Shown piece after piece: positions 1-64,000 of a stretch of 64,000 bases of DNA. The position numbers were made by a program, and so were the translations under genes. The notes below the pieces were generated by a model that did not search any database, was not told where the DNA came from, and saw only the letters and a list, made by a program, of their open reading frames with translations. Source of the DNA: Chloroflexota bacterium (GTDB taxonomy: Bacteria > Chloroflexota > Anaerolineae > Anaerolineales > Villigracilaceae); NCBI GenBank assembly GCA_016195815.1, contig JACPYX010000010.1:1-64000 (forward strand). Direction: 5' to 3'. Position 1 is the first letter of the stretch; each line of letters opens with the position of its first letter.

Positions 1-105
1 GAACGTCCGCACCAGGCGCTGGATTACCAGACGCCCGCACAGGGTTACGGCGCGAGCCTGCCTGTGATACACTCAACCTTAACAAATCGCTACACCTTAA
101 CATAG
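1..105 (+). pseudogene. C-terminal end of an IS3/IS481-type transposase (partial)
   Basis: The window opens in a reading frame ending in TAG at 103-105. Its first residues contain RPHQALDYQTPA, the signature of the extreme C-terminus of integrase-core (rve) transposases of the IS3/IS481 type, where the last helix follows the DDE core. Only about 34 residues are visible, so intactness upstream cannot be judged. It lies 68 bp before a second, unrelated IS, so this edge is a landing place for mobile DNA. Confidence 0.7.
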
Positions 106-172
106 CCCTTTTTCAACTCTAAAGAGTCTTATCCGCCTCAATCCCTTGGTAGCAACTTGGGTTTACTTACTT

Positions 173-1284
173 AACTGATGTTACGCACTGAGCGGAAAAA
201 ACGGGTAAGATTTGGGGATGAACAAAGAGCGATTAGAACTCTACACCGATTACCTGCTCAGCACGTTTGGCTATGCAACGGCTACGGGTCTTTCCGAGAT
301 GTTGAACGGACAAGTCAGTCACGATCAGATCACACGCTTTCTGTCTGATGAAGAGTACAACTCGAAAGACCTGTGGCAAGAAGTCAAGGCAACGGTCCGC
401 AAGGTGGAACGGGACGATGCCGTCCTGATTTTTGATGATACCGTTCAAGAAAAGCCTTACACGGACGAAAACGAAGTGATGTGCTGGCACTACGATCACA
501 GTAAAGGCAAAGTTGTGCAAGGCTTCAATCTGCTCAACTGCGTGTACCATGTTGGCGACATTTCCATTCCGGTGGCCTTTGAACTGATCAAAAAGCCGCT
601 GGAGTACAGTGATCTCAAGACACACAAACGGAAGAGAGCCAGCCTGGTAACCAAGAACGAGTTGATGCGCTCCATGCTGGACGTTTGCATGAAGAACAAG
701 CTGAAGTTTCGCTTTGTTTTGTTTGACATCTGGTTTTCTTCCAAAGAAAACATGGGTCACATCAAAGCAACGCTCCAGAAAGACTTTGTCTGTGCTTTGA
801 AAGCCAACCGTTTGGCGGCCGTGAGCGCCGAAGATTACCAAAACAACCGTTTCACTTCGATTGAAGACCTGCCTTGGCAAGAAGAGACCCTGTTTACAGG
901 CTGGCTCAAAGACGTGCCTTTTCCTGTACTCATCGTGCGCCAAGTCTTTACCAACCAAGACGGCAGCACGGGCAACCTCTATCTGGCCTGCAGCGATACA
1001 ACGGTGACACGGAAGTTCATCCTAACGACCCATCAAAAACGATGGCCGATAGAAGTTTTCCACAAATCGCTCAAGCGGAATGCCGCTTTAGGCAAAGCGC
1101 CGGTGCGCCGGGTTGTGACCTAGAATAATCACGTCTTTGCAGCTCTCTTTGCCTTCTTCAAACTGGAATGTCTGAAAATCAAACAACATCTCAATCACTT
1201 CGCTTTGCGCTCACATTTATATCTCAAGGCGATACGCGTGGCTTTCGATGAACTGCAAGTTCTCAAGGCTGCGTAACATCAGTT
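173..1284 (+). mobile_element. Insertion sequence with 15-bp perfect terminal repeats and ACTT target duplication
   Basis: The left end AACTGATGTTACGCA (173-187) is the exact reverse complement of 1270-1284. The tetranucleotide ACTT flanks both sides (169-172 and 1285-1288), as expected for a 4-bp target duplication. The element is about 1.1 kb and holds one transposase frame. The exact border is uncertain by a base because the flanking A extends the repeat to 16 bp (172-1285). A surviving duplication suggests a fairly recent insertion even though the transposase carries a stop codon. Confidence 0.8.
212..1276 (+). pseudogene. IS4-superfamily DDE transposase, interrupted by an in-frame TAG
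   Basis: The frame starting near ATG 218 (212 is an upstream GTG) encodes a cut-and-paste transposase of the IS4 superfamily, possibly IS701-like. Visible features are LIFDDTVQEKPY (first catalytic Asp region), WHYDHSKGKVVQG, VLFDIWFSSKENM (second Asp region) and WPIEVFHKSLKRNAALGK (catalytic Glu region). A TAG at 1121-1123 stops it, yet the same frame continues without another stop to TAA at 1274-1276, giving NNHVFAALFAFFKLE and a tail that looks like the normal end of the family. Relatives have Gln before this NNH segment, so a CAG-to-TAG nonsense change is the likely cause. Activity would require read-through. Family placement at the IS701 level is from memory and less certain than the superfamily. 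Confidence 0.8.
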
Positions 1285-1405
1285 ACTTAAAAGTAGAGAC
1301 GAGCAAGAATTCTTAACCCGGCATGTAATGTGTTTTGGGCGACCGATTCATGGCTCGGCACCTTTCAGCAGTAAACCTATGGGCTGAGGTCAATTGGTTA
1401 TTTCG

Positions 1406-1951
1406 TCAAATCATGTATATCCATAAATGATCTATGTGATCTGCATCTTGGCCTGTCAATGTCCTCCATGCTAATGACAATTCCAGATCGAATAAGATGC
1501 CCTCATTCAATACTGATATTTCGTAGGTAGTGATTTTACGAGGCAAAGACAGCAAGGGGTTGTTGTCAACAAACCTGGAAAGCCGGGCCTGTTTTTGGCG
1601 TTTCATCTTATTGATTTCGTTCGGAGAAAAAGGCGAAAGCACGACTTTAGCTCCATTAATGGCTGATGTACACAACAAAGCATTCGGTGCATTAAAGGAT
1701 TCAGTGATTTGCAGGCCTAAATCCAAACCACAGATTTTTGTGGCGACCCTGTTGAGCCAGCCAAGTGGATCATCCACTTGAACCTCACGCGCCAGCTTTT
1801 CGCGCTTGATACGCAGGTCCTGAATTGTCCAAAGCAAAGTCTGCTCTCGAAGATCATCAATTGCCTTTCGTTGACGCTCATTCCCGGCGCTGATCAACGC
1901 GCCAAAGAAGATCACAGCCGCGACTACCACAACAGCAAGTATTATTTCCAT
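1406..1951 (-). CDS. Unknown protein with one N-terminal membrane anchor (181 aa)
   Basis: No family is recognised. Residues 1-22 form a hydrophobic helix (ILAVVVVAAVIFFGALI) followed by a charged stretch, so the protein is probably a single-pass membrane protein with the rest on one face. The soluble part has a charged helix (about 30-60) and a mixed alpha/beta region containing the segment LGLQITESFNAPNALLCTSAING. It starts 18 nt after the stop of the large Thr/Pro-rich secreted protein on the same strand, with AGGATT upstream of the ATG, so it is the last gene of the minus-strand transfer-cluster operon. A role in envelope assembly is inference from position only. Confidence 0.6.
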   Translation of the reverse strand: MEIILAVVVVAAVIFFGALISAGNERQRKAIDDLREQTLLWTIQDLRIKREKLAREVQVDDPLGWLNRVATKICGLDLGLQITESFNAPNALLCTSAINGAKVVLSPFSPNEINKMKRQKQARLSRFVDNNPLLSLPRKITTYEISVLNEGILFDLELSLAWRTLTGQDADHIDHLWIYMI

Positions 1952-1969
1952 TTTTCAAAATCCTTTCGG

Positions 1970-4120
1970 TTAGATTGATTCATCAGCTCTCGGTGAGTGA
2001 ATGTCGTTTTTATTGGTTATGAGTCGTATACTCTCCCTCAACCGGTCAAGCGCCGTGGGCCGAGGATCCACCACGCTGGCCGATGCAATCGCCAGGAACA
2101 GACCTAACAGACCAAGCAGTTGCCAAAAAGGCATTTGACGTGCCGGCTGAATAGGCTTTGTAATAAGTTCAGTAGATGGCACGGCAAATACCGGTGTTGG
2201 TGTGGCTGGCTTTTGTGTTGCTATAAGTGCGGCTTGCGGCGTCATCGTTGTTGTCGGGGTCGGCGATGGTGTCAAAGGTGGAGTTGAAGTCGCCACAAAT
2301 GGAATTTCAATTCTCCCTTCATCACTGCCGCACAGATCATGAACATCACATGCAATGGCTACCACGCGATACCATCCAGATGGCGCCAGCGTTCCATCTG
2401 CGAAGCGCCGGTCCCATGAAACCGCAGCGGGGATTTTTTCAGGATCAAAGTTCAGAACCACTTCCGGCCACCGGTACTGTGGATCACTGATGACCACCTT
2501 TACACCGGCAACGGGAAAGAAATTGGGAGAGACTTTCAATTGACCAGATTCCCAAATCCACCAGTGTTCAGTAATGGAAACGCTGGGTGGAGAATTATCG
2601 ACAAACAGTGTGATTGAAGCCGGATCACCAACATTGCCGGCCTGATCCATCCCACGCATTTGCAATTCATACTGCCCGTTTGACACTTGATTGGAATGCC
2701 ATTCAAAAGACCATGTGTTTCCTGTTCTCATTGACACGGCTTGCCAGGTTTTTCCCCCATCCTGGGATAGTTCGCCGCCAGCGTCGCCCGACGTACTATC
2801 TTCCAACCTACCTGCCAACTGTACATCCCCTTGCACCACCTCGCCATTCGAGTGAGAGGTAATTTGCGAGACCGGCGGCACTGTATCCACACGGATCACT
2901 TCAGTCGCAATCGTTTCATTCCCAGCAAAATCTCGTGCGCGGGCAGCAACAGGAAAGACTCCATCGGAGAAATGGATCGGGAAGGAATTCCAGGTCGCAC
3001 CTTCGTCTACGCTTCCTGCAACTGTATCAAGACCAGAGACGGCATCCGAGGCGTTGGCAGTCAGGTCTACTTCCGAGATGTACCAGCCGTTCTGCCCGTC
3101 CAATGGTGGAGCCACGATGTTGAGTGTCGGTGGTGTGACATCGCGTTGCCAGGTGGATGAACCACTGGCTGTGCGGCCTCTGGATGAGATCGCGGTGTAA
3201 CTGGCCGTTCCCATGCCTTCAGGCAAAGGAACACTGCATGAACTCCCGCACGTGAATGGCACTCCATTCAGGTCACCGCTGATGGTCACATCGTAGCCCT
3301 GCGGATTGCTGGCGGTTAACTCCAAAGACTCATTCGCCCTGCACCAGCCGGCCTCTCCCCAAAGGTCGCAGACAACCTGCCCGAGGATCTCAGGCGGCAG
3401 AGGCGTTGGTGTTGGGGAAGGGGTATCCGTCGGCGTGGTTGTTGGCGTATTCGTGGGTGTAAACGTCAGCGTTGGCGTTGGCGTTCGTGAAGCAGTCGAA
3501 GTCGGTAAGAGCGTGGGCGTCCAAGTCGGAGACGGTGTCAACGAGGGCAAGGGAGTTGCGGTGTTGGTCGAAGTTGGCAGGGGCGCTCCATACGTAACAT
3601 CCACAGTCTGGAAATCCACATAACCGCCCGAAGCGGTAAGCGACCAGGATCGGCACCCAGCCGGCACAGCCAGCCCCATGCTGACGAATCCCGGCAAGCC
3701 GTTCCCAGGACCGGTATACAGATTCCATGTCAGGGAAGCGGAGCAGGCACGCAGAATCGCGCTGCCCACATCTGAGTCGTGAGAGAACGCCACGTTCACA
3801 CTGAAGTCAGCCACGTCGGTGGCGAAGGCGCCGCTCACCTTCCCACTGCTTGACATGCGCGTGACCCACTCTTGGCAGCCAGAACCGCAATAGCCTCCGC
3901 CCTCCTCCGGAGGCAGCCACGAACCGTCTTTATGCGTCAGGTAAACATATTGAACCGGCCCGCTCCAATCGATGTAGCCAGTATCATGCGCCTGGTCATA
4001 GATGTGACCCTCCTCTAATGCAATGGCCGCCAGCGGAGCCGCGCCTGTAGTAACTGTCGCCCATAACAAGAGGACAGAAAGAAACAAAGTGATCAAACCG
4101 ATTTGTCGAAGACGCCGCAT
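1970..4120 (-). CDS. Secreted Thr/Pro-linker protein with Ig-like repeats and C-terminal anchor (716 aa)
   Basis: I place the start at 4120 (MRRLRQIGLITLF), 18 nt after the stop of a small upstream gene; it gives a clean signal peptide ending near TTGAAPLAA. An upstream in-frame ATG at 4216 would add 32 residues that do not fit a leader. The mature protein has an N-terminal beta-rich domain with Cys pairs, a Thr/Pro/Ser linker of about 50 residues, then tandem Ig-like modules recognisable by RARDFAGNETIATEVIRVDT and MRGMDQAGNVGDP, which resemble bacterial Big/Ig surface repeats. A second Thr/Pro stretch precedes one transmembrane helix (FWQLLGLLGLFLAIASASVV) and a short charged tail. It is probably displayed on the cell surface, perhaps as an adhesin for mating contact; that role is inferred from its place behind VirB4/VirD4-like genes. 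Confidence 0.8.
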   Translation of the reverse strand: MRRLRQIGLITLFLSVLLLWATVTTGAAPLAAIALEEGHIYDQAHDTGYIDWSGPVQYVYLTHKDGSWLPPEEGGGYCGSGCQEWVTRMSSSGKVSGAFATDVADFSVNVAFSHDSDVGSAILRACSASLTWNLYTGPGNGLPGFVSMGLAVPAGCRSWSLTASGGYVDFQTVDVTYGAPLPTSTNTATPLPSLTPSPTWTPTLLPTSTASRTPTPTLTFTPTNTPTTTPTDTPSPTPTPLPPEILGQVVCDLWGEAGWCRANESLELTASNPQGYDVTISGDLNGVPFTCGSSCSVPLPEGMGTASYTAISSRGRTASGSSTWQRDVTPPTLNIVAPPLDGQNGWYISEVDLTANASDAVSGLDTVAGSVDEGATWNSFPIHFSDGVFPVAARARDFAGNETIATEVIRVDTVPPVSQITSHSNGEVVQGDVQLAGRLEDSTSGDAGGELSQDGGKTWQAVSMRTGNTWSFEWHSNQVSNGQYELQMRGMDQAGNVGDPASITLFVDNSPPSVSITEHWWIWESGQLKVSPNFFPVAGVKVVISDPQYRWPEVVLNFDPEKIPAAVSWDRRFADGTLAPSGWYRVVAIACDVHDLCGSDEGRIEIPFVATSTPPLTPSPTPTTTMTPQAALIATQKPATPTPVFAVPSTELITKPIQPARQMPFWQLLGLLGLFLAIASASVVDPRPTALDRLRESIRLITNKNDIHSPRADESI

Positions 4121-4137
4121 ACAAAACTCCCGCAGGA

Positions 4138-4314
4138 TCAATGTTCCTGGAAATCCCGAAGACCAAAATGAAATATGAAGAACAACACAACCGCCAGCGC
4201 CATGAGCGCCAGACACATGATTAGGAAGAACTTGATCGGAATCACGAGTCCCGGCAAATAACCAGCGAATAGACCAACCAGGACTCCAACAGCGAATTTG
4301 AGCGTCTCACGCAT
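4138..4314 (-). CDS. Small two-helix membrane protein (58 aa)
   Basis: The ATG at 4314 overlaps the stop codon of the upstream 139-aa gene (TGA at 4309-4307), a sign of translational coupling, and the stop at 4140-4138 lies 18 nt before the start of the secreted protein. The product begins MRETLKFAVGVLVGLF and contains two hydrophobic segments (about 7-24 and 28-50), ending HFGLRDFQEH. No family is recognised. Size and location resemble the short membrane subunits scattered through type IV secretion operons. Positive-inside residues suggest both ends may face the cytoplasm. Confidence 0.55.
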   Translation of the reverse strand: MRETLKFAVGVLVGLFAGYLPGLVIPIKFFLIMCLALMALAVVLFFIFHFGLRDFQEH

Positions 4315-4726
4315 TCGCTTCGCTCACCTGTGCCTGCGGCACTGGCGCAGGCAGTGCAAGATTCCCTGTTTCATCTTTCAGGATCATGGCCAGCCGGCGA
4401 GCGTCGAGATCACGCCACCAGGCAATTTCATCCAGGATGAGGTGATATTCCCAAAGCATTCCCTGCATGGGCAGCGACTCAAACCATGTTTGCAAACCCG
4501 CTTTGAGCTGCTCCCCCATCTTCCCGTCCCGAATCGAGACGACATCCACTTGACCCAGTTGAAACGATTGCGCCTCAGACTGTGTGGCCGCTTTCACTTT
4601 GGTGCTATGAGCATGCATCCACTCCATGAACAGCCTCAGCCGAACGTCGTCCAGGCGCAGGGCCTGGCTGGATATATCCCCTGCCATCTGCCCGATTAGA
4701 ATATTCAAGTCATTCATCGGTCCCAT
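4307..4726 (-). CDS. Unknown small soluble protein (139 aa)
   Basis: No family is recognised. The protein is largely alpha-helical and acidic to neutral, rich in Trp and Met in the middle (TWFESLPMQGMLWEYHLIL), with a Pro/Ala-rich tail (LALPAPVPQAQVSEANA). The start is either ATG 4726 or ATG 4717; neither has a strong ribosome site. It sits in a tight minus-strand run behind the VirD4-like ATPase and a 34-aa membrane peptide, and its end overlaps the next gene. The context suggests an accessory subunit of the secretion machine, but nothing in the sequence shows a function. Confidence 0.55.
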   Translation of the reverse strand: MGPMNDLNILIGQMAGDISSQALRLDDVRLRLFMEWMHAHSTKVKAATQSEAQSFQLGQVDVVSIRDGKMGEQLKAGLQTWFESLPMQGMLWEYHLILDEIAWWRDLDARRLAMILKDETGNLALPAPVPQAQVSEANA

Positions 4727-4737
4727 CCGTTATCCGG

Positions 4738-4842
4738 TCAGGACATAACCCAGGCCAGGTAAACGACCCCGACGGCAGTAACCATACAGGCAAGCGAACC
4801 TCCGCAAAAGGCCAACAAGAAACGGAGAATGATCGCCGTCAT
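4738..4842 (-). CDS. Tiny single-helix membrane peptide (34 aa)
   Basis: The ATG at 4842 overlaps the stop of the upstream VirD4-like gene in a TGATG arrangement, so translation is probably coupled. The product starts MTAIILRFLLAFCGG and is almost one hydrophobic helix, ending AVGVVYLAWVMS. It is below the size limit of most gene finders. The coupling, hydrophobic composition and position between two co-directional genes argue it is translated; homology cannot be judged. It may stabilise the neighbouring coupling ATPase in the membrane, which is a guess. Confidence 0.4.
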   Translation of the reverse strand: MTAIILRFLLAFCGGSLACMVTAVGVVYLAWVMS

Positions 4843-7337
4843 CAGAAACCCAACCTCCGTTCATCCTCCTGCATTGGGGGTTGTGCGACCCTTCCATTCT
4901 GATTTTCCATCCTGACCGCCAGAAACTCATCCAGCAGATGGGACAACGCCCTGGGCAACATGTTCTCCAACACTTTTGAAGCCTTACCCTGCCAGCCATC
5001 GGCGGGAAGGTAATCGGCGGGATGGGCGGCGATCACTTCTTCGATGAGCGCTTTCACCCTTGCACTATCGGCGCGCGGCAGGGGCTTGATCTGCGTCAAT
5101 GTGGGTGGCTGCCAGCAGCCTGCGATCCGAGCACGCAGCCAGCATTGCAGCGAAGGCAGATCAAGGGTCATGTTTCCATAGCGTACTGTAGAGCTCAACG
5201 CGGCGCGGATCAGGTCGGCGTCCTCCGGGTCGGGCGAGAAGAACATCTGTGTGGAGGTATTGGCAAGCAACGCCTGCACGACCGGCTCCATCCCTTCCAC
5301 CTTGCGCATCAATGACAGCGATTGAGCCAGCACGAACATGCGCGCGCCGAACTTGGCTCCCTCCGAGAGCATCGCCTCCAGCCGCATTCCCGAACCGATC
5401 TCCTGCGCTTCATCCACGATGAAATAAAAAGGCACGGGCTGCGCCAAGGTAGCCCGGCGATACGCCGCGTCGAAGACGTTGTATAAAACCGATGCGGTCA
5501 AGCGCGCGCCTTCACGGCCCATCTCGCCCGAAGGCAGGCGCAGAACGATCCACGCCTTTTCCTCCACCCACCTGGTCATATCCACGAAGCGGTCCTGGTG
5601 CATGGCGGAGAACAACCACGGCGAAAGTTCCAGCGCCATTACCTTCGAGAGCACCGGGCTGATGACTTCCGTGACCCAGCCCTGACTCCACTTATCCACC
5701 TCCCCGGTTTGACCGAGCAGGGCATCCAAAGCCAGCGCACCCATGCGTTCACCGGGCGGCAGGAGCGCCATCGCGTTGTGCCGCCATTCCTTGTTGAAGG
5801 CCATGAAGACCACGTGCAGGAGTCCGAGACCGTCTTCGGGATGCTTTTGGTTCCAAGCGTGAGCTAGGCGGAACAAACCGAGGAGAGCCGCCTGCATACG
5901 GGGTCCCCAGTAATCGTCCCAGATGCGCCGGCCGATCTGCACGATGGCATTACCCGCCCAGGTAAAGTCGGGGACAGCCAGCAAGTTCAAAGGAATGACT
6001 TGAGGCTGTTCGGGTGTGATGATTCGCAGTCTTTGGATCGCCTTCCGTCGCTGCTCTTGGGGCAGTTGAGCAATCGCATCCAAAAAGGCATCCGCTAGGG
6101 ATACATGCGGGTCAGTGATGAAGATGCCGGGCGCGTCATCGCCGCAGGCGAGCAATTGCTCCAACATGGCAAAGACAAAGGATGACTTACCGCTCCGACT
6201 GCCGCCTGTAGCGAGTCCGTGCCCATCCGGGTCCACTCCAACCCATTCTCCTGTTGCCACGCTCCGCCCAATCTTGAATTCCGCCTCGAGTAATGGCTGG
6301 GAGGGAGGTGGGGCCGGTACTTCCTGCCAGACTGCGCGATCCAATAAGCCACTGCCTTCCCCTAGTTGAAGCGGAGCAATCAGACCGGCCAGTTCACCTG
6401 CCGGCAATGGAATGTCATGTTTGCAGATTTCGGGCCACAGGTTGGCAAAAGGTCTCCAAGATTGTTCCCCCGCCAAAAGAGGCAAATCCATCCTCGAAGT
6501 TAACGTCATGGCAACTTTGAGCAGAGGCTCCTGAATCCGCCTTTCCAAGACTTCCTTTGGGATCGAGCGCCATTCCAGCCAGTTGCGAATTCCCCATGCA
6601 GAAGTCATGCAGATTGCGCCGCCCGCAATGACTCCAAGGATTCCGATCAGGGGTGAAAACCAACCCGCGCTCCATGCGCCTCCACTCAAGCCGGCGATCA
6701 ACAGGCCGATGATCAAAATGGAACGCAGGAAAACCAACTGTATTCCCCACGGATTTGGCGTGCTATTTTCGACTCCACCTTCCGTTCCATAAGAATAGGC
6801 GGAAAGGCTTCGCAAACGTTCCTGCAGTTGATCTTCATTCCCCAGCAGCCACAACCTCAAGCTGATTTCGCTGCCATCACGCGCCGCGCTGATCAACCGG
6901 CTTCCAATCGCAAGCAGCGGGTCGCTGTCTTTGGCGGAGGCAATCAGCGACGGCAGGTGATTGGAAGAATGCAATACATAGCCACTTTCCTCGATGGATG
7001 CAGTTCCCAACTTTCGCCAGCGGGAATGCTGCCCGGTCATGGCAGCCCAGGCCAGCACGACTCCTTCCGCCACATTAGGAGGGAGATACAAACGAACGCG
7101 CAATCCATTTGGCGAGGCGATCCATTCGACCACCGACGGAAAGGGCAATTGCCCGATCCAACTCATCACCTGGGCGCGCAGATCGACGAGGGCGTGAGGG
7201 GCAAAGAGCATTTCCCAGCTCTCCCATTGGCCGTTACAAAGAGGACAGTTGTCAGGGTTCGATGAAAATTCGTAACCACAATAAATGCATATATACCCGC
7301 TATGCGGGTGCATGTACCCGTTCTTTAGGTCGATCAT
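4842..7337 (-). CDS. VirD4/TraG-like coupling ATPase with N-terminal zinc ribbon (831 aa)
   Basis: The start at 7337 is chosen because its ATG overlaps the TGA of the upstream VirB4-like gene (ATGA, 7337-7334); an ATG at 7382 would overlap that gene by 49 bp. Near the N-terminus CIYCGYEF and CPLCNG form a CxxC...CxxC zinc ribbon. Two membrane helices follow around residues 200-250. The C-terminal half is a hexameric RecA-fold motor: Walker A GGSRSGKSS (about 378-386), Walker B FYFIVDEAQEI, and a sensor segment MFVLAQSL. This is the layout of type IV coupling proteins, which bring DNA or protein substrates to the secretion channel. The zinc ribbon is not usual in VirD4. Neighbouring VirB4-, VirB6- and VirB2-like genes support a transfer role; a FtsK/HerA-type pump is the alternative. 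Confidence 0.8.
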   Translation of the reverse strand: MIDLKNGYMHPHSGYICIYCGYEFSSNPDNCPLCNGQWESWEMLFAPHALVDLRAQVMSWIGQLPFPSVVEWIASPNGLRVRLYLPPNVAEGVVLAWAAMTGQHSRWRKLGTASIEESGYVLHSSNHLPSLIASAKDSDPLLAIGSRLISAARDGSEISLRLWLLGNEDQLQERLRSLSAYSYGTEGGVENSTPNPWGIQLVFLRSILIIGLLIAGLSGGAWSAGWFSPLIGILGVIAGGAICMTSAWGIRNWLEWRSIPKEVLERRIQEPLLKVAMTLTSRMDLPLLAGEQSWRPFANLWPEICKHDIPLPAGELAGLIAPLQLGEGSGLLDRAVWQEVPAPPPSQPLLEAEFKIGRSVATGEWVGVDPDGHGLATGGSRSGKSSFVFAMLEQLLACGDDAPGIFITDPHVSLADAFLDAIAQLPQEQRRKAIQRLRIITPEQPQVIPLNLLAVPDFTWAGNAIVQIGRRIWDDYWGPRMQAALLGLFRLAHAWNQKHPEDGLGLLHVVFMAFNKEWRHNAMALLPPGERMGALALDALLGQTGEVDKWSQGWVTEVISPVLSKVMALELSPWLFSAMHQDRFVDMTRWVEEKAWIVLRLPSGEMGREGARLTASVLYNVFDAAYRRATLAQPVPFYFIVDEAQEIGSGMRLEAMLSEGAKFGARMFVLAQSLSLMRKVEGMEPVVQALLANTSTQMFFSPDPEDADLIRAALSSTVRYGNMTLDLPSLQCWLRARIAGCWQPPTLTQIKPLPRADSARVKALIEEVIAAHPADYLPADGWQGKASKVLENMLPRALSHLLDEFLAVRMENQNGRVAQPPMQEDERRLGF

Positions 7338-9088
7338 CGAATCACTCCGGTTGCACCCAATTGCTTCCAGAATTGAATCCATGCGGAGGGAATGGAAACT
7401 AGCACAGGGAACAGCGCGCCGCGTCCAGCCGACGGTGCCGCGAGAAACACTCGCGGCGGAAGTCTGGAGGTTGTCTCCGCGTTCTTTCTAGCTTCGCTTT
7501 CGGGCACACCAAGCGAACGATAGAAAGCAAAAGCCTCATCGGGTCCGAGCCGGCCAATGAAGGCGGTGGATGCCAAACTTAGTGAGGTGGGATTCTTCAT
7601 CAGGTCGGCGGGCAGGTGAGTGATCAGCGTCACGCCCACTCCGCGTTTGCGCGCTCGTCTTCCGAGTTCATCCAATAAATCTGTGAAGGGGCCGCTTCGC
7701 AATAAGCGCCAACCCTCATCAATGTAGATGTCCATCGGTTGCTTTCCGACCGTAACAGCATGATATAAAAACCAAGCTAAGACTGAATGGACGATAGCGC
7801 GGTTTTCTTCGCGCAAAGAAGAGAGATCGAAGTTCCACCATTGACCAGAAGGGAAGTGAGGTGAAAGTAAGGCTTTGGGTCTGTCGAAGAAACCTTCGAA
7901 TAATCCGCCGCGCATGAAAGGTCGCAACAATGCCAGAGGCATTGCCGCTTCAGGCGCATTGATCGTGCCGAGCGTTTCTACGAACTCAGCAATTGACATC
8001 GCACCGGGTCTTCGTTCCCAACGTCTTTTCACAGCTTCGTGTAAAGCCGCCTGCACCCCAGGAGATAGAACTGACTCGCCCGCGAGCGCGGCGATCAGGA
8101 AGCGCACTGCAAGCAACAATTCAGCTGGGTTCTCGCCTTGCAATGGGTGAATGAGGCAAGTTTCCTTATCCTCTGGAATCCTAGCCGGCACGACCTTTCC
8201 GCCCACCGCTTCACACAGTTTGTTGTTCTCACCTTCTGGGTCAATGGAGATGACCGTCCTGCCCTGTAGTAACCGTTGCAGCATGATCCAACGTAACAAG
8301 CTGGTCTTGCCGGCGCCTGGTTCACCGAGGATCAAAGTGGTGGCATGTGGCGGAGGCGGGACTGCGGGATCAAGACCTTTGGTGAACGAGAAATGCACAT
8401 CACGCCCATCGCGGGCATGGGTGCCGATCCAGACCGAATCCTCCGCGGGTAATACCTGTTTTGATGGTGCAGGTAACAGGGGAAGGGTCTCTTCGAGAAA
8501 TAGAGTTGGCTCGTCTAGGCCGGGAAATAATTTCCCTCCCGGCTGAAAATGATGCAAGGCGCGCTCGGCGATATAGAAAAGGCGCTGGGCAGTAAGGCCA
8601 CGCGCGCGTAAGTTCGATTCGATGACTCTACGAGCGGCTTCAGCTTCCCCGAAGCGATCCCGTTCCACAAAGAGCGCGCTCATTAAGGCAATCTGGAAAG
8701 CCGGCTTCCCAAAGGTCAATTCAGACTCGGCAGCGTCCAGCGCATGATCGGCGGAACGTTCCGCCATCGAAGGCCGGCGACCGGTCTTCTCCGCCAGCGC
8801 CATCATGAAACCTTCAAAGAGAGTACGGCGCGCACGTAAGGAACCGCGCAAAACATCCGGTGGTTCGCGGCGCAAGGCTAAAGAATAGATCACAGGCAGA
8901 TTCGGATAAAAGACCTCCGCAGTGAGTCGCGACCAGGGACGATCTGCCATACCGGGCACGCCACTGCCGCGCGCGGAAAGGGGGAGGAGATAACCACCTG
9001 GAAAGAGAAGGTGATCCTCCAGAATTTCCACGGCTTCGGATGCGATGGTGGCGGCAAACTGGTCTTGGGGTTCAGGCATGAGTGGCAT
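7334..9088 (-). CDS. VirB4/TraC-like type IV secretion ATPase (584 aa)
   Basis: The C-terminal part is a VirB4-family motor: Walker A LGEPGAGKTSLL (about 254-265), the VirB4-type segment ISIDPEGENNKL after it, Walker B IYIDEGWRLL, and ARKRGVGVTLITHLP, typical of the family's last core strands. The N-terminal part is a helical domain without obvious membrane segments, shorter than in classical VirB4 (about 800 aa). VirB4 energises pilus assembly and substrate transfer at the inner membrane. The start is uncertain: ATG 9088 or ATG 9079 lie just after an intrinsic hairpin (9099-9125), and an upstream GTG-like frame to 9130 would run through that hairpin. No clear ribosome site is seen. It is translationally coupled to the VirD4-like gene. 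Confidence 0.85.
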   Translation of the reverse strand: MPLMPEPQDQFAATIASEAVEILEDHLLFPGGYLLPLSARGSGVPGMADRPWSRLTAEVFYPNLPVIYSLALRREPPDVLRGSLRARRTLFEGFMMALAEKTGRRPSMAERSADHALDAAESELTFGKPAFQIALMSALFVERDRFGEAEAARRVIESNLRARGLTAQRLFYIAERALHHFQPGGKLFPGLDEPTLFLEETLPLLPAPSKQVLPAEDSVWIGTHARDGRDVHFSFTKGLDPAVPPPPHATTLILGEPGAGKTSLLRWIMLQRLLQGRTVISIDPEGENNKLCEAVGGKVVPARIPEDKETCLIHPLQGENPAELLLAVRFLIAALAGESVLSPGVQAALHEAVKRRWERRPGAMSIAEFVETLGTINAPEAAMPLALLRPFMRGGLFEGFFDRPKALLSPHFPSGQWWNFDLSSLREENRAIVHSVLAWFLYHAVTVGKQPMDIYIDEGWRLLRSGPFTDLLDELGRRARKRGVGVTLITHLPADLMKNPTSLSLASTAFIGRLGPDEAFAFYRSLGVPESEARKNAETTSRLPPRVFLAAPSAGRGALFPVLVSIPSAWIQFWKQLGATGVIR

Positions 9089-9093
9089 AATAC

Positions 9094-9125
9094 AAAAAGA
9101 CACGGACGGGTCTTCCGTCCGTGTC
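9094..9125 (-). terminator. Perfect 11-bp hairpin with U5 tract in the VirB4-like leader
   Basis: GACACGGACGG (9099-9109) pairs exactly with 9115-9125 around a 5-nt loop, and on the minus strand the stem is followed directly by TTTTT. This is a textbook intrinsic terminator, but it points into the VirB4-like gene, whose first candidate ATG is only 6 nt after the U-tract. No minus-strand gene ends upstream, so it may work as an attenuator or as a transcript 5' element. Confidence 0.65.
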
Positions 9126-9220
9126 GGCAATCAGTTCGAGCAGTTCTATATGGAAGAGGTGATAATCGTTATTCTGCTCGATCCCTTCTTTTTAGATTGA
9201 AGGCTTTCCGATGGACCGAC

Positions 9221-9249
9221 TTGTCTAAAGCTATAATCGCTCTTATACT
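9221..9249 (+). promoter_or_regulatory. Sigma-70-like promoter for the CHAT cassette
   Basis: TTGTCT (9221-9226) and TATACT (9244-9249) are separated by 17 nt and match the -35 and -10 consensus at 4/6 and 5/6 positions. The next gene begins 27 nt after the -10, with CTGGAGGT as ribosome site before ATG 9276. Confidence 0.55.
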
Positions 9250-9275
9250 ATTTGAGAATCTGCTGGAGGTAAGCT

Positions 9276-9488
9276 ATGCCCCCGTTTGTTTCAACCGAGT
9301 GCCCGCATTGCCAGAAGCGCAATCGTTTTGACTTGGCGGAGTTAAATAAAACCGACACAATGGTTATGAAAAATATCCTACTTCATGTTGTCAGTGATGA
9401 CGATGAAGAGTTTTCCGTGACGTGCCAGCATTGCGGGCGTAAGTTCAAGTTAACTATGAGGGGAGGAAAAGATGGCGAAGAAAAATAG
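9276..9488 (+). CDS. Small zinc-ribbon protein (70 aa)
   Basis: Two CxxC pairs (ECPHCQKR near residue 9 and CQHCGRKF near residue 50) make a single zinc-ribbon domain; an acidic segment SDDDEEF lies between. A good ribosome site (CTGGAGGT, 6 nt before ATG) and an upstream promoter support expression. The gene is the first of three on the plus strand, overlaps the next by 17 nt, and is directed away from the VirB4 operon. Such small ribbons often bind nucleic acid or a partner protein. Here it may be a sensor or adaptor for the CHAT protein downstream; that is inference from operon order. Confidence 0.65.
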   Translation: MPPFVSTECPHCQKRNRFDLAELNKTDTMVMKNILLHVVSDDDEEFSVTCQHCGRKFKLTMRGGKDGEEK

Positions 9489-9939
9489 TTCTTCCAAAGA
9501 TGAAATAGTTATTGCTTCATCCCTTCTTTCAGAGAGCGATGAACGCCTGGAAAAGCTATTCGATGAATTGGAAAGCGGTTCACTTGAAACACTTGAGAAC
9601 GCCGCACGTCAGATCATCACGCTTTCAACTGCGTTGCTTGGGGCTTTCTTCGGTCTGTTGGCGTTCAAGGATGCGCCTGCATATTTGGGCTATGTTGAAG
9701 TAAAAGCAGTTGGAGCAGTGGCGCTGACAGCATTCCTGCTTTCTCTGTTACTCGCTTTACGTGCCATCTCACCGAAGCGATATGATTTTCCGCGCGCCAG
9801 CCTAACGGCAAAGCGAAGAGCGTTAAATGAGATGCTTGGGCGGAAGCAAAATTCAGTGATCTGGGCTTCATGGGCTTTTGGTATCGGCGCATTATTGATG
9901 TTGGTAGCCGCTTTGGATATATTGTTACTCCGGCTTTAA
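9472..9939 (+). CDS. Membrane protein of the CHAT cassette, about three TM helices (155 aa)
   Basis: After a charged N-terminal helix (SESDERLEKLFDELESG) the protein has hydrophobic stretches at about 45-65 (IITLSTALLGAFFGLLAF), 78-98 (AVGAVALTAFLLSLLLAL) and 130-152. No enzyme motif is visible. It overlaps the zinc-ribbon gene upstream, and its stop codon overlaps the ATG of the CHAT protein (TAATG at 9937-9941). The co-transcription suggests a membrane effector or anchor for the CHAT protease. In defence operons, small membrane proteins beside a STAND or caspase-like protein are often toxic pore-forming effectors, but nothing proves that here. Confidence 0.6.
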   Translation: MAKKNSSSKDEIVIASSLLSESDERLEKLFDELESGSLETLENAARQIITLSTALLGAFFGLLAFKDAPAYLGYVEVKAVGAVALTAFLLSLLLALRAISPKRYDFPRASLTAKRRALNEMLGRKQNSVIWASWAFGIGALLMLVAALDILLLRL

Positions 9940-12900
9940 TGAGATGGGGCAACATGCTCGAACTCCAGCTCACGATACAAAATAATCAAGTTAACATTCG
10001 CGCTAATGGAAAACAAAGCCACCAGTTTTCTCTGCATGATTTGAGTCAATCCGAGCAGGAATGGAAGGACTTCTACAAGAACCCGCGCGCCTACGGGGAG
10101 AAATTGTTTAACGCTTTATTCAAGGATGCCGCACGGACGGAGTTCGACGCGCTCTCCAAACAATCCGAGCGGACGATTGTGCTGGTGTTGGAGTCGTCAG
10201 AACTGGATGTCATGGCGTGGGAGTACGCGTACAACGAAGCCAAAGAAGAATATGTGGTGGAGGATTGCGCCTTCGTGCGCGCCTTACCTGAGAAGGAACG
10301 CCCCGCGAATGGACGCATGAAAAATGAAGTGGAGCGCGTGCCGTTGTTGTTCATCCCTGCCAACCCGCTGGTGGATGTGAGCGGCGAGCCGATGCGCGCG
10401 TTGGATGTGGAAGGCGAATGGCGGGAGATGAAACGTCTCATCGAGAAAAGCAATGCGCCGTTCGACATGATCGAGTTGAGACCCGCAACGCCCGAAGCGT
10501 TGCAGAGTGTGATGGCGAGATTCCAAAATGGGATGATCGCACATTTCTCAGGTCACGGCGCGGCGACGAGGGATGGCGCGATCCTGTTGTTTGAGCGCGA
10601 GAACGGGGCGTCGAATCCGCTGGAGGCGCGAGAGTTTGTGAGGGAGATCAAAGATAAGGCGTGGATCGGCTTCTTGAGCGCGTGCCAGTCCGCAGTCCCA
10701 GAGCGAACCGAGTTTTCCAATCTGGCGCGGGAATTGGCGAAGGCGGGAGTCCCGTTTGCGTTGGGGATGCAGTTCAATCTCCCCGATCCGTTTGCGCCGA
10801 ACATCAGCGGGCAGTTCTACAACTATCTCGCGCATGGACACGCCGTCCCCGAGGCGGCGCGGCAGGCGCGGCGCGCGGTGAAGCGTGAGAATGAATTTTT
10901 CGTCGGCATGATCGCGCTGTACGCGGCTCACCCCGATGAAGTGGGAACCCTTCGACAGGCTCAAGGTGGCGCATGGCGCGGCGCGGGTGCACAGACCGTA
11001 AGCCTGTTCCGTCCCGCCGACGTGAGCGACCTGCCCTCCCCCGCCAGCGGATTGATCGGACGCCAGCGCGAGTTGATACGCATTGGCACGCGCCTGCTCG
11101 AAGGCAAGAAACCGCTGACAGTGACCATGCATGGCGCAGGCGGAATCGGCAAGACCGCTTTGCTCTGGCAGGCGCTCCTGCGCTTCGCCCCGTCCTTCGA
11201 GTTGACTCTCGCCATCGGGCTGGATCCACTGCCCTCGCTGGAAAGCGTGCTGGGACGGATCGAACGCTTTTTGGGTTTACCCTCGCCTTGCGCCAATGAC
11301 ACGCAGGAACGCGAAGCGATTGTGCGGAACGCGTTGACGAGTAAACGAACGTTGTTGGGACTGGATAATTTTGAGACGCTCAACCATGCCCTGAACGAAA
11401 AAGGCAGCGAGAATGAAAACACGGCAAAGAGCCTGCATGAATTCTTCTCCAGTTTATGTTCCGAAGGAGTCGCGTTGAGCGTGACCAGCCGTCAAGCAAC
11501 AGATTTGCCTAGCGAAGAACTATTTGAAATAAAAGGATTAGAAGAAAAATCGGGCGGAAATGTATTTCGTGAAGTTTCTGGAAACCGTCGAGATACTTTA
11601 ACCGAAATGCAAACATATAAAATCAGCGAGGCAGTTGACGGACATCCACTAGCATTACAACTTCTTGGGTCTGTTTATAAGAAGAGAGCAGATTTAAGTC
11701 CAGACGAATTTTTGAAGAAGATACAGTCTCTACTTTCCGAAACGAAAGACCAATGGACCAAGAGTAAACGCCACATAAGCTTAGAAGCTTGTTTTGCTTT
11801 TTCGATGGATAATTTGGCAAAAACAGGAGAAGGATTGATTTTGCACGCTGCCTTATTAAGATTGGGGCTCTTTATCGGTTTCTTTTCACCGATCACTGCA
11901 AGTTCTGTCATCGCAAACAAATGGTGGAAAACTGACGAGGAAGCAGATGATCAGAGAGGAGACGCAGAAAGGATTTGTCACACCTTATGGGAACACAGCT
12001 TACTTGAGAGACTGAGAATTCCATTGGAGGAGGTGGATTTTTACCTTTACCGTATGCATCCAGTACTTAGACCTTTTACAGAGCAGGACCTTACAGAAGA
12101 TTGGTTAGCCGTGAATGAAATCTACTATCAGTCAATAGTTAAGTTAATAGATATTGCGGAAGGAAATATCGATAGAAATTCAGTGGCAGCACAAGTTGTC
12201 CTTCACGCCCTTCCTGATTTGACTCATGCTGCCAAGTTGATAACAAACACAATTTACAAGTATAAAGTAGGTAAGATATTATCGCATTTTGGTTTCTATG
12301 ATGACGCCTTACAGTTGTTTGAAGAAGTACGGAGTTCTGATGAATCAATGGATGACCAAAGAGGGGAAGCTGCAACTATCCATGCAATAGCAGATATTCA
12401 CCTACGGCGGGGAAACCTGGATGAGGCAATGAAATTGTACACACAGTCGCAAGAAATCTATGATGAAATAGGCGAACTGCAAGGCAAGCGCGTTGTGCTC
12501 AATGGAATGGCAACAATTTATAGTTATCGCGGTGAACTTGATAGAGCGATGGAATTGTATGAGCAGTCTCTCAAGATTTCAGATTCAGATGACGTAATTG
12601 GGAGAGGTATTGTCCTCCACAACATGGCTGGAATCTTAGCGGATCGCCGGGAATATGAAAAAGCAATGGAATTGTGTAATCAGGCATTTGAAATATTTGT
12701 AGACAATGATCATGAAATTGGTGTAGCCGCAATATTAAGTACTGTTGCTAAGATGAACGAAGAAAACGGCGATTTGAAAACGGCTATTGAATATTATCGG
12801 CGATCCTTGAAACTAAAGGAAAAATTAGGCGATCCTGTAAGCAAAGCTGATACGCTGGCAGCGATGGGAATAGCATTATGGAAATCCAGTGACTATGCTG

Positions 12901-13112
12901 AAGGGTTACGTGCCACAGTAGACTCATTAGAAATATTTCTCGAAGCAGGCGCAAAATCAGAGGCGGACAAGGCGGCGAGTATTATTTTGTATATGTGTAA
13001 CGATATTGGTGTAGAGAAATTTAGCGAACTCTGGCTAGAAGAGATTAGACAACCTCTTCCTGAATTTTATACAGAACAACCTGAGGATGAAGATGACGTG
13101 ACTATCGAGTAG
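9939..13112 (+). CDS. CHAT protease - STAND NTPase - TPR protein (1057 aa)
   Basis: An N-terminal CHAT (caspase-like) domain has the catalytic pair His206 in HFSGHG and Cys249 in LSACQSA. It is followed by a STAND/NB-ARC NTPase with Walker A HGAGGIGKT (about 398-406) and Walker B LLGLDNFE, then a helical linker and at least five TPR units (about 790-1030), each showing the A..Y.....i pattern. Such proteins are cytoplasmic switch proteases: the TPRs sense a trigger, the NTPase oligomerises and the CHAT domain cleaves a target, often killing the cell. The start is coupled to the upstream gene by TAATG; ATG 9954 is possible. GC content drops after about residue 520, so the sensor half may have a separate origin. 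The frame ends at TAG 13110 but continues beyond it. Confidence 0.85.
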   Translation: MRWGNMLELQLTIQNNQVNIRANGKQSHQFSLHDLSQSEQEWKDFYKNPRAYGEKLFNALFKDAARTEFDALSKQSERTIVLVLESSELDVMAWEYAYNEAKEEYVVEDCAFVRALPEKERPANGRMKNEVERVPLLFIPANPLVDVSGEPMRALDVEGEWREMKRLIEKSNAPFDMIELRPATPEALQSVMARFQNGMIAHFSGHGAATRDGAILLFERENGASNPLEAREFVREIKDKAWIGFLSACQSAVPERTEFSNLARELAKAGVPFALGMQFNLPDPFAPNISGQFYNYLAHGHAVPEAARQARRAVKRENEFFVGMIALYAAHPDEVGTLRQAQGGAWRGAGAQTVSLFRPADVSDLPSPASGLIGRQRELIRIGTRLLEGKKPLTVTMHGAGGIGKTALLWQALLRFAPSFELTLAIGLDPLPSLESVLGRIERFLGLPSPCANDTQEREAIVRNALTSKRTLLGLDNFETLNHALNEKGSENENTAKSLHEFFSSLCSEGVALSVTSRQATDLPSEELFEIKGLEEKSGGNVFREVSGNRRDTLTEMQTYKISEAVDGHPLALQLLGSVYKKRADLSPDEFLKKIQSLLSETKDQWTKSKRHISLEACFAFSMDNLAKTGEGLILHAALLRLGLFIGFFSPITASSVIANKWWKTDEEADDQRGDAERICHTLWEHSLLERLRIPLEEVDFYLYRMHPVLRPFTEQDLTEDWLAVNEIYYQSIVKLIDIAEGNIDRNSVAAQVVLHALPDLTHAAKLITNTIYKYKVGKILSHFGFYDDALQLFEEVRSSDESMDDQRGEAATIHAIADIHLRRGNLDEAMKLYTQSQEIYDEIGELQGKRVVLNGMATIYSYRGELDRAMELYEQSLKISDSDDVIGRGIVLHNMAGILADRREYEKAMELCNQAFEIFVDNDHEIGVAAILSTVAKMNEENGDLKTAIEYYRRSLKLKEKLGDPVSKADTLAAMGIALWKSSDYAEGLRATVDSLEIFLEAGAKSEADKAASIILYMCNDIGVEKFSELWLEEIRQPLPEFYTEQPEDEDDVTIE

Positions 13113-13340
13113 TTCATCGCGGGGGTGATTCAATCTGCAAGGGAGAAGCGTCCCGAAGCGGAGGAGTATTTCAAGGATGCACAAAGATTGGCAGCGGATT
13201 CGAGCGTCCCTGCAGAGATGCGCGAGTTGGGGAGGGTCTTGCAACGAATCATGATCGACGACAAGAACGTTGATGTCTCGTCCCTGCCGAGGGAGTGGGC
13301 GGAGATAATTGAAAGAATGATAGGCGAAAATAAAAGATGA
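13113..13340 (+). pseudogene. C-terminal continuation of the CHAT-TPR protein behind an in-frame TAG
   Basis: Directly after the TAG at 13110-13112 the same frame stays open for 75 codons to 13340 and encodes QSAREKRPEAEEYFKDAQR, then a helical segment ending ERMIGENKR. This is the kind of ending seen on CHAT-TPR proteins of this lineage, where the last helices follow the TPR array. A GTG at 13125 could start a separate 71-aa protein, but no ribosome site precedes it. More likely one gene was cut by a nonsense change at codon 1058, or the stop is occasionally read through. Confidence 0.55.
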
Positions 13341-13421
13341 ATGTCATTGGCAGCGGTTGGCTTCGTTTTGCCATGTCACTGCGGAACCACTAACGACAGC
13401 AACGCCTTCCCGCTTTGGACT

Positions 13422-13958
13422 TTACAACTGGCGGTCGGCAGAGTACTCCAGATTGGGATTGAGCACCCAGTGGGATAATTCCTCAATAGCAAATTGATCC
13501 ATATAGCGAATCCGAAGACCAAAGCCGGCGCATAATCCGCACAGCCCCTCCCACCAGGCGATCCCTTCATCACCTGGCAAGACAAATTCCAACACTGTGC
13601 GACGAACAAAAGGCAATGGATATTCCTGTATGGCGAGCGTCAGTCCCTGATGTAATATATCCAATCCTTCCGTTCCTGGTTTGCTCCAATTTTGAACTTG
13701 TTTTTGAAACTCCAATCTTGGCTCAGGGTCGGGCCAGAACAATTGCAACAGCCTTAGAGTCCAACCTGGCTGCATCGAAGAAAGCATTGCCTGATACGCC
13801 TCCTGGGGTCGCACCTCGGGACGATCCGGGTCGGCATATATTTCTGCAAACAGGCGGCGCGTATCATCCTCGCCGATCAAAGCAGCCTGATTGCCGACCT
13901 GCGTAAATCCCTTCGGAAGCACGAAGGTGCGCGTGGAACCAACGATTTGCTCCGACAT
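13422..13958 (-). CDS. Unknown protein of the Tad/CpaF operon (178 aa)
   Basis: No family is recognised. The protein has no signal peptide or membrane helix. It begins MSEQIVGSTRTFVLPKGF and has a Trp-rich middle (SSMQPGWTLRLLQLFW) and a Gly/Cys segment (WWEGLCGLCAGFGLRI). Its ATG overlaps the CpaF stop codon (TAATG), so it is translated with the ATPase. The size and cytoplasmic character would suit an assembly partner or chaperone of the CpaF motor. It is the last gene before the plus-strand CHAT cassette, so the minus-strand operon may have been cut here by the insertion. Confidence 0.55.
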   Translation of the reverse strand: MSEQIVGSTRTFVLPKGFTQVGNQAALIGEDDTRRLFAEIYADPDRPEVRPQEAYQAMLSSMQPGWTLRLLQLFWPDPEPRLEFQKQVQNWSKPGTEGLDILHQGLTLAIQEYPLPFVRRTVLEFVLPGDEGIAWWEGLCGLCAGFGLRIRYMDQFAIEELSHWVLNPNLEYSADRQL

Positions 13959-15406
13959 TACAAAACCCCTTTGAACATGGATTCAGGAATGTTCAAATCC
14001 GTCGCGCGAAAGCCCGGACGCATGGGGCGGTTTCCAGTTGGCAGCAACCCTTTTCCCTGCTCAAATCGAAACAATGGAGAAAATGAAGGGCGCGCGGCAG
14101 TGCGTTCCACGATGTGCGATACTTCCACGATTTCGCGCACAATCTGCCCGTGCTGTGGATTGCGCTCAATATATACCGCCGCGGTCACTGCTTCTGCAAA
14201 GGATTGGGCGATCTGAATTTCGGACATGCGCGCCGCATCAGGATGCGCCTGCACGACCTGCAGGAAACGCGGCCAGACGTGCTCGGCGCTGGTTGCGTGG
14301 ATCGTGAAGGCAGAATGCCCATGCCCGGTTGCCGCGGCGCGGATCAACTCCCAGGCCTCCGCCCCGCGCGCTTCGCCGATCACTACTCCATGAGGCCGAG
14401 AGCGCAAGGCAGAACGGATCAGGTCATACATGGTCACAGGCGGAGGACCGCCGCGAATCTCTGGACGGGTCACTGTGTATACGATGTTGCCCGTATCGCT
14501 TTCGCCGTCACCATTCCAGCCGTTCAGGATGATCTCATTGCTATCTTCCACGATAAACAGACGAATCGCGCCACGCGGGTAATAGTCCAGCATCTCCTGC
14601 AAAATTCGCTGTCCAACAAAAGTCTTGCCCGAACCCGTCGTGCCGGCAATCACCAGAGTACCACCATGCACCATCACACTCAGTAGGTAATTGGCGGCTT
14701 CGGGCGTGAGGATGCCATTCCCGCGCGGGAAGTCTTTCGGATCGAATTTGGGACGCGGCACGGGCGGTAGTCTGTTCTCGCAAAGCATCGCGAGACTCCC
14801 TTGCGTGAGATCGGACTCGGTACGATAGTTCGAGATACGCAACGTGATCGTATCCCCGTAAGGCGAAGCCGGCGGCATGAGGTAGTTGACGCGCACACCT
14901 TTGCGCCTCGCCGTTCCATCTCCCAGCGGGACCATGACCTGCAACATCGCATCGGCAATCGGGTAATCTGGTGTCGGCGCGCGCTGCCCCGCGCGGTCGA
15001 TCATAACTCGTAGGGCATCGCCAATTCCGTCAGGAGCCGCGCCAACGTGTTCCCAGCCGTTCGATGTGGTGTACACATAGATATGTCCCAGGTTGATGGC
15101 GATGTCTTCGATGTCTGAGCGTGCGATGAGTTCGAGCAGGGGACCCATGCCAGATAGATCGCCAATCAGACGCAAGATGTATTCAGGTGGAAATGTAACA
15201 CCTGCGTCAACTGCCCGCATGCTCACTTCCTCAAATACGCGGCGCGCCAGCGTCTCGATCTCCGTCGAGGAGAGTGAGCGTTGGAGGGATTCGATGGCTT
15301 TCTTCGCACGACCTTCTTCCGCCAGAATATTCCACCAGCGTTCCATCTCATCTGCAGAACGCGCCTCGGTCACAGGTTTTAGGGTCTTGCCGGCAATGTC
15401 GAACAT
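13958..15406 (-). CDS. cpaF: CpaF/TadA-family secretion ATPase, VirB11-like (482 aa)
   Basis: This is a PilT/VirB11-superfamily traffic ATPase of the CpaF branch. Visible are Walker A AGTTGSGKT (254-262), the Asp box FIVEDSNE (284-291), Walker B VVIGEARGAE (about 341-350) and the His box GHGHSAFTIHA (361-371). The N-terminal all-helical domain and the LSGMGPLLELI segment are typical of CpaF. The hexamer powers pilus assembly (Tad) or, as VirB11, substrate transfer at the inner membrane. It lies in one operon with CpaE- and CpaB-like genes upstream and a 178-aa gene downstream. Since VirB4- and VirD4-like motors are also present, it may serve as the VirB11 of a hybrid system. Confidence 0.92.
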   Translation of the reverse strand: MFDIAGKTLKPVTEARSADEMERWWNILAEEGRAKKAIESLQRSLSSTEIETLARRVFEEVSMRAVDAGVTFPPEYILRLIGDLSGMGPLLELIARSDIEDIAINLGHIYVYTTSNGWEHVGAAPDGIGDALRVMIDRAGQRAPTPDYPIADAMLQVMVPLGDGTARRKGVRVNYLMPPASPYGDTITLRISNYRTESDLTQGSLAMLCENRLPPVPRPKFDPKDFPRGNGILTPEAANYLLSVMVHGGTLVIAGTTGSGKTFVGQRILQEMLDYYPRGAIRLFIVEDSNEIILNGWNGDGESDTGNIVYTVTRPEIRGGPPPVTMYDLIRSALRSRPHGVVIGEARGAEAWELIRAAATGHGHSAFTIHATSAEHVWPRFLQVVQAHPDAARMSEIQIAQSFAEAVTAAVYIERNPQHGQIVREIVEVSHIVERTAARPSFSPLFRFEQGKGLLPTGNRPMRPGFRATDLNIPESMFKGVL

Positions 15407-15409
15407 CGT

Positions 15410-16771
15410 TTATCCCTTTCCAAACCAGCCGCGTTTTTTGTTGGTGTTTGGCAACAGTCCAACCCGCGACGCGCCCTCCCGCACCGCGGGGACAAAGTGC
15501 GCGGCAAAACCCAACAGGGAATCGGCGAAGGGACCGAGTTCCTCCAACTTCTCCTTCTTATAGCGCCAGATCAGGATGTCCTCGCGGCGGTCCGAGTTCA
15601 CCGCCTGTGCCGCGAGGCGCGGGTCTACGATAGGCAGGATGCCATTCGGGATCAGCGCGAGTTTGATCTTGTCTTCGCTCAACGCCTGTTGCAACATCTT
15701 GTGCGCCGACTTGAAGCCATCCCCCACCACCTGGTTATAGCAAAGTTTGACGCGGCTGCCCACGAACTCATGCGCGCTACCTTTGCCGACAACATTTGCC
15801 AGTGAGTTGATCATCCGTGCGATCCAACGGCGTGTTTCCGCCAGGTCGGGTATCTCAGGTTTGATGACAATCGCAATGCCTTCGGCGGCTTTCAGCGCCG
15901 CGCGATGGACGACATGCGCGGGGTTGATCCCAATGTCCATAATCACCACACCACCCGCCGCGACACCCGCTTCATATAAACCTTGAATCACCTCGGCTAC
16001 TTTACTTTCCTGTTGCAGGACTTCATCACCTAGATCATCGGTGATCAAGCCAGGCAAGACTCGCAGCGTTGGCAAATTCTCCAAGGGTGTGAATGCATTC
16101 AGATACGCCGCGCCCGAGGCCACGTCGCTCATCACGCCTTTATTGGCTTTGGCGATCTCGCGGCGGAGCAAACCGATCATGGTCGTGTTGACGCGCTCCA
16201 TGCGCATGTGATATTGCAGCGCGCCGGCATTGCCGTCTGCATCCACGAGATAGGTGGTGATACCCGACAGCGCAAGCGCTACTGCCAGGTTTACTGCCAC
16301 GGTCGTTTTACCTGTGCCGCCCTTTGGAGACGTGATGGCAATCTTGCGCACTGCCATGCCGGATTGAATGCGAGCTGACATATCGCTTCCAAGAACCGCG
16401 CGGCGATATTGGTCATCCGCCGCCAGATTGCCGGCATCGGCGCGCCGCATCTCTTCATACAACTTATTGATGTCCACATCCGAAGGCGGGTATGCAAACG
16501 CCGGTACGCCCACGCCATTCGCCCACGAAGACATCCCATCGCCCACGCCCGCGATCACGAAGATCAACTTGCCGCGCTCGGCGGCCTTGACCAGACTCTC
16601 GGGCGAGACGGATGATTCGGGTGAGATGACGATCAAAGCACGGAAGTCGAACAGGTCAATGTGTTGGGGCGTGAAGGCCGCAATCTGCGCGATGACGGAA
16701 TGACCTTGTTCCGCCAACTGCATATTGAGTCGCGATGTTACCGTCCCTGCGCCCAATAATAGAACCTGCAT
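15410..16771 (-). CDS. cpaE: CpaE/TadZ-like ParA/MinD ATPase (453 aa)
   Basis: An N-terminal receiver-like domain (about 1-110, strands LIVISP and LIFVIAG, lacking an evident phospho-acceptor set) precedes a deviant Walker A SPKGGTGKTT (148-157), the switch segment YLVDADGN and GGVVIMDIG. This two-domain plan is that of CpaE/TadZ, which places Tad machinery at a site in the cell. The last residues are basic (NTNKKRGWFGKG), perhaps for membrane contact. Its ATG overlaps the CpaB stop codon (TAATG) and its end is 3 nt from the CpaF start. The GGTGKTT lysine pair agrees with MinD-type dimerising ATPases. Confidence 0.85.
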   Translation of the reverse strand: MQVLLLGAGTVTSRLNMQLAEQGHSVIAQIAAFTPQHIDLFDFRALIVISPESSVSPESLVKAAERGKLIFVIAGVGDGMSSWANGVGVPAFAYPPSDVDINKLYEEMRRADAGNLAADDQYRRAVLGSDMSARIQSGMAVRKIAITSPKGGTGKTTVAVNLAVALALSGITTYLVDADGNAGALQYHMRMERVNTTMIGLLRREIAKANKGVMSDVASGAAYLNAFTPLENLPTLRVLPGLITDDLGDEVLQQESKVAEVIQGLYEAGVAAGGVVIMDIGINPAHVVHRAALKAAEGIAIVIKPEIPDLAETRRWIARMINSLANVVGKGSAHEFVGSRVKLCYNQVVGDGFKSAHKMLQQALSEDKIKLALIPNGILPIVDPRLAAQAVNSDRREDILIWRYKKEKLEELGPFADSLLGFAAHFVPAVREGASRVGLLPNTNKKRGWFGKG

Positions 16772-17688
16772 TATTGACCTCCATGCACAACTTTTTCACG
16801 ATCCGCTTTGAACAGGTCTTCGAAGTCCCAGTACGTGAAGCCGGCAGTTGGCGTTTCATCGCCGCGCGCCATCAGTGAGACCACTAAACGATCTCCTTGC
16901 TGCAGCGCAAGCGACAACACCTCGCGGCTTTCATTCGGAATGAGCAGGATCAGCATCTGTTTTTGGTCCTGCATGTTGAAGGATGAATCTGCATTGTTTG
17001 TGTTGTTCGAATCCGTTTGCTTGGGCAATCCCTGAACGGCGATCACGCGCACACCCATCGGGAACAAATCTTTTGCCAGCGGCGGCAGGGCGCGGCTCAA
17101 GGCGTCTGCCTGTTCGATCTCCTGAGGGGCCGGCGTTGCTGTAGGTTGGACTCCATAGCCGGGTTGAAGGATTACTTCGGGCATGGCGGTTGGCGTGGCC
17201 ATCTGTTGCGGGCGGCTGGTGATCACCATGGTCACGCCGATCAGATCGCCAGGCAGGAATGCTTCGGCATCGGGCGCGACCAGATTGGTTGCATCCAATG
17301 GCAGAGGAAAAAGACTGTATCCGGGATATTGCGCGAGCACCGCCGAGAGTCTTGTCCCTTCCGCGGCCTGTGCGAGGATGGCAGATCGAAAGATGGGTTG
17401 CCCGCTGAAGATGGGTTGCGCCACTACACCGCCGACGACTCCTGAGGCTTCCTCACCGGGAATATACAGATTGGCGTTGTCGTCTTGAAACACCGTCTTG
17501 ACGGCGAGATCACTTGGAGCGATGACATCCCCGATGTTGAGATCACGCGTGGCTGATAGAACGGAAATCGTCGGCGGTCTTTGTGCCGCGCCCAGGGCAT
17601 TGAGGGCGATGAACGCCAGCAGAAAGACGGCGACCGACACGCCGAGCACAACCACATTGATGCCGGTCGAGGCGATTCGTTTAAGCAT
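16771..17688 (-). CDS. cpaB: CpaB/RcpC-like SAF-domain protein (305 aa)
   Basis: A single N-terminal membrane helix (about 11-33) is followed by a SAF domain (PTISVLSATRDLNIGDVIAPSDL) and a longer beta-rich part with the sequence PLDATNLVAPDAEAFLPGD that recalls the RcpC/CpaB fold. In Tad systems this family sits in the envelope and links the inner-membrane motor to the outer pore. A Pro/Thr-rich insert (about 155-185) is atypical. The gene overlaps the preceding 196-aa gene by 8 nt and the following CpaE gene by one base. No secretin (CpaC) is visible, which is understandable if the host has a single membrane. Confidence 0.8.
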   Translation of the reverse strand: MLKRIASTGINVVVLGVSVAVFLLAFIALNALGAAQRPPTISVLSATRDLNIGDVIAPSDLAVKTVFQDDNANLYIPGEEASGVVGGVVAQPIFSGQPIFRSAILAQAAEGTRLSAVLAQYPGYSLFPLPLDATNLVAPDAEAFLPGDLIGVTMVITSRPQQMATPTAMPEVILQPGYGVQPTATPAPQEIEQADALSRALPPLAKDLFPMGVRVIAVQGLPKQTDSNNTNNADSSFNMQDQKQMLILLIPNESREVLSLALQQGDRLVVSLMARGDETPTAGFTYWDFEDLFKADREKVVHGGQ

Positions 17689-18271
17689 TTGTTCTTCTCC
17701 TATCGTTGAATTTCCAGGGCAGGGAGTTCTGGTCGAATGCCTGCCGCAGGGCAGGGGTTGCTTCGATTACTTCATCGAGATGTTCCAGGGTTTGGCGGAT
17801 CAGTTCGTACAGGACCATCATCACAAAATCGGTTCGCAGATGGTTGGATGTGAGCAGTTGCTCATGCGCCTGGGCGACGCTTCGAGCTGCATCCATCACC
17901 TCGGAATTTGCCAGTGCCTCCGCTGAAATGCGCGGCATGTCCGGGAAACATCCCTGGATCAAATCCGCCAGTTGCTGTTGGATGTGTCCCGGAAAATCTG
18001 ATGGTGGCTGTGGAGGCTGTGCAACAAAATGGGCCGGTGGGTTGAGCAGGTCAGCAACAGAAGTGCCTGGATTGATTCGCAACTGCTCCGCCGCGCGCGG
18101 CAAGCGTTTGAGGCCGGCTTGAATGGCTTCCGCCAATCGCTCCTGCGCCAGCGGAGTCAGTGCCGCAACCACTTCGACGTTGCGCAGGGAAACATGTTCG
18201 CGGAGACCCTCTGGCAATGACTCCAGCGTGCGTTGCCAGCGTTCGCGTTTGGACTGGTATGTCTCGCTCAT
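17681..18271 (-). CDS. Unknown helical protein, first gene of the cpa operon (196 aa)
   Basis: No family is recognised. The protein is soluble and helical, beginning MSETYQSKRERWQRTLESLP, with a Pro-rich linker near the middle (AQPPQPPSDFPG) and a second helical half (AHEQLLTSNHLRTDFVMMVL). It opens the minus-strand run that continues with CpaB, CpaE and CpaF. The gene-free 196 bp upstream must hold the operon promoter and face the Fic gene on the other strand. A role as regulator or cytoplasmic cofactor of the Tad-like motor is inferred only from position. Confidence 0.55.
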   Translation of the reverse strand: MSETYQSKRERWQRTLESLPEGLREHVSLRNVEVVAALTPLAQERLAEAIQAGLKRLPRAAEQLRINPGTSVADLLNPPAHFVAQPPQPPSDFPGHIQQQLADLIQGCFPDMPRISAEALANSEVMDAARSVAQAHEQLLTSNHLRTDFVMMVLYELIRQTLEHLDEVIEATPALRQAFDQNSLPWKFNDRRRTNA

Positions 18272-18396
18272 GGGGCGAATGATACGGAGGCGCGGGAAGA
18301 GGTATGTGGGGTGTGTCGCTAAGTGTATCGGGAGCCAAGTCTGCTTTCTTGTTGTTGCATCGCCAGCCCTGTTGGGCCCGAAAACATGAAAATTCC

Positions 18397-18447
18397 ATAT
18401 TTACACTTCCGGTAATAAGTGTTAGTATGGGGTAACTATATTTACAC
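18397..18447. promoter_or_regulatory. Repeat and near-palindrome upstream of the Fic gene (candidate operator)
   Basis: ATATTTACAC occurs twice in direct orientation (18397-18406 and 18438-18447). Between them lies TTACACTT...AAGTGTTA, an imperfect palindrome (7 of 8 pairs) around 18401-18424. The block lies 20 nt before ATG 18468, within the intergenic region shared with the divergent cpa operon, and is AT-rich compared with its surroundings. It looks like a binding site for a dimeric regulator. Confidence 0.45.
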
Positions 18448-18467
18448 ATCGAAAAACGGCTGGAATT

Positions 18468-19625
18468 ATGGAACCCAAAACATTCCGTGACCCCAAGGCT
18501 GGGCGAGCCATCCGTACCCACACCGGGTACTGGGCATTCCTCCCGTCGCCTCTCCCTCCAGAACTATCCTGGTCTACTGAGCTCGTCTCGGCCCTATCTG
18601 ATGCAGAGCGGGAGTTGAGCAAACTGACCACGCTGGCGGGCAGCTTTCCTTTCCCCGGATTGCTCATTCAGCCCTTCATGCGCCAGGAGGCCGTTTTATC
18701 CTCGCGCATCGAGGGAACGCGCGCTTCCCTGGAGGACCTGTACAAATACGAATCTGCCCAGCTCTCCTTCTTGGAGCAAGGCGACGACGTGCGCGAAGTC
18801 TACAACTACGTGCGCGCGCTGGATTATGGCCTGCAACGATTGGAGACTCTACCCGTCAGCCTGCGTTTGATCCGGGAACTCCATGCGAAACTGCTGGAAG
18901 ACGTGCGCGGTGGAAAGCTGACGCCAGGGAAATTCCGCCGGACGCAGAATTGGATCGGCCCAGCTGGAAGCACACCAAACAGCGCGAAGTATGTCCCGCC
19001 GCCTGTGGACGAGATGCACCTTGCCTTGGATGCGTTGGAGAAATTCATCCACCGCGATATAGATATGCCTGTGCTGGCCCGCGCCGGCCTGATCCATTAC
19101 CAGTTCGAAGCGGTCCATCCCTTCCTGGATGGCAACGGCCGGGTGGGCCGCTTGTTGATCATCTTACTCTTGTGCGAATGGGGACTCCTGCCACAACCGC
19201 TGCTCAACCTGAGCGTTTACTTTGAGCACTATCGCCAGGAGTATTACGATCATCTGCTGGCAGTCTCCCAGCGCGGCAAATGGGAGGAATGGCTGCGCTT
19301 CTTCTTCCGAGGTGTCAGCACGCAGGCGCAGGACAGCGTGCTACGCATGACTCGTCTGCAAGGCATTCGCACAAGCTACGAGGAGTTCGTGAGGTCCGAT
19401 CGCAATCCGATCCGCATGGCCGAGGTCGTTGATTTCCTGTTCACCCGCCCTATCCTCACCGCCAGCCAGCTGGCATCCGGGTTGAATATTCCGTTCAAGA
19501 CCGCCGGGCAATACATTGAGAAATTAGTACAGGCCGGTGTCCTGCGCGAGATTACCGGTCACGCGCGCAACCGCATCTATCGCGCGGACGAGATTCTGAA
19601 AGCATTGGGAAGTTTGGAAAAATAA
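18468..19625 (+). CDS. Fic-domain AMP-transferase with N-terminal inhibitory helix (385 aa)
   Basis: The Fic motif HPFLDGNGRVGR is complete (217-228), with the catalytic His217. The inhibitory motif SSRIEG (S78-E82-G83) is in front of the core, which makes this a class II Fic protein kept silent by its own Glu82. An N-terminal Fic/DOC_N-like region (about 15-100) precedes the core, and the C-terminus (about 300-385) has a winged-helix pattern (TASQLASGLNIPFKTAGQYI). Fic enzymes transfer AMP to Ser, Thr or Tyr of target proteins. This single-gene, HTH-tailed type is common and may regulate itself. It stands alone, divergent from the cpa operon, with a candidate operator upstream. It may be cargo. 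Confidence 0.9.
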   Translation: MEPKTFRDPKAGRAIRTHTGYWAFLPSPLPPELSWSTELVSALSDAERELSKLTTLAGSFPFPGLLIQPFMRQEAVLSSRIEGTRASLEDLYKYESAQLSFLEQGDDVREVYNYVRALDYGLQRLETLPVSLRLIRELHAKLLEDVRGGKLTPGKFRRTQNWIGPAGSTPNSAKYVPPPVDEMHLALDALEKFIHRDIDMPVLARAGLIHYQFEAVHPFLDGNGRVGRLLIILLLCEWGLLPQPLLNLSVYFEHYRQEYYDHLLAVSQRGKWEEWLRFFFRGVSTQAQDSVLRMTRLQGIRTSYEEFVRSDRNPIRMAEVVDFLFTRPILTASQLASGLNIPFKTAGQYIEKLVQAGVLREITGHARNRIYRADEILKALGSLEK

Positions 19626-19668
19626 TCTGAGATTTTCAAGACTGCGCTAATGCTAAGACGGAGGCTAT

Positions 19669-19860
19669 ATGAAGCCTAGAAGAATTCTTCTTATGTTCAT
19701 GGCTGCATGGTTGTCGTAGGTAGCCTGCAACAGTATCCAACAAGCACCCACGCCCGCCAGCTTTGCCGGCAATCAAAATTTCGGTACCGATTTCAGAATA
19801 GCGAACGGCTTCTTACTGTTCAGCGTTAGCCAAATCGAAATCCTTAAAGTTCCCGGATGA
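19669..19860 (+). pseudogene. Small lipoprotein-like frame broken by an in-frame TAG
   Basis: A GGAGG ribosome site (ACGGAGGCTAT) precedes ATG 19669. The frame reads MKPRRILLMFMAAWLS, TAG (19717-19719), then VACNSIQQAPTPASFAG and continues to TGA at 19858-19860. The first part is a lipoprotein signal with a Cys just after the stop (VAC), so the stop lies inside the signal peptide and a functional protein would need read-through. Total length would be 63 codons. No family is recognised. I count it as a decayed gene. Confidence 0.45.
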
Positions 19861-19926
19861 ATTGCGTCTGTCTGTCTGGTCAATTCATTACGAACCATAT
19901 TACGGTCGGATTTTGTACAAGAAGGT

Positions 19927-19979
19927 CGCGAAGACAAGCCAGCGGGGGTCTGTCAGGACTCGGCTGGCTTGTCTTCGCG
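19927..19979. terminator. Perfect 17-bp inverted repeat with 19-nt loop
   Basis: CGCGAAGACAAGCCAGC (19927-19943) pairs perfectly with 19963-19979. It lies 37 bp beyond the stop of the minus-strand secreted phospholipase-D gene and is probably its transcription terminator, although no T-run follows on either strand. It could also be a mobile-element relic. Confidence 0.5.
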
Positions 19980-20016
19980 CGGTTACGCGCAACTGATTAC
20001 TGATTACGGATGCTCG

Positions 20017-22680
20017 TCAATTGCCCGGCGTGGGCGGATTGCGATCCACAAAGTCCACGGAGCAGTCGTTCGTGTCCTGGTTGGCCGGCGAACGCTCAAT
20101 CGAGTGACCGGTCGCGACGCCAGGGTGTGGCGTGACGCCAGGATAGACACCGGCCTCATAGGTCGCTACATCCACAGGAACGTCCGAACCGTTCAGCAAA
20201 AGAACTTCATCGCCTGTATTGCTCAACGAAATCGTGCCTGTGGCCCAGGCAGAGTACACGCTCATATTCGGCACGGAGGCGTCCGTCTCAAGCACTTCAT
20301 AGGTCGGGTTGAAACCGTACAGCGCGAAGAAACCGGTGGCTTTCAACGCCACGCTGATCTTCTGCCCCACGCCGAGGCTGGATCCGGCTGGGAAGCGATA
20401 CATGCCCTCCGTACCGCCCTGCGTCTCTTCATCGCCGAGTTTATAGTTGCTCAGGTCAATCGTCGAGGAAGTCGGGTTGTAAATCTCGATCCACTCTTCG
20501 TCCGAGTCGGTGCCGGGCGTGTCGTAGAAGACTTCGCTGATGAGTGGATTTTGAGGTCCGGAAGGAGTCGAAGTAAACGTCGGTGTGGGTGTATTGGTTG
20601 GAAGAGGCGTCGGTGTATTCGCGACAGGTGTCGTCGGTGTCGGCGTCGGCAGTATTGATCCGCCGCCAGAGACGGTCCAATCGTAGTTAAAGACCTGCGC
20701 CAGATAGTTGTAGCCGTCTGTGGAACGGACTTGCACGGCCACTTCGCGATTGTTCTTGGTCGAGTTCTCCGAGCCGTTGATCGAGCCAGTGTGAGTCCAG
20801 CCCTGCGTCCCGTCCCAGACCAGCACCATCTTGTTGTGGATGCCCGTGCCGGTTGGGTTGCCGACCAGACATTGCAAGTCGAGCGATTCAGAAGAGGCAA
20901 TGCCGTTCACATAGGTGCAGGTCGCGGCATTGCTGCGCGGATCGGTGGGCGTATCGTAGAACGAATCCAGCAGGATGCGGACTTTTGCGCCGCGGCGGGC
21001 CGCGGTGATATAGGCTTCAAGCCGGATGTTCGGGTCAGCCGTTGGGTTGCTGGTGGAGGGTCCCCAATATTTCTGATCGTAAAGTTGTTCGACGAAGACC
21101 ATGCCTCCCGCCCCGGCGCGTGCCACCATTCCAATCAGCGCATCCTGAGAACGCAGGTCGTTCTCCGGCGATTGGATGACTTCAAAGTCGAAGCTGCCAT
21201 TCAACGCCAGCGGGGTCGGGAATTGAACGGGATAAATCGTCCCACCGGAAATGTACGAGGGGGCGAAGCCGGCCGGAGGGCTGTCGGTCGCGGCGCTCCA
21301 GCGGCGCACGTCGCGATGATTGGCCGGGTCGAGGTCGAGATCAAAAATATCCTGCATGTACGCGATCAACGCGGATGAATCGGTGATGAGATACACGCCG
21401 CGGTTGCCCGAGGTGCCATCGCTTTTATCATCGGCGGGCATCGAGGAATAATTGAGATTCTCGGAACCGGTGAGAAGCGTAACGCCGTCCACGATGGTGA
21501 ACTTGGAATGCTGATAGGCGTAGCGGTCGTGCACGCCGATGGTTGAGTCGGTGAACATGAACCAGCATTGGCCGCCCGCAGCTTCCAATTGCTGGCAGAC
21601 CCATTTCTCCTGATCGGCAATGCCGTTGACCGGTTCGCCTTCCATCAACATTTTCACCTGCACGCCAGCCTGCTGTTTGGCAATCAGCGCGTCGGCGATG
21701 CCGGCATTGTCAATGGTATAGCCTTCGATGTTTATATAGGATGTGGCCTTGTTGATCTCGGCCACATACGCGGCGTAGATGTTGTCCGGCGCGACCGCAT
21801 ACGTGAGGCGCGCGTTCTGCGTGACCTTGAGCGGGAAGAAGAAATGCTCCAAATCCCAGCCGGGATATTGGACCTTCTTGCCGTCCACGTTGTCGTTCGT
21901 GGACTGCGCCCAATCATTGGTCGTGTTTGTGTCTGGCACAGGCAGGCCGGTAATCTCATCCAGTTTGCGATACAGGACCTGACCCTCTTCACCGAAGAAA
22001 CCCTGCGTGTACGGAGAAATGGCCGCGCCGCTCCAGCCCGTTGTGGCCGTATTGCCGCCTTCATAGACAATCGCGTCCACCACCGCATTGGAGGCATCCA
22101 GCAATTGCAATTCATCACCCGTGTTGGCGAGCGTGGGCGCAGTGCCGGTCATATCCGGGACTGCTGGATCGGAGTTCCCGCCATATTCAAAATCGGGCGC
22201 GAAGCCGAACTCGGTGCGGAAGGTCGTGGCTGTTTTTGTTGCCCAAATGCGCTGGCCCGCGGCAAACGAATAGGATGGGAACGTGACCGTGCCTTCTCCG
22301 TCCGTGGCTTTCCAGCCGGATAGATTCACCGTGCTGCCGCTGAGATTAATCAACTCAAAGGCCTCTTCGGGTTCGCCAGTGGTGTAGGTATCGTAATAGA
22401 TGGCGTAAATCAGCACGCCTGCTGGAGCAGGTGCGTTGGTCGCGGTGGGCGTGGGCGAAGAGGTAAAGGTTGAAGTGGGAGTGGATGTAAAGGTGGCGGT
22501 TGGAGTGAACGTAGCTGTGGGAGTAAACGTGTTGGTGGGCGTGGGGGTGCGAGTCGGCGTTTTGGTTGGCTTGGGAGCGGCCAGGGCAGGCTGGTTGACC
22601 AGCGCCGTCGAAGCAATCAACATCATCACAACGCCTAGAATTATCAAACGCGAAAGGAAAGACGCAAACGACCGGTTCAT
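20017..22680 (-). CDS. Secreted phospholipase-D-type phosphodiesterase flanked by lamin-tail domains (887 aa)
   Basis: The start at 22680 is preceded by AGAGGAGA at 6 nt; an in-frame ATG 6 nt upstream overlaps that site. A signal peptide (about 1-34) leads to a Thr/Pro linker (TPTRTPTPTNTFTPT and on, about 35-80), a first lamin-tail (LTD) domain (about 85-215, LINLSGSTVNLSGWKATDG), and a PLD catalytic pair: HSKFTIVDG (about 391) and HNKMVLVWDG (about 615), each an HxK motif. A second Thr/Pro linker and a second LTD (about 735-885, IEIYNPTSSTIDLSNYKLGD) end it. LTD-PLD proteins of Gram-positive-type and Chloroflexota bacteria are secreted nucleases or phosphodiesterases. The gene is alone on its strand, with a long hairpin after it, and may be host rather than element DNA. 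Confidence 0.88.
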   Translation of the reverse strand: MNRSFASFLSRLIILGVVMMLIASTALVNQPALAAPKPTKTPTRTPTPTNTFTPTATFTPTATFTSTPTSTFTSSPTPTATNAPAPAGVLIYAIYYDTYTTGEPEEAFELINLSGSTVNLSGWKATDGEGTVTFPSYSFAAGQRIWATKTATTFRTEFGFAPDFEYGGNSDPAVPDMTGTAPTLANTGDELQLLDASNAVVDAIVYEGGNTATTGWSGAAISPYTQGFFGEEGQVLYRKLDEITGLPVPDTNTTNDWAQSTNDNVDGKKVQYPGWDLEHFFFPLKVTQNARLTYAVAPDNIYAAYVAEINKATSYINIEGYTIDNAGIADALIAKQQAGVQVKMLMEGEPVNGIADQEKWVCQQLEAAGGQCWFMFTDSTIGVHDRYAYQHSKFTIVDGVTLLTGSENLNYSSMPADDKSDGTSGNRGVYLITDSSALIAYMQDIFDLDLDPANHRDVRRWSAATDSPPAGFAPSYISGGTIYPVQFPTPLALNGSFDFEVIQSPENDLRSQDALIGMVARAGAGGMVFVEQLYDQKYWGPSTSNPTADPNIRLEAYITAARRGAKVRILLDSFYDTPTDPRSNAATCTYVNGIASSESLDLQCLVGNPTGTGIHNKMVLVWDGTQGWTHTGSINGSENSTKNNREVAVQVRSTDGYNYLAQVFNYDWTVSGGGSILPTPTPTTPVANTPTPLPTNTPTPTFTSTPSGPQNPLISEVFYDTPGTDSDEEWIEIYNPTSSTIDLSNYKLGDEETQGGTEGMYRFPAGSSLGVGQKISVALKATGFFALYGFNPTYEVLETDASVPNMSVYSAWATGTISLSNTGDEVLLLNGSDVPVDVATYEAGVYPGVTPHPGVATGHSIERSPANQDTNDCSVDFVDRNPPTPGN

Positions 22681-22995
22681 GAGCATTCTCCTCTGCTAAA
22701 GTTGGATTTGAGCCAAGTTTACAACAAAATCAGCCCTTGGAAATCCACCATTTGAATGATCTGCCACGAGAATTGGGGCTACAGCAGGATCAAGATAACC
22801 AAACTATATGGATGTCGCCAGACGCTACTATGTGCAACAACAGTGCTGGCCGGTATTCTATATGGGAGCATGGAAATCCAATAGTTGGGTGAACGTGATC
22901 GACAGGTTGATAGGAACCAAATCCACCCATAGGTAAGAGGGGCGTGAAAACATGATGTACGAAGGCAAATTGAATTGTTTTGCCGCCTACGTGCT

Positions 22996-23023
22996 TTGAC
23001 AGATTCCCACATATCCATATAAT
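22996..23023 (+). promoter_or_regulatory. Consensus sigma-70 promoter
   Basis: TTGACA (22996-23001) and TATAAT (23018-23023) both match the consensus fully, with 16 nt between them. No open frame of useful length follows on the plus strand before the hairpin at 23431, so the transcript may be a regulatory RNA or the leader of the replication module. Confidence 0.6.
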
Positions 23024-23029
23024 CCGCAC

Positions 23030-23480
23030 TGTTCCTACTTTCCACAATCCATTCCCTCTTTCCAAGAAGCCTGGCAAACGCCGGGCTTCTACCGTTGTCT
23101 GACGATCCCATCTTCCTACAAATGAAAGGAAACCATATTAACGAATTCAATAAATAAAACGATCCCATCTCTCTATCAAAGTCAACAGGTAACGAGCATA
23201 CTGGATCAAATTGCCCGAATCGCAAGGATAATTCATGAGCCAATGGAAAGCAGGAACATAGACTCCTCACCAACAGGCAGTTTGAGATCTGCTCGATATG
23301 CTCGTGACGTTGCCCGACACAGTTCGAATTGGGCGGACTGTATCGGCGATGAACGCGCAGATATAAACCGTTCGTTCCCTTGAAAGGAGGTTCTATCAAC
23401 CAAGATCACAACTGAATATCCCCACCAAGCAAAAACGGGTGCTGTCCTGGATTTTCCCAGGACAGCGCCCGTTTTCGTTT
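23030..23480 (+). ncRNA. Candidate non-coding RNA between promoter and terminator
   Basis: A perfect promoter starts transcription near 23030 and a strong terminator hairpin lies at 23431-23474. The only plus-strand frames between are 11 and 8 codons long. The roughly 450-nt transcript could be a stable RNA, or the untranslated leader of the gene at 23564 if the hairpin is read through. No known RNA family is recognised. Confidence 0.3.
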
Positions 23481-23484
23481 TCCA
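23431..23484 (+). terminator. Strong intrinsic terminator hairpin
   Basis: AAAACGGGTGCTGTCCTGG (23431-23449) pairs with 23456-23474 with a single mismatch around a 6-nt loop, and TTTTCGTTTT closes the 3' side. It ends 89 nt before the first gene of the replication module. Confidence 0.7.
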
Positions 23485-23563
23485 GCGAGGACTCGTCGGG
23501 GTGAGAGGCCCGATAAAAAGCGAAATCGTCCAGCGGCAACTGGGCGATTTCAAAGGTCGAACA

Positions 23564-23794
23564 ATGTACAACACGAATGATACCACAACCAGCAAGACCG
23601 TCAAGATTTTTTCGCCATTCCGCCTGAATGCCGCACAACGCAAAGTGCTGGCGGACGGCAAATTGCTCAACGTCGCAGTACCCGCCGGGCGACAGCAGGG
23701 AGACTACCTGTACTCCGCCACCGTTACACTGCTGCACGAGGACTCGGCGGTGTACACCACGGCGCCCGCCTGGGCAAGCGTCGAAATCCGATGA
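23564..23794 (+). CDS. Small unknown protein at the head of the replication module (76 aa)
   Basis: The start ATG 23564 (MYNTNDTTTSKTVKIF) follows a weak AAAGGT site. The protein is mostly beta in character (RKVLADGKLLNVAVPAGRQQ, DYLYSATVTLL) with no Cys or membrane helix and ends WASVEIR. No family is recognised. A frame further upstream from GTG 23501 is less likely because it runs close to the terminator. The gene lies some 240 bp before the primase on the same strand. Confidence 0.5.
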   Translation: MYNTNDTTTSKTVKIFSPFRLNAAQRKVLADGKLLNVAVPAGRQQGDYLYSATVTLLHEDSAVYTTAPAWASVEIR

Positions 23795-24034
23795 GCAAAT
23801 ACCGACACGCTGGTCCACGCGGACGCGTGATCATGAACTCTCCTTGGACACATTTAACAATTCCAAACAAGGAGACTGATCCTGCGAACCTTCGCAACGT
23901 TACTCATCCTGGTCGCTACCGCCGCCTGCCAGCCTCATCACTGGTTTATAACGCTCACGGCTTTCCTCCCCCATTAACTGGGCGGATGGTTCACAAACGA
24001 AAACCCCAATCAAGAGGAGGTCGAAGGAAAGGAC

Positions 24035-25063
24035 ATGGAAGATATCTTATCCGCCGCCGAAGAAATTCTGGGAACGGCGGTTCGAGTGGAACGCCACCGC
24101 GATTGGGCCATCTTCTGGTGTCCTTTCCATAACGATGCAAGCCGAGAAGGCCAGGGCGGACATCCCAACTTCGGCGTCCACCTCGTGAAGGGATACTGGA
24201 AGTGTCTGCGCTGCGGAGCCACAGGCGGTTCTCTGAATACCCTGCGAAAGAAATTGGGGCAGGACTGGAAGCCGACTGTATCGGTAATGACGCCGAGACG
24301 CCCACCCGGGCCGCCGACACACCGTTCGTGCCGCGAGCACGACGGTGCGAGACGGCAAGTGCAGATGCTGGATGAGGCCATGTCGGAAGCGCGTTCGTGC
24401 GTCCAACGTTCGCCCGCATGGGCTTATCTTTCGCAACGCGGTGTGCTTCCTTACACGGCGCTTGTATATGGATTGGGATATGGCATTTCTGTACCAAGAG
24501 TCCATCGTGAGATCATTCAAGCGGCAAGGCAATCGATGATGGTACGCCGCGACGGCATCTGGTTGTGGGCGGGTGGCGTGGTGTACGCCGATCCACCGAC
24601 ACAGCCAACCGTGATGAATGTGCGTTACATCCCTGAAGAGCAATTGCCAAAGGGCACGCGCAGTTTCAAACCCGAGAAGAATCACAAGACCTGGGGCAAC
24701 CGCGTGCAACCACTTGGCAGCTGGCGCATTACACAAGCTACGCGCACAGTGATCGTACTCGAAGGCTTGTTCGACATGCTCATCACCGCGCAGAAGTTGC
24801 ACCAGCTCGGGCGCGATGCCGACACGGTCGCAGTGTACACCAACGGTGCCAGTCCATCCGCAAAAATACACCGATGGTTCAGCGAACATGGCGATTACGA
24901 ATACGTGTTGCTGCGCGACCCGGATAAGGCTGGAGTCGAGTGGGCGCAAACCGTATCGGCATCCATCCGAGGCGGCGGCGCGAAAGTGCGCACGCTCAAA
25001 CCACCTGACCATCTCGATCCGGACGAAGCCATCCTGAATGGATGGTGGCTGTCCGCCATCTAA
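24035..25063 (+). CDS. DNA primase-like protein with CHC2 zinc finger and Toprim domain (342 aa)
   Basis: The N-terminus carries a CHC2-type zinc finger: C29 and H32 in CPFHND and C57/C60 in CLRCG. The C-terminal half has a Toprim fold with VIVLEGLFDML (conserved Glu) and LLRDPDKAG (Asp pair), the metal site of DnaG-type primases. At 342 aa it lacks the helicase-binding C-terminal domain of DnaG, as in plasmid and phage primases and gp4-like proteins. A GAAGGAAAGG site precedes the ATG. It probably makes primers for the element's own replication or for complementary-strand synthesis after transfer. It is followed by a terminator hairpin and the SSB and clamp genes. Confidence 0.85.
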   Translation: MEDILSAAEEILGTAVRVERHRDWAIFWCPFHNDASREGQGGHPNFGVHLVKGYWKCLRCGATGGSLNTLRKKLGQDWKPTVSVMTPRRPPGPPTHRSCREHDGARRQVQMLDEAMSEARSCVQRSPAWAYLSQRGVLPYTALVYGLGYGISVPRVHREIIQAARQSMMVRRDGIWLWAGGVVYADPPTQPTVMNVRYIPEEQLPKGTRSFKPEKNHKTWGNRVQPLGSWRITQATRTVIVLEGLFDMLITAQKLHQLGRDADTVAVYTNGASPSAKIHRWFSEHGDYEYVLLRDPDKAGVEWAQTVSASIRGGGAKVRTLKPPDHLDPDEAILNGWWLSAI

Positions 25064-25080
25064 TCCATCCCATTCCCTGT

Positions 25081-25111
25081 ATCGGGGAGCGATAACCCAT
25101 CGCTCCCCGAT
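25081..25111 (+). terminator. Intercistronic hairpin after the primase gene
   Basis: ATCGGGGAGCGAT (25081-25093) pairs perfectly with 25099-25111 around AACCC, followed by TTCATTT. It ends 25 nt before the next start codon, leaving room for a ribosome site but not for a promoter. Confidence 0.65.
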
Positions 25112-25136
25112 TTCATTTCCCCAAGGAGAACAAATC

Positions 25137-25277
25137 ATGTCAACGTTCACTCTCATCGCTATTCTGATCGCAGCTCTCTTCCTGGGCTGGGCGGTCTGGT
25201 TCGTGATCGCCATGATCCACTATATCGCGTCCGGCCAGTACGAAGTGGATAAACGCCTGCGCGATATCTGCCGCTGA
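25137..25277 (+). CDS. Small single-pass membrane protein (46 aa)
   Basis: AAGGAGAACAAATC precedes ATG 25137. The product is MSTFTLIAILIAALFLGW followed by more hydrophobic residues to about 32, then a charged tail YEVDKRLRDICR. It is likely a one-helix membrane peptide. No family is recognised. It lies between a terminator-like hairpin and the SSB gene, 24 nt from the latter. The good ribosome site makes translation likely despite the size. Confidence 0.55.
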   Translation: MSTFTLIAILIAALFLGWAVWFVIAMIHYIASGQYEVDKRLRDICR

Positions 25278-25301
25278 ACCAAATTCAACAAGGAGAAAAC
25301 A

Positions 25302-25715
25302 ATGTCCAAGCAATACAACAAAACTATGTTCATAGGTCATCTCGGCACCGACCCGGAGATGCGCTATACACCCTCCGGCAATCCAGTGACGTCCTTCAAC
25401 GTTGCCAACAATGACCAGTACGCCAACGACAAGGGTGAAGTCATCAAGACCACAACCTGGTTCCGCTGTACTGCCTGGGGCAAACAGGCGGAGGTGTGCA
25501 ACCAGTACCTTCACAAAGGGAGCAAGGTGTTGATCGAAGGATGCCTGACGCCCGATAAAGCCACGGGGCATCCGCGCATCTGGCTCCGTCAGGATGGCAC
25601 GGCTACGGCGGATTACGAACTCAAAGTATCAGAGATTCATTTCCTGGATAGTAAGAACGGTAGCGAACCTTCTGTGGCGCAGATTGATCCTGTGGAAGAT
25701 GGTGTTCCGTACTAG
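25302..25715 (+). CDS. ssb: Single-stranded DNA-binding protein (137 aa)
   Basis: An OB-fold SSB: the N-terminus FIGHLGTDPEMRYTPSG, the central TTWFRCTAWGKQAEV and the strand KGSKVLIEGCL are the family's hallmarks. The C-terminus ends EDGVPY, keeping an acidic/Pro tip similar to the DDDIPF tail that recruits partners, though shorter. AAGGAG lies 9 nt before the ATG. It protects single strands in replication or during conjugative transfer. It precedes a terminator-like hairpin and the clamp gene, which fits an element-encoded replication set. Confidence 0.95.
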   Translation: MSKQYNKTMFIGHLGTDPEMRYTPSGNPVTSFNVANNDQYANDKGEVIKTTTWFRCTAWGKQAEVCNQYLHKGSKVLIEGCLTPDKATGHPRIWLRQDGTATADYELKVSEIHFLDSKNGSEPSVAQIDPVEDGVPY

Positions 25716-25728
25716 CCCATCATGTCAC

Positions 25729-25761
25729 GAGTGGCAGTCCATTAAGACTGCCACTCTTTTT
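25729..25761 (+). terminator. Intrinsic terminator after ssb
   Basis: GAGTGGCAGT (25729-25738) pairs with 25747-25756, loop of 8 nt, followed by TTTTT. It ends 17 nt before the ATG of the next gene, whose ribosome site (TGGAGA) directly abuts the U-tract. Confidence 0.75.
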
Positions 25762-25773
25762 GGAGACCATCCA

Positions 25774-25944
25774 ATGAACGCCGAACAACTCCGTTCCCTT
25801 GCCCGCATCCTGGACTATCTCGCACAGGATGAACATGACCACTTTGAATGCGCCTCGCCTGAGAAACGCACAAACCATATTTATCTGGATGTCCTGATTC
25901 TGCAGGGCTATCTGGAACAGCAAAAAGGAGAATCCAACCCATGA
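25774..25944 (+). CDS. Small unknown helical protein (56 aa)
   Basis: TGGAGA stands 8 nt before ATG 25774. The product MNAEQLRSLARILDYLAQDE is acidic and helical, with LDVLILQGYLEQQ near the end; no Cys motif or membrane helix. Its stop overlaps the start of the sliding-clamp gene (ATGA at 25941-25944), so both are translated together. It could be a small partner or regulator of the clamp. No family is recognised. Confidence 0.55.
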   Translation: MNAEQLRSLARILDYLAQDEHDHFECASPEKRTNHIYLDVLILQGYLEQQKGESNP

Positions 25945-27107
25945 TCACCATTGAACGAGATTTGCTACACGTACCGCTGACCGCCGTGACGCGCGCCAGC
26001 CTGAAGAGCTCTTTGATGGCCGCCTTTGCCCTCGTGCGGCTGGACGCCAACACGAACGGCGTCATGCACCTGTCCTGCTTCAACGGCGAGACCGCCGTGC
26101 GCGCGGCAGTGAATGTAGACTGCAATGAAGACCTGTCGGTCTGCGTGGATGCCATGACCCTCAAAGCCATGGTGGAAACCCTCGCGGGCGAAGTCCGCTT
26201 GTCCGTGGAACAAAATTCGCTGATCGTGAAGGGCGCATCTACAAAGACAACTCTGCGGATCGTAGATGAGCCATTGCCTGTTATCGGCGAGGAAAGTATT
26301 CAGACGATTGCGACGCTCTCGGGAGTCACCTTCCGCAGTCTGGCGCGCATCCTGCCTTTCGCCTCCACCGACGATACGCGCCCGTTTCTGCAAGTCCTCC
26401 ATCTGATGCTGGATCAGGAATCCATTTCCGCGCAAACAGCAGATGGATATTCCGCCGGTCATGTGCGCGAAAGCACCGAAGGACCGGCAGAACCGACTTC
26501 GATTTCCCTGCCCTTGAGTTTTGCCCGCGTGTTATCCACGCTGGTGGATGATCGCGACACGCTACGACTTGGAACATCGGGACCCAACCGTTATATCTTC
26601 CAGATCACGAACACAGAGAATTCCAAAGATCTGACACTGGCGACCGTCACCGCCGCAGAGAATTTCCCCTCCGCGCAGATCACAACCCTGATCGAAGAGG
26701 CGAGGAAAAATACAACGGCCCATCTTCATGTGCAACAGAACAGCCTGATGCAGTCCATCCGCATGGTCAACGCGATGGGCACGCAAAACACGTTTATCAA
26801 GGCGGTGAACGGTGTAGCGAAGATCGCTTCAGCAGAGTCCGAGACCGGGCAGGCGCGCAACATCCTGGAAGGCACGGCCAGCGGCGAAGACACCAGCATC
26901 TGGCTCTCCGCCATTTTCCTGAAACGCGCGGCGGAAGCCTGTAAGGGCGAATTGGCCATCCGGATCAGCGGCGGGCAGAAACCCCTTCTGATCGAGGCAG
27001 GCAGTTTCACGGCGGTCATCATGCCAATGTTGGTGGAGGGGAACAAGGATCCCTTCCCCGAGGATGAAGCCATTGCCCTGGGCTTGCCGGAGATGGCGGC
27101 AGTTTGA
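25941..27107 (+). CDS. dnaN-like: DNA polymerase III beta subunit-like sliding clamp (388 aa)
   Basis: The length, three-domain spacing and C-terminus (ISGGQKPLLIEAGSFTAVIMPML) match the bacterial beta clamp, whose last strand ends in a similar MPM segment. Middle motifs such as DDTRPFLQVLHLML, IWLSAIFLKRAAEAC and FIKAVNGVAKI also fit. The sequence diverges from chromosomal DnaN at the N-terminus. A clamp encoded with SSB and primase on an element suggests it recruits a polymerase to the element's own DNA or interferes with the host clamp. Start codon is coupled to the upstream gene by ATGA. A hairpin terminator lies after the stop, before RadC. Confidence 0.85.
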   Translation: MITIERDLLHVPLTAVTRASLKSSLMAAFALVRLDANTNGVMHLSCFNGETAVRAAVNVDCNEDLSVCVDAMTLKAMVETLAGEVRLSVEQNSLIVKGASTKTTLRIVDEPLPVIGEESIQTIATLSGVTFRSLARILPFASTDDTRPFLQVLHLMLDQESISAQTADGYSAGHVRESTEGPAEPTSISLPLSFARVLSTLVDDRDTLRLGTSGPNRYIFQITNTENSKDLTLATVTAAENFPSAQITTLIEEARKNTTAHLHVQQNSLMQSIRMVNAMGTQNTFIKAVNGVAKIASAESETGQARNILEGTASGEDTSIWLSAIFLKRAAEACKGELAIRISGGQKPLLIEAGSFTAVIMPMLVEGNKDPFPEDEAIALGLPEMAAV

Positions 27108-27130
27108 AGTGAATGAAATAAAAAGAATCA

Positions 27131-27170
27131 AGAAGACGGCGCAGTGTGATTGACTGCGCCGTCTTCTCTT
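27131..27170 (+). terminator. Perfect 15-bp hairpin between clamp and radC genes
   Basis: AGAAGACGGCGCAGT (27131-27145) pairs perfectly with 27153-27167 around a 7-nt loop, followed by CTTTCC. It ends 16 nt before ATG 27184, so the next ribosome site GAAGGAG is just behind the stem. Confidence 0.65.
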
Positions 27171-27183
27171 TCCGAAGGAGCCT

Positions 27184-27903
27184 ATGACCACTTCTGATCC
27201 GTTAGTTCTTCAAGTTCCCCCATCCTATGACCAACCCAAACTCAAGACTTTGCCCTTGCGCGAACAGCCGGCCTATCGCGTGGCCCAGAATGCGACCGCC
27301 TGCAATCTCACGGAACTCATGGCGGCGGTGATCGGTGGGCCAAAGCAGATCGAAATTGCACAGGACTTGCTGGCGCACTTTGCGGGCGACATCCGTCGCC
27401 TGTATCAGGCCCACCCTGTGGAACTGGCGAAGGTCAAGGGCATCAGCCAGGCGGCCGCCGTTCGCATCAAAGCCGCGCTCAATCTTGGCTTGCGGCTGAA
27501 TCTCCCCAATGAAGAACGCCCCACCATCAACTCGCCTTCTGACGCTGCGGGGCTGGTGCAATACGAAATGAGCCTGCTTGAGAAGGAACATCTGCGCGTG
27601 ATCCTGCTGAATACACGCAACCATGTATTGGATGTTGTGCAGATCTATGAAGGCTCGGTGAATTGCTCCCAAGTGCGTGTCGGCGAGGTCTTCAAACCGG
27701 CTGTGGCGCGCAATGCGCCTTCGATCATTGTTGCTCATTCCCATCCGTCCGGCGACCCGACTCCCAGCCCCGATGACGTGGCCGTCACGCGCGCCATCGT
27801 GCAAGCAGGCAAGCTTTTGGATGTGTCCTGCCTCGATCACCTTGTCATTGGACATGGTTCACGTTGGGTCTCGATGAAGGAAAGAGGCCTCGGCTTCTCA
27901 TAG
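27184..27903 (+). CDS. radC: RadC-family JAB/MPN protein (239 aa)
   Basis: A JAMM metal site HSHPSGDPTPSPDD (His185, His187, Asp198) with the preceding ENVF-like strand and EVFKPAVARNAPSIIVAHSH places it in RadC (UPF0758). An N-terminal helix-hairpin-helix-like region (VKGISQAAAVRIKAALNLG) is also typical. Despite the name, RadC's role in repair is unproven, and such genes are common on plasmids, ICEs and in defence islands. Here it lies between the clamp and a set of unknown genes. GAAGGAG precedes the ATG, and a hairpin ends 16 nt upstream. Confidence 0.93.
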   Translation: MTTSDPLVLQVPPSYDQPKLKTLPLREQPAYRVAQNATACNLTELMAAVIGGPKQIEIAQDLLAHFAGDIRRLYQAHPVELAKVKGISQAAAVRIKAALNLGLRLNLPNEERPTINSPSDAAGLVQYEMSLLEKEHLRVILLNTRNHVLDVVQIYEGSVNCSQVRVGEVFKPAVARNAPSIIVAHSHPSGDPTPSPDDVAVTRAIVQAGKLLDVSCLDHLVIGHGSRWVSMKERGLGFS

Positions 27904-27912
27904 GGTGACGCC

Positions 27913-28299
27913 ATGCAGAAACCCAAACAACTCACCATGATTCTGGCGCCACCACCCATCACAAAGAACAAATCCAACACCGCCAGCAACCTTTGGGTGA
28001 ATGTGAGTGACATCTCGCTTGGCACAGGCTTTACCACAAAAGTAGCCGTGAGTTCGACTCTATCGGACGCGTTGGAGCCAATCACGACGGAAAAAGATGG
28101 CGACTATGACCAACGCTTGTGGGACGCGCTCTGTCTGGCTCACTTTCATCTTTCGCTGGATCACAGCCCAAAGGCCGCGTTCACCTTCGCGTTCCCTCGC
28201 AAGCACTGGAGAACCGATGAGGTCTGCGAAGTGAGTCTGCGCCTGAACGTCGAGATTCAAAAAGACGCGGCCTATCTGGGCTTGTTGGAAGATTTCTAG
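27913..28299 (+). CDS. Unknown protein (128 aa)
   Basis: No family is recognised. The protein starts MQKPKQLTMILAPPPITKNK and shows alternating strands and helices, with SLDHSPKAAFTFAFPRKHW and VSLRLNVEIQKDAAYLGLLEDF. It has no Cys, no signal and no membrane helix. It starts 10 nt after the radC stop behind GGGTGACG and is followed by three more small genes on the same strand, so it is part of the element's accessory-protein block. Confidence 0.55.
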   Translation: MQKPKQLTMILAPPPITKNKSNTASNLWVNVSDISLGTGFTTKVAVSSTLSDALEPITTEKDGDYDQRLWDALCLAHFHLSLDHSPKAAFTFAFPRKHWRTDEVCEVSLRLNVEIQKDAAYLGLLEDF

Positions 28300-28312
28300 A
28301 CAGGAGAAACAC

Positions 28313-28741
28313 ATGCCATTCTATCTCGGCAGGCGGACGCAGGGCGACTTGATCCTGTTCTGCTGGCACACAACACCCACCAAAGAATCGCACAGCCATC
28401 TCTATACGGCGGTGATTGGTCCGTTCAAGAGCAGAGTCGGAGCGAGTTACTTTGCCCGCTATGGACGGAACAATCCGCACATCCGCAAAGTGCGGCGAAC
28501 TTTCCGCACGGCAGATGACGCCGAACGCCTGGCGCGCGAGGACCCGCGCATGGAACAGGCCATCATCGAGGAAAGCATGACCGACGAGGAACGGACCATC
28601 GCCTTGGAATGCGACGCGCAGGATCAACACGAATATTCGCCACAACCAACCTTGCCTTTGCCAGTCGAGCCTACTTCCTGGCAAACGGTAAATACAGCAC
28701 AAGGAGAAACCTCATGCCTAACTGGACTGAAAACGAACTGA
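28313..28741 (+). CDS. Unknown protein (142 aa)
   Basis: No family is recognised. It begins MPFYLGRRTQGDLILFCWHT and has an aromatic N-terminal beta region followed by acidic helices (ARYGRNNPHIRKVRRTFRTA, then LEEDPRMEQAIIEESMTDEE-type composition). AGGAGAAA lies before the ATG. The C-terminus overlaps the start of the following gene by 28 nt. Its role is unknown; the neighbours are also unknown. Confidence 0.5.
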   Translation: MPFYLGRRTQGDLILFCWHTTPTKESHSHLYTAVIGPFKSRVGASYFARYGRNNPHIRKVRRTFRTADDAERLAREDPRMEQAIIEESMTDEERTIALECDAQDQHEYSPQPTLPLPVEPTSWQTVNTAQGETSCLTGLKTN

Positions 28742-29409
28742 CTATCACCGGTCCCGAGGTACAGAAAATCTTGGAAGCCATCCGCTCCGAATCACACGAA
28801 GATGAGGATGCTCGCATCTTTGACTTCGACCGGGTCATTCCCTACCCGCAGGTCTATCGCGACATGGACCGCCGCGCGCGGGAGTATCAGGAGAAACTGC
28901 GTGCCATCGCAAAGGAGGACCCGCATCGCAAACAAAAAATGGATTCTCTGGCCGCCGAATATGGAGTAGAACCCGGAACGCCGTGGATCAAGGATGGCTA
29001 CAACTCCGGCGGATACGAATGGACTTGTAATACTTGGGGCACGAAATGGAACGCAACGAGCGTTCATCTCACAACCCGCGAAGACACGTCGCGGAATCCG
29101 CTCCGCAAGACCGTCACCTGCTTGCACTGCAAAACGAGTCACAAGATCGAAGGCATGACAGTCCTGACCTGCGCGCAATGCGGCGCGCCATTGCCAGACG
29201 ATCCGCCCATCCGGGCATTCCTGGAATTCGACACCGCCTGGAGCCCGCCCGTGCCCGTAATCGAAAAACTGGCAAGTATGTTCCCGGACCACGAGTTCGA
29301 CTTGAAATACTACGAGGGTGGCATTGGATTCTGTGGTCACGCCCGCTGGTCTAGCGGGGAGGAACAGTTCCACGAACAGGACGAATACAGCGGCCTGCGC
29401 GGCGGATAA
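28714..29409 (+). CDS. Api92/YubB-like protein with a zinc ribbon (231 aa)
   Basis: The N-terminus MPNWTENELTITGPEV is the signature of the Api92/YubB ferredoxin-like family (plasmid and phage proteins whose first strand reads NW-EN-L-I-G). A zinc ribbon is added in the middle (TCLHCKTSHKI and TCAQCGAPL, a CxxC pair twice). The end, AFLEFDTAWSPPVPVIEKLA and FDLKYYEGGIGFCGHARWSSG, also fits that family, whose members end with an EEG-type segment. AAGGAGAAACCTC precedes ATG 28714, which I prefer to the upstream start at 28609. Function is not known, though the family is common on mobile DNA. Confidence 0.75.
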   Translation: MPNWTENELTITGPEVQKILEAIRSESHEDEDARIFDFDRVIPYPQVYRDMDRRAREYQEKLRAIAKEDPHRKQKMDSLAAEYGVEPGTPWIKDGYNSGGYEWTCNTWGTKWNATSVHLTTREDTSRNPLRKTVTCLHCKTSHKIEGMTVLTCAQCGAPLPDDPPIRAFLEFDTAWSPPVPVIEKLASMFPDHEFDLKYYEGGIGFCGHARWSSGEEQFHEQDEYSGLRGG

Positions 29410-29445
29410 TCTCAATCTTCAACCCAATAGACAAGGAGCATTTCA

Positions 29446-30237
29446 ATGTCCCATTACTCTGAACACCAACGCATGCCTGCACCTGTGGCGCAGGCACAGG
29501 TGCAGCCAGTACTCAATCTGGCGCGTAAACTCGACATCGCCACCAATCCCGATCTCAGTGCGATTTTCGATGCGGGGAACAGCGGCTTTCAAGTGTGGTG
29601 TACGCCGCAGGATCACCCCAAAGGATGGAACCGAATCACGATGAACTCCGGCGCGTTTTCCAAACCCTGCGAATATGTGGGCAGCGTCCACTGGAAATGG
29701 GAGGATGACAAAATCGTGTCGCTCGAAATCGAGACGACCGCGTACGCGCTCGCAGATCAGAAGCCTGACGAATACAGCCAGTCAATGAATCTCTCGTTGA
29801 ACGATCACCGCCGCACGATCTTCAACCGTGACGTGGACATCGAGTGGCTGAAGGAAAAGGTCATCTGGTTGTTTGCTGAAGCAGGAGTTACCCTGCCGCC
29901 GTTCGAATATGAGCAGGCAGCGCTTTCTGCAATCGGACCCTACATCCTCACTCATTATGTTTCCGATGCGGATGAATACGTGGTGATCGTCTCGCCCGAA
30001 CTGGATCCGCAGGAGTTTTGCAAGCCCGGCTATGAGGTCGCGCGCACAATGGATATCTGGAGGGCAGGTGATTTTCCCGCCGATGTCATTCTGCGCCCGG
30101 ATCACGAGTACCAGGAGGCGGATGCCGAACCCGATGAAGGTCCGCTGGTCGAGTATTACGAGAACGCCTCCCGCCTCGGCGGCGACGGCTGGCTTGAAAC
30201 CGCCTTCGAAGACCGCATCGGCGGCTGGAACGAATAA
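29446..30237 (+). CDS. Unknown protein (263 aa)
   Basis: No family is recognised. The protein starts after AAGGAGCATTTCA. It is rich in acidic and aromatic residues (VHWKWEDDKIVSLEIETTAY), has no membrane helix, and ends FEDRIGGWNE. The centre (NHDHRRTIFNRDVDIEW-like charge pattern) suggests a mixed alpha/beta fold. It is followed by a perfect terminator hairpin. It stands with other unknown proteins and may share the ICE-accessory origin. Confidence 0.5.
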   Translation: MSHYSEHQRMPAPVAQAQVQPVLNLARKLDIATNPDLSAIFDAGNSGFQVWCTPQDHPKGWNRITMNSGAFSKPCEYVGSVHWKWEDDKIVSLEIETTAYALADQKPDEYSQSMNLSLNDHRRTIFNRDVDIEWLKEKVIWLFAEAGVTLPPFEYEQAALSAIGPYILTHYVSDADEYVVIVSPELDPQEFCKPGYEVARTMDIWRAGDFPADVILRPDHEYQEADAEPDEGPLVEYYENASRLGGDGWLETAFEDRIGGWNE

Positions 30238-30242
30238 TTTTC

Positions 30243-30282
30243 AAGAATGGAGGCCGCTTTTCCGCGGCCTCCATTCTTTTTC
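30243..30282 (+). terminator. Perfect 15-bp intercistronic terminator
   Basis: AAGAATGGAGGCCGC (30243-30257) pairs perfectly with 30264-30278, loop TTTTCC, followed by TTTTC. The next ribosome site AGGAGA comes immediately after, and ATG 30294 is 15 nt from the stem end. Confidence 0.75.
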
Positions 30283-30293
30283 AGGAGAATCCA

Positions 30294-30701
30294 ATGAGCA
30301 CACTTTTTCAAATCACCATCGAAAATCTTTTGAAATCCCACCACCTGCTGGATGCCTTTCAGACCCAGGCAGATTTTCACGTCCGTTTCGACATGCCGGG
30401 CTACGAACGCCTGGTGATCGAACGGCACGGCGAATTGATCAGCGTCGCGCACTACTACGAACAGAACGGCGACCTGGTTCCCGATCCCGACGTGGAACTG
30501 CACTATCCAACATGGACGCCCACTGCGATCACGCAGGCGCTTGGAAACCGGCGCGAGAAATTCATCGAGCGCGACGGCAAGACCTTTGTAGACACGCTCT
30601 TCCACCGGCAAGTCGCATTCTTCCTGGCGCTGTGGGCGAGGAATATCCAGGCGCAGGGCTGGGCGGAGAAAGGGCAGGTGCAGGATGACGAACGCGACTG
30701 A
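30294..30701 (+). CDS. Unknown protein (135 aa)
   Basis: No family is firmly recognised. Residues 35-60 (MPGYERLVIERHGELISVAH) followed by an aromatic segment resemble small unknown proteins carried by plasmids and ICEs. It begins MSTLFQITIENLLKSHHLLD. No membrane helix or Cys motif is seen. AGGAGAATCC precedes the ATG and a hairpin ends 15 nt upstream. It overlaps the next gene by 17 nt. Confidence 0.5.
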   Translation: MSTLFQITIENLLKSHHLLDAFQTQADFHVRFDMPGYERLVIERHGELISVAHYYEQNGDLVPDPDVELHYPTWTPTAITQALGNRREKFIERDGKTFVDTLFHRQVAFFLALWARNIQAQGWAEKGQVQDDERD

Positions 30702-31134
30702 ATCCAACATCTGCTTTCGCTACCTGTACCGCGATGCCAGCAATTACAAACAGCATGGCGAAGCGGTCTTCACCAATCACAGCCTCATGCCTACTGAGGA
30801 AATCGAGAAACAGATCCGCGCCTGTCTCAAGGACGGCGAATTCTTCATTGCCCGACAGGTGAACATCGAGGAACGATTCTTCGACGCCTTGTATGAGGAC
30901 GACCATCCCTGGCACGAGTTCAGCCGGGTGGAGACAACCTCAAAGCCCGCCTTCGATCCTGAATACTGGAACAAGCACAAACGCGATATTGCGGAGTTCA
31001 TCGCGGATTTGGAAAAGGTGCAACGCGCAGGCTGGGATGAGACTCAGGTGCGCGGGGATGTCGCCGGGCTGATGGCGAGGCAAAAGGATGAATTGAAACG
31101 GGCATTCGATGCGGGCGAGGATGTTCTGAAATGA
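30685..31134 (+). CDS. Unknown protein (149 aa)
   Basis: No family is recognised. The protein begins MTNATESNICFRYLYRDAS and is predominantly helical with many acidic and basic residues (EYWNKHKRDIAEFIADLEK). It overlaps the preceding gene and ends just before the VapBC promoter. Its role is unknown. It lacks a signal or membrane segment. Confidence 0.5.
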   Translation: MTNATESNICFRYLYRDASNYKQHGEAVFTNHSLMPTEEIEKQIRACLKDGEFFIARQVNIEERFFDALYEDDHPWHEFSRVETTSKPAFDPEYWNKHKRDIAEFIADLEKVQRAGWDETQVRGDVAGLMARQKDELKRAFDAGEDVLK

Positions 31135-31179
31135 ATACGCAGAGGCTGATCGGCGTGTATAAGGGCATTCGGAGCAGCC

Positions 31180-31207
31180 TTGACACATGCGGATTATCCG
31201 CTATACT
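31180..31207 (+). promoter_or_regulatory. VapBC promoter with palindromic operator
   Basis: TTGACA (31180-31185) and TATACT (31202-31207) are 16 nt apart. The 13-bp perfect palindrome GCGGATTATCCGC (31189-31201) fills the spacer, ideal for a dimeric AbrB-type antitoxin to block RNA polymerase. The ATG of the antitoxin is 29 nt after the -10. Confidence 0.75.
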
Positions 31208-31236
31208 GATTTACGGCTTTACAGATTGGAGAGAAC

Positions 31237-31506
31237 ATGAACAACACCTTTCAAGTACAGGTCGTCCGACGCGGGATCATCACCCTCCCCAAGGAATTGA
31301 GGGAACACAACAACATCGAGGAGGGCGACATGTTGACCCTCATTGAGTTGGGCGACGGCGTGGTCGTCATGAGCCCGCGGCGCTCGCGCGTGGATGAAAT
31401 TGCGAACAAACTTGCCAGAGAATGGCAGGATTCGGGGGAATCCCTCGAATCCATGCTGACCACACTGCGCGAGGTCCGGGCGGAATATGACACCGAAAAA
31501 TCCTAA
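31237..31506 (+). CDS. vapB: AbrB/VapB-type antitoxin (89 aa)
   Basis: The N-terminal 45 residues form a swapped-hairpin AbrB/MazE DNA-binding domain (VVRRGIITLPKELREHNNIE, then EGDMLTLIELGDGVVVM). The acidic C-terminal tail (ESLESMLTTLREVRAEYDTE) would wrap the toxin. GGAGAGAAC precedes the ATG. The gene overlaps the PIN toxin by 20 nt. It should bind the palindrome between -35 and -10 upstream and repress its own operon, alone or with the toxin, as known for VapB. The pair would help keep the element in the population. Confidence 0.88.
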   Translation: MNNTFQVQVVRRGIITLPKELREHNNIEEGDMLTLIELGDGVVVMSPRRSRVDEIANKLAREWQDSGESLESMLTTLREVRAEYDTEKS

Positions 31507-31939
31507 AGTCTTCCTCGACACGAGCGTGGTGTTTGCCGCGGTGCTTTCTCCGACGGGAGGCGCGCGCAAATTGTTTCTTATGGCAGAGGCAGGCATGCTC
31601 AGACTGGTGGTCGGTCCGACGGTTCTTGTAGAATGCGATGAAGTCGTCAGGCGGAAGGCGCCCGATTCCATGCCGAGGCTGGCGCAATTGCTTGCGGCAG
31701 CGCGGGTGGAGACATCCGACTCGCCGACCAAAAGCCGGATCAAGACTGCGGAATCCATCGTCCGCTATGCGCCCGACGCGCGCGTACTTGCGGAGGCGAT
31801 CCGCGCCGAACCGGACTGGTTCGTGACGCACGACAAGGAACATTTCCTGAAAAGCCGAGGTAAGTTCGACCTGCCTTTTGAAATTGGCACGCCCGGCGAC
31901 CTCATCCAAAAATTCAAGGACGATCCCGAGCTGCTCTAG
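31487..31939 (+). CDS. vapC: PIN-domain toxin, VapC-like (150 aa)
   Basis: The PIN fold is visible: an early Asp in VFLDTSVVFAAVLSP, a conserved Glu in VLVECDEV, and Asp in EPDWFVTHDKEHF near the end, which together bind Mg2+ in the active site. VapC toxins cut RNA, often tRNA. The last residues FDLPFEIGTPGDLIQKFK also fit the family. It overlaps the antitoxin gene, which is the normal arrangement. It is followed by a strong terminator hairpin. The acidic triad rather than a full four-residue set is what I can place with confidence. Confidence 0.85.
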   Translation: MTPKNPKVFLDTSVVFAAVLSPTGGARKLFLMAEAGMLRLVVGPTVLVECDEVVRRKAPDSMPRLAQLLAAARVETSDSPTKSRIKTAESIVRYAPDARVLAEAIRAEPDWFVTHDKEHFLKSRGKFDLPFEIGTPGDLIQKFKDDPELL

Positions 31940-31967
31940 CATCTGACAAAATTTCGAATCCATATAC

Positions 31968-32002
31968 ACTGCGGGACCGGTTATACCGGTCCCGCAGTTT
32001 TT
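31968..32002 (+). terminator. 14-bp intrinsic terminator after vapC
   Basis: ACTGCGGGACCGGT (31968-31981) pairs perfectly with 31985-31998 with a 3-nt loop, followed by TTTTGTTT. ATG 32019 is 20 nt beyond the stem, with CAGGGAG between. Confidence 0.75.
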
Positions 32003-32018
32003 GTTTGCAGGGAGCGAA

Positions 32019-32339
32019 ATGAACAAACCCAAACCCGATCTGGTGATCCTGCCATTCACGGCTGTGATGTGGGGAACGTCCATCCAACTCACCTTCGAGC
32101 AAGCATTCAAGAGGTGGAGAAATGGAGCGCCGATGCAAATCGAACGCAGTTACCCCGGCGCGCCGCATGCCATCGGCTGGACAATCTTCCGCCGTACCGC
32201 CAAGAAATATGTGTATGAAGACGAACCGCTTTTCCGCTTCGAGCGCGGCGCGCGGAGGTACATCCGCAAAGCCTACGCCATCCGTTACTCGCTTGGGGGC
32301 GATGATGATGGCATGACCTATTCCCACTTACACCTCTAA
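32019..32339 (+). CDS. Unknown protein (106 aa)
   Basis: No family is recognised. The start MNKPKPDLVILPFTAVMW follows CAGGGAGCGAA; an upstream in-frame ATG at 32001 overlaps the terminator and is rejected. The protein has hydrophobic strands and basic patches (FRRTAKKYVYEDEPLFRFER) and ends MTYSHLHL. It might bind nucleic acid. It sits between the VapBC terminator and a 199-aa gene. Confidence 0.5.
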   Translation: MNKPKPDLVILPFTAVMWGTSIQLTFEQAFKRWRNGAPMQIERSYPGAPHAIGWTIFRRTAKKYVYEDEPLFRFERGARRYIRKAYAIRYSLGGDDDGMTYSHLHL

Positions 32340-32349
32340 AGGAGAGATC

Positions 32350-32949
32350 ATGTACGACTACATTCTGGAAGAAATGGCGGATGCTATTGCGAAGGAACTG
32401 CATGTTGATCGCAACGATGCTCTAAGCGTTCTCAATGGTTACTGGCAGGACAAGATTGCGCACGTATGGCAGGTGGACGACATACTGGAAGCTGCGCGCC
32501 GGGCGGGAAAACCGATCACGCGCACGGATGCGGCAGGACTCCTGTACAACGTGTTCGATCATCTCGACTCCAGCTTGGGGATCAGCTGGACCAGCCTGGG
32601 TGTTGCCCTCGAGGACTATCACTTTGATCTGAAAACCTGGCCCGAGGAAAAATACAACGAAGTGCACGGCGTCTTCAAAGTCTGGAGAAAGGGAAATCCC
32701 ATCGCTCACCAAATCGGCATGTATCCAAACAAGATGGATGGGAACCTGCCTGATGCGCTGGCGCTGGCAAAGACGATGGCGATAGAAATCCCCGGCGAGC
32801 CCGTTTTCGTTGGACTTGCAAACTACCCGGACGAAGATGCCACTCCTTGGTGGACGATCACCCTGATTGCAGGGGATACCGAACCGATCATCGAAGAGAG
32901 CGAGGAGCCATGCACGCTGTACAGCCAAACCAACGCGTCCGCATCCTGA
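32350..32949 (+). CDS. Unknown protein (199 aa)
   Basis: No family is recognised. A helical N-terminal half (EEMADAIAKELHVDRNDALS) is followed by an acidic/aromatic segment and a C-terminal region ending SQTNASAS. AAAGGAGAGATC precedes the ATG. It overlaps the next gene by 40 nt. No membrane helix or catalytic motif is visible. It shares the unknown-protein block with its neighbours. Confidence 0.5.
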   Translation: MYDYILEEMADAIAKELHVDRNDALSVLNGYWQDKIAHVWQVDDILEAARRAGKPITRTDAAGLLYNVFDHLDSSLGISWTSLGVALEDYHFDLKTWPEEKYNEVHGVFKVWRKGNPIAHQIGMYPNKMDGNLPDALALAKTMAIEIPGEPVFVGLANYPDEDATPWWTITLIAGDTEPIIEESEEPCTLYSQTNASAS

Positions 32950-33170
32950 CCATTCAGATTGCGGTCGCGGATGATGCCGATCCTGAATCTGTCGCCGATG
33001 AAATCTCCGAACTGCTTTCCGAAAACGGGATCTGCGCCGAGGGCAGTCACATCCTGGACTGGCGCTATCTCACAGAATACCAGCCTGCTGTCACTGCAAG
33101 CGACAACCCCGAAGAAGGCGAGGTTTTCGACCTGCTGGACTTCAACCTGACCATCCACGCAAAGGAGTGA
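32910..33170 (+). CDS. Small acidic unknown protein (86 aa)
   Basis: The ATG at 32910 is inside the preceding gene and has a good ribosome site, GAGCGAGGAGCC. The product MHAVQPNQRVRILTIQIAVA is acidic (many Asp/Glu near residues 20-45) and ends DFNLTIHAKE. No family is recognised. It is 3 nt from the next gene's start, which has its own AAAGGAGTG. It might be an anti-restriction-like DNA mimic by its acidity, but no motif supports that. Confidence 0.45.
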   Translation: MHAVQPNQRVRILTIQIAVADDADPESVADEISELLSENGICAEGSHILDWRYLTEYQPAVTASDNPEEGEVFDLLDFNLTIHAKE

Positions 33171-33173
33171 ACA

Positions 33174-34253
33174 ATGTACGAATGGACCCAAGCCTATGAA
33201 GATGTATACATCAAGGAACGGATCGAGGAGGCGAGACAGGCGCAGAAGAATGCTGTGCAGAACGGAAAAATCCTAGTCGCATCCTACGAACAGTTCTGGC
33301 TTCCCGTCCTGAGCGATCTACCCGATGTTGAGTACGTGGGCAGACAAACGCATCGCGCCCCATATGGGACGTTCGAGCCTGCGTCCGATGCTCCCTTTCA
33401 CGGCGCGTTGTGGTTCACGCCTGAGCTCGGCTCTGAACTTCCTCCTGCATTGAAAAACGTCAAGGAATGGCATCCAACCAGCGCAGTGGTGGATATGAAC
33501 GCCCGCGTGGTGAAAATCCAGATGGAGGAAATCGAGATCACCTTCACCAGCATTGACGTCAGCCTGAACGCACATGATTTACTGAGGGAGATCAACCGGG
33601 AACTGGTGCGCGTCAATGCGGGAGTGTATGTGTGGAGGATCGAGCCAGTAGATGAGGCACCTCCCGTGCGCCATCTGTATCCCAATGGACGGATCCCAGC
33701 TCTCAGCAACGCGCACACGCGCGCGGATGTAACTGGTTACGCCCTCCTGGCGGATCGCCCCTACCAGCGCACGCTCGTTTATGTAGGGATCGCCGCGCAC
33801 AAGACCAGCGTGGAGAGTCTGTGGGCATCGTTGATCCGCGGACGCGGCAGTTGTTCCCTGCGAGGCGCATCCGTTCTTGCAGATGGCGAAGTGAAGATGG
33901 TGACCCAGCCATTGGCGGAGTTCAATGTTTTGCACGCTGGCATCCTCTGCCGCAAGGCGATACCCGGCAAGTGGGATGCAAAGGATGATGCGGTCTATGC
34001 GTTGGTCTTTGGAGAAGGAAATGACGTTGAGGCGGAATTGCAATCGCTGGCGTTGAAACGCTTGCAGGAAGCGTTGGCGTTTCCCATCCCGGACACGTGG
34101 GCGAAGACCCTGTGGGAACATGCTTTGGATGCAGAATACATCCAGCGGCTGGAAACCGGCGGAGACTGCCGCGGCGGGGTAAGGATTGATCTCACCAAGC
34201 CCTGGCAGGAACTGGTGCAGAACCTGCTCGAGCAGGAAGTCTTGACCGTCTAG
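33174..34253 (+). CDS. Unknown protein (359 aa)
   Basis: No family is recognised. AAAGGAGTGAACA precedes the ATG. The protein begins MYEWTQAYEDVYIKERIEEA and has a helical N-terminus, a beta-rich middle (VDMNARVVKIQMEEIEITF) and a second mixed domain (LADRPYQRTLVYVGIAAHKT) ending LLEQEVLTV. No signal, membrane segment or metal motif is visible. It is the largest of the unknown block and is followed 9 nt later by a 129-aa gene. Confidence 0.5.
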   Translation: MYEWTQAYEDVYIKERIEEARQAQKNAVQNGKILVASYEQFWLPVLSDLPDVEYVGRQTHRAPYGTFEPASDAPFHGALWFTPELGSELPPALKNVKEWHPTSAVVDMNARVVKIQMEEIEITFTSIDVSLNAHDLLREINRELVRVNAGVYVWRIEPVDEAPPVRHLYPNGRIPALSNAHTRADVTGYALLADRPYQRTLVYVGIAAHKTSVESLWASLIRGRGSCSLRGASVLADGEVKMVTQPLAEFNVLHAGILCRKAIPGKWDAKDDAVYALVFGEGNDVEAELQSLALKRLQEALAFPIPDTWAKTLWEHALDAEYIQRLETGGDCRGGVRIDLTKPWQELVQNLLEQEVLTV

Positions 34254-34262
34254 GAGAATACG

Positions 34263-34652
34263 ATGTTTCAATCCATTCAAACCGACGAGATCTTCGATTT
34301 GCGGAAAGCGCAGGTCTCCGAGGATCATCCGGCGTACTGGCTGGCGCAGTTGCGTAAAGCCGACTGGCAGTACCTGTCGAAGTTTGTGAATGTGAAACTA
34401 CCAGTGAAAGCGAAGAAACAGGCAATGGCAGAAGCAGTGCTTCAGCACTTTGAGTTCACAACGTGTGATGGGCGCCGCGAGGTCTGGCAGCTGTGGACCC
34501 ACACACGCAAGGTACATCGCACTCTGATAATCCAGTTTCGGTATTCCGAGACCGATTGGTCACGGGGTTTGCCGGAGTTCGTTGACCTGGACAAGAATGA
34601 GCCGCTCGGTTTCGTGAACATCGCCGGGCGGTTGTTCTGCCGTGTGAAGTAG
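34263..34652 (+). CDS. Unknown protein (129 aa)
   Basis: No family is recognised. TAGGAGAATACG precedes the ATG. The protein starts MFQSIQTDEIFDLRKAQVSE and carries basic and aromatic residues (KADWQYLSKFVNVKLPVKAK, YSETDWSRGLPEF), so nucleic-acid binding is possible. It is followed by a hairpin. Nothing else can be said about its role. Confidence 0.5.
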   Translation: MFQSIQTDEIFDLRKAQVSEDHPAYWLAQLRKADWQYLSKFVNVKLPVKAKKQAMAEAVLQHFEFTTCDGRREVWQLWTHTRKVHRTLIIQFRYSETDWSRGLPEFVDLDKNEPLGFVNIAGRLFCRVK

Positions 34653-34670
34653 GAAAACAAATCCAACTCG

Positions 34671-34705
34671 ATCCCCCATGCCCAAAACGGCGTGGGGGAT
34701 TTTAA
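34671..34705 (+). terminator. Intercistronic hairpin before the HNH gene
   Basis: ATCCCCCATGCC (34671-34682) pairs with 34689-34700 with one G-U pair and a 6-nt loop, followed by TTTAATT. ATG 34725 is 24 nt beyond. Confidence 0.6.
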
Positions 34706-34724
34706 TTCCAAGATGAGGATGCCC

Positions 34725-35342
34725 ATGAGCAACTCAAAAGAAAGTACCCAAAAAGTCTGTGCATCATGCAAAGAAATAAAACCCATTGAGGAGTTTTATA
34801 AAGACGCGCGGCGCAAAGACGGTTATTACAAAAGGTGTAAAAAATGCCATGCCAAGTCGGTGAAAAAATGGCAGTCCCAACATGCCAACAGATTCAGGGA
34901 GATAAATCTGAATTGGAAACACACACATAAAAAACAGCGCAATGAACAAAGCAAAAAGTGGGCAAAGGCACACCCAGAGAAAAGACGAAAAACTTTTGCC
35001 GCATGGCGCAATAAGAATCCAGAGTACGGGAAAAATTGGCAAAAGAACAATAAAGAAAAAATTAGGCACTACGAACAGAACCGCCGAGCCCGCATGCTGG
35101 GTAATGGTGGCGAGCTTGCCATAGAAGAATGGAATGCCATCCTTGATTTTTACGGCCATAAATGCCTTTGCTGTGGAAGGGAAGATGTGAAGCTAACCAT
35201 CGATCATGTCATGCCGATATTCCTCGGTGGCAAACACACTGCCGACAATTTCCAGCCGCTCTGTGGTCCCTGCAACTCACGAAAAAAAGATAAGCACATC
35301 GATTACCGAAAGGATAAATACCATGCGTCCTCCCGCGCTTGA
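34725..35342 (+). CDS. HNH endonuclease with N-terminal zinc finger (205 aa)
   Basis: A C-terminal HNH site is clear: CLCCGREDVKLTIDHVMP with H in DHVMP, and LCGPCNSRK (CxxC...CxxC around the nuclease fold). An N-terminal CASCKEIKP...CKKCH region adds a second zinc site, as in homing-type HNH proteins of phages, followed by a long Lys-rich helix. The start MSNSKESTQK follows ATGAGGATG, acting as ribosome site; frames starting 6-33 nt upstream are less likely. Such proteins are often free-standing homing endonucleases, or phage-like packaging helpers. It overlaps the methyltransferase-helicase gene start by about 20 nt. Confidence 0.8.
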   Translation: MSNSKESTQKVCASCKEIKPIEEFYKDARRKDGYYKRCKKCHAKSVKKWQSQHANRFREINLNWKHTHKKQRNEQSKKWAKAHPEKRRKTFAAWRNKNPEYGKNWQKNNKEKIRHYEQNRRARMLGNGGELAIEEWNAILDFYGHKCLCCGREDVKLTIDHVMPIFLGGKHTADNFQPLCGPCNSRKKDKHIDYRKDKYHASSRA

Positions 35343-36151
35343 ACGACTTGGCTTCTACCCCACAGCAAATGTTGTTGTTGAACTGCTCAAAACCTATTTC
35401 CAACCTGCCGAGACTGGTAGATTACTCGATCCGTGTGCAGGAGAAGGCACTGCAGCTTCGATTCTGGCGAGAGCTTTGAACTGCCATAGTTGGGGCGCTG
35501 AATTATCGCCTTCCCGCGCCGCGTTCGCCTTGGAAAAGATGGACCGCTTGTTCAACGCGCCCTGGCAATCCTGCCACCTGACCAACGAGTCCGTTACCTT
35601 GCTGTTTCTCAACCCGCCCTACAGCCATGATCGTCTAGGCGACCAGAAACGATTGGAGCTGGAGTTTCTGAAATCCACCACACCGAAATTGATGCGCGGC
35701 GGCGCGTTGATCTACGTCGTGCCACATCCGCTCCTGCGAGATCTGGATGTGGCTTCGCATTTGGCTGGCTACTACGAGAACATCACAGTCCATCGCTATC
35801 CCGAAACAGAATTCAATCAGGTCATCGTGCTGGCGGTGAAGCGATTGAAATTCAAGATGCCGTCCAATGAAGAGGTTCAACAAGTGCAGGCCTGGGCTGA
35901 GGTCGAGCCGCCTCTGTTGGCAGAAGCGCCCGAACCGTTGTACACGCTCCTGCCTTCTTCCGACAAAGGCGCGGGCGGGCAACCGGTCCGCTTCTCCCGC
36001 CTGGACTGGCAGTCGGAGGAGATCGTAGATGCCACACAAAAACGTGGTGTTCATTCCTCCAAGGAATGGATGGACCTGATCAATCCCTCACGCGGATTGG
36101 GGGAATTCAAACAGCCGGTCATGCCTTTGAAGAAGGGGCACATTGCGATGT
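35323..36151 (+). CDS. 5' exon: DUF6094-like SAM methyltransferase domain of a split gene
   Basis: The N-terminal part is an adenine-N6-type methyltransferase: motif I LLDPCAGEGTA (about residues 33-43), then NPPYSH (motif IV). The start is ATG 35323 (MRPPALERLGFYPTANVVVE) with AAGGATAAATACC upstream. The reading frame runs on to a TAG at 36187-36189, but its last 12 codons lie inside a group II intron whose first base is 36152. Splicing joins codon 277 (ATG T|TG) to 38546, giving KKGHIAM-LMASGMM. The 829-nt exon plus the 2,492-nt second exon make 3,321 nt, exactly 1,107 codons. This implies a single 1,106-aa methyltransferase-helicase. Before splicing only a truncated methyltransferase would be made. 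Confidence 0.8.
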
Positions 36152-36760
36152 GTGCGACACGAAGTCTCTTGAATAACTGTCTTGCGTAGTCAAGACCTGC
36201 TGTTCCATCGGCAGTACCCTAGGCGGGCATGGGAAGGTAGCAATGCCTTCTTGTGAAGCCCCGCCGACAATGTAGCCGCAGCCTCTCATGGCTGGCACTC
36301 AACTCGTGAGATAGAGTGTTTCTTGAAAGTGTCTATAGGAACGGAGCTAGGGTCTGGCAGTACGGTTAGCACATGCGAACACTTGATAAACGTCGTCAAT
36401 GTGAATGAGCCGAAGACACAAGGTAACAAGGCTCAGCCAAAAGGCAATGTAGCGAGTACAGGAGTTGCATAGTCTCCTGTCATGGATATAAAACGCTACC
36501 GGCGAAAAGAGTGAACCTAACCTGCCATGTTATTCAAGGGGAACGTGGTAAGCCCATAACTTTGCCCGCAAGGGCAGGCAAGCCGCAAGGCAAGTTGTTG
36601 AAGTTGTGGGTAAAGGAAAGCGGAAAAAGCGAATGCCGTCCTGTAATGGGATGGATAGGGACTGAGCGCAAGCGACATCATCCCGCACGAAAGCGAGCAG
36701 ACTTCCGCATGGTCTTTGATCACGAAATCGTCTGACAAACCGATAAAGGAGGTAATGCAG

Positions 36761-38461
36761 ATGAAAGCAAATCAAGAAAACATTGCTTGTGCGACCTCCC
36801 ATGTGGAGGTTGACTGGCACGCCATCAACTGGCAGAAAGCAAACCAAAACGTGCGTCGGCTTCAGGCCCGTATCGTGAAGGCAACACAGGAAGGCAGATG
36901 GAGCAAAGTGAAAGCCCTGCAACGTCTGCTGACCCACTCGTTTAGCGGGAAAGCTCTCGCTGTGAGACGAGTGACAGAAAACCAAGGCAGGAACACCCCC
37001 GGAGTGGACGGAGAAATCTGGGACACTCCAACGAAGAAGGCAACGGCTGTACGCAACCTAAAGCAAAGAGGGTACAAACCTCTGCCGCTAAAGAGAGTGT
37101 ATATCCCCAAAAGCAATGGCAAGCAACGACCTCTGGGAATCCCGACCATGAATGATAGGGCAATGCAAGCATTGTATCTGCTGTCTCTTGAACCTGTTGC
37201 AGAGACCAAAGCCGATCTGAACTCCTATGGCTTCCGGCCTCAACGTTCCACCGCAGATGCAATCGAACAAGGTTTCAAAGCCCTTTCATGCAAGCGTATG
37301 GCGGAATGGATTTTGGAGGGAGACATAAAAGCCTGCTTTGACAGGATTAGTCACGACTGGCTATTGGCAAATATCCCAACGGAGAAAACCATACTCAGAA
37401 AGTGGCTAAAGGCCGGGTTTATGGAGCAGGGCATCCTCCATCCAACGGACGAAGGTACACCTCAGGGTGGGATCATCTCACCTGTACTCGCGAATATGAC
37501 TCTGGACGGGCTGGAAGAGCGCCTCAAAGCGCAATTCCATACAACGCTAAGAGCAAGATCGCAAAACAAAGTGAACTTTGTTCGGTACGCGGATGACTTC
37601 ATTGTCACGGGTAGCAGTAAGGAACTGCTCGAAAGCGAAGTACTACCCCTCGTTCAATCCTTCATGAAGGAAAGAGGGCTGGAATTGTCGCTGGAAAAGA
37701 CCCGCATCACTCACATAGAGGACGGCTTTGATTTCCTGGGACAAAACGTCAGAAAGTATGACGGTGTCCTTCTGATAAAACCATCGAAGAAAAGCATTAA
37801 ATCTCTTCTTGGCAAAGTCAGAGAAATCATAAAGGCAAACAAAACTGCCACAGCTGGCAATCTCATTCTCCAATTGACTCCAATCATTCGAGGATGGGCA
37901 AACTATCACCGGCATGTGTGCAGCAAGAGAACCTTTAGCTACATAGACCATGAAATCTTCAAAGCACTATGGCAATGGGCAGTAAGGCGGCACAAAAATA
38001 AAGGCCTGCGATGGATCAAAGATAAGTACTTCAAGGTCGTCGGCGGGCAAAAGTGGGTATTCACAGGTGAGTTCAGGAGCGAAGGCGCCAAGCCAAAGAT
38101 CATCCGGCTTTTCTCAGCGGCTCGCACGCCGATCCGGCGTCACGGGAAGATCAGAGGTGAAGCCAATCCATACGATCCTGCTTGGGAAATGTATTTTGAA
38201 CGCCGTCTCGAAGTGAAGATGGAGAACAACCTTCGAGACAAATACAAACTCCTAAACCTGTGGCGATCCCAAAGCGGTATCTGTCCAGTATGCGAGCAAC
38301 AGATCACTGAAATCACCGGCTGGCACAGCCATCACATCGTATGGCGATCCAAAGGCGGTGGTGATAACGCAAAAAATCAGGTACTGGTGCATCCGAACTG
38401 CCACATGCAAATCCACAGCCAAGGAATATCTGTTGTAAAGCCGCGTCCCGAAAGGGCGTAA
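36761..38461 (+). CDS. ltrA-like: Group II intron-encoded reverse transcriptase-maturase-HNH endonuclease (566 aa)
   Basis: A reverse transcriptase with the catalytic FVRYADDFIV box, RT0-RT4 blocks including YKPLPLKRVYIPKSNGK and GIPTMNDRAMQALY, then GTPQGGIISPVLANM (RT5) in front of YADD. Domain X (thumb, maturase) follows, with IIRGWANYH. The C-terminus is an HNH endonuclease: CPVCEQQI, SHHIVWRSKGG and HPNCH. ATG 36761 has AAAGGAGGT 8 nt away; ATG 36755 is only 2 nt from it and less likely. The protein helps the intron splice and reverse-splices into DNA. The HNH domain allows nicking of the second target strand, so retrohoming is possible. Confidence 0.93.
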   Translation: MKANQENIACATSHVEVDWHAINWQKANQNVRRLQARIVKATQEGRWSKVKALQRLLTHSFSGKALAVRRVTENQGRNTPGVDGEIWDTPTKKATAVRNLKQRGYKPLPLKRVYIPKSNGKQRPLGIPTMNDRAMQALYLLSLEPVAETKADLNSYGFRPQRSTADAIEQGFKALSCKRMAEWILEGDIKACFDRISHDWLLANIPTEKTILRKWLKAGFMEQGILHPTDEGTPQGGIISPVLANMTLDGLEERLKAQFHTTLRARSQNKVNFVRYADDFIVTGSSKELLESEVLPLVQSFMKERGLELSLEKTRITHIEDGFDFLGQNVRKYDGVLLIKPSKKSIKSLLGKVREIIKANKTATAGNLILQLTPIIRGWANYHRHVCSKRTFSYIDHEIFKALWQWAVRRHKNKGLRWIKDKYFKVVGGQKWVFTGEFRSEGAKPKIIRLFSAARTPIRRHGKIRGEANPYDPAWEMYFERRLEVKMENNLRDKYKLLNLWRSQSGICPVCEQQITEITGWHSHHIVWRSKGGGDNAKNQVLVHPNCHMQIHSQGISVVKPRPERA

Positions 38462-38470
38462 CAAAGGCTT

Positions 38471-38504
38471 GAGCCGGATGAGGCGAAAGTCTCACGTCCG
38501 GTTC
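38471..38504 (+). ncRNA. Group II intron domain V
   Basis: A 34-nt hairpin with GAGCCGG closing against CCGGTTC, an AGC catalytic triad in the 5' strand and a GAAA tetraloop. It is the catalytic core of the ribozyme. The next 41 nt form domain VI up to the 3' splice site. Confidence 0.9.
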
Positions 38505-38545
38505 TTAGGGGAGGGGGCGGCGGTAACGTCGCCTCCTTACCCGAC

Positions 38546-41037
38546 TGATGGCCTCGGGCATGATGGGAACACTACGGTTGAATGACGAGGATGGCAAGCC
38601 CATTCACGTGAAGGGCCGCGTGGTGAAGGTCACAGAGAAGATCGAAGAGACTACAGACAAGAAAGGCAATACAACAACTGAGGTCTTTCGAGATCGCTTT
38701 GTCTCGACGGTTGCCATCCTGCGACAGAGCGGGATCGAGATCATTGACAAAGTCGAGCCGCTCTCGAAATTCATGCACAAGTACGGTGATCAGATTGGCG
38801 CGCACATCCTGTCCACATATCGCCCGCTGTACAACTTCGATCCCACATCGGAAGAGATTGCCATCCTGGACACGTTGGGCACGAAGCGCAAGCCTCTACC
38901 CGGACAGGAAAAGCCGGGTTTGCTTCCGACACAACGTCATATCGCCGCGGGAATTGCAAGAGCGATCAAGAAGCATGGAGTGGGGAATGTGCAAGGAGAG
39001 ATGGGCGTAGGGAAAACCGTGGTAGGCGCGGCAGTTCTGGAATTGATGGATGCATATCCTGCAGTCATCCTCTGCCCGCCCCATCTGGTTCCCAAATGGA
39101 TTCGGGAGATCGAAGAAACCATCCCTAGCGCGAGAGCAATGGAACTCACGCGCATCGGACGCAATGCGGATGACCCCGGCGATGTGAATGACGTGCGCAG
39201 ATTTCTGCAACTATGCGAGGAAGGAAAGTTGGGGCAGAAACCTGTCGCAGTCATCGCCCACACCTCCGCGAAATATGGCGCCGGCTGGGAACATGCTGCG
39301 GTACGAAAGAAGTTTGTTGACGAGGAGGAATGCCGCGTGTTTGAGGCACTGACCTGCCCTGAATGCGGTTCACCCATTCAGATTGATTTGCCTGGTGGAT
39401 TGGTAACGACAGCAACCACGATAGAAGAATTGGGAGACAAGCGCCGGTTCTGCCAGGCTGAGATCACAGGCTATGAACTGAATGAACATGGACGGCTGGT
39501 GCGTGATGAACAAGGCAACCCGGTTTGGGGAAAGCGGATTTGCGGCGCGCCATTGTTCCAGTTTACCGGACGAAGATGGGCGATTGCAGACTATATTGCA
39601 AAACACCCTAGAAGGAAATTCATACTGCTCATCGCGGACGAGTGTCACCAATTTTCTGCGAAAGCCTCGGATCGAGGCATTGCATTTCACCAGCTTGTTG
39701 GTGCAACCAAATACACCTTGACTCTGACAGGCACTTTCTTTGGCGGTCGCTCGACTTCCATCTTCTGGCTGTTGCATCGCCTCAATACAGGCGTGCGGAA
39801 AGACTTCTCCTTCAACGATGAGAAACGCTGGGCGCGATTGTATGGCGTGCTGGAAACGACTCGTAAAAGTAAACGCACTGACGATGAAAGCGATGAAGAC
39901 GGTTTTACCGGCAATCGTCGCTATCAGAATCAAGCGAAGGAACAGCCGGGAATCTCGCCTGCCATCGTGAACCGCTTGCTCGATACGACTGTCTTTCTGT
40001 CGCTGAAGGATTTGGGACTGGCTCTGCCTCATTACGCAGAAGAAGTCGTGACGCTCAATATGATGGACGAGCAGGGCAAACAATATCGCTCGATGGAGAA
40101 GAAACTGCGAGACCTGGCTCTCAACAACCGCCGCTATCTCTCGACCTGGTTGCAATGGACTCTTGCCCGTCCGAACTCCGCCTTCCGCGATGAAGTCGTA
40201 GAGATTGATGAGGTAGATCGCAAAGGCGAGTTCCTGCGCAAGCGGCAGCTGATGGAGCTTCCTGCCATCGTTGACGGAAATACCATGCCCAAAGAAGGCT
40301 GGCTCGTAGACTTCTGCCGCTCCGAACGTCAGCAGGGACGCAAAGTGCTTATCTATCTGCGCCAGACGGGAACCCGCGACATTCAGGATCGCATCCTGAA
40401 AATCCTGCGAGAGGGAGGCGTGCGCACGGAGGTGTTGCACAGCGGCGTCAATCCCCGCAAGCGCGAAGAATGGATCGCCAAGCGGGTCATTGGGCTGGAT
40501 GCTTTGGTGGTCAATCCACGTTTGGTGGAGACCGGCCTCGATTTGATAGCCTTCTCCTCCGTGGTGTTCGGTGAGATCGAATACTCGTTGTATACCCTGT
40601 GGCAAGCCGTGCGCAGGGTATGGAGATTAGGTCAGACCAAACCTGTGAAAGCCATCTTCTCGGTCTACAATGACGCGATGGAGGCGCGCGCCCTGGCGTT
40701 GATGGGACAGAAGATGAAAGCGGCGCAACTCCTCTACGGGGACGAAGTGGGAGGCGCCATTGTCCCGGAAGAAGATGGCGACATCCTGATGAAACTGGCG
40801 CGCGAAGCGCTTGAGTCTGCCGACCTGCTCGATCTTCAATCTCTATTCGCCGACGAAGTCGTTGTCTCCAATTCACCGATGGGATGCCCGACGGCTACGC
40901 GCGCGCCATTGTCGGTTCCAGAGATGCCCAAAGTTGTTTCATGGGCAGACTGGATGGCTCAAAGGAGCATCGCAGTACGGTCAAACAGCCGCGGACGTTC
41001 CAGGCAGGCAGAGCAAAATCAAATCTCGTTGTTCTAA
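38546..41037 (+). CDS. 3' exon: SNF2-like helicase domain of the split gene
   Basis: Exon 2 begins TG|ATG GCC, reading MASGMMGTLRLNDEDG. The helicase has motif I EMGVGKTVV, a DECH box (IADECHQF), motif III LTLTGTFFGG and motif VI QAVRRVWRLGQTKPV, which are SF2/SNF2 features. A CxxC zinc pair (CPECGSPI) and a second (C...C near 300) lie between. After splicing it is fused to the upstream methyltransferase. As an unspliced frame it could start at ATG 38548 and make an 829-aa helicase by itself, though no ribosome site is visible in the intron's 3' end. It probably modifies and remodels the element's DNA. A terminator-like hairpin follows the stop. Confidence 0.85.
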
Positions 41038-41040
41038 ACG

Positions 41041-41073
41041 ACACCAGCCCCGGCATTCCGCCGGGGCTGGTGT
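41041..41073 (+). terminator. 14-bp perfect hairpin behind the helicase gene
   Basis: ACACCAGCCCCGGC (41041-41054) pairs with 41060-41073 with a 5-nt loop, followed by ATCCTGTT. There is no strong T-run. ATG 41095 is 21 nt beyond, preceded by CAGGAGGATCG. Confidence 0.55.
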
Positions 41074-41094
41074 ATCCTGTTCAGGAGGATCGCG

Positions 41095-41523
41095 ATGGAA
41101 GGAAAACCAAAGTGCAAAAAGTGTGGTCGGGTTCTGAAGTCTCCTGCCAGCATTGCAAGGGGAATGGGGCCGAAATGCGCGGGAGTGAGTATGGCGCGCG
41201 GCAAGCGCGTTGAAGTCAGAATGAAGCAGAGTTCTGGAAGAGCATACGGAAGTGTCGGCACAGGTGGACAGCAAATACCCCTTTTCTCTGGCGAAATGCC
41301 TACAAAGCAAATGAGCAAGCGAGAGCAATATCGCCGGCGGCGGGAGGAACGCAGGCGTATGTTCGAAATGCGCGAGGCATTCCAATGCGGCTTGCTGCTG
41401 CCGCAACGAAAACCACTGGTGTACGTTCCGTTGAATGATGGCAACTGGAAAGAAACTCCAAGCGGTAGAGTAATCTCGCACGAGAGATTGCAGGAGTATT
41501 TGAGACGATACCGGTTTATCTGA
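41095..41523 (+). CDS. DUF6011-like zinc protein (142 aa)
   Basis: The N-terminus has CKKCGRVLKSPASIARGMGPKC: Cys7, Cys10 and Cys28 in the pattern of DUF6011 domains (one CxxC pair and a later Cys followed by a GxGPxC motif). The middle is low-complexity and basic (REQYRRRREERRRMFEM). It ends with a short helix and LRRYRFI. AGGAGGATCGCG precedes the ATG. The domain often rides with helicase or methyltransferase genes on plasmids and phages. Here it is the last gene of the plus-strand module and is followed by a clear terminator. Confidence 0.7.
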   Translation: MEGKPKCKKCGRVLKSPASIARGMGPKCAGVSMARGKRVEVRMKQSSGRAYGSVGTGGQQIPLFSGEMPTKQMSKREQYRRRREERRRMFEMREAFQCGLLLPQRKPLVYVPLNDGNWKETPSGRVISHERLQEYLRRYRFI

Positions 41524-41529
41524 ACAGCC

Positions 41530-41566
41530 AGCCCCTGATCGTTGAAAATCAGGGGCTTTTTGTTTT
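41530..41566 (+). terminator. Terminator ending the replication module
   Basis: AGCCCCTGAT (41530-41539) pairs with 41548-41557, 8-nt loop, followed by TTTTGTTTT. It ends the plus-strand block just before the convergent defence genes. Confidence 0.8.
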
Positions 41567-41601
41567 AACTGGTTAGGTTTGTAGGGATCGTTTGCCTACT
41601 T

Positions 41602-42093
41602 TTACATCAAATCAACTTCAATTCCCTCTCCCATCCATTTTTCAGTTTGACTTTTCAAACTCCCTCCCTCACTCGCGTGGACAATCAGAGCATGTCCTGC
41701 AATCCGTGCAACAAGATCGTACCGTTTCAATGCCATATCCTTTTTGACTTGCGTCTGATATTTCTTAAAAGGCGAGATAACCAACATCCTGCTTTTTTCG
41801 ATTTCATGTTTCCACACCGCAGGGATGCGCGCCCCCTCCAGTCTGCGGCCCAGAACGACAATGATCGGGCAGGTACCTTTCAAAAGAACTTCCAGCACTT
41901 GCTTCTCGGCGGGCGAATGAAAACCGCTGATGATTCCTATTTCTCCATTTTTAATCTCTTTGGCGTGATCATGCGCTTTGAGAATTGAACTGGCAGGGCA
42001 TTTAGCAGACGAGAAAATTGCAAGCGTTGGCGCTTGGATCAATTCGCCATTGCCAATATAAGCCAAATCCCGAAGCAATAAACCGTTTCCCAA
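41602..42093 (-). CDS. DprA/Smf-like Rossmann protein (163 aa)
   Basis: The sequence ends a DprA-type Rossmann domain: IGIISGFHSPAEKQVLEVLLK, ILKAHDHAKEI, and ALIVHASEGGSLKSQTEKW with the ASEGG-type loop of the family. At 163 aa it is one short domain without the N-terminal SAM or C-terminal winged helix of DprA. The start is TTG 42093 directly behind the TAG of the upstream DUF262 gene. Short DprA-like proteins occur beside HNH or DUF262 nucleases in defence islands, perhaps as nucleic-acid or nucleotide sensors. That function is inference. Confidence 0.65.
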   Translation of the reverse strand: MGNGLLLRDLAYIGNGELIQAPTLAIFSSAKCPASSILKAHDHAKEIKNGEIGIISGFHSPAEKQVLEVLLKGTCPIIVVLGRRLEGARIPAVWKHEIEKSRMLVISPFKKYQTQVKKDMALKRYDLVARIAGHALIVHASEGGSLKSQTEKWMGEGIEVDLM

Positions 42094-43326
42094 CTATTCC
42101 TCTCCGCCCTTGGATGTGTTACAAGCAGAGCAAGATACCTGCCCATTTTCTACTGTAGTTTTCCCGCCCTTTGACCAGGGTGTCTTGTGATCACAATGCC
42201 AGTCATCCCATGTAAGTTTTACGCCTTCGCACTTGATCCGCAACTGACAAATTCCGCCGTCTCTTCGGAATATCGCCAGACGTTGAAGATGAGTAAAGTC
42301 ACGTTGATTATCTTTCAATCGGAGACCAGTAAATTTTTCCAATAAGTTTCTCAGCATATATTCCATGCGCCAGCGAATGGACTCTTCGGCATCGGTGCTG
42401 TGACTTATCTTTTCTTTGTAAGTAACCCATTCTGGAATAGCCTCATCGCTGGGTTTTGCTTCTTGAGTATGTCGTTCGCGCTCAAACTCAACAAACCAAT
42501 TGAAGAAGTTGGTTTTTACATCTTCGATCACATATTGCTTCAACAATTCGGCGACCACGCAATAAAGCGAAATGACGTTGTATCGTTCGAGCTCAGGCGT
42601 TTTTTCGCTGAATATTTCGTTCAAAGTGTTCAAGATACGCACGACCGATCTTGCCTCAAGCGATTTTGCGTCAAATTCCTTATTGTTTTCATACATGCGG
42701 TTCAGATCTGCGTCTTTCACATTTGTTGGACCACCTGCCAATTCCATGCACACCATTTGCGCGGCGATGTGATCATAGGTATAGCGCGAGTTTAAAAACG
42801 GGACTTTCCCAAAGAAGGCATGTTTCGAGAGTTCCCTGACAAAATCGCGCATGCGACCAGGGTAAGCGTTCCGTTTCTCTTGCGCTTTGAGCGATGTGCC
42901 GTTCTGCAGGCGTAGGAACATCTCCCGAACCTCATCTTCATCGGTATCTTCCAAAACTACAACATCCAACGCGTACACATCGAACTTCATACGCAGTTCA
43001 TCGGGAAGGTCATCGTATTTACAACCCGCAATCTCCATGTCATCAATTGGATCAGTATCTTGGGGGAGTTTGAATTTACCTTCGAAGAAATCCCAAACTG
43101 CACGTAAGCGTTGCTGACCATCCACAACATCATATTTATCGGGCTTTGACGCGATTTTCCGCCAATACAACTTGGGAACGTCGTAATCCCTAAGGATTGT
43201 ATCCACTAATAACTGCTTTTGAGATCTACCCCAGACGGCAGGACGTTGAAAATCGGGATTTGTATCAATCCGTTCTCGAATCCCATGAATGGTTTTGAGC
43301 GGCCAGGGTTTTTTGTTTGAGTTCAT
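42094..43326 (-). CDS. DUF262-HNH nuclease, GmrSD-like (410 aa)
   Basis: The N-terminal half is a DUF262 (ParB/Srx-like) domain: IDTNPDFQRPAVWGRSQKQL (about 21-40) and YDVVDGQQRLRAVWDFF (about 65-81), which hold the conserved nucleotide-binding loops. The C-terminus has an HNH nuclease with WHCDHKTPWSKGGKT and CSACNTSKGG. This two-domain layout is like the GmrS-GmrD defence nucleases that cut modified phage DNA. ATG 43326 is the start. It lies in the minus-strand island, upstream of the DprA-like gene and downstream of a membrane protein. Confidence 0.85.
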   Translation of the reverse strand: MNSNKKPWPLKTIHGIRERIDTNPDFQRPAVWGRSQKQLLVDTILRDYDVPKLYWRKIASKPDKYDVVDGQQRLRAVWDFFEGKFKLPQDTDPIDDMEIAGCKYDDLPDELRMKFDVYALDVVVLEDTDEDEVREMFLRLQNGTSLKAQEKRNAYPGRMRDFVRELSKHAFFGKVPFLNSRYTYDHIAAQMVCMELAGGPTNVKDADLNRMYENNKEFDAKSLEARSVVRILNTLNEIFSEKTPELERYNVISLYCVVAELLKQYVIEDVKTNFFNWFVEFERERHTQEAKPSDEAIPEWVTYKEKISHSTDAEESIRWRMEYMLRNLLEKFTGLRLKDNQRDFTHLQRLAIFRRDGGICQLRIKCEGVKLTWDDWHCDHKTPWSKGGKTTVENGQVSCSACNTSKGGEE

Positions 43327-43344
43327 GGTGAGTGTTATTCCCTT

Positions 43345-44181
43345 CTATGGAGTCGGCGCGGGTGTAATAGATTGAATTGGTGACGTCTTGGTGCACTGAT
43401 CTGCCAATGAAACTGTAGGCAACAAATTGACTTGCATAGATTCCCGCTCTTCAACTACATAAACCTTTACAGGCTTGCAGGTTTCGGCATCAATCTCTTT
43501 GAAAAGGTAATACTTCCCATTGTTCACGGTGAGTAAATGGAGACCATTATAGACATAATAATCATATCCGCTCGCTTTTTCTGGGGTCAGGACATCATTT
43601 TCTAGTGCCATTGGAGTGTCGGAAACAAGTTCGACTTCGGGTGAGAACTGAAGAACATAGTTCTGTCCGACCCACTGGCCGTATTGCTGGACAACCAGTA
43701 GGGTCGAATTAACAAGAAGAATAAAAAGAAAAACAAAGAAAGCACGATCCGCGATCCAAAACCATAATTTGGTTTTTCGGCCAAGTTCAGGGAGATGGAT
43801 AGATGGAAATTTCGTGAACACTTTCTGCTTTAACCAATTCGCTACCCTAGCGCGTAGAGGTACTGTCCAGTCGCCAAACGCGCTAAGTATTCCACCAATT
43901 AAACTGCTGACCACGATCATCCCAATTGGATATAAAAACAATGGAATCCAGGCAACAGCTCCATATTCTGACAAAGAAAAGGCAAGCTGGTATTCAGCGA
44001 TATTCATCGCCGCGAAATATCCGCTGGCAAAGCTGCGACCTGCCAGGTAGAGCAGGGCAGCAAAAATTCCTGCCCCCGCGCTGACCAGACCGATCGCTTC
44101 GCGCAGGGACTCAAACGGGCGTTTCTCGCTCGCTGGTAATGGCGGTTGTGTGGTGGGTATTTGAGCGTTTTTTGTTGCCAT
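43345..44181 (-). CDS. Membrane protein of the defence island (278 aa)
   Basis: Hydrophobic stretches at about 31-51 (LVSAGAGIFAALLYLAG), 74-98 (VAWIPLFLYPIGMIVVSSLI) and 145-168 (FFVFLFILLVNSTLLVVQ) give at least three helices. The remainder is a soluble domain with a Tyr-rich stretch (YDYYVYNGLHLLTVNNGKYY). No family is recognised. It lies between the HEPN-like gene and DUF262-HNH, all co-directional. It might be a membrane effector of the island. It ends with a Pro/Thr tail PIQSITPAPTP. Confidence 0.55.
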   Translation of the reverse strand: MATKNAQIPTTQPPLPASEKRPFESLREAIGLVSAGAGIFAALLYLAGRSFASGYFAAMNIAEYQLAFSLSEYGAVAWIPLFLYPIGMIVVSSLIGGILSAFGDWTVPLRARVANWLKQKVFTKFPSIHLPELGRKTKLWFWIADRAFFVFLFILLVNSTLLVVQQYGQWVGQNYVLQFSPEVELVSDTPMALENDVLTPEKASGYDYYVYNGLHLLTVNNGKYYLFKEIDAETCKPVKVYVVEERESMQVNLLPTVSLADQCTKTSPIQSITPAPTP

Positions 44182-44185
44182 AGAA

Positions 44186-44857
44186 TTATGACTTTGCAGT
44201 TTTTTTCAAATTTCCTTTATGGCAGTTTCGGATTACAGAAGCCATCTTTATTTCGAATCTATCCCAAACGTTATTATCGTTTTGTAATTCATTGCAATAC
44301 TTCCTCAGGCATAACTTCATTTGATAGCGAAATCGAGTTGAATGGACCCTCCTGTTATTCTTGTCCCACAAAGGATATTTTTCTTCTCGCGTAATTCGCC
44401 AACCATTCTTCGTTTCCGCCTGGTGTAGTATGCCGCATCGAATGCTGTCGTAAAACTCATTTCCAAGAGATTCAAACGCAGCGAATTCGCTGTAATGTTT
44501 GAAGAAATCTTCAAATACTTTACCTACATAAATTTCTTTGCCAGCTACTTTGAGTCTATGTGTGGTTTTCCAGCCATTCCGAAACGATTCCATTGCCTCA
44601 ATCATCAAGCAACTAGCCGCCATTTGAGCAAAACCGCTGTTGAAATCCGGATCGACTTTTTCAAACGGCATCAAATACCGCCTGTAGAAACGGTTGTATA
44701 CAAATTGAGCAGCTTTCTTGCGCTCTCCCTTTTGTATAAATCCATAAACTTGCTCAACAGTCTGCCCTTTGGCGGGTTCGGTTCGCTTCTCATCGTTACT
44801 CAATGATTCATAGGCTTGCTTGAGCATAACATCAGGGTCTTTGGTCCTTTTACTCAC
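44186..44857 (-). CDS. HEPN-like helical protein (223 aa)
   Basis: The segment DSIRCGILHQAETKNGW has Arg140-x4-His145, the Rx4-6H signature of HEPN RNases, in a helical protein without other domains. The start is GTG 44857 (VSKRTKDPDVMLKQ), which overlaps the upstream methylase stop and has a purine-rich GGAGGGGGAGG before it; ATG 44827 is an alternative. HEPN proteins often act as toxins cutting RNA or as partners in defence systems. The position next to an R-M-like pair suggests a defence accessory. Only the motif and helical pattern support it. Confidence 0.55.
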   Translation of the reverse strand: MSKRTKDPDVMLKQAYESLSNDEKRTEPAKGQTVEQVYGFIQKGERKKAAQFVYNRFYRRYLMPFEKVDPDFNSGFAQMAASCLMIEAMESFRNGWKTTHRLKVAGKEIYVGKVFEDFFKHYSEFAAFESLGNEFYDSIRCGILHQAETKNGWRITREEKYPLWDKNNRRVHSTRFRYQMKLCLRKYCNELQNDNNVWDRFEIKMASVIRNCHKGNLKKTAKS

Positions 44858-47800
44858 CCTCCCCCTCCTCCCCAGCGGACGCGCCCATCCGATACTTGAC
44901 ATCATAATTGATGATGAAATCCAACTCCTCATCACTCAGCCCGTAGTGACGCGCCAGCGCGCGATCGATCTCGTCTATGATCGGCTTGGATAAATCCCAG
45001 TCAAATTCTTGAAATTCAGTAGGGCCTCGGTGGTTGACAAAAGAGTTCCTATTGAAGTCTTTCATCAACTCATCAAACAAATCACCCACAATCTTAAGTG
45101 TCTCTTTTTCTGGTTTTCCCAACGCAAAGGTTTTGACATCTTCAAGTGTTAAGTTTCTGCAATTCCCCATAGCAAAGAAATGGAAAAAGTATAAGGTGCT
45201 GTTTACCACTGCACCGATAAATTTGTTGTAAGCCAAATCTGAAACTGACAATTCCCGCGTGTGAAATATTGACCTATCACCTGTTGGCGCTTTGTAATAC
45301 GGCAGAAAATCCATCATCCTTATCCAGTAGCCTGGCGTACGATGAAAATAGAGTTTATGCTTGCTTTCGTTTACCAAGTGCAACGCGATAAGATCGGATT
45401 TGACGCTTGATATCTTCCCCAAAACACGAGTTGCAATATCACTACCGGATTTGGGGATTAGGTTCTCGTTAGCCAAAACAGTTATGTCACTGTAAGTAAT
45501 TTTCTCGAAGAGTGTAGGACGCTCATCTTTGAACCATTGATTGTATTTGGTTGAGTATGCTGTTTTCTTTGAGCCTTTCTCTCTGTTTACAAGACAAATG
45601 GTTAAACGTTGTTCGACGCCTTCAAAAAGTTTTGCAGGACGAATAGCATAGTTGCTGAACCAAGAACTTCCTTGATTTAGAAGCATTCGTCTTACGACAT
45701 AGTTATCTGGAACGCTAACAAGCGATATTGGAACAATTAAACCAAGTCTCGAGTCGGATGAAATCAACTGCAAAGATCTTTCAATTACATAAACGTACAG
45801 GTTTTCAGATTCTTCTGTTTTGTAATCTTGTACTTGGTAAGTTGAGCGAACTTTTCTATATTCCACATAAGGCGGGTTACCAATAATCACGTCGAACCCA
45901 CCCTCATTCATAATGCCGAAGAACTCCACAAACCAATGGAACGGCGTGTGCGACTCAAGCCACTTTTTATAATCTTCACCTTTGGGGTTGTGGATGGCAT
46001 ACTGCTTTGCCAGAAGGACGTTTAATTCCTTTTCCAATTCGCCCAGGCGCTTTTGTAGTTCACGCTTGTCTTCGGGGCGCACTTCACCGCCGAACTCGGT
46101 CTGTTGCTGGCGGAAGAGTTTATACAGCCTGTCTACATCTTCGGCTTTCTCTTCAATGCGTTTTAGTTGTGCATCCTCTTCTGGCATGGCAAAAAGTTTC
46201 TCGGACTGAACCCCGCCCACCGTCCCGAATTGAACCGAGCGTTTTACATCCTCCCGCGTGGCAAAGCCCACCAGCGTGTTCCCGGCGCGGATGTTAAAGT
46301 CAATATCGGGCAGGGGCTCGATCCCCAAATTCTCCTTCGAAGCGTCTGGCTCCACCTGCGAAGCCAGTTTCAGGAACAGGCGCAGTTTGCAAATTTCCAC
46401 CGCCTCTTCCATGATATCCACGCCGTAAAGGTTGTTGATGATGATGGACTTGAAGATAAAGTAATCCTCATCGGGGCGCTGGCGCACCTGCTCCAACGCC
46501 TTGCGGAACGGCTCATACTTTTTAGGGCTGTGCTTCTCCCCTGAGCGGTCGAGCTCCTCCACCAGCGCGCTCATGCGTTCCAGGCAGGCTTCATAGAGCG
46601 GCTCCAGCACGTTCAACGCCGCAAATAGGAACGCACCCGAACCCACAGTGGGGTCAAGGATCTTGATCTGCGTGAGCGCCTTCCAGAACGCCGCCAACAG
46701 GTCGGCATCGCTGTCTTCGATCACATCCTGCGCGAACTGACGGATATCGAGATTAAGCGTGATCAGGTCGTTGATGGACCTGACTTCGCCCTTCGCCAGT
46801 TTTTCCTTTACTTCCTGATAGCGACGGCGGCGGGCGACCACCTCACGCCAGATTTCGGTGGGCAAAGCGAATTCTTCTGGAGCAGGCTCGTTCCACCCCT
46901 CCCGCCGCTTCGGATCAGACTCACCGATAGCGATTTCCGTTGGTAAAGCATTCCCTACCCCATAGCGGACTGCCGCGTAAATATAGCGATCTGGGTCAGC
47001 CTGCAAATGCCGCCAAACAGAACCATCTCCTTCAAAGGCGATCTTGCATTCCTTTTGCGCTACATCGAAGAGATAGGGAATGATGGTGTTCTTGGTGATG
47101 TACTCGGTAATATCTTCCTTGGTATAGTACGCGCCCATTTGCTTCTGGTTGATGTATTTCTCGAAGATATACCCCAGCACATCGGGGTTGATCTCGTTAT
47201 CGGCTTTATTCGGGCGCTCATCTAAATGCCAGCGATAGTCGTCGAAGAAAGCGAACAACTGCTCGAAGGCTTTATCAGGAACTTGGATTTTCTCTCCGTA
47301 CATCTCTTCGATCTGATGTCGCTCGAAGATACCGCCATTTAAATATGGGATGTTCCCAAGCAGTTTCTTTGTCTCCGCATTGTGTTTTTTCTTGGCAAAT
47401 CCATCGAAGAACAACGGGCATAGAAAATCGCTATAGAATAGATCCTTGCCCTTCTTCTTGCTCTCTTCCAAATGGTGACGCAGATAATTCGGGTCATTTT
47501 CCAAAAACTGTTTCTTCTGGATGAAGTAAATGAACATCAAACGATTTAGTGTCACCGAGACATACCAACGCTGCATTTCCTTATCTGGAATGCCTTTGAT
47601 AAATTTCAGGAAGGCAGTATGCTCATCCTGAAAACGGTCATAAAATTTCTTAGTTACCTTCTCGACATCAAAAGCTTGTTTTAACCGTTGCCCAACCTCT
47701 ATGATTGTCAGATCCTCTTCTTCATCAAGTTCGAAGATAGCGGACTGAAGTCGTTGCAAGATAATTTCCGTTTTATCGTATTCCCTACGGGCAATTGGCT

Positions 47801-48128
47801 TGTTTGGTTCGCGGCGGACCCACTGCCATTTTTGGGTTGTCTTATCTCCATTGGTGAAGATGATCAAATGCTCGTGCGCGAGTTTCCGCACCTGAGTTTC
47901 GATCTTGGCGCGTAATGAGGAATCAGGAATAGATCCATCGGGCATGGGCGAGCATACAAACGCGGCCAACCCGCGTTTCTGCGCCACCATCGTCAACTGA
48001 AAATGTTGGCCGTCAACTTGGATCTCGGATGTCTGTTTGGCAAGATCCCATCCCATCTTCTCGATGAATAGTTTTTTTAGATCGAATGCCTGTAAATCCC
48101 TACGGGTCTGAATAATACTGAATGGCAT
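44850..48128 (-). CDS. Eco57I-type DNA methyltransferase, restriction-modification protein (1092 aa)
   Basis: The core is an N6-adenine methyltransferase of the Eco57I/type IIG group: MGAYYTKEDITEYITKNTI (about 330-348), motif I LDPTVGSGAFLFAALN (about 490), and NPPYVEYRKV (about 749). A long N-terminal region (1-320) carries positions where type IIG enzymes have an endonuclease domain, though no confident PD-(D/E)XK set was found by eye. The C-terminal part is a target-recognition-like region. ATG 48128 has AGGAGGTGATA directly upstream. It follows the PLD-SNF2 helicase gene by 12 nt, so the two form one operon, probably recognising and cutting or modifying foreign DNA. Confidence 0.85.
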   Translation of the reverse strand: MPFSIIQTRRDLQAFDLKKLFIEKMGWDLAKQTSEIQVDGQHFQLTMVAQKRGLAAFVCSPMPDGSIPDSSLRAKIETQVRKLAHEHLIIFTNGDKTTQKWQWVRREPNKPIARREYDKTEIILQRLQSAIFELDEEEDLTIIEVGQRLKQAFDVEKVTKKFYDRFQDEHTAFLKFIKGIPDKEMQRWYVSVTLNRLMFIYFIQKKQFLENDPNYLRHHLEESKKKGKDLFYSDFLCPLFFDGFAKKKHNAETKKLLGNIPYLNGGIFERHQIEEMYGEKIQVPDKAFEQLFAFFDDYRWHLDERPNKADNEINPDVLGYIFEKYINQKQMGAYYTKEDITEYITKNTIIPYLFDVAQKECKIAFEGDGSVWRHLQADPDRYIYAAVRYGVGNALPTEIAIGESDPKRREGWNEPAPEEFALPTEIWREVVARRRRYQEVKEKLAKGEVRSINDLITLNLDIRQFAQDVIEDSDADLLAAFWKALTQIKILDPTVGSGAFLFAALNVLEPLYEACLERMSALVEELDRSGEKHSPKKYEPFRKALEQVRQRPDEDYFIFKSIIINNLYGVDIMEEAVEICKLRLFLKLASQVEPDASKENLGIEPLPDIDFNIRAGNTLVGFATREDVKRSVQFGTVGGVQSEKLFAMPEEDAQLKRIEEKAEDVDRLYKLFRQQQTEFGGEVRPEDKRELQKRLGELEKELNVLLAKQYAIHNPKGEDYKKWLESHTPFHWFVEFFGIMNEGGFDVIIGNPPYVEYRKVRSTYQVQDYKTEESENLYVYVIERSLQLISSDSRLGLIVPISLVSVPDNYVVRRMLLNQGSSWFSNYAIRPAKLFEGVEQRLTICLVNREKGSKKTAYSTKYNQWFKDERPTLFEKITYSDITVLANENLIPKSGSDIATRVLGKISSVKSDLIALHLVNESKHKLYFHRTPGYWIRMMDFLPYYKAPTGDRSIFHTRELSVSDLAYNKFIGAVVNSTLYFFHFFAMGNCRNLTLEDVKTFALGKPEKETLKIVGDLFDELMKDFNRNSFVNHRGPTEFQEFDWDLSKPIIDEIDRALARHYGLSDEELDFIINYDVKYRMGASAGEEGEGE

Positions 48129-48140
48129 TATCACCTCCTA

Positions 48141-51100
48141 TTAAGCCAAACCCAATGAACAAATAATTTTGGGTTCATGTTTTTCCACATCAGCCTCAGT
48201 AATACACAACCGGTCATCGGCGCGAAGGTTCACAACTAATTCTGCCAATTCATGCGTCGAAATGCCTGTTCGCATTTGGCGATTGAGAATATCCTTTGCA
48301 TATTCACGCAACGGGAAGCGATAAATCTCGTCAATTGCTTTGAGCAAGTCAGGTGTGACGAATAATGTACCTTGATTTTGGTCCATGAAATTCTTGAGCC
48401 GTTCATAGGCACGGAAGCGCGCACCAGAGGGACGGCCGAGTTGCCCACCGACCGCTTTTTCCTCCTGCGAAATCTTTTCGACACCCTGGCGAACCAGTTC
48501 ATGATGGTTGGGCTGACGTGGTAGAGCAGGAGTATCGAGCGCACATTCGGCGGCTTTTAGGATTTCGTATTGCGACTCGGTTACACTGCCGCTCTGCGTG
48601 TCAATCCATGCCAGCGCATCATTGTCTTCGCCTGTCCGAACATAGATCAGTGCGCCCTTGGGGTTTTCGGAAATCTTTTTGGTTGAGAACGCAACATCGG
48701 GTAGAGATGGAACAACCTTTTGCAATTGAGGATCACTATCTATTGCATTCTTCCAAATTTGATAGGCATAAGAAGCCAAGTCAACTTCGGTATCGGCATC
48801 TTCGCCGTCCAGGATGCCTGCCTTTTCGTTATACAGGTCTACGATTACTTGCTCGTTGTCGTCGTCCTCGAAAAAGGCTTCATCCGAGCCGACCACCTCA
48901 GCATTTTCTTTCAATCTTCTCCGCAGACGGTCGCGCAGGCGGATGATGGTTTCCACACCCTCCGCCGGAAGGAAAGTGTGTGCATCAATCGCGCTTGCCT
49001 TTTGCCCAATTCTATCCACGCGTCCTACGCGCTGAATCAATCGGATGATTGCCCAAGGCAGATCGTAATTGACAACTACGGAACAGTCTTGAAGATTTTG
49101 ACCTTCGCTAAGAACGTCAGTTGCAATCAAAACGCGTATTTCATCTTCCAGCTTGATAACATCACGCTTTTCATTGCTTACCGGGCTGAAGCGCCATGCC
49201 AATTCCGTCGGGTCGTAAGAGTTGCCTGTAACGCCGGCAACTGCCTCGACGCCGCGGTTCTGAAGTTGTTCTTCGAGATAATGCACGGTATCTGCATATT
49301 GTGTAAAGATCAGAACCTTTTGCGTGGGGTACCCTTTCTTTACCAGTTTGACAAGCTCTTCCAGTTTGGTATCTTTGGTTGGGTCCCAACTCCCGCTTTT
49401 ATTAAGGATCTGAATTAAGGTGTCTGCATCTTCACGTAAATGTTTTGCAAGAGTATCTTTGAAGATAGATGTGCTGATCCAGTCAAATCGCTTTCTGAAG
49501 TGGGTGCGATACTGTTCATAGACTTTTTGAGCTTCGCGTTTGAAGTCATCCTCGGTTCGCAAACCGCTTTTGACTTCTGCTTCGGTCTCCTCCGCCTCTT
49601 CATCCACTTCATTGCTTGTGGTATCGAACATATCGCCAAGATCGCTGTCTTTGTCTTCATCTTCAAAACGAGCATCCAGCAAGGCAGGTTCTTGGGTTCC
49701 GATCGGCAAAGGCAGATTGTTTTTCAGAGCATACAGGAAGATGTGATTCCGAAGAATGTGTCTCTCCACGGAGAGCAGAAAAGAATAGCCACTGCTCTCT
49801 AGCCGCTTGAATAAGTTAGTTCGCGAGAATCCAATCAGGCGTTTTCCAGCTCGTGAAAGATCGCCTAGCAGTTTCTTTTCCCTATCGCTTAGATTATTGT
49901 CTTTGTTGTTTACATAGATATCTTGACCTAATCCATAACGAGGCAGTTTCATCTTGCTAATGGCGTCCACGGCCTTTTCATCGTAAAGACGAACATATTG
50001 GTCACTTGGGTCTTTCTTGTTTAATTTAAACTTGACCGTCTTCGGTTGGCGTTCGGGAAAATACGATTTTTCACCATTCTCAAACAGCAAATACTTGCGC
50101 CCTTGTTCATCTGCCTTTGCGTAGTTAGTTTTAATGAAACTGCGCGTGCGACGCACCATGTAGAGGCGCATCAGTTCCTGCCAATCAGACGGATGGGGAC
50201 TTTTCTCGAAAGCAGCCAACGAGTGAATATCAGCCTGATATTGGCGAATGAATTCTATCTCGCCGATTTCGCGCAACAATTGTTCAGGTCGAACGGTCAA
50301 TTTTTGATCTTCAGGAATGAATAACCGCAATTGATTGGAAAGATCAATGTAGCCCTTGTTGTAAGGCGTTGCCGTTAGCAGGACGACTTTACTTTCATTG
50401 TGCTCGATGTAATCTCGAACGGCGCGATAACGCTTGCCCTCGCGATTGCGCAGATTATGACTCTCGTCAATGATGACGAGTTTGTAACGGCGTAGCTTCG
50501 GAAGCTCCTTGATTGCTCGACTTATAGAGAGAACATCTGCGTGCATGCGATAAGTTGAACGGTAACTATTCCACATCTTGACGAGATTCTTGGGGCAGAT
50601 GATAAGAGTGTCGTAGCCGCGCTCATCAAAGACTCGTGAAATGGCAGTTCCCACCAAGGTCTTACCAAGCCCTACCACGTCGCCGATCATTACCCCGCCG
50701 CGCCGTTCAATATGGTGAGCAGCGATTTTTACAGCAGCGGCTTGATAGGGCATTAATTTGGATAGATCACTTGGTATATTGAATTCTGATAGACCTGCAC
50801 GCGCTTCCTGAGATAGGTGATATGCCATCTTCAAGTATATCTGATAGGGTGGAATCGGCTCTTCTCTCGCCCACGATTCATCAATGACCTTGATTAGTTC
50901 CTCTGTTATATCGATCGTTCCAAAATCATCTTCCCAGCGGTTTCTGAACCATGTGGCAAGTTTCTGGCTGGCATCGCCGTCCAAGACATCAATGTTCAAT
51001 TCACCTTGATGTGATAAGCCCGCCAAAGTCAAATTGCTGCTTCCCAAGAAGCCGATGATCGGGTTGAATTTATCCTCTCGAAATAGAAGATAGAGTTTTG

Positions 51101-51518
51101 CATGCAAAGGATGCTTCAAGAATAATTTGACTTGTACTTTTCGCAACCGAAGTTGCTCTGCTAGTTTACGGAGGGAAGATTCGTCTTCATTACTCGGTGC
51201 GCCGAAAGTCAATTGTTCCCGGAACTCCTCAGCAAGTTTCTTCTTTAGCCTTATCTTGGTTGGATTGTCTAATTCTTCTTGGCCAGTGGCGAAAGAGTAA
51301 TATCCCCTCAGTTCGTCTTGGGGCAACTTCTGCATGCCTACTAATAGACGGACGCAATGATTGTCGCCCCCTTCCCATTGATCGACATAATTGGCGAGCT
51401 CCTTCCATCCCCGAAGATTGAAATACCCCACGCAAAAATCGGCGCGGTATGACGCGACTATTGCGTTTTGCAAGTCGGGGAGAAGCCGTAGCTCAATGTT
51501 ATCGAAAATCCGTGGCAT
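48141..51518 (-). CDS. PLD nuclease - SNF2 helicase protein (1125 aa)
   Basis: An N-terminal phospholipase D-like nuclease has its HxK motif in HAKLYLLFRED (about 138) with GFLGSSNLTLAGL (the N/S motif) after it. Then an SF2/SNF2 helicase: Walker A VVGLGKTLV (about 277), DEAH-type IDESHNL (about 346), and C-terminal motif VI QRVGRVDRIGQ (about 826). This domain order occurs widely with Eco57I-type methylases in genomic islands; the pair is thought to be a restriction system in which the helicase tracks DNA and the PLD cuts. The operon order PLD-helicase then methylase is seen here. The start ATG 51518 is the only good one. It is not a complete DISARM or BREX set because their core genes are missing. 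Confidence 0.88.
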   Translation of the reverse strand: MPRIFDNIELRLLPDLQNAIVASYRADFCVGYFNLRGWKELANYVDQWEGGDNHCVRLLVGMQKLPQDELRGYYSFATGQEELDNPTKIRLKKKLAEEFREQLTFGAPSNEDESSLRKLAEQLRLRKVQVKLFLKHPLHAKLYLLFREDKFNPIIGFLGSSNLTLAGLSHQGELNIDVLDGDASQKLATWFRNRWEDDFGTIDITEELIKVIDESWAREEPIPPYQIYLKMAYHLSQEARAGLSEFNIPSDLSKLMPYQAAAVKIAAHHIERRGGVMIGDVVGLGKTLVGTAISRVFDERGYDTLIICPKNLVKMWNSYRSTYRMHADVLSISRAIKELPKLRRYKLVIIDESHNLRNREGKRYRAVRDYIEHNESKVVLLTATPYNKGYIDLSNQLRLFIPEDQKLTVRPEQLLREIGEIEFIRQYQADIHSLAAFEKSPHPSDWQELMRLYMVRRTRSFIKTNYAKADEQGRKYLLFENGEKSYFPERQPKTVKFKLNKKDPSDQYVRLYDEKAVDAISKMKLPRYGLGQDIYVNNKDNNLSDREKKLLGDLSRAGKRLIGFSRTNLFKRLESSGYSFLLSVERHILRNHIFLYALKNNLPLPIGTQEPALLDARFEDEDKDSDLGDMFDTTSNEVDEEAEETEAEVKSGLRTEDDFKREAQKVYEQYRTHFRKRFDWISTSIFKDTLAKHLREDADTLIQILNKSGSWDPTKDTKLEELVKLVKKGYPTQKVLIFTQYADTVHYLEEQLQNRGVEAVAGVTGNSYDPTELAWRFSPVSNEKRDVIKLEDEIRVLIATDVLSEGQNLQDCSVVVNYDLPWAIIRLIQRVGRVDRIGQKASAIDAHTFLPAEGVETIIRLRDRLRRRLKENAEVVGSDEAFFEDDDNEQVIVDLYNEKAGILDGEDADTEVDLASYAYQIWKNAIDSDPQLQKVVPSLPDVAFSTKKISENPKGALIYVRTGEDNDALAWIDTQSGSVTESQYEILKAAECALDTPALPRQPNHHELVRQGVEKISQEEKAVGGQLGRPSGARFRAYERLKNFMDQNQGTLFVTPDLLKAIDEIYRFPLREYAKDILNRQMRTGISTHELAELVVNLRADDRLCITEADVEKHEPKIICSLGLA

Positions 51519-51715
51519 CTTGTCCGTCCCAACGTAATGACAACTGATGAAGATTTCTATAATTCTACTTGCATTTTTGATTTTATTCGATTCCGTTTAG
51601 CCTCTCCCACTCCGCCGCCGGCAACATCCGAATATCTCCAATCCCCCCATCTCCAGCTAGAACAAGATCTTATTACCTAGAATTCTTCCGCAATCAAAGC
51701 AATAATCTCTGTGAT

Positions 51716-53107
51716 CTATTTTGCTAGCATGGTCAAAGTTGGCAAGGAGGATAGATCGCCGAAACCCTTCACTTTCTGGCAAATACAATTCCTGTCGAAA
51801 TTCGTTGTCCCCCTGCTAGATATTCCTGTTAGGAAATCATAACGGATTCGACTGATTTCTCCGGTGTCGCCCATAAAATTCGTAAACAGGTGAATAAATA
51901 AGGAGACCGCGGAACTTGCCACGCTTGTTGTAAAACTTATTACCGCCGGTGTCTTGGAATCAATATCCTCGACATATCCTTGTTGGAGCAAGTGTCGTCG
52001 CTCTTCAATCGGCATGCTTTCTGCTGCAATTCTTTCGGATCGGAGAAATTGCTTACACCACAGGCAGGGCTTATCCGGTCGAAGAACATCCACTGCGCCT
52101 ATTGCATGAGAAATCACGCCATCATCAGACGAGATTCGGACGCCAAGATTGATGGTGGGAATCATGTACTGATAGGCAATTTGGTTGACGATAGACCGCC
52201 CCCAATGTTCATCGGTGCTGAGAAAGAGGACGTCTCGATCCAGTAGCAGCGAGGCTGTCTTGCTTAGCACCACATTTTGATGTACTGCACGAATCTGAAC
52301 ATTTGGATTTATTCTTCGTAGATTGGAAGCAATTAGGTTGACCTTATGCTCGGAGAAGAGTCTCGATTTCCTTACTGACCCATAATAGCTCCCATAGACG
52401 CGAGATAGATTTGTTGGAGAAAATTTATCAGGGTCAATCAGTATAAGATCCAAAACTCCCAAGCGCACCAATTGTTCGGCGATGGGTGAACCTGTTCCCC
52501 CTAGCCCAATGATGCCCACCTTGGCACGGGAAATAGCCAATTGCCCATCTTTCCCAAACGCTCTTACTTGGCGGTCATACAAATCCAGTTTGGTTGAATC
52601 GGTTGGAACCTTTTGCAATTCGATTTTTTGAATGTGGTGTCCTATCACAATGATCTCGTCCAGGTTGATGGGCTGGGATTTATCTGCAAGCCAAATCCTG
52701 CCTGTTACATTGTCCGGGGTAAATAACAGACTTGCTATGGGTGCTTTTGCTGGAATGAATGGGCGAAGGGTATCCGCAATCCTTCCCTCCCCATAATCAT
52801 CAGATTGTGAATACCTTAGCCCACTTGGATGACTATGACATATTACTGCCCCTAACTGGTTCGCATCACACAAGGCAATCAAGCCATTAATAGCCTGAGG
52901 TGCAACTTCAAGGCGATATTCGTTTTGAACCATCATCATGTGTTTGGGTACTGAAATTGGTCGTCTTATGAGAATATCTGTTTCATCGCCATATTCAGCG
53001 ATTCCTGCCAATGCAAATGCTCCCGCCTCATCTGGTAAATCAATCAAAACCATATGGCGTAGTCTATCGAAATCCTCACGCGAGATCTTTAACCTGTATT
53101 TGCTCAT
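51716..53107 (-). CDS. JAB deubiquitinase-E1 fusion (ThiF/MoeB superfamily, 463 aa)
   Basis: The N-terminal JAB/MPN domain (about 1-145) has a metal site HSHPSGLRYSQSDD (His91, His93, Ser100, Asp103) with an acidic residue at about 27. The C-terminal E1-like domain starts at about 175 (YDRQVRAFG) with the ATP loop GLGGTGSP (201-208), LILIDPDKFSPTNLSR (nucleotide Asp and Arg), and a Cys4 zinc site made of C348, C351, C441 and C443. No further Cys is present after residue 91, so no classic thioester Cys is available. The fusion lets one protein both process and activate the small Ubl. Its ATG overlaps the E2 stop (ATGA). It is the last gene of a three-gene operon. Confidence 0.9.
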   Translation of the reverse strand: MSKYRLKISREDFDRLRHMVLIDLPDEAGAFALAGIAEYGDETDILIRRPISVPKHMMMVQNEYRLEVAPQAINGLIALCDANQLGAVICHSHPSGLRYSQSDDYGEGRIADTLRPFIPAKAPIASLLFTPDNVTGRIWLADKSQPINLDEIIVIGHHIQKIELQKVPTDSTKLDLYDRQVRAFGKDGQLAISRAKVGIIGLGGTGSPIAEQLVRLGVLDLILIDPDKFSPTNLSRVYGSYYGSVRKSRLFSEHKVNLIASNLRRINPNVQIRAVHQNVVLSKTASLLLDRDVLFLSTDEHWGRSIVNQIAYQYMIPTINLGVRISSDDGVISHAIGAVDVLRPDKPCLWCKQFLRSERIAAESMPIEERRHLLQQGYVEDIDSKTPAVISFTTSVASSAVSLFIHLFTNFMGDTGEISRIRYDFLTGISSRGTTNFDRNCICQKVKGFGDLSSLPTLTMLAK

Positions 53108-53493
53108 TGGTTGCTCTTCCCAGCTCTAACAAGACCGTAGTTTACAAACTCCAAATACATATACAAGTTTCCAGTTCCAGGATTCCAACCTTGAGGATGC
53201 CAAGAAAACTTCCGCCACTGTTGATCTAGGTGATTTTCAAGCGAATCTGCATTAGTAGGAGTCCGTCCATCTGCACACAACAAGTCTGGCGCTGTCCAGA
53301 ACATATCTGGGTTGCCGTTTGGATATGATATGGGTATCCGTAACAGCAATATGGTGCTTTGTTTGTTATACATTGGAGGCAGTGGATAATCATCCAATAT
53401 TATGTTTGCAAACCCGTCCGTTTCGATCAATTCCACTTTGTAGCCGGCCTCTCTCAGACCCGCAATTTCTTGAAGCAGGATGTCGGTCAACAT
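53104..53493 (-). CDS. Prokaryotic E2-like protein, family E type (129 aa)
   Basis: The start is ATG 53493, 1 nt after the Ubl stop; an ATG at 53577 would begin inside the Ubl gene. The protein reads as an E2/UBC-fold domain of the prokaryotic type E: LLRIPISYPNGNPDMFW (about 50-66), LCADG (Cys73), WRKFSWH (93-99) and WNPGTGNL (103-110). The pattern YP-pDmf...W+.-SWH...WnP is typical of that group, in which the canonical catalytic Cys position is often replaced. Here one Cys (73) follows the PDLL strand, and it may or may not be catalytic. Its stop overlaps the JAB-E1 start (ATGA). It would take the Ubl from E1 and attach it to targets. Confidence 0.8.
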   Translation of the reverse strand: MLTDILLQEIAGLREAGYKVELIETDGFANIILDDYPLPPMYNKQSTILLLRIPISYPNGNPDMFWTAPDLLCADGRTPTNADSLENHLDQQWRKFSWHPQGWNPGTGNLYMYLEFVNYGLVRAGKSNQ

Positions 53494-53494
53494 C

Positions 53495-53734
53495 TTAGCC
53501 GAAGGTTCCTGGAGGCACAACGCGGTAGCGTTGACCATTTTTAATTTGAACAGGCGCGGTAATCTGAATATCGTCAACTGGCAACTGACCCTCCGGGTCC
53601 GGCGATTTGTTGATCAACCACACCTCATAGTCGCTTGGAGCCCCCAACGCATCTCTGAAATCCTGTGGAGTAAGTTCGGACTTCTCGAAGTGGTACGGTT
53701 TTTGGTTGATATGAATAGTGATTTTCTTCGTCAT
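53495..53734 (-). CDS. Ubiquitin-like protein (multiubiquitin-type, 79 aa, C-terminal Gly)
   Basis: The start at 53734 (MTKKITIHINQKPYHFEKSE) has TTAGGAGAAATATC before it; an ATG at 53779 lies before that site and is rejected. The fold pattern is that of multiubiquitin domains: a first strand ITIHINQ, a helix TPQDFRDALG, DYEVWLINK, and a last strand RYRVVPP. The last residues are PPGTFG and the gene stops right after Gly79, so the Gly could be adenylated by E1 without processing. A JAB protease in the operon may still cut conjugates. First gene of the operon. The stop lies 1 nt before the E2 start. Confidence 0.85.
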   Translation of the reverse strand: MTKKITIHINQKPYHFEKSELTPQDFRDALGAPSDYEVWLINKSPDPEGQLPVDDIQITAPVQIKNGQRYRVVPPGTFG

Positions 53735-53834
53735 GATATTTCTCCTAAAGTGGATTGGAAGAATTCGCAATGCTGACAAGCCATTTCCGAATTCTCCTCT
53801 TGCTGCCCGATTAGGGAAGCGGCTTTCATAACTG

Positions 53835-53897
53835 TTAATACCGACCTGTTCTGAATTTTTGCCATTTTGACCAAAAACTGGAGGACGGCGGTATTAA
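53835..53897. promoter_or_regulatory. Two outward-facing CGGTATTAA elements between the Ubl and sigma operons
   Basis: CGGTATTAA occurs at 53889-53897 on the plus strand and at 53843-53835 on the minus strand. Each copy points to its own operon, about 100 nt (Ubl) and 123 nt (sigma) before the start codon. An AAAAA tract stands 11-12 nt upstream in both arms. The symmetry suggests one factor, perhaps the neighbouring sigma factor, drives or represses both. It could instead be a simple inverted operator. Confidence 0.45.
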
Positions 53898-54020
53898 TTA
53901 ATTAGATCACCCAATCGTGATGATTAGCGTGATTTGGCGTAAAATCAATCAATCCAATCGACAGAAGGAATTAAAATCCAATGCCAGGGCATCCCTAAAA
54001 TCGTCGGTAGGGAGGTTATT

Positions 54021-54665
54021 TTGAACGAGAAGAAAAGACAGCTTCTAAATGATTTTCCGTGGGAGGAAACCTACCCCAAACTTGTGGCGTTTGCGGAGTG
54101 GGTTATTCAAGGGAAGAACTGGAACTCCGGTGTTCTTCCCAAGGGACAAACTGCGGAAACCATCGTACAAGATGTGATTGCGAAGACCTTCAGTGAGAAG
54201 CGGAATTGGGACCCTGAAAGGGGGGACTTGCTCGATTGGTTGAAATGGGTGATCAGGAGCGAAATCAGCCACTTAGCGGAATCGTCTGCAAACAAGCGTG
54301 ACATACATCTGGATCACCTCAACGACAATGACCCTGCGGTTGCCAGAATGGAAGACATGGTGAACCGCGAGTCTCGCGTCAGGCCCCAGGCTAACTCTCC
54401 CGAAGAAGCCATGATTGCGGTGGAAACTGAAGATGAATTAATGGCTTCTGCTGGGTTGAGAATCGATTCATTGTTGGAAGCGTGCAGTGGAAAACCTGAA
54501 CTTGAAGAGATTGTTTATGCTATATGCTATGGTAAATGTTCTGCTAAACCACAAGACTTGTCCAAATGTCTGGGCAGGCCAATCAAAGAAATAAATCAAC
54601 ATCTGCGGGCGTTGCGGCGAAGAGCATCCAAAATAAGAATAGAGGCTGAAAATGGACGAGAATAA
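54021..54665 (+). CDS. Sigma-70/ECF-like sigma factor (214 aa)
   Basis: Region 2 is seen in TAETIVQDVIAKTFSEKRNW and RGDLLDWLKWVIRSEISHL, with the helices and aromatic residues that open the -10 element in ECF sigma factors. Region 4 appears at the C-terminus (PQDLSKCLGRPIKEINQHLR, ALRRRASKIRI), an HTH that would read the -35 region. The start is TTG 54021 after GGGAGGTTATT. Between the regions lies an acidic linker. It opens an operon with an unknown protein and an ImmA/IrrE protease and is divergent from the Ubl operon. The unusual central insertion lowers my certainty; the protein could be a related DNA-binding regulator. Confidence 0.7.
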   Translation: MNEKKRQLLNDFPWEETYPKLVAFAEWVIQGKNWNSGVLPKGQTAETIVQDVIAKTFSEKRNWDPERGDLLDWLKWVIRSEISHLAESSANKRDIHLDHLNDNDPAVARMEDMVNRESRVRPQANSPEEAMIAVETEDELMASAGLRIDSLLEACSGKPELEEIVYAICYGKCSAKPQDLSKCLGRPIKEINQHLRALRRRASKIRIEAENGRE

Positions 54666-55098
54666 ATCCAAGAGAACTGATTTGGAAATCGCGAACGAAT
54701 TCAACCGCTTGTTCGATGAAATTCCGGAACCGGAAACCGACGAGGAAATCCTGGAATTCTTGGTGGAATCCGGATATGACCCTGAAACTCTAAAGACTCA
54801 AGGCGGGGAGTTTATAAACAACTTAATAGCCACAAACTGGCGCTTTGTTTCTTCAAATGATATTGATGAAGCCGTAACCAAAATTGACGATGTGCCCATT
54901 CGGAAGGAATGGAGTCGCGGCCAATTAACGAATGCGATCCAAAAATTGTCGGCCTCCCTTGCTTTCGGCGGAAAGCAACCCTCACTGGCTTTCCGCAACC
55001 TAGAAGAATTAACCGACTCCGATTTAGCAGTCATCCTCCAGGAACTTGAGTACAAAGCCCGCGCTAGCGGAATTGATTTTGATCTGAGTCAAGGTTAG
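54652..55098 (+). CDS. Unknown acidic protein between sigma factor and ImmA protease (148 aa)
   Basis: The start overlaps the sigma gene by 14 nt and the stop lies 1 nt before the protease gene, so all three are co-translated. The protein is acidic with an N-terminal helix (DLEIANEFNRLFDEIPEPE) and a mixed C-terminal half ending ASGIDFDLSQG. No family is recognised. Its position between a sigma factor and an ImmA-type protease suggests it is an anti-sigma factor or the protease's substrate; no direct evidence is visible. Confidence 0.6.
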   Translation: MDENKSKRTDLEIANEFNRLFDEIPEPETDEEILEFLVESGYDPETLKTQGGEFINNLIATNWRFVSSNDIDEAVTKIDDVPIRKEWSRGQLTNAIQKLSASLAFGGKQPSLAFRNLEELTDSDLAVILQELEYKARASGIDFDLSQG

Positions 55099-55099
55099 G

Positions 55100-55912
55100 A
55101 TGAGTTCAGCTGAAACAATTGCGAACCTGGTCCTAGACAGACTTGACATTTCTAGGGTAGACGATCTTTTGCTGTTGAAGGAAATTGTTTATGCACGTGG
55201 TGCTATTCTCCGAGAGTATGAGTTGAAAGGAGCTGAGGCGTGTCTATTGGTGGGGCCTGGCAGACCAATCATTACTGTATCATCCTCGCCTTTAATCAGC
55301 CATCATCGCCGGCGTTTTTCCATCGCACATGAACTTGGTCATCTTGAAATGCATCGAGGCACTGGTTTGCTGATGAACTGCACAAAAGGCGATATTCAGG
55401 ATATGCCCAATGACTCAGGTGTTGATACTGAACAGGAAGCTAATCAATTTGCTTCGGCTTTTTTGATTCCAGCCAGATTTGTCGAAAAGCCATTCATCGA
55501 GAGCGAACCCTCTTTCGACATTATTTCTGATTGGGCAATGCGCCTTGATACATCCCTAACCGCGACCACATTTAGCTTTACGCGATTTACACCTGAGCCG
55601 GTGGCTGTTGTATATTCTGTCCGAGGCATCATCCAGTATTTTCAGCCTTCCCCAGCATTCACTGAACTTGGTGTTTTTCCTGATGTAAAAAAACCAGTAG
55701 GAACAAACACCGATGCGAGAAGATTATTCAATGGCATAGACATAAAGAGTGAGTGGCACGAAGTAAGAGCCCTTGAATGGTTCCGTGATAACAAGGATGC
55801 CTTTGATAAAACTGATGTGATTCGGGAATGGTCGGTCAATATGCCATCGTATGAGGCCGTTTTGAGTCTTATATGGGTACATAAACCTCTTGGGGAAAAT
55901 GATGATTGGTAA
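55100..55912 (+). CDS. ImmA/IrrE-family metalloprotease (270 aa)
   Basis: The zinc motif HELGH is at residues 77-81 in FSIAHELGHLEMH, with the third ligand in the following EQEANQFASAFLIPARFV (typical of ImmA/IrrE, which end the core with EANxFAxxLLxP). Members such as ImmA of ICEBs1 cleave a repressor to trigger element transfer; IrrE controls radiation response. A helical C-terminal half (about 140-270) may sense a signal. Here it is in an operon with a sigma factor and an unknown protein. It might release the sigma factor upon stress or phage attack, switching on the divergent Ubl operon. That link is inference. Confidence 0.9.
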   Translation: MSSAETIANLVLDRLDISRVDDLLLLKEIVYARGAILREYELKGAEACLLVGPGRPIITVSSSPLISHHRRRFSIAHELGHLEMHRGTGLLMNCTKGDIQDMPNDSGVDTEQEANQFASAFLIPARFVEKPFIESEPSFDIISDWAMRLDTSLTATTFSFTRFTPEPVAVVYSVRGIIQYFQPSPAFTELGVFPDVKKPVGTNTDARRLFNGIDIKSEWHEVRALEWFRDNKDAFDKTDVIREWSVNMPSYEAVLSLIWVHKPLGENDDW

Positions 55913-55963
55913 TTTTCATCTTCGGAAAACCCGAAGAAGTGTTCTTTGCAGGAAGATAATACA

Positions 55964-57070
55964 TCATATAGAAGTCACCTTTCCCCATTCCAGCATCGGT
56001 AATTCGCCAAACATCCGCTGATTCCCCATCACTACAGCCACCTCTTCCGGTAATTCCACGCAAGCCCACCGCGCGGCTTCATGTACCCAATTCGTGCTCA
56101 ACTGCACATACACCAACCGCACTCCGGTTCGTTCACATAACTTTCGCGCCTGATCCAGCCTCTTCGTTGTAATCTCAATGATTTCATCCCGGTTCTTGTG
56201 GTGGTCCCCGACCTCGAGCCAGAACAACGTCTCATATCCCTGAATTCTTCCCCATGCTAATCCATCCGGGATCACATATAGATCAGGGATACGGACCTCG
56301 CTCCAGCCAGTCCAAATCTCTGCATAGTGCCAGGCGGATTTCAACCATGCAAACCAAACGCGGGATATACGACGGTGCTCATATCCGATCTGCTGGAGAT
56401 TCTCCTCTTTTCGAGAGGTAAACTCTATGCCTTTCGGAATCCCCCAACTTCGCAATGCAAGAGACAATCCCTTGGAGCGAAGATGCCCAAGGGGAAACAA
56501 ATCCATTTGAGCGGGCTTGGATTTACCGCGTCGTATTTTTGGGTTGGTCTTGTATACGACCAATTCCTTCGCCTCGAGATGAGCAAGCGATCTTGTTGTA
56601 ACGTCAATGGGCAAACCTACCAGCGTTGCAATCTCCTCCTCATCCCCTTTTTCCATTCTACCCAGCGCCTGCAAACATCGTAATTCCTCCAATGAGAGAT
56701 GAGCATGACTCTCCTCCACAGCCGGTGGGCGTGGAAGCGGTGAATGAAACAAGCGCGACGGACGGGAAAAATCCAACCAGTCCGGAGTCTTGTCTGCCAT
56801 CGTCACGGCGTAAGGCAATGCCAATCCTTTCAGTGAGCGCCTGATCTCCAACATGAACCATTCGCCGGGCGCATCCACCTGCACCCACAACGAAGCGCCC
56901 GGACGTTTTCGGTTTGTATGTGATGACATCCGCCTCAAGGGTTCTTCATAGCAGAATGGCGGGATACATGCATGGGAATCGATGCGGAAGATAAACGTGT
57001 CCGTCCAGCCATCCTGAAACGACAGACTGACCCAATCCGAAAACGTCACTTTTCCAACACGGACGGTCAT
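55964..57070 (-). CDS. wHTH/nuclease-fold protein resembling replication-relaxation proteins (368 aa)
   Basis: A helical winged-helix segment (LSLEELRCLQALGRMEKGDE, then EEIATLVGLPIDVTTRSLAH) is followed by a second domain with LAWGRIQGYETLFWLEVGDHH and KRLDQARKLC, which recalls the replication-relaxation family (wHTH plus restriction-endonuclease-like fold) found on plasmids and ICEs. The N-terminal 100 residues are not recognised. The start ATG 57070 lies 3 nt after the M23 peptidase stop. It belongs to the minus-strand transfer cluster. It could be a DNA-processing or accessory mobilisation protein. The family assignment is tentative. Confidence 0.5.
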   Translation of the reverse strand: MTVRVGKVTFSDWVSLSFQDGWTDTFIFRIDSHACIPPFCYEEPLRRMSSHTNRKRPGASLWVQVDAPGEWFMLEIRRSLKGLALPYAVTMADKTPDWLDFSRPSRLFHSPLPRPPAVEESHAHLSLEELRCLQALGRMEKGDEEEIATLVGLPIDVTTRSLAHLEAKELVVYKTNPKIRRGKSKPAQMDLFPLGHLRSKGLSLALRSWGIPKGIEFTSRKEENLQQIGYEHRRISRVWFAWLKSAWHYAEIWTGWSEVRIPDLYVIPDGLAWGRIQGYETLFWLEVGDHHKNRDEIIEITTKRLDQARKLCERTGVRLVYVQLSTNWVHEAARWACVELPEEVAVVMGNQRMFGELPMLEWGKVTSI

Positions 57071-57073
57071 GGA

Positions 57074-57775
57074 TCAATCCGAACACCCGATGTTGATATA
57101 TTCATCTTCGGTGAAAAACAACTGTGGGTTCAGCCATACATAGGCTTTATCGCCTGTCTTGTGCTTGATACCGTAATGCAGGTGCGCGCCGGTGCTGTTG
57201 CCGGTGTTGCCGCTCAAGCCAACTACATCGCCGTAATGCAAAATATCCCCTGCGGATACCTGTATACTGCTCAGATGCGCCAGCCAGACCTGATAGCCAT
57301 TATTTTCAATGACAATCAGGTTTCCCCACGGACCATTCGAACCAGCCCACACGACCTTTCCACCCATTGTGGTGTGCACCGGTGTTCCTTCATTGACGGG
57401 AAAATCATCGCCAGTGTGAGATTTGTAATGGGGATCATGGAAGGTACAACCAAGCAAAGGCTTGTCATATTGAGTGCTCCAATGCTGGATGGGCCCAACC
57501 AGCGGCAAATCGTAAATATCAGATTCAGGACCGGTATATCCATCCCACGGAACAGCGCTCAACCCTGCTGGCGATGAATCCCCGTAAGAACCATTGTCAC
57601 CGGTCTCGCTGTATTGTGGCACATCGAATAGCCACTGCTCGACGCCAGGTTGCGCCCAAGACGGTAATTGGGGAATCGTCAAAACGACGATCATCACATA
57701 CCCAACAACCAAAGCCGCCCCGCATAAGATGGGGGCGGCGATCGCAATGATCAAAAGACGGGTGAAAGCTTTCAT
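57074..57775 (-). CDS. M23-family peptidase with N-terminal membrane anchor (233 aa)
   Basis: A membrane helix at about 7-35 (LLIIAIAAPILCGAALVVGY) precedes a linker and a C-terminal M23/LytM domain: HTGDDFPV (about 118-125, the first His-Asp pair), then HLHYGIK (about 196-202, the last ligand pair). The start ATG 57775 overlaps the stop of the preceding TadB/C-like gene (TAATG). Such peptidoglycan hydrolases open the wall for conjugation machines in Gram-positive-type systems. Here it sits with VirB3-, VirB2-like and TadB/C-like genes. The zinc site looks intact. Confidence 0.88.
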   Translation of the reverse strand: MKAFTRLLIIAIAAPILCGAALVVGYVMIVVLTIPQLPSWAQPGVEQWLFDVPQYSETGDNGSYGDSSPAGLSAVPWDGYTGPESDIYDLPLVGPIQHWSTQYDKPLLGCTFHDPHYKSHTGDDFPVNEGTPVHTTMGGKVVWAGSNGPWGNLIVIENNGYQVWLAHLSSIQVSAGDILHYGDVVGLSGNTGNSTGAHLHYGIKHKTGDKAYVWLNPQLFFTEDEYINIGCSD

Positions 57776-58707
57776 TATAGAACGCGGCCCAGGCGGTCCA
57801 AACGGATCTCGCCCTGCCCTCCAGCTTGCAAACCCATCGAGGCTTCGATGGACAAGCCATTGCGGATCATCCGCATTGAGAGCCAGTATGAAACGCCTGA
57901 GCCGATAATGACAGGCGATAGCAACAGTGGATTGGCGGAATACAACTTCCCGACCTCGGGCGTGGTAATTGCAATCAAGACCAGCACAGCCGGCGGGAAA
58001 AGTGCAAGAAAGCGCGCTTGCCATTCCACACCCTTTGCCGCGGCGCGGGCGCGTGACAAGACTTCCACGACAGTTCCCAACGTTTTTCGCAGTGATGCAA
58101 CTAAAGGCCCGATCTCGATGCGGCCTTCGATGGAGGCAAGCAAGGACGTGGCAACAATGTCCACGGCGGGATTGTCCCAGGCAGTGGTCCATTCGCGCAC
58201 CGCCAATGCCGCTTCATCGGCAGGCGCAGTACGCAAACGAACCACCAGATCACCCAATACCATGCGCCCGTCCGGACCCACAGCCTGTGCCGCGTCATCG
58301 AGCGCATCGCCCAAGGGCTTGCCCTGCGATAACAAAGTTTCCACCACGCCTAAACCGCGCAGGATGTCCTTGGCTTGCTTCAAACGGAATTCCTGTCGCT
58401 TATCGGATAGCGTGCCTGCATACAGCAATCCGCCTGCAATCGCAAACAGGATGGCTGGGAAGAGTCCAAGAAACATTCCTCCTGCCAGCCCTCCACCGAC
58501 CCATGCGAGAAATCCATAGGCGATCTGATTGAACGCAAGACCCGTTCCGGTTTGACGTGCAAACTTTTCGGGATCGAATTTTTTCTTGGGCTGGGCGATG
58601 CCCATGGCGCGCGCCATGCCTGCTTCATCCACGGTTCGCCGCCAGCCGAATGTAATTGGAATTGCGGCCAACGCCAGCGCGCCGATCAATGAAATCAAAG
58701 TGATCAT
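57775..58707 (-). CDS. TadB/TadC-like (T2SS-F) inner-membrane platform protein (310 aa)
   Basis: Hydrophobic helices at both ends (ITLISLIGALALAAIPITF and LFPPAVLVLIAITTPEV) and a central pair (GFLAWVGGGLAGGMFLGLFP) with the cytoplasmic four-helix segment DKRQEFRLKQAKDILRGLGV are typical of T2SS-F/TadB/TadC proteins. Other family marks are LLSQGKPLGDALDDAAQAVG and SLRKTLGTVVEVLSRARA. It is the membrane platform against which the CpaF ATPase turns. The gene lies between the M23 peptidase and the VirB3-like gene in the far half of the cluster, distant from cpaF at 14 kb. Only one of the usual TadB/TadC pair is seen. Confidence 0.8.
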   Translation of the reverse strand: MITLISLIGALALAAIPITFGWRRTVDEAGMARAMGIAQPKKKFDPEKFARQTGTGLAFNQIAYGFLAWVGGGLAGGMFLGLFPAILFAIAGGLLYAGTLSDKRQEFRLKQAKDILRGLGVVETLLSQGKPLGDALDDAAQAVGPDGRMVLGDLVVRLRTAPADEAALAVREWTTAWDNPAVDIVATSLLASIEGRIEIGPLVASLRKTLGTVVEVLSRARAAAKGVEWQARFLALFPPAVLVLIAITTPEVGKLYSANPLLLSPVIIGSGVSYWLSMRMIRNGLSIEASMGLQAGGQGEIRLDRLGRVL

Positions 58708-58716
58708 TTTCTTCTC

Positions 58717-59184
58717 CTACCTGAACCAGATGGAAAGTTCCTCCGCCCCGCCGTTGGCAAGCCAGACAGCAAAATACACGCCCACAACGCCAAGCAGGGC
58801 CGTGAGCAACGGATAGACTCCGATCTCATTCCAGGCCAGGTCGATCGGATGAAGCACCGTTTGTGTTGCAATGGATGGCGCATGGCCATCAAAGACTGGG
58901 CGCTTAGATTCTTGTCGCTGAGCATTTGCTGGTTCCGCTCTGCGAGTCGCGGTCTGTTGGTTGACGTACTGCCTCGTCTGCATGGCATAGCGAAAGCGGC
59001 GCGTCAACCAGACTTCGGGCGGGACGCGGTCGGGACCGAGCCGGAGCAATGCCAGTGCCATAAATCCAACCAGCACGAGAAAACCAACTACCACCTTGCC
59101 CACGAACGAGAAAGGTAAGAATAAGCACAGCACTGCCAGCAACGCACCCGCGCCGAGGATGCCGATATCGCGATTATTGAACAT
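58717..59184 (-). CDS. VirB3/PrgI-like membrane protein (155 aa)
   Basis: Two adjoining N-terminal helices (DIGILGAGALLAVLCLFLPF and KVVVGFLVLVGFMALALLRL) are followed by PEVWLTRRFRYAMQTRQYV, like the PrgI/VirB3-type pattern in Gram-positive T4SS, where two helices precede a basic W/R-rich cytoplasmic segment. A third helix lies near the C-terminus (VYPLLTALLGVVGVYFAVWLA), which is an extra. VirB3 supports VirB4. It is followed by the TadB/C gene and preceded by two VirB2-like genes. Assignment is by pattern, not by sequence identity. Confidence 0.55.
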   Translation of the reverse strand: MFNNRDIGILGAGALLAVLCLFLPFSFVGKVVVGFLVLVGFMALALLRLGPDRVPPEVWLTRRFRYAMQTRQYVNQQTATRRAEPANAQRQESKRPVFDGHAPSIATQTVLHPIDLAWNEIGVYPLLTALLGVVGVYFAVWLANGGAEELSIWFR

Positions 59185-59189
59185 AGAAG

Positions 59190-59456
59190 TTAGAAGGGCG
59201 GTTTGGGTTGGAACTTATGAAGCAACTCGCCAATCTGCGGAAGAAACAGGAAAGCAAACAGGACGATGATGACCAGCCCGACCACGCCGATGATCGCCAT
59301 CGAGGTCATACGGCTGGCGCCAAAGGCCGCGCCTGCCGTGCCCTGTAGGACGTAATACAGTCCGCCCAGCAATGCCACGACGATCAACAGACCGGCCATG
59401 AACGCCCAGGCGTCGCGGGCAATCGCAAGAATTTGTTGCATGATGGGATCGAACAT
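59190..59456 (-). CDS. VirB2/TrbC-like pilin-type membrane protein (88 aa)
   Basis: Two membrane helices (AWAFMAGLLIVVALLGGLYYV and IIGVVGLVIIVLFAFLFL) in an 88-aa protein, with a hydrophilic N-terminus and a short basic Pro-rich tail. That is the general form of VirB2/TrbC pilins, although without a clear signal peptide. It stands next to a second, larger relative (59479-59961) with the same kind of helix pair, so the two may be paralogues. It probably forms the pilus or channel part of the transfer machine. Confidence 0.6.
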   Translation of the reverse strand: MFDPIMQQILAIARDAWAFMAGLLIVVALLGGLYYVLQGTAGAAFGASRMTSMAIIGVVGLVIIVLFAFLFLPQIGELLHKFQPKPPF

Positions 59457-59478
59457 AAGATTATTCTCCTTTCACAAT

Positions 59479-59961
59479 TCAACAGGTTCCAAGAAACCAG
59501 GCGGCGAGGGGTAGCGCCGCGCTAGCCAGGATCATTCCGAAGATTGACTCACCGCATTCGATCAGCGCGTTGGCAAAGGTAGATGCGCCGCCGATCGAAG
59601 CGGAGAGCATAGATGCAAACGCCGCCTTGAGCATCCTAAGCGCCGCAAGTCCGCCGATCAATCCAGAGGCGAGACTGCCCAGCTCGTTGATCGGACCGCA
59701 CCCGCCTCCACCAGGCAACGAGGCTTGCAGGGCCTTCACAATTTGCGGGATTCCCAAAAAGGCAAATAACCCGAGCACCACAACGGACAACAACGCGGAA
59801 ACAGATTCCCACACCCACAGGTTTGCACCCAAGACGCTTGCCGAACTCACGCGAAGCATTTGAGCAATCCCTGCCAGAAGCGCAAATGCTAGGAAAGCGC
59901 CTGCCAACGTCATCCACGCTTCGCGCAGAAAAGTCAACAGGATGGAGGAAACCTGAGTCAT
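59479..59961 (-). CDS. VirB2-like multi-helix membrane protein (160 aa)
   Basis: It begins MTQVSSILLTFLREAWMTL and has about four hydrophobic segments, the first pair (AWMTLAGAFLAFALLAGIA, then ALLSVVVLGLFAFLGIP) matching the two-helix layout of the neighbouring 88-aa gene. A Gly/Cys loop (LPGGGGCGPINELG) separates a second helix pair that ends at a final Cys. It might be a two-domain relative of the VirB2-type protein or a fused VirB2-VirB6-like part. Its ATG overlaps the DnaB-like gene's stop by 4 nt. Confidence 0.5.
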   Translation of the reverse strand: MTQVSSILLTFLREAWMTLAGAFLAFALLAGIAQMLRVSSASVLGANLWVWESVSALLSVVVLGLFAFLGIPQIVKALQASLPGGGGCGPINELGSLASGLIGGLAALRMLKAAFASMLSASIGGASTFANALIECGESIFGMILASAALPLAAWFLGTC

Positions 59962-60767
59962 GAAAGAACCACTGGATCATGCTTGTCGAATTCGGCTTCG
60001 AGTGCGGGATAAAATCGTTCACCCCAGAATTGCATCGGGAAGCGGCGCGGGGGACCGGTGCGATCCTTCAACGTAATGACTTCAAGTGGGGCGCATCCGC
60101 AATCGCACACATCGCCTTTTCGTTGGACAACCAGCACACGATCCGCCTCATACGGAACCCGTTCATCGCCCAACAGGGCGGACAGATCATCTCCATCGTT
60201 GAAGAACTCCGATTTCAACGCCGCGGCCGCGATCACCGCCCAGCCGTGATGCCGCGCGACTTCCCGCAAAGCCGCGGCTGCCTCACCGCTTCGACCCTCT
60301 TCATTCATCATCCCTGTCAAGCCAATCACGGGGACGCGATTGAGGTAATCGACTGCCAGCAGCGCAGGTCCTTTGACAGGAAAGGCATAGTCGTGAATGA
60401 GCGTATCTTCCAGTGCGCGCACCGTATCTTCCCGTGAATTCAAAGATAAAAGAACAGCCTCACTTGCGCGCGCCAATGCCATCTCCACTTTTTCCTGTCG
60501 AGTCTGTATATGCGGACCGCTGATCATGGCCTCTGCCTGAAGGAACAGACGATAGCGTAATTCTTCGGGAGTGTGCTCGTAACATCCAATGGCGGACGGG
60601 ATGTGGCTGGAGGCAGACTCGAACAACATCCGCAGCAGCCAGGAAGTCTTGCCGATTCCTGGCGCTGCGGCGAGTAACGTCAAGCCGCCGCTCCAGAAGG
60701 ACAGGCCAGCGAAGACACCAAAGGGAGTGTATGGTTGGGAGTTGCCCAGGGTTCCGGAACGCGGCAT
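59958..60767 (-). CDS. DnaB/RecA-like ATPase (269 aa)
   Basis: A RecA-type core has Walker A AAPGIGKTS (34-42), Walker B LLAVDYLNRV and a later DRVLVVQRKGD strand followed by CDCGC, a cysteine cluster. The arrangement of GGLTLLAAAPGIGKT with an N-terminal GVFAGLSFWSG resembles the C-terminal domain of DnaB-like replicative helicases or KaiC-like ATPases without the N-terminal helical domain. It may be a helicase for the element or a regulator ATPase. It is found inside the transfer cluster, coupled to the VirB2-like gene by a 4-nt overlap. Confidence 0.7.
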   Translation of the reverse strand: MPRSGTLGNSQPYTPFGVFAGLSFWSGGLTLLAAAPGIGKTSWLLRMLFESASSHIPSAIGCYEHTPEELRYRLFLQAEAMISGPHIQTRQEKVEMALARASEAVLLSLNSREDTVRALEDTLIHDYAFPVKGPALLAVDYLNRVPVIGLTGMMNEEGRSGEAAAALREVARHHGWAVIAAAALKSEFFNDGDDLSALLGDERVPYEADRVLVVQRKGDVCDCGCAPLEVITLKDRTGPPRRFPMQFWGERFYPALEAEFDKHDPVVLS

Positions 60768-60813
60768 GGGGGCATCATATTCAATTGAGGATCGGGGATG
60801 GTGAATCGTGTCG

Positions 60814-61284
60814 CTATGTAACGGGGAAGATCAATCGCAACAAAAGAAATGCAAGTAGTCCAAGTAGCAGACCGGGGATGGCAGGGATCGAACCGCTTTG
60901 CCTGCGAATCCAAATTCTGCGCCAGACTTCCAAACCAAGCAATGAAAGCAGAACCGCAGGCAGTGGGAAGAGACAGGCGAGTCCGCTGATGGCTAACAAA
61001 TCTGCCCTCCCAATCAGTCCCTTTCTATACCCATACCCGGTAAGCAGCACCGGCCAGGCGGGTGGATAAAACAAAAGCGGCAAAGCGAACCAGCCGGAAA
61101 TGTTTCGGAACAATCCCCAGGCACAAGCGAACAAGATGATGCCTGTTTGTAATGGAGATACAGGCAGGGTCAGCAGGATCGTTCCAAGGAGAAACAATTC
61201 GATACCAGGTACGAGGCGATAACGCAGATCAGCGAAGCTGAACAAGGTGAAGGATGCCAACGCAAACGATTCAGCGAGGGTCAT
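60814..61284 (-). CDS. Prepilin-peptidase-like membrane protein (CpaA/TadV-type, 156 aa)
   Basis: A polytopic protein with an early motif FADLRYRLVP (Asp19; like the first catalytic D of A24 prepilin peptidases, D..xxx.P) and later GRADLLAISG (second Asp region; usually GxGD). The size and membrane layout suit CpaA/TadV, which processes Flp pilins. No Flp pilin gene is visible, so it might act on the VirB2-like proteins or be a relic. The second motif departs from the consensus, so catalysis is not certain. Its start overlaps the VirB6/TrbL gene stop (4 nt). Confidence 0.6.
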   Translation of the reverse strand: MTLAESFALASFTLFSFADLRYRLVPGIELFLLGTILLTLPVSPLQTGIILFACAWGLFRNISGWFALPLLFYPPAWPVLLTGYGYRKGLIGRADLLAISGLACLFPLPAVLLSLLGLEVWRRIWIRRQSGSIPAIPGLLLGLLAFLLLRLIFPVT

Positions 61285-62957
61285 GATGTCTTATCTTCAT
61301 CCTTGTCTCTGATTGGTATGAAGGTGATCATGCCCTGTATGTTGCTGGCCTTTCCGAGTTCCGAGGCGCGGTACAGTGGGTCGCGCGCCTGGCTGATTTC
61401 CTCCGAATGATCCAGATACGCCTGCACCATGTGGGCAGTCTCTTCAGGGTATTGCGCGGTAAGCGCATTCGGATCAAGTCCATGTTGGGAGATGTGAGGG
61501 GATAGGGCCTGGAACCCGCGTTGGAAATCTTCGCTCGAACCATTGAAATTGGATTGAATGGTGGAGTTCACCGATGGAGAAAACCCGAAGTCTTGTGACT
61601 CACTCTGAACACCATTAAATCGTTGCATTCGCTCACCGAGTTCCGCCTGTCTTGCGGATAGTTCATGTCCATGTACGAGCGAACGATTGTATGATGCAGG
61701 CGCGTGGAGCCCCATCGCTTCGAATGTCGCCGCGCGCTGAGTGAGTTGCTGTGCCGCGTTCAGGTGACTCAGGGCGGCTTCCCCGCCGCTGAGCCCACCC
61801 GTGGTTGCGGCAGTTTCTGCCGTAGCCGCACCCGTTCCGGCAGCGCCCGCGGTTCCTGCGCCTGCACCGCTGGCGGCTAATGCTCCAATCGCGACGATTT
61901 GTTGCGCGGTCTTAACCAATTGCCCAAATGCATCCGCGGTGGTGGAGATGGTCATCTTTCCGAGGATGCCCGCAATGGAAAGAAGCAGTCCCGTCGCGCC
62001 CCACAGCCAGATCACACGGATGATGGCGGATAACAAGCCCTGCTGTCCGAGCCAGGTGCTGGCTGCCATTCCAGCCTTGAAGATTCCCCCAGCGACAACA
62101 GGCAAGAGAGCAATCAAGATCACCGCCTTCAACCACAGGGAGCGCAGCCAGGTTGCCTGTGGGAGAACGCTGGCGATCGCCAGTGGCGGGGCGAGAACAG
62201 CTAGGATGAATAAGACCGCGTTCGCAGACGCAAACGCAAACAGCATTCCGCCAATGGCCAGCAGAGAGCCAATGGCCAGACCCATGGAGAGCAAACTTCC
62301 GAGGAAGGTCAGGTTGGCGAGTCCAAGCAAGATAGAGGTTGCGGTGGTGGACTGGACAAAGCTCACGGCCAGCACACCGGTCTCGCCGATGACCTTCCCC
62401 GCCATCCACCAGCCGAGGCGGACGATCAGATCGAGAAATGGACCGGACACGACTGCCAGCACACCCGCAGTAACCCAATCTCCCACCACGCGCAATCCGC
62501 TGTCATCGTCGCCAAGCAATCGCCCCCAATGATAGAGCGCCAATCGCAATAGAAACAAAGCCGGAGCCAGTGCCGCGGCGACTGGCAAGCTGGACTGAGC
62601 TACTTTGCTGTAATCGCCCTGGCTGGGAGCTTGCACGATCTCACCGATCGCTTGCGTCCAGCGCGCCACCTCCTCACTCATGGCATTCACCTCTTTATCA
62701 GCAGCCTTGTTGAAGATTCCTGCCAGAGCTTCGGAGATTGTCTCGGCGGGAAATACAAGGCGATGAAAAATCTCCGTGATGCTGGTACCGGTTGAACCAC
62801 CTCCCGGCGGAGTTGGAGTCGGTGTGGGTGGCGGGGTTGGTGTGATGTTATAAGACGGGCTTGAGTCATGAGTGGGTGCGGCAGCCATCGCCAGACTGCC
62901 GAGCGAAATCAGGGCGAGGAACAGGGCAAGGACAATGAAGGGGCGGGTTTGTTTCAT
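61281..62957 (-). CDS. VirB6/TrbL-like polytopic secretion protein (558 aa)
   Basis: The start ATG 62957 overlaps the Cas4-like gene's stop (ATGA) and begins a signal peptide (MKQTRPFIVLALFLALISLG). A Pro/Thr linker (TPTPPPTPTPTPPGGG) follows, then six to eight membrane helices (about 135-360; ILLGLANLTFLGSLLSMGLA, LFILAVLAPPLAIASVLPQA and others) and a hydrophilic tail with Ala-rich and Gln-rich segments. This is the layout of TrbL/VirB6 channel proteins. The long soluble tail is typical of TrbL. It pairs with VirB4, VirB3 and VirB2-like genes to build the channel. Confidence 0.75.
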   Translation of the reverse strand: MKQTRPFIVLALFLALISLGSLAMAAAPTHDSSPSYNITPTPPPTPTPTPPGGGSTGTSITEIFHRLVFPAETISEALAGIFNKAADKEVNAMSEEVARWTQAIGEIVQAPSQGDYSKVAQSSLPVAAALAPALFLLRLALYHWGRLLGDDDSGLRVVGDWVTAGVLAVVSGPFLDLIVRLGWWMAGKVIGETGVLAVSFVQSTTATSILLGLANLTFLGSLLSMGLAIGSLLAIGGMLFAFASANAVLFILAVLAPPLAIASVLPQATWLRSLWLKAVILIALLPVVAGGIFKAGMAASTWLGQQGLLSAIIRVIWLWGATGLLLSIAGILGKMTISTTADAFGQLVKTAQQIVAIGALAASGAGAGTAGAAGTGAATAETAATTGGLSGGEAALSHLNAAQQLTQRAATFEAMGLHAPASYNRSLVHGHELSARQAELGERMQRFNGVQSESQDFGFSPSVNSTIQSNFNGSSEDFQRGFQALSPHISQHGLDPNALTAQYPEETAHMVQAYLDHSEEISQARDPLYRASELGKASNIQGMITFIPIRDKDEDKTS

Positions 62958-63856
62958 AGTGTGGAGAGGGCGTGAGGGGAAAGGATATTTTTTTCGAAGC
63001 ACAGGCTTTGGTATCCGCAGTGCTTGCACAGCGAAGGCTGGCGCAGGGCATTCAAGGGTGGATGCGGTCCGTTCTTCGCCAGATCAGATAAAGATTGAAC
63101 GATGCGTTCCAAATCTTTGTCTGCGAGAGTTTGGTCGTAATGCTGGACCTCGCCGGTTTCGCGATCCAAAGCAAAGACGGTTGGGATATTCGGCCACGGT
63201 TGTTTGCTGGAGGAATTACATCGTTGCATGAGCGCGAATCGAAGCTGGTCATGTTCCATGCGCGACACAAGCAATCCGATTTTGTTTTCCATCACGTGAC
63301 CGACTGGAACCTTCCAAACCAGTACATCGAACTGCACGGGCAATCGGGCGAAAGGCAGGACGAGCAAGACTTTTTCGCAGGAGAGAATGTATTCCGAGTC
63401 GCGTTCGATCTTCATCCCGATTCGCCAGTCCTGTGAGAGGAATGCCCATGCTCGCACATAGATAAAAAGGTTGCGCCAGTCTCCTCCAAGATTGTTGATC
63501 GCATGTTGCGAACCAAAGCGGCGCGCCATGTCGATCTTTCCGCCCCGAAATAATGGCAGGAGCTCGGGTGCGGGAACCGGGTTTTGTTTGCGATATTCCT
63601 CAACCTTGCGGACGTATTCCCGGACATCCTCGATCACGTTTTCGAACCCATAGCGCGCGAGGTGATCCAATAGAGTCCCGCCGCTAGTGAGGTCTTGCAG
63701 GGATTGCCAGAGCGGATCGAACGGCGGTGTCGGGTCTGCGCCGGCCAGCCACCAGCGCGCGGCAGCTGGACAGAAGGTGTACAGCATCGCCGACAGGATT
63801 GGATGACCGCGCGCGTTGCTTCGGTTGAGCAGGGCAAGGAAGAGGTCAGTGTACAT
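62954..63856 (-). CDS. Cas4-like PD-(D/E)XK nuclease with predicted 4Fe-4S cluster (300 aa)
   Basis: Cys29 near the N-terminus and CKHCGYQSLC near the C-terminus (C277-x2-C280-x5-C286) match the four-Cys pattern of Cas4/AddB-type iron-sulfur nucleases. A PD-(D/E)XK-like core is suggested by QFDVLVWK (Asp177) and VMENKIG (Glu190-x-Lys192). It sits first in the visible minus-strand transfer cluster, before VirB6/TrbL. The role could be DNA end processing for transfer or integration, or a PD-(D/E)XK defence nuclease. No CRISPR array or Cas1 is nearby. Confidence 0.7.
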   Translation of the reverse strand: MYTDLFLALLNRSNARGHPILSAMLYTFCPAAARWWLAGADPTPPFDPLWQSLQDLTSGGTLLDHLARYGFENVIEDVREYVRKVEEYRKQNPVPAPELLPLFRGGKIDMARRFGSQHAINNLGGDWRNLFIYVRAWAFLSQDWRIGMKIERDSEYILSCEKVLLVLPFARLPVQFDVLVWKVPVGHVMENKIGLLVSRMEHDQLRFALMQRCNSSSKQPWPNIPTVFALDRETGEVQHYDQTLADKDLERIVQSLSDLAKNGPHPPLNALRQPSLCKHCGYQSLCFEKNILSPHALSTL

Positions 63857-63983
63857 ACCAGAGCATCAGAAGAAAGGGAATGGTGCGCCAGGCGGCGGGA
63901 GACTTCACATCTGTCATCGCTTGTTTTTTGATGACTCGCCAGATGATCTGTGCAGCCCCAGTCGCGAGGAATGAAATAAACAT
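63846..63983 (-). CDS. Small membrane peptide at the window edge (45 aa or longer)
   Basis: The frame ATG 63983 to stop 63848-63846 gives MFISFLATGAAQIIWRVIKK and ends RTIPFLLMLWYVH, with hydrophobic ends and a charged centre. Its stop overlaps the Cas4-like gene start by about 11 nt, a sign of coupling. The frame stays open upstream to the window end, so the gene may begin outside. It resembles the tiny membrane peptides seen elsewhere in the cluster. Confidence 0.35.
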   Translation of the reverse strand: MFISFLATGAAQIIWRVIKKQAMTDVKSPAAWRTIPFLLMLWYVH

Positions 63984-64000
63984 AAAAAGAAGTGAGTGAG

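What the first reader, a model, noticed from the sequence alone, without database searches (positions are those of the whole stretch)
51716..53734. Compact ubiquitin-like conjugation operon: Ubl, E2-like protein and a JAB-E1 fusion
Three tightly overlapped minus-strand genes encode a multiubiquitin-type Ubl ending exactly in Gly79 (PPGTFG), an E2-like protein of the prokaryotic type E, and one protein carrying both a JAB peptidase and an E1 adenylating domain. Operons with E1, E2, Ubl and JAB parts are known in bacteria (Bil/Bub-type, antiviral), but this version fuses E1 to JAB and uses a 79-aa single-domain Ubl with an exposed Gly. It sits next to a defence island.
Basis: partly seen in the sequence, partly recalled or inferred. 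Interest (0 to 1): 0.88.

Follow-up and report, generated by a model that had tools for sequence, protein, structure and literature searches.

The report
Bacterial ubiquitin operon with sigma switch
These genes make a small bacterial version of the ubiquitin tagging machinery of a recently described kind (Bub), and beside them sits a three-gene switch, a sigma factor, a small partner protein and a damage-sensor type protease, that recurs beside bacterial immune operons in other phyla and may be a new way of turning such systems on.

Summary
Window 51716-53734 (-) encodes a 79-aa ubiquitin-like protein ending in Gly, an E2 of Pfam Prok-E2_E (4.9e-19) and a JAB-E1 fusion. The fusion, however, is not what sets it apart: the closest solved relatives are Citrobacter BubCD (also JAB-E1; 4.8e-28) and BubB (8.7e-6), so this is a minimal member of the known Bub pathway. 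The E2 has Ser97 at the likely nucleophile position (Ser 21, Cys 3 of 24 E2s); no catalytic cysteine is visible in E1 or E2.

Divergent from the operon, 54021-55912 (+) holds an ECF-type sigma factor, a 148-aa protein and a CapP-type protease. I found these three genes in 22 distinct loci, facing Bub genes in 9, CBASS in 3, a ThiF/MBL-like operon in 1, TIR/pAgo genes in 1, other or unknown genes in 8 (sampling not random). CapP is reported as an ssDNA-activated protease that cleaves the repressor CapH; here a sigma/small-protein pair stands in CapH's place, and matched promoter pairs face both operons at about half of the loci tested. I propose that CapP destroys an anti-sigma factor and frees a dedicated sigma. 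This is inferred, not shown; nor is an antiphage role of Bub.

The parts
53495..53734 (-). bubA: single-domain ubiquitin-like protein, 79 aa, C-terminal Gly79 already exposed
   Evidence: fold; relatives ending in FG or FGR
53104..53493 (-). bubB: E2-fold protein (Prok-E2_E), Ser97 in the motif F-S-W-H
   Evidence: 4.9e-19; PDB Citrobacter BubB 8.7e-6; Ser/Cys column
51716..53107 (-). bubCD: N-terminal JAB peptidase fused to a C-terminal E1 adenylating domain, 463 aa; zinc-type cysteines 348, 351, 441, 443
   Evidence: (PDB Citrobacter BubCD)
53836..53864 (-). candidate sigma-dependent promoter facing bubA: TGGCAAAAA-N12-CGGTATTA
   Evidence: p 0.057: suggestive only
53868..53896 (+). candidate sigma-dependent promoter facing the sigma gene: TGACCAAAA-N12-CGGTATTA
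   Evidence: p 0.057: suggestive only
54021..54665 (+). ECF-type sigma factor, 214 aa (regions 2 and 4); start codon TTG as listed
   Evidence: Sigma70_r2 5.9e-5, 23.2 bits, cut-off 24; TIGR02937 5.5e-6, 26.1 bits, cut-off 42.9; relatives; fold
54652..55098 (+). 148-aa protein of an unnamed family, proposed cytosolic anti-sigma factor and CapP target; overlaps the sigma gene by 14 bases
   Evidence: no Pfam match at 0.01 and no PADLOC match at 0.01; family alignment
55100..55912 (+). CapP-type metallopeptidase (HELGH), 270 aa
   Evidence: PADLOC capP 1.1e-46, nearly full length; Peptidase_M78 1.1e-12

Best explanation
A Bub operon held under a dedicated sigma-factor switch. (1) Bub part: the E1 domain of BubCD adenylates Gly79 of BubA; BubA passes to the E2 BubB, most likely as an ester on Ser97 rather than a thioester, and then to target proteins; the JAB domain removes BubA from targets (it has nothing to trim beforehand here, since Gly79 is already terminal). 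(2) Switch part: the 214-aa sigma factor drives both the bub operon and its own operon from matched divergent promoters; the 148-aa protein holds the sigma factor inactive; the CapP-type protease, activated by single-stranded DNA, cleaves the 148-aa protein and releases sigma. DNA damage or phage replication would thus turn conjugation on by activation, where the known CapH-CapP pair does it by removing a repressor. Shown: gene content, homologies, conservation, recurrence of the trio; fold matches at modest confidence. Inferred: the ester intermediate, promoter use, the anti-sigma role, the cleavage and the trigger.
For: Bub: PDB BubCD and BubB matches; Prok-E2_E; E2 column Ser 21, Cys 3 of 24 distinct E2s (four of them the window group), His two residues on in 19 of 24; no cysteine in BubCD outside the JAB part and the zinc-type sites. 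Sigma: TIGR02937 5.5e-6 for the window over model positions 11-160 of 165; of 10 trio sigma proteins not used to build my profiles, all match TIGR02937 (2.2e-8 to 0.076, 8 of 10 below 0.001) and all 42 family rows listed at E 0.1 or less are sigma-factor models; 49 of the 50 Foldseek rows shown look like sigma factors, best E 0.011; VIA-align Z 8.4 to SigH and 8.1 to RpoE (83 residues, 3.0 A). The gene is annotated sigma-70 in four plasmid loci. Trio: profiles built from 10 loci found sigma and small protein in all 15 further loci with a trio-type CapP (CapP profile E 2e-62 or better) and in none of 35 loci with more distant CapP-like peptidases, some of these near-copies. CapP tree: 23 trio rows on one side of a branch (95/93), 8 others on the opposite side. 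Promoters: matched divergent pairs with p 0.010 or less in 9 of 20 intergenic regions, 1 of 8 CapH-CapP controls; in the window's genome the motif occurs without mismatch only at these two places in 3.16 Mb (pattern made from them). Purifying selection on all six genes against L026 and on five against L029. CapP activation by ssDNA and cleavage of CapH: PMC13373217, passages.
Against: In the window's own group the promoter pair is only suggestive (p 0.057, 0.061, 0.330 in the three distinct sequences) and lies 99-124 bases from the start codons, further than in most other loci. Six of 20 trio intergenic regions gave p above 0.08, Pontibacter (Bub-associated) 0.630. Matched inverted elements could be repressor operators. 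All sigma family scores shown are below NCBI's curated cut-offs; none of 6 distant members has a Pfam sigma match; Foldseek had no match at E 0.001. The sigma profile also rings in two ordinary ECF genes without a CapP (L054, L058). The PADLOC capP model is unspecific (match in 123 of 251 genomes and 4 of 14 controls), and two Chloroflexota proteins without sigma or small-protein matches score better with it (G199, G177; 6.5e-54, 2.4e-50) than the window's own. No direct evidence that the 148-aa protein binds sigma or is cut. The Ubl model has low confidence. In L029 capP is frameshifted.
Confidence: 0.68

Rival explanations
1. The operon is a Bub operon, but the trio is a repressor-type switch: the sigma-like protein (or the 148-aa protein) is a DNA-binding repressor that CapP removes, as CapP removes CapH.
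For: Trio and CapH-CapP-type pairs occur in the same position, divergent from Bub and CBASS (trio; pairs). Matched inverted elements between divergent genes are also what a repressor operator looks like. Sigma scores are below curated cut-offs.
Against: Every NCBIfam match of 10 trio sigma proteins is a sigma-factor model and the fold rows are sigma factors. The matched elements are two blocks; the downstream block ends 14-34 bases before the sigma start in 14 of the 17 trio regions outside the window group, as a promoter would, though in 4 or more of these the pair itself is not significant. The 148-aa family shows no similarity to 9 CapH-type proteins.
Confidence: 0.22
2. The three genes are a sulphur-carrier or cofactor module (ThiS/MoaD-like protein, ThiF-like enzyme, JAB protease), not a protein-conjugation system.
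For: ThiF is the best Pfam match of the E1 domain; many NCBIfam ThiF/MoeB models match it below cut-off.
Against: An E2-fold gene lies between; the best solved relatives are BubCD and BubB; the Ubl ends in FG, not GG; no cofactor-synthesis gene among the neighbours identified; the genome has two other ThiF-type genes (26 and 28% identity).
Confidence: 0.03
3. The trio is an independent regulator of mobile-element functions that merely travels next to defence operons.
For: In the window group the trio and bub genes lie beside the same conserved right-hand genes; 8 of 22 trio loci have no recognised defence operon facing the trio; most of the others are on plasmids.
Against: 14 of 22 trio loci face Bub, CBASS, ThiF/MBL-like or TIR/pAgo genes, three of these loci having been fetched because a ThiF match was on the same plasmid; matched promoters face several of those operons.
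Confidence: 0.07

Closest known systems
Bub (bacterial ubiquitination-like) pathway, Citrobacter BubA-BubB-BubCD (PDB 9ea4, 9ea5, 9ea8, 9eae, 9eav)
   Same: Ubl, family-E E2 and JAB-E1 fusion in one operon; sequence match over E1 and part of JAB, and over most of E2; weak fold match of the Ubl.
   Different: Single 79-aa Ubl with free C-terminal Gly, whereas a structure title gives Citrobacter BubA residues 155-229 as a part of a longer protein. No DUF6527 gene follows, as it does in several other Bub-type operons. Controlled, I propose, by a sigma trio rather than CapW, CapH-CapP or CapK-CapS.
CapH-CapP immune-operon regulator
   Same: CapP-type protease (PADLOC capP 1.1e-46), divergent from Bub or CBASS.
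   Different: No HTH repressor gene; a sigma-type protein and a 148-aa protein of another family take its place; trio CapPs form a separate group.
CapK-CapS immune-operon regulator (EMBO J 2026, PMC13373217, passages)
   Same: DNA-damage control of Bub and other immune operons; borrowed sigma-regulation parts (anti-sigma kinase and STAS antagonist).
   Different: CapS is itself the DNA-binding repressor; no sigma factor is part of it in the passages seen.
ECF sigma/anti-sigma pairs released by proteolysis, such as sigmaE-RseA (mechanism recalled)
   Same: Sigma gene followed at once by a small partner gene; sigma-E/RseA, SigW/RsiW and RpoE/NepR complexes are among the fold rows.
   Different: No membrane segment seen by eye in the 148-aa protein; the protease gene is in the same operon and of the CapP type; the motif was found at only two adjacent places.

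Membership tests
Bub pathway | JAB-E1 fusion related to BubCD | tested here: met
   4.8e-28 to PDB BubCD over residues 73-406
Bub pathway | E2 of Prok-E2_E type related to BubB | tested here: met
   Pfam 4.9e-19, PDB BubB 8.7e-6
Bub pathway | Ubl of multiubiquitin/BubA type | tested here: inconclusive
   no PF14452 match; low-confidence model whose best second-look rows are BubA/multi-ubiquitin, Z 3.8 or less
Bub pathway | E2 without catalytic cysteine, Ser in its place (recalled as a property of the published pathway; seen in no paper here) | tested here: met
   Ser97; column Ser 21, Cys 3 of 24
Bub pathway | covalent conjugation of BubA to targets | not testable with these tools
   needs protein chemistry
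Bil system | E1 and JAB as separate proteins (recalled) | tested here: not met
   E1 and JAB are one protein
CapH-CapP regulator | CapP-type peptidase, full length with HExxH | tested here: met
   PADLOC capP model positions 4-241 of 242; HELGH; the model is unspecific at weak scores
CapH-CapP regulator | HTH repressor CapH as partner | tested here: not met
   partner genes are sigma-type and a 148-aa family without similarity to 9 CapH-type proteins
ECF sigma factor | sigma regions 2 and 4 | tested here: met
   TIGR02937 positions 11-160 of 165 at 5.5e-6, below its curated cut-off; 10 of 10 relatives match the same model; fold rows for both regions
ECF sigma factor | promoter recognition with core RNA polymerase | not testable with these tools
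   matched promoters are consistent only
Anti-sigma factor (148-aa protein) | binds and inhibits the sigma factor | not testable with these tools
   position and co-occurrence only

The most novel reading that the evidence does not exclude
[quoted passage not shown] Bacterial immunity would then be switched on by activating transcription, with a built-in positive feedback loop, in at least three phyla.
Probability: 0.58. Interest if true: 0.75.

Novelty: new variant of a known kind. Interest (0 to 1): 0.62.

Why it matters
What triggers Bub operons, and what they are for, is open. A dedicated sigma switch with a damage-sensor type protease would say when they are used and give a clean way to turn them on in the laboratory: express the sigma factor alone. 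It would add an activation-type, positive-feedback switch to the three damage-responsive regulators described in the paper seen here, all of which work by relieving repression. The trio is also a profile that can be used to find unknown immune operons. The E2 with Ser, or in a few relatives Cys, at one position invites a direct test of ester against thioester chemistry.

Tried and rejected
Plain Foldseek with the Ubl model gave nothing useful; phmmer of the Ubl against the PDB gave only three chains of one unrelated-looking membrane protein at 0.034 or worse. The first promoter-pair statistic let palindromes in and did not discriminate; I replaced it by one that forbids overlap; block lengths and spacer range were my own choice. 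The motif NGTCSG-N14-20-GCMYR was read by eye from the sequences, so it is independent only for the 7 loci fetched later (L156-L162): both strands in 3 (P. marcusii, a close relative of Celeribacter; B. septentrionale; S2214), one strand in 2, none in 2. Over all 20 regions it is on both strands in 10, on one in 2, on none in 8 (window group included), and in 0 of 8 controls. Viral contigs: BubCD patterns matched nothing, the window CapP gave two weak matches, a CapP alignment gave 24 loci of which two have the trio. The Fuscovulum CapP matched no phage record. tblastn of single sigma and 148-aa sequences in plasmids found nothing but the query's own record. In about 300 genomes of the window's phylum single queries found the 148-aa protein in 2, sigma in 7 and CapP in 18 of 301, mostly at weak scores. 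A link of the left-hand helicase and type IIG gene to the operon was considered and dropped. Literature: no paper describing a sigma/CapP module was seen in searches (listings and starts of abstracts only; two listed 20 of 103 and 12 of 28 papers) or in the passages of PMC13373217. The library lacks the Bub papers themselves and most subscription journals, so this is weak evidence of absence.
Full report
WHAT IS THERE. Three minus-strand genes lie at 51716-53734: a 79-aa protein ending PPGTFG, a 129-aa protein and a 463-aa protein. The first two are one base apart and the last two overlap by four bases. The 129-aa protein is Prok-E2_E (4.9e-19). The 463-aa protein has a ThiF/E1 domain (5.3e-31) and, before it, a JAB domain that Pfam finds only below its cut-off (0.0082) but whose JAMM-type residues are present (H91, H93, S100, D103 or D104; positions). 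The 79-aa protein has no Pfam match above chance.

WHICH SYSTEM. Against solved structures the 463-aa protein matches Citrobacter BubCD (4.8e-28, residues 73-406) and the 129-aa protein matches Citrobacter BubB (8.7e-6). The Ubl model is weak (pLDDT 61.3), yet five of the seven chains that the second-look aligner scored at Z 2 or more are bacterial multi-ubiquitin proteins or BubA (Z 3.8, 3.7, 3.7, 3.4, 2.6); plain Foldseek was not significant. The operon is therefore a small member of the Bub pathway. BubCD is already a JAB-E1 fusion, so the fusion is not a novelty. The papers that define Bub (Ye et al. 2026, Gong et al. 2025) are not held; I saw them only as references in PMC13373217, of which I read passages, and in passages of PMC12687455.

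CATALYSIS. A Ser/Cys exchange at one conserved position beside a His is what a nucleophile looks like. BubCD has six cysteines: 80 and 90 in the JAB part, and 348, 351, 441, 443, which sit where most other Bub-type E1s aligned have paired zinc-type cysteines (the Pontibacter one lacks them). No catalytic E1 cysteine is visible. I recall, without having been able to check it, that the published Bub pathway is described as using a serine ester. The Ubl C-terminus is already Gly79; an Acidobacteriales relative ends FGR and would need trimming, a Mesorhizobium one ends FG.

DISTRIBUTION. Of 101 genomes (own plus relatives up to the order), four carry this version (G000, G040, G044, G059; 88-100% identity) and two loci carry a relative of about 30% (one a second copy in G044, one in G073). 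Prok-E2_E was found in 8 of 301 genomes of the window's phylum. In plasmids, 234 records have an E1-domain match (61 of them over at least 80% of the query) and 75 an E2 match at E 0.01; not all of the former are Bub. The four orthologous loci share bubA, bubB, bubCD, the three divergent genes and the genes to the right (82-92% identity), while the left flank differs. Compared with L026 all six genes, and with L029 five, show dN/dS 0.06-0.19; capP of L029 is frameshifted.

THE DIVERGENT TRIO. At 54021-55912 (+) three overlapping or adjoining genes face away from bubA. The third is a CapP-type peptidase: PADLOC capP 1.1e-46 over nearly the whole model, a model that at weaker scores rings in many ImmA/IrrE-type genes (123 of 251 genomes, 4 of 14 controls). 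The first is sigma-like: Pfam Sigma70_r2 5.9e-5, 0.8 bits short of the cut-off; NCBIfam sigma70-ECF 5.5e-6 over model positions 11-160 of 165, below its curated cut-off, with 5 of the 8 first family members matching at E 1 or less; of 10 further trio sigma proteins all match that model (2.2e-8 to 0.076; 8 below 0.001) and all 42 rows listed are sigma models. On the other side, none of 6 distant members has a Pfam sigma match. Foldseek's rows shown are nearly all sigma factors, best E 0.011, none at 0.001; the second-look aligner gives Z 8.4 (SigH; rmsd 26.5, so the domains lie differently) and 8.1 (RpoE region 2; 83 residues at 3.0 A). The model's mean pLDDT is 65.7. The second gene belongs to a family without a name.

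RECURRENCE. tblastn with the CapP protein in plasmids led to loci with the same three genes in Bacteroidota, Alpha- and Betaproteobacteria. Profiles built from ten loci (four of them the window group) then found sigma and the 148-aa family in 15 further loci: 12 plasmid loci (L108, L109, L111, L112, L113, L156-L162), one genome of the window's phylum (G125) and two viral-collection contigs (L132, L133). Two are weak: in L112 the small protein scores 0.009, and in L133 the sigma match is a 48-aa fragment. In all 15 the CapP profile scores 2e-62 or better; in 35 loci with CapP-like peptidases scoring 5.9e-34 or worse (some near-copies of each other) neither partner was found. E-values refer to small sequence sets. 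The sigma profile also hits two ECF genes without CapP (L054, L058). Of 26 plasmid records with a trio-type CapP at 1e-20 I looked at 16, all with the trio. A tree puts 23 trio CapPs on one side of a branch (95/93) and 8 others on the other. The 148-aa family (24 sequences aligned) shares a C-terminal stretch with A[AF]R in 22 of 24, followed by a D-rich helix-like segment, and no similarity to 9 CapH-type proteins.

WHAT THE TRIO FACES. Counting the window group once, 22 trio loci: Bub genes in 9 (window group; Pontibacter; Celeribacter 70; Paracoccus marcusii 102; Pseudosulfitobacter 103; Paracoccus SCSIO 107; Aestuarium 49, 128, 130; viral contig L133 with E2 and E1 fragments, 128; Spirosoma with a Multi_ubiq protein only, no E1 or E2 match in the 7.3 kb held, 46, 128, 130); CBASS in 3 (Cereibacter 73, Roseivivax 104, Bradyrhizobium septentrionale 106; cyclases confirmed); a ThiF gene with an MBL-like neighbour in 1; TIR/ThsB and pAgo genes in 1 (G125); other, interrupted, unknown or off the contig in 8 (Polaromonas with an IS, Azospirillum, Bradyrhizobium barranii, Fuscovulum, Sagittula, S2214, Novosphingobium, L132). 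Three of the Bub loci were fetched because a ThiF match lay on the same plasmid, so the proportion is biased upward. HTH-plus-peptidase pairs of the CapH-CapP type occupy the same position beside Bub and CBASS.

PROMOTERS. The intergenic region carries TGGCAAAAA-N12-CGGTATTA towards bubA (53836-53864) and TGACCAAAA-N12-CGGTATTA towards sigma (53868-53896). In the four orthologs both CGGTATTA blocks are invariant, and so is the 21-base stretch TTTGCCATTTTGACCAAAAAC that holds most of the two upstream blocks. Searching the whole 3.16-Mb genome for the shared pattern gave these two places without mismatch, none with one, and five with two mismatches (control pattern two); the pattern was made from these two sites. 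A test for matched, non-overlapping divergent element pairs against 1000 shuffles gave p of 0.010 or less in 9 of 20 trio regions, 0.038-0.061 in 5 (window 0.057, L026 0.061), and above 0.08 in 6 (L029 0.330, Pontibacter 0.630, Pseudosulfitobacter 0.085, Paracoccus SCSIO 0.239, Bradyrhizobium barranii 0.081, Spirosoma 0.108); among 8 CapH-CapP-type controls one gave 0.003 and seven 0.155 or more. The most telling case is Celeribacter, where the bub operon and the sigma gene have GTCCGATGGGC...TCGGGAGCATA in both directions (p 0.001). The window, L026 and L029 are not independent, nor are Celeribacter and P. marcusii.

HOW IT PROBABLY WORKS. A sigma factor with a tightly linked small partner and a CapP-type protease, facing an immune-type operon through matched promoters, is best read as sigma, anti-sigma and releasing protease. 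From PMC13373217 (passages): CapP is activated by binding ssDNA and cleaves the repressor CapH; 219 of 544 Bub operons have CapW or CapH-CapP and 59 have CapK-CapS; Bub has not been shown to protect against phage. None of the passages names a sigma-containing module, and paper searches listed none that I could recognise. The trio would be an activation-type counterpart, with positive feedback. Steps shown: content, homology, recurrence, conservation; fold at modest confidence. Steps inferred: binding, cleavage, trigger, promoter use, ester chemistry.

VERDICT. As an operon: a new, minimal member of a known pathway. As a regulated unit: a new variant of a known kind, the more interesting part of the find.

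Noticed in passing
window 44850-51518 (-): Type IIG restriction-methylase (PADLOC score 1064.6) and a PLD-SNF2 helicase left of the operon; the left flank differs in three orthologous loci, so this looks like a variable cargo slot (inference).
   Followed up: partly
window 36716-38461 (+): Group II intron reverse transcriptase with maturase and HNH domains.
   Followed up: no
L028 6997-10727: Genome G044 holds a second, about 32% identical Bub-type operon with an HTH gene and an ImmA-type peptidase behind it, near relatives of other window genes (33174-41037).
   Followed up: partly
L029 11149-11960: In G059 the capP gene is broken by a frameshift, while bub, sigma and 148-aa genes stay intact.
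   Followed up: no
L010 1032-1448, L130, L131: Three E2 relatives have Cys where the 21 others have Ser in the S-x-H motif.
   Followed up: no
L063 5081-8991: A ThsB-like TIR protein, a TIR-type Argonaute partner and a short pAgo lie divergent from a sigma trio in genome G125.
   Followed up: partly
L108 2406-3677: An IS256 transposase sits between the E2 and E1 genes of the Celeribacter Bub operon.
   Followed up: no
L071, L113, L116, L117, L162: Small proteins (DUF3892, DUF2188 and unnamed 92-aa ones) recur beside both sigma trios and CapH-CapP-type pairs; possible unknown immune or toxin genes.
   Followed up: no
window 51716-53107, residues 441-443: The second zinc-type cysteine pair of BubCD is C-x-C, where most aligned relatives have C-x-x-C.
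   Followed up: no
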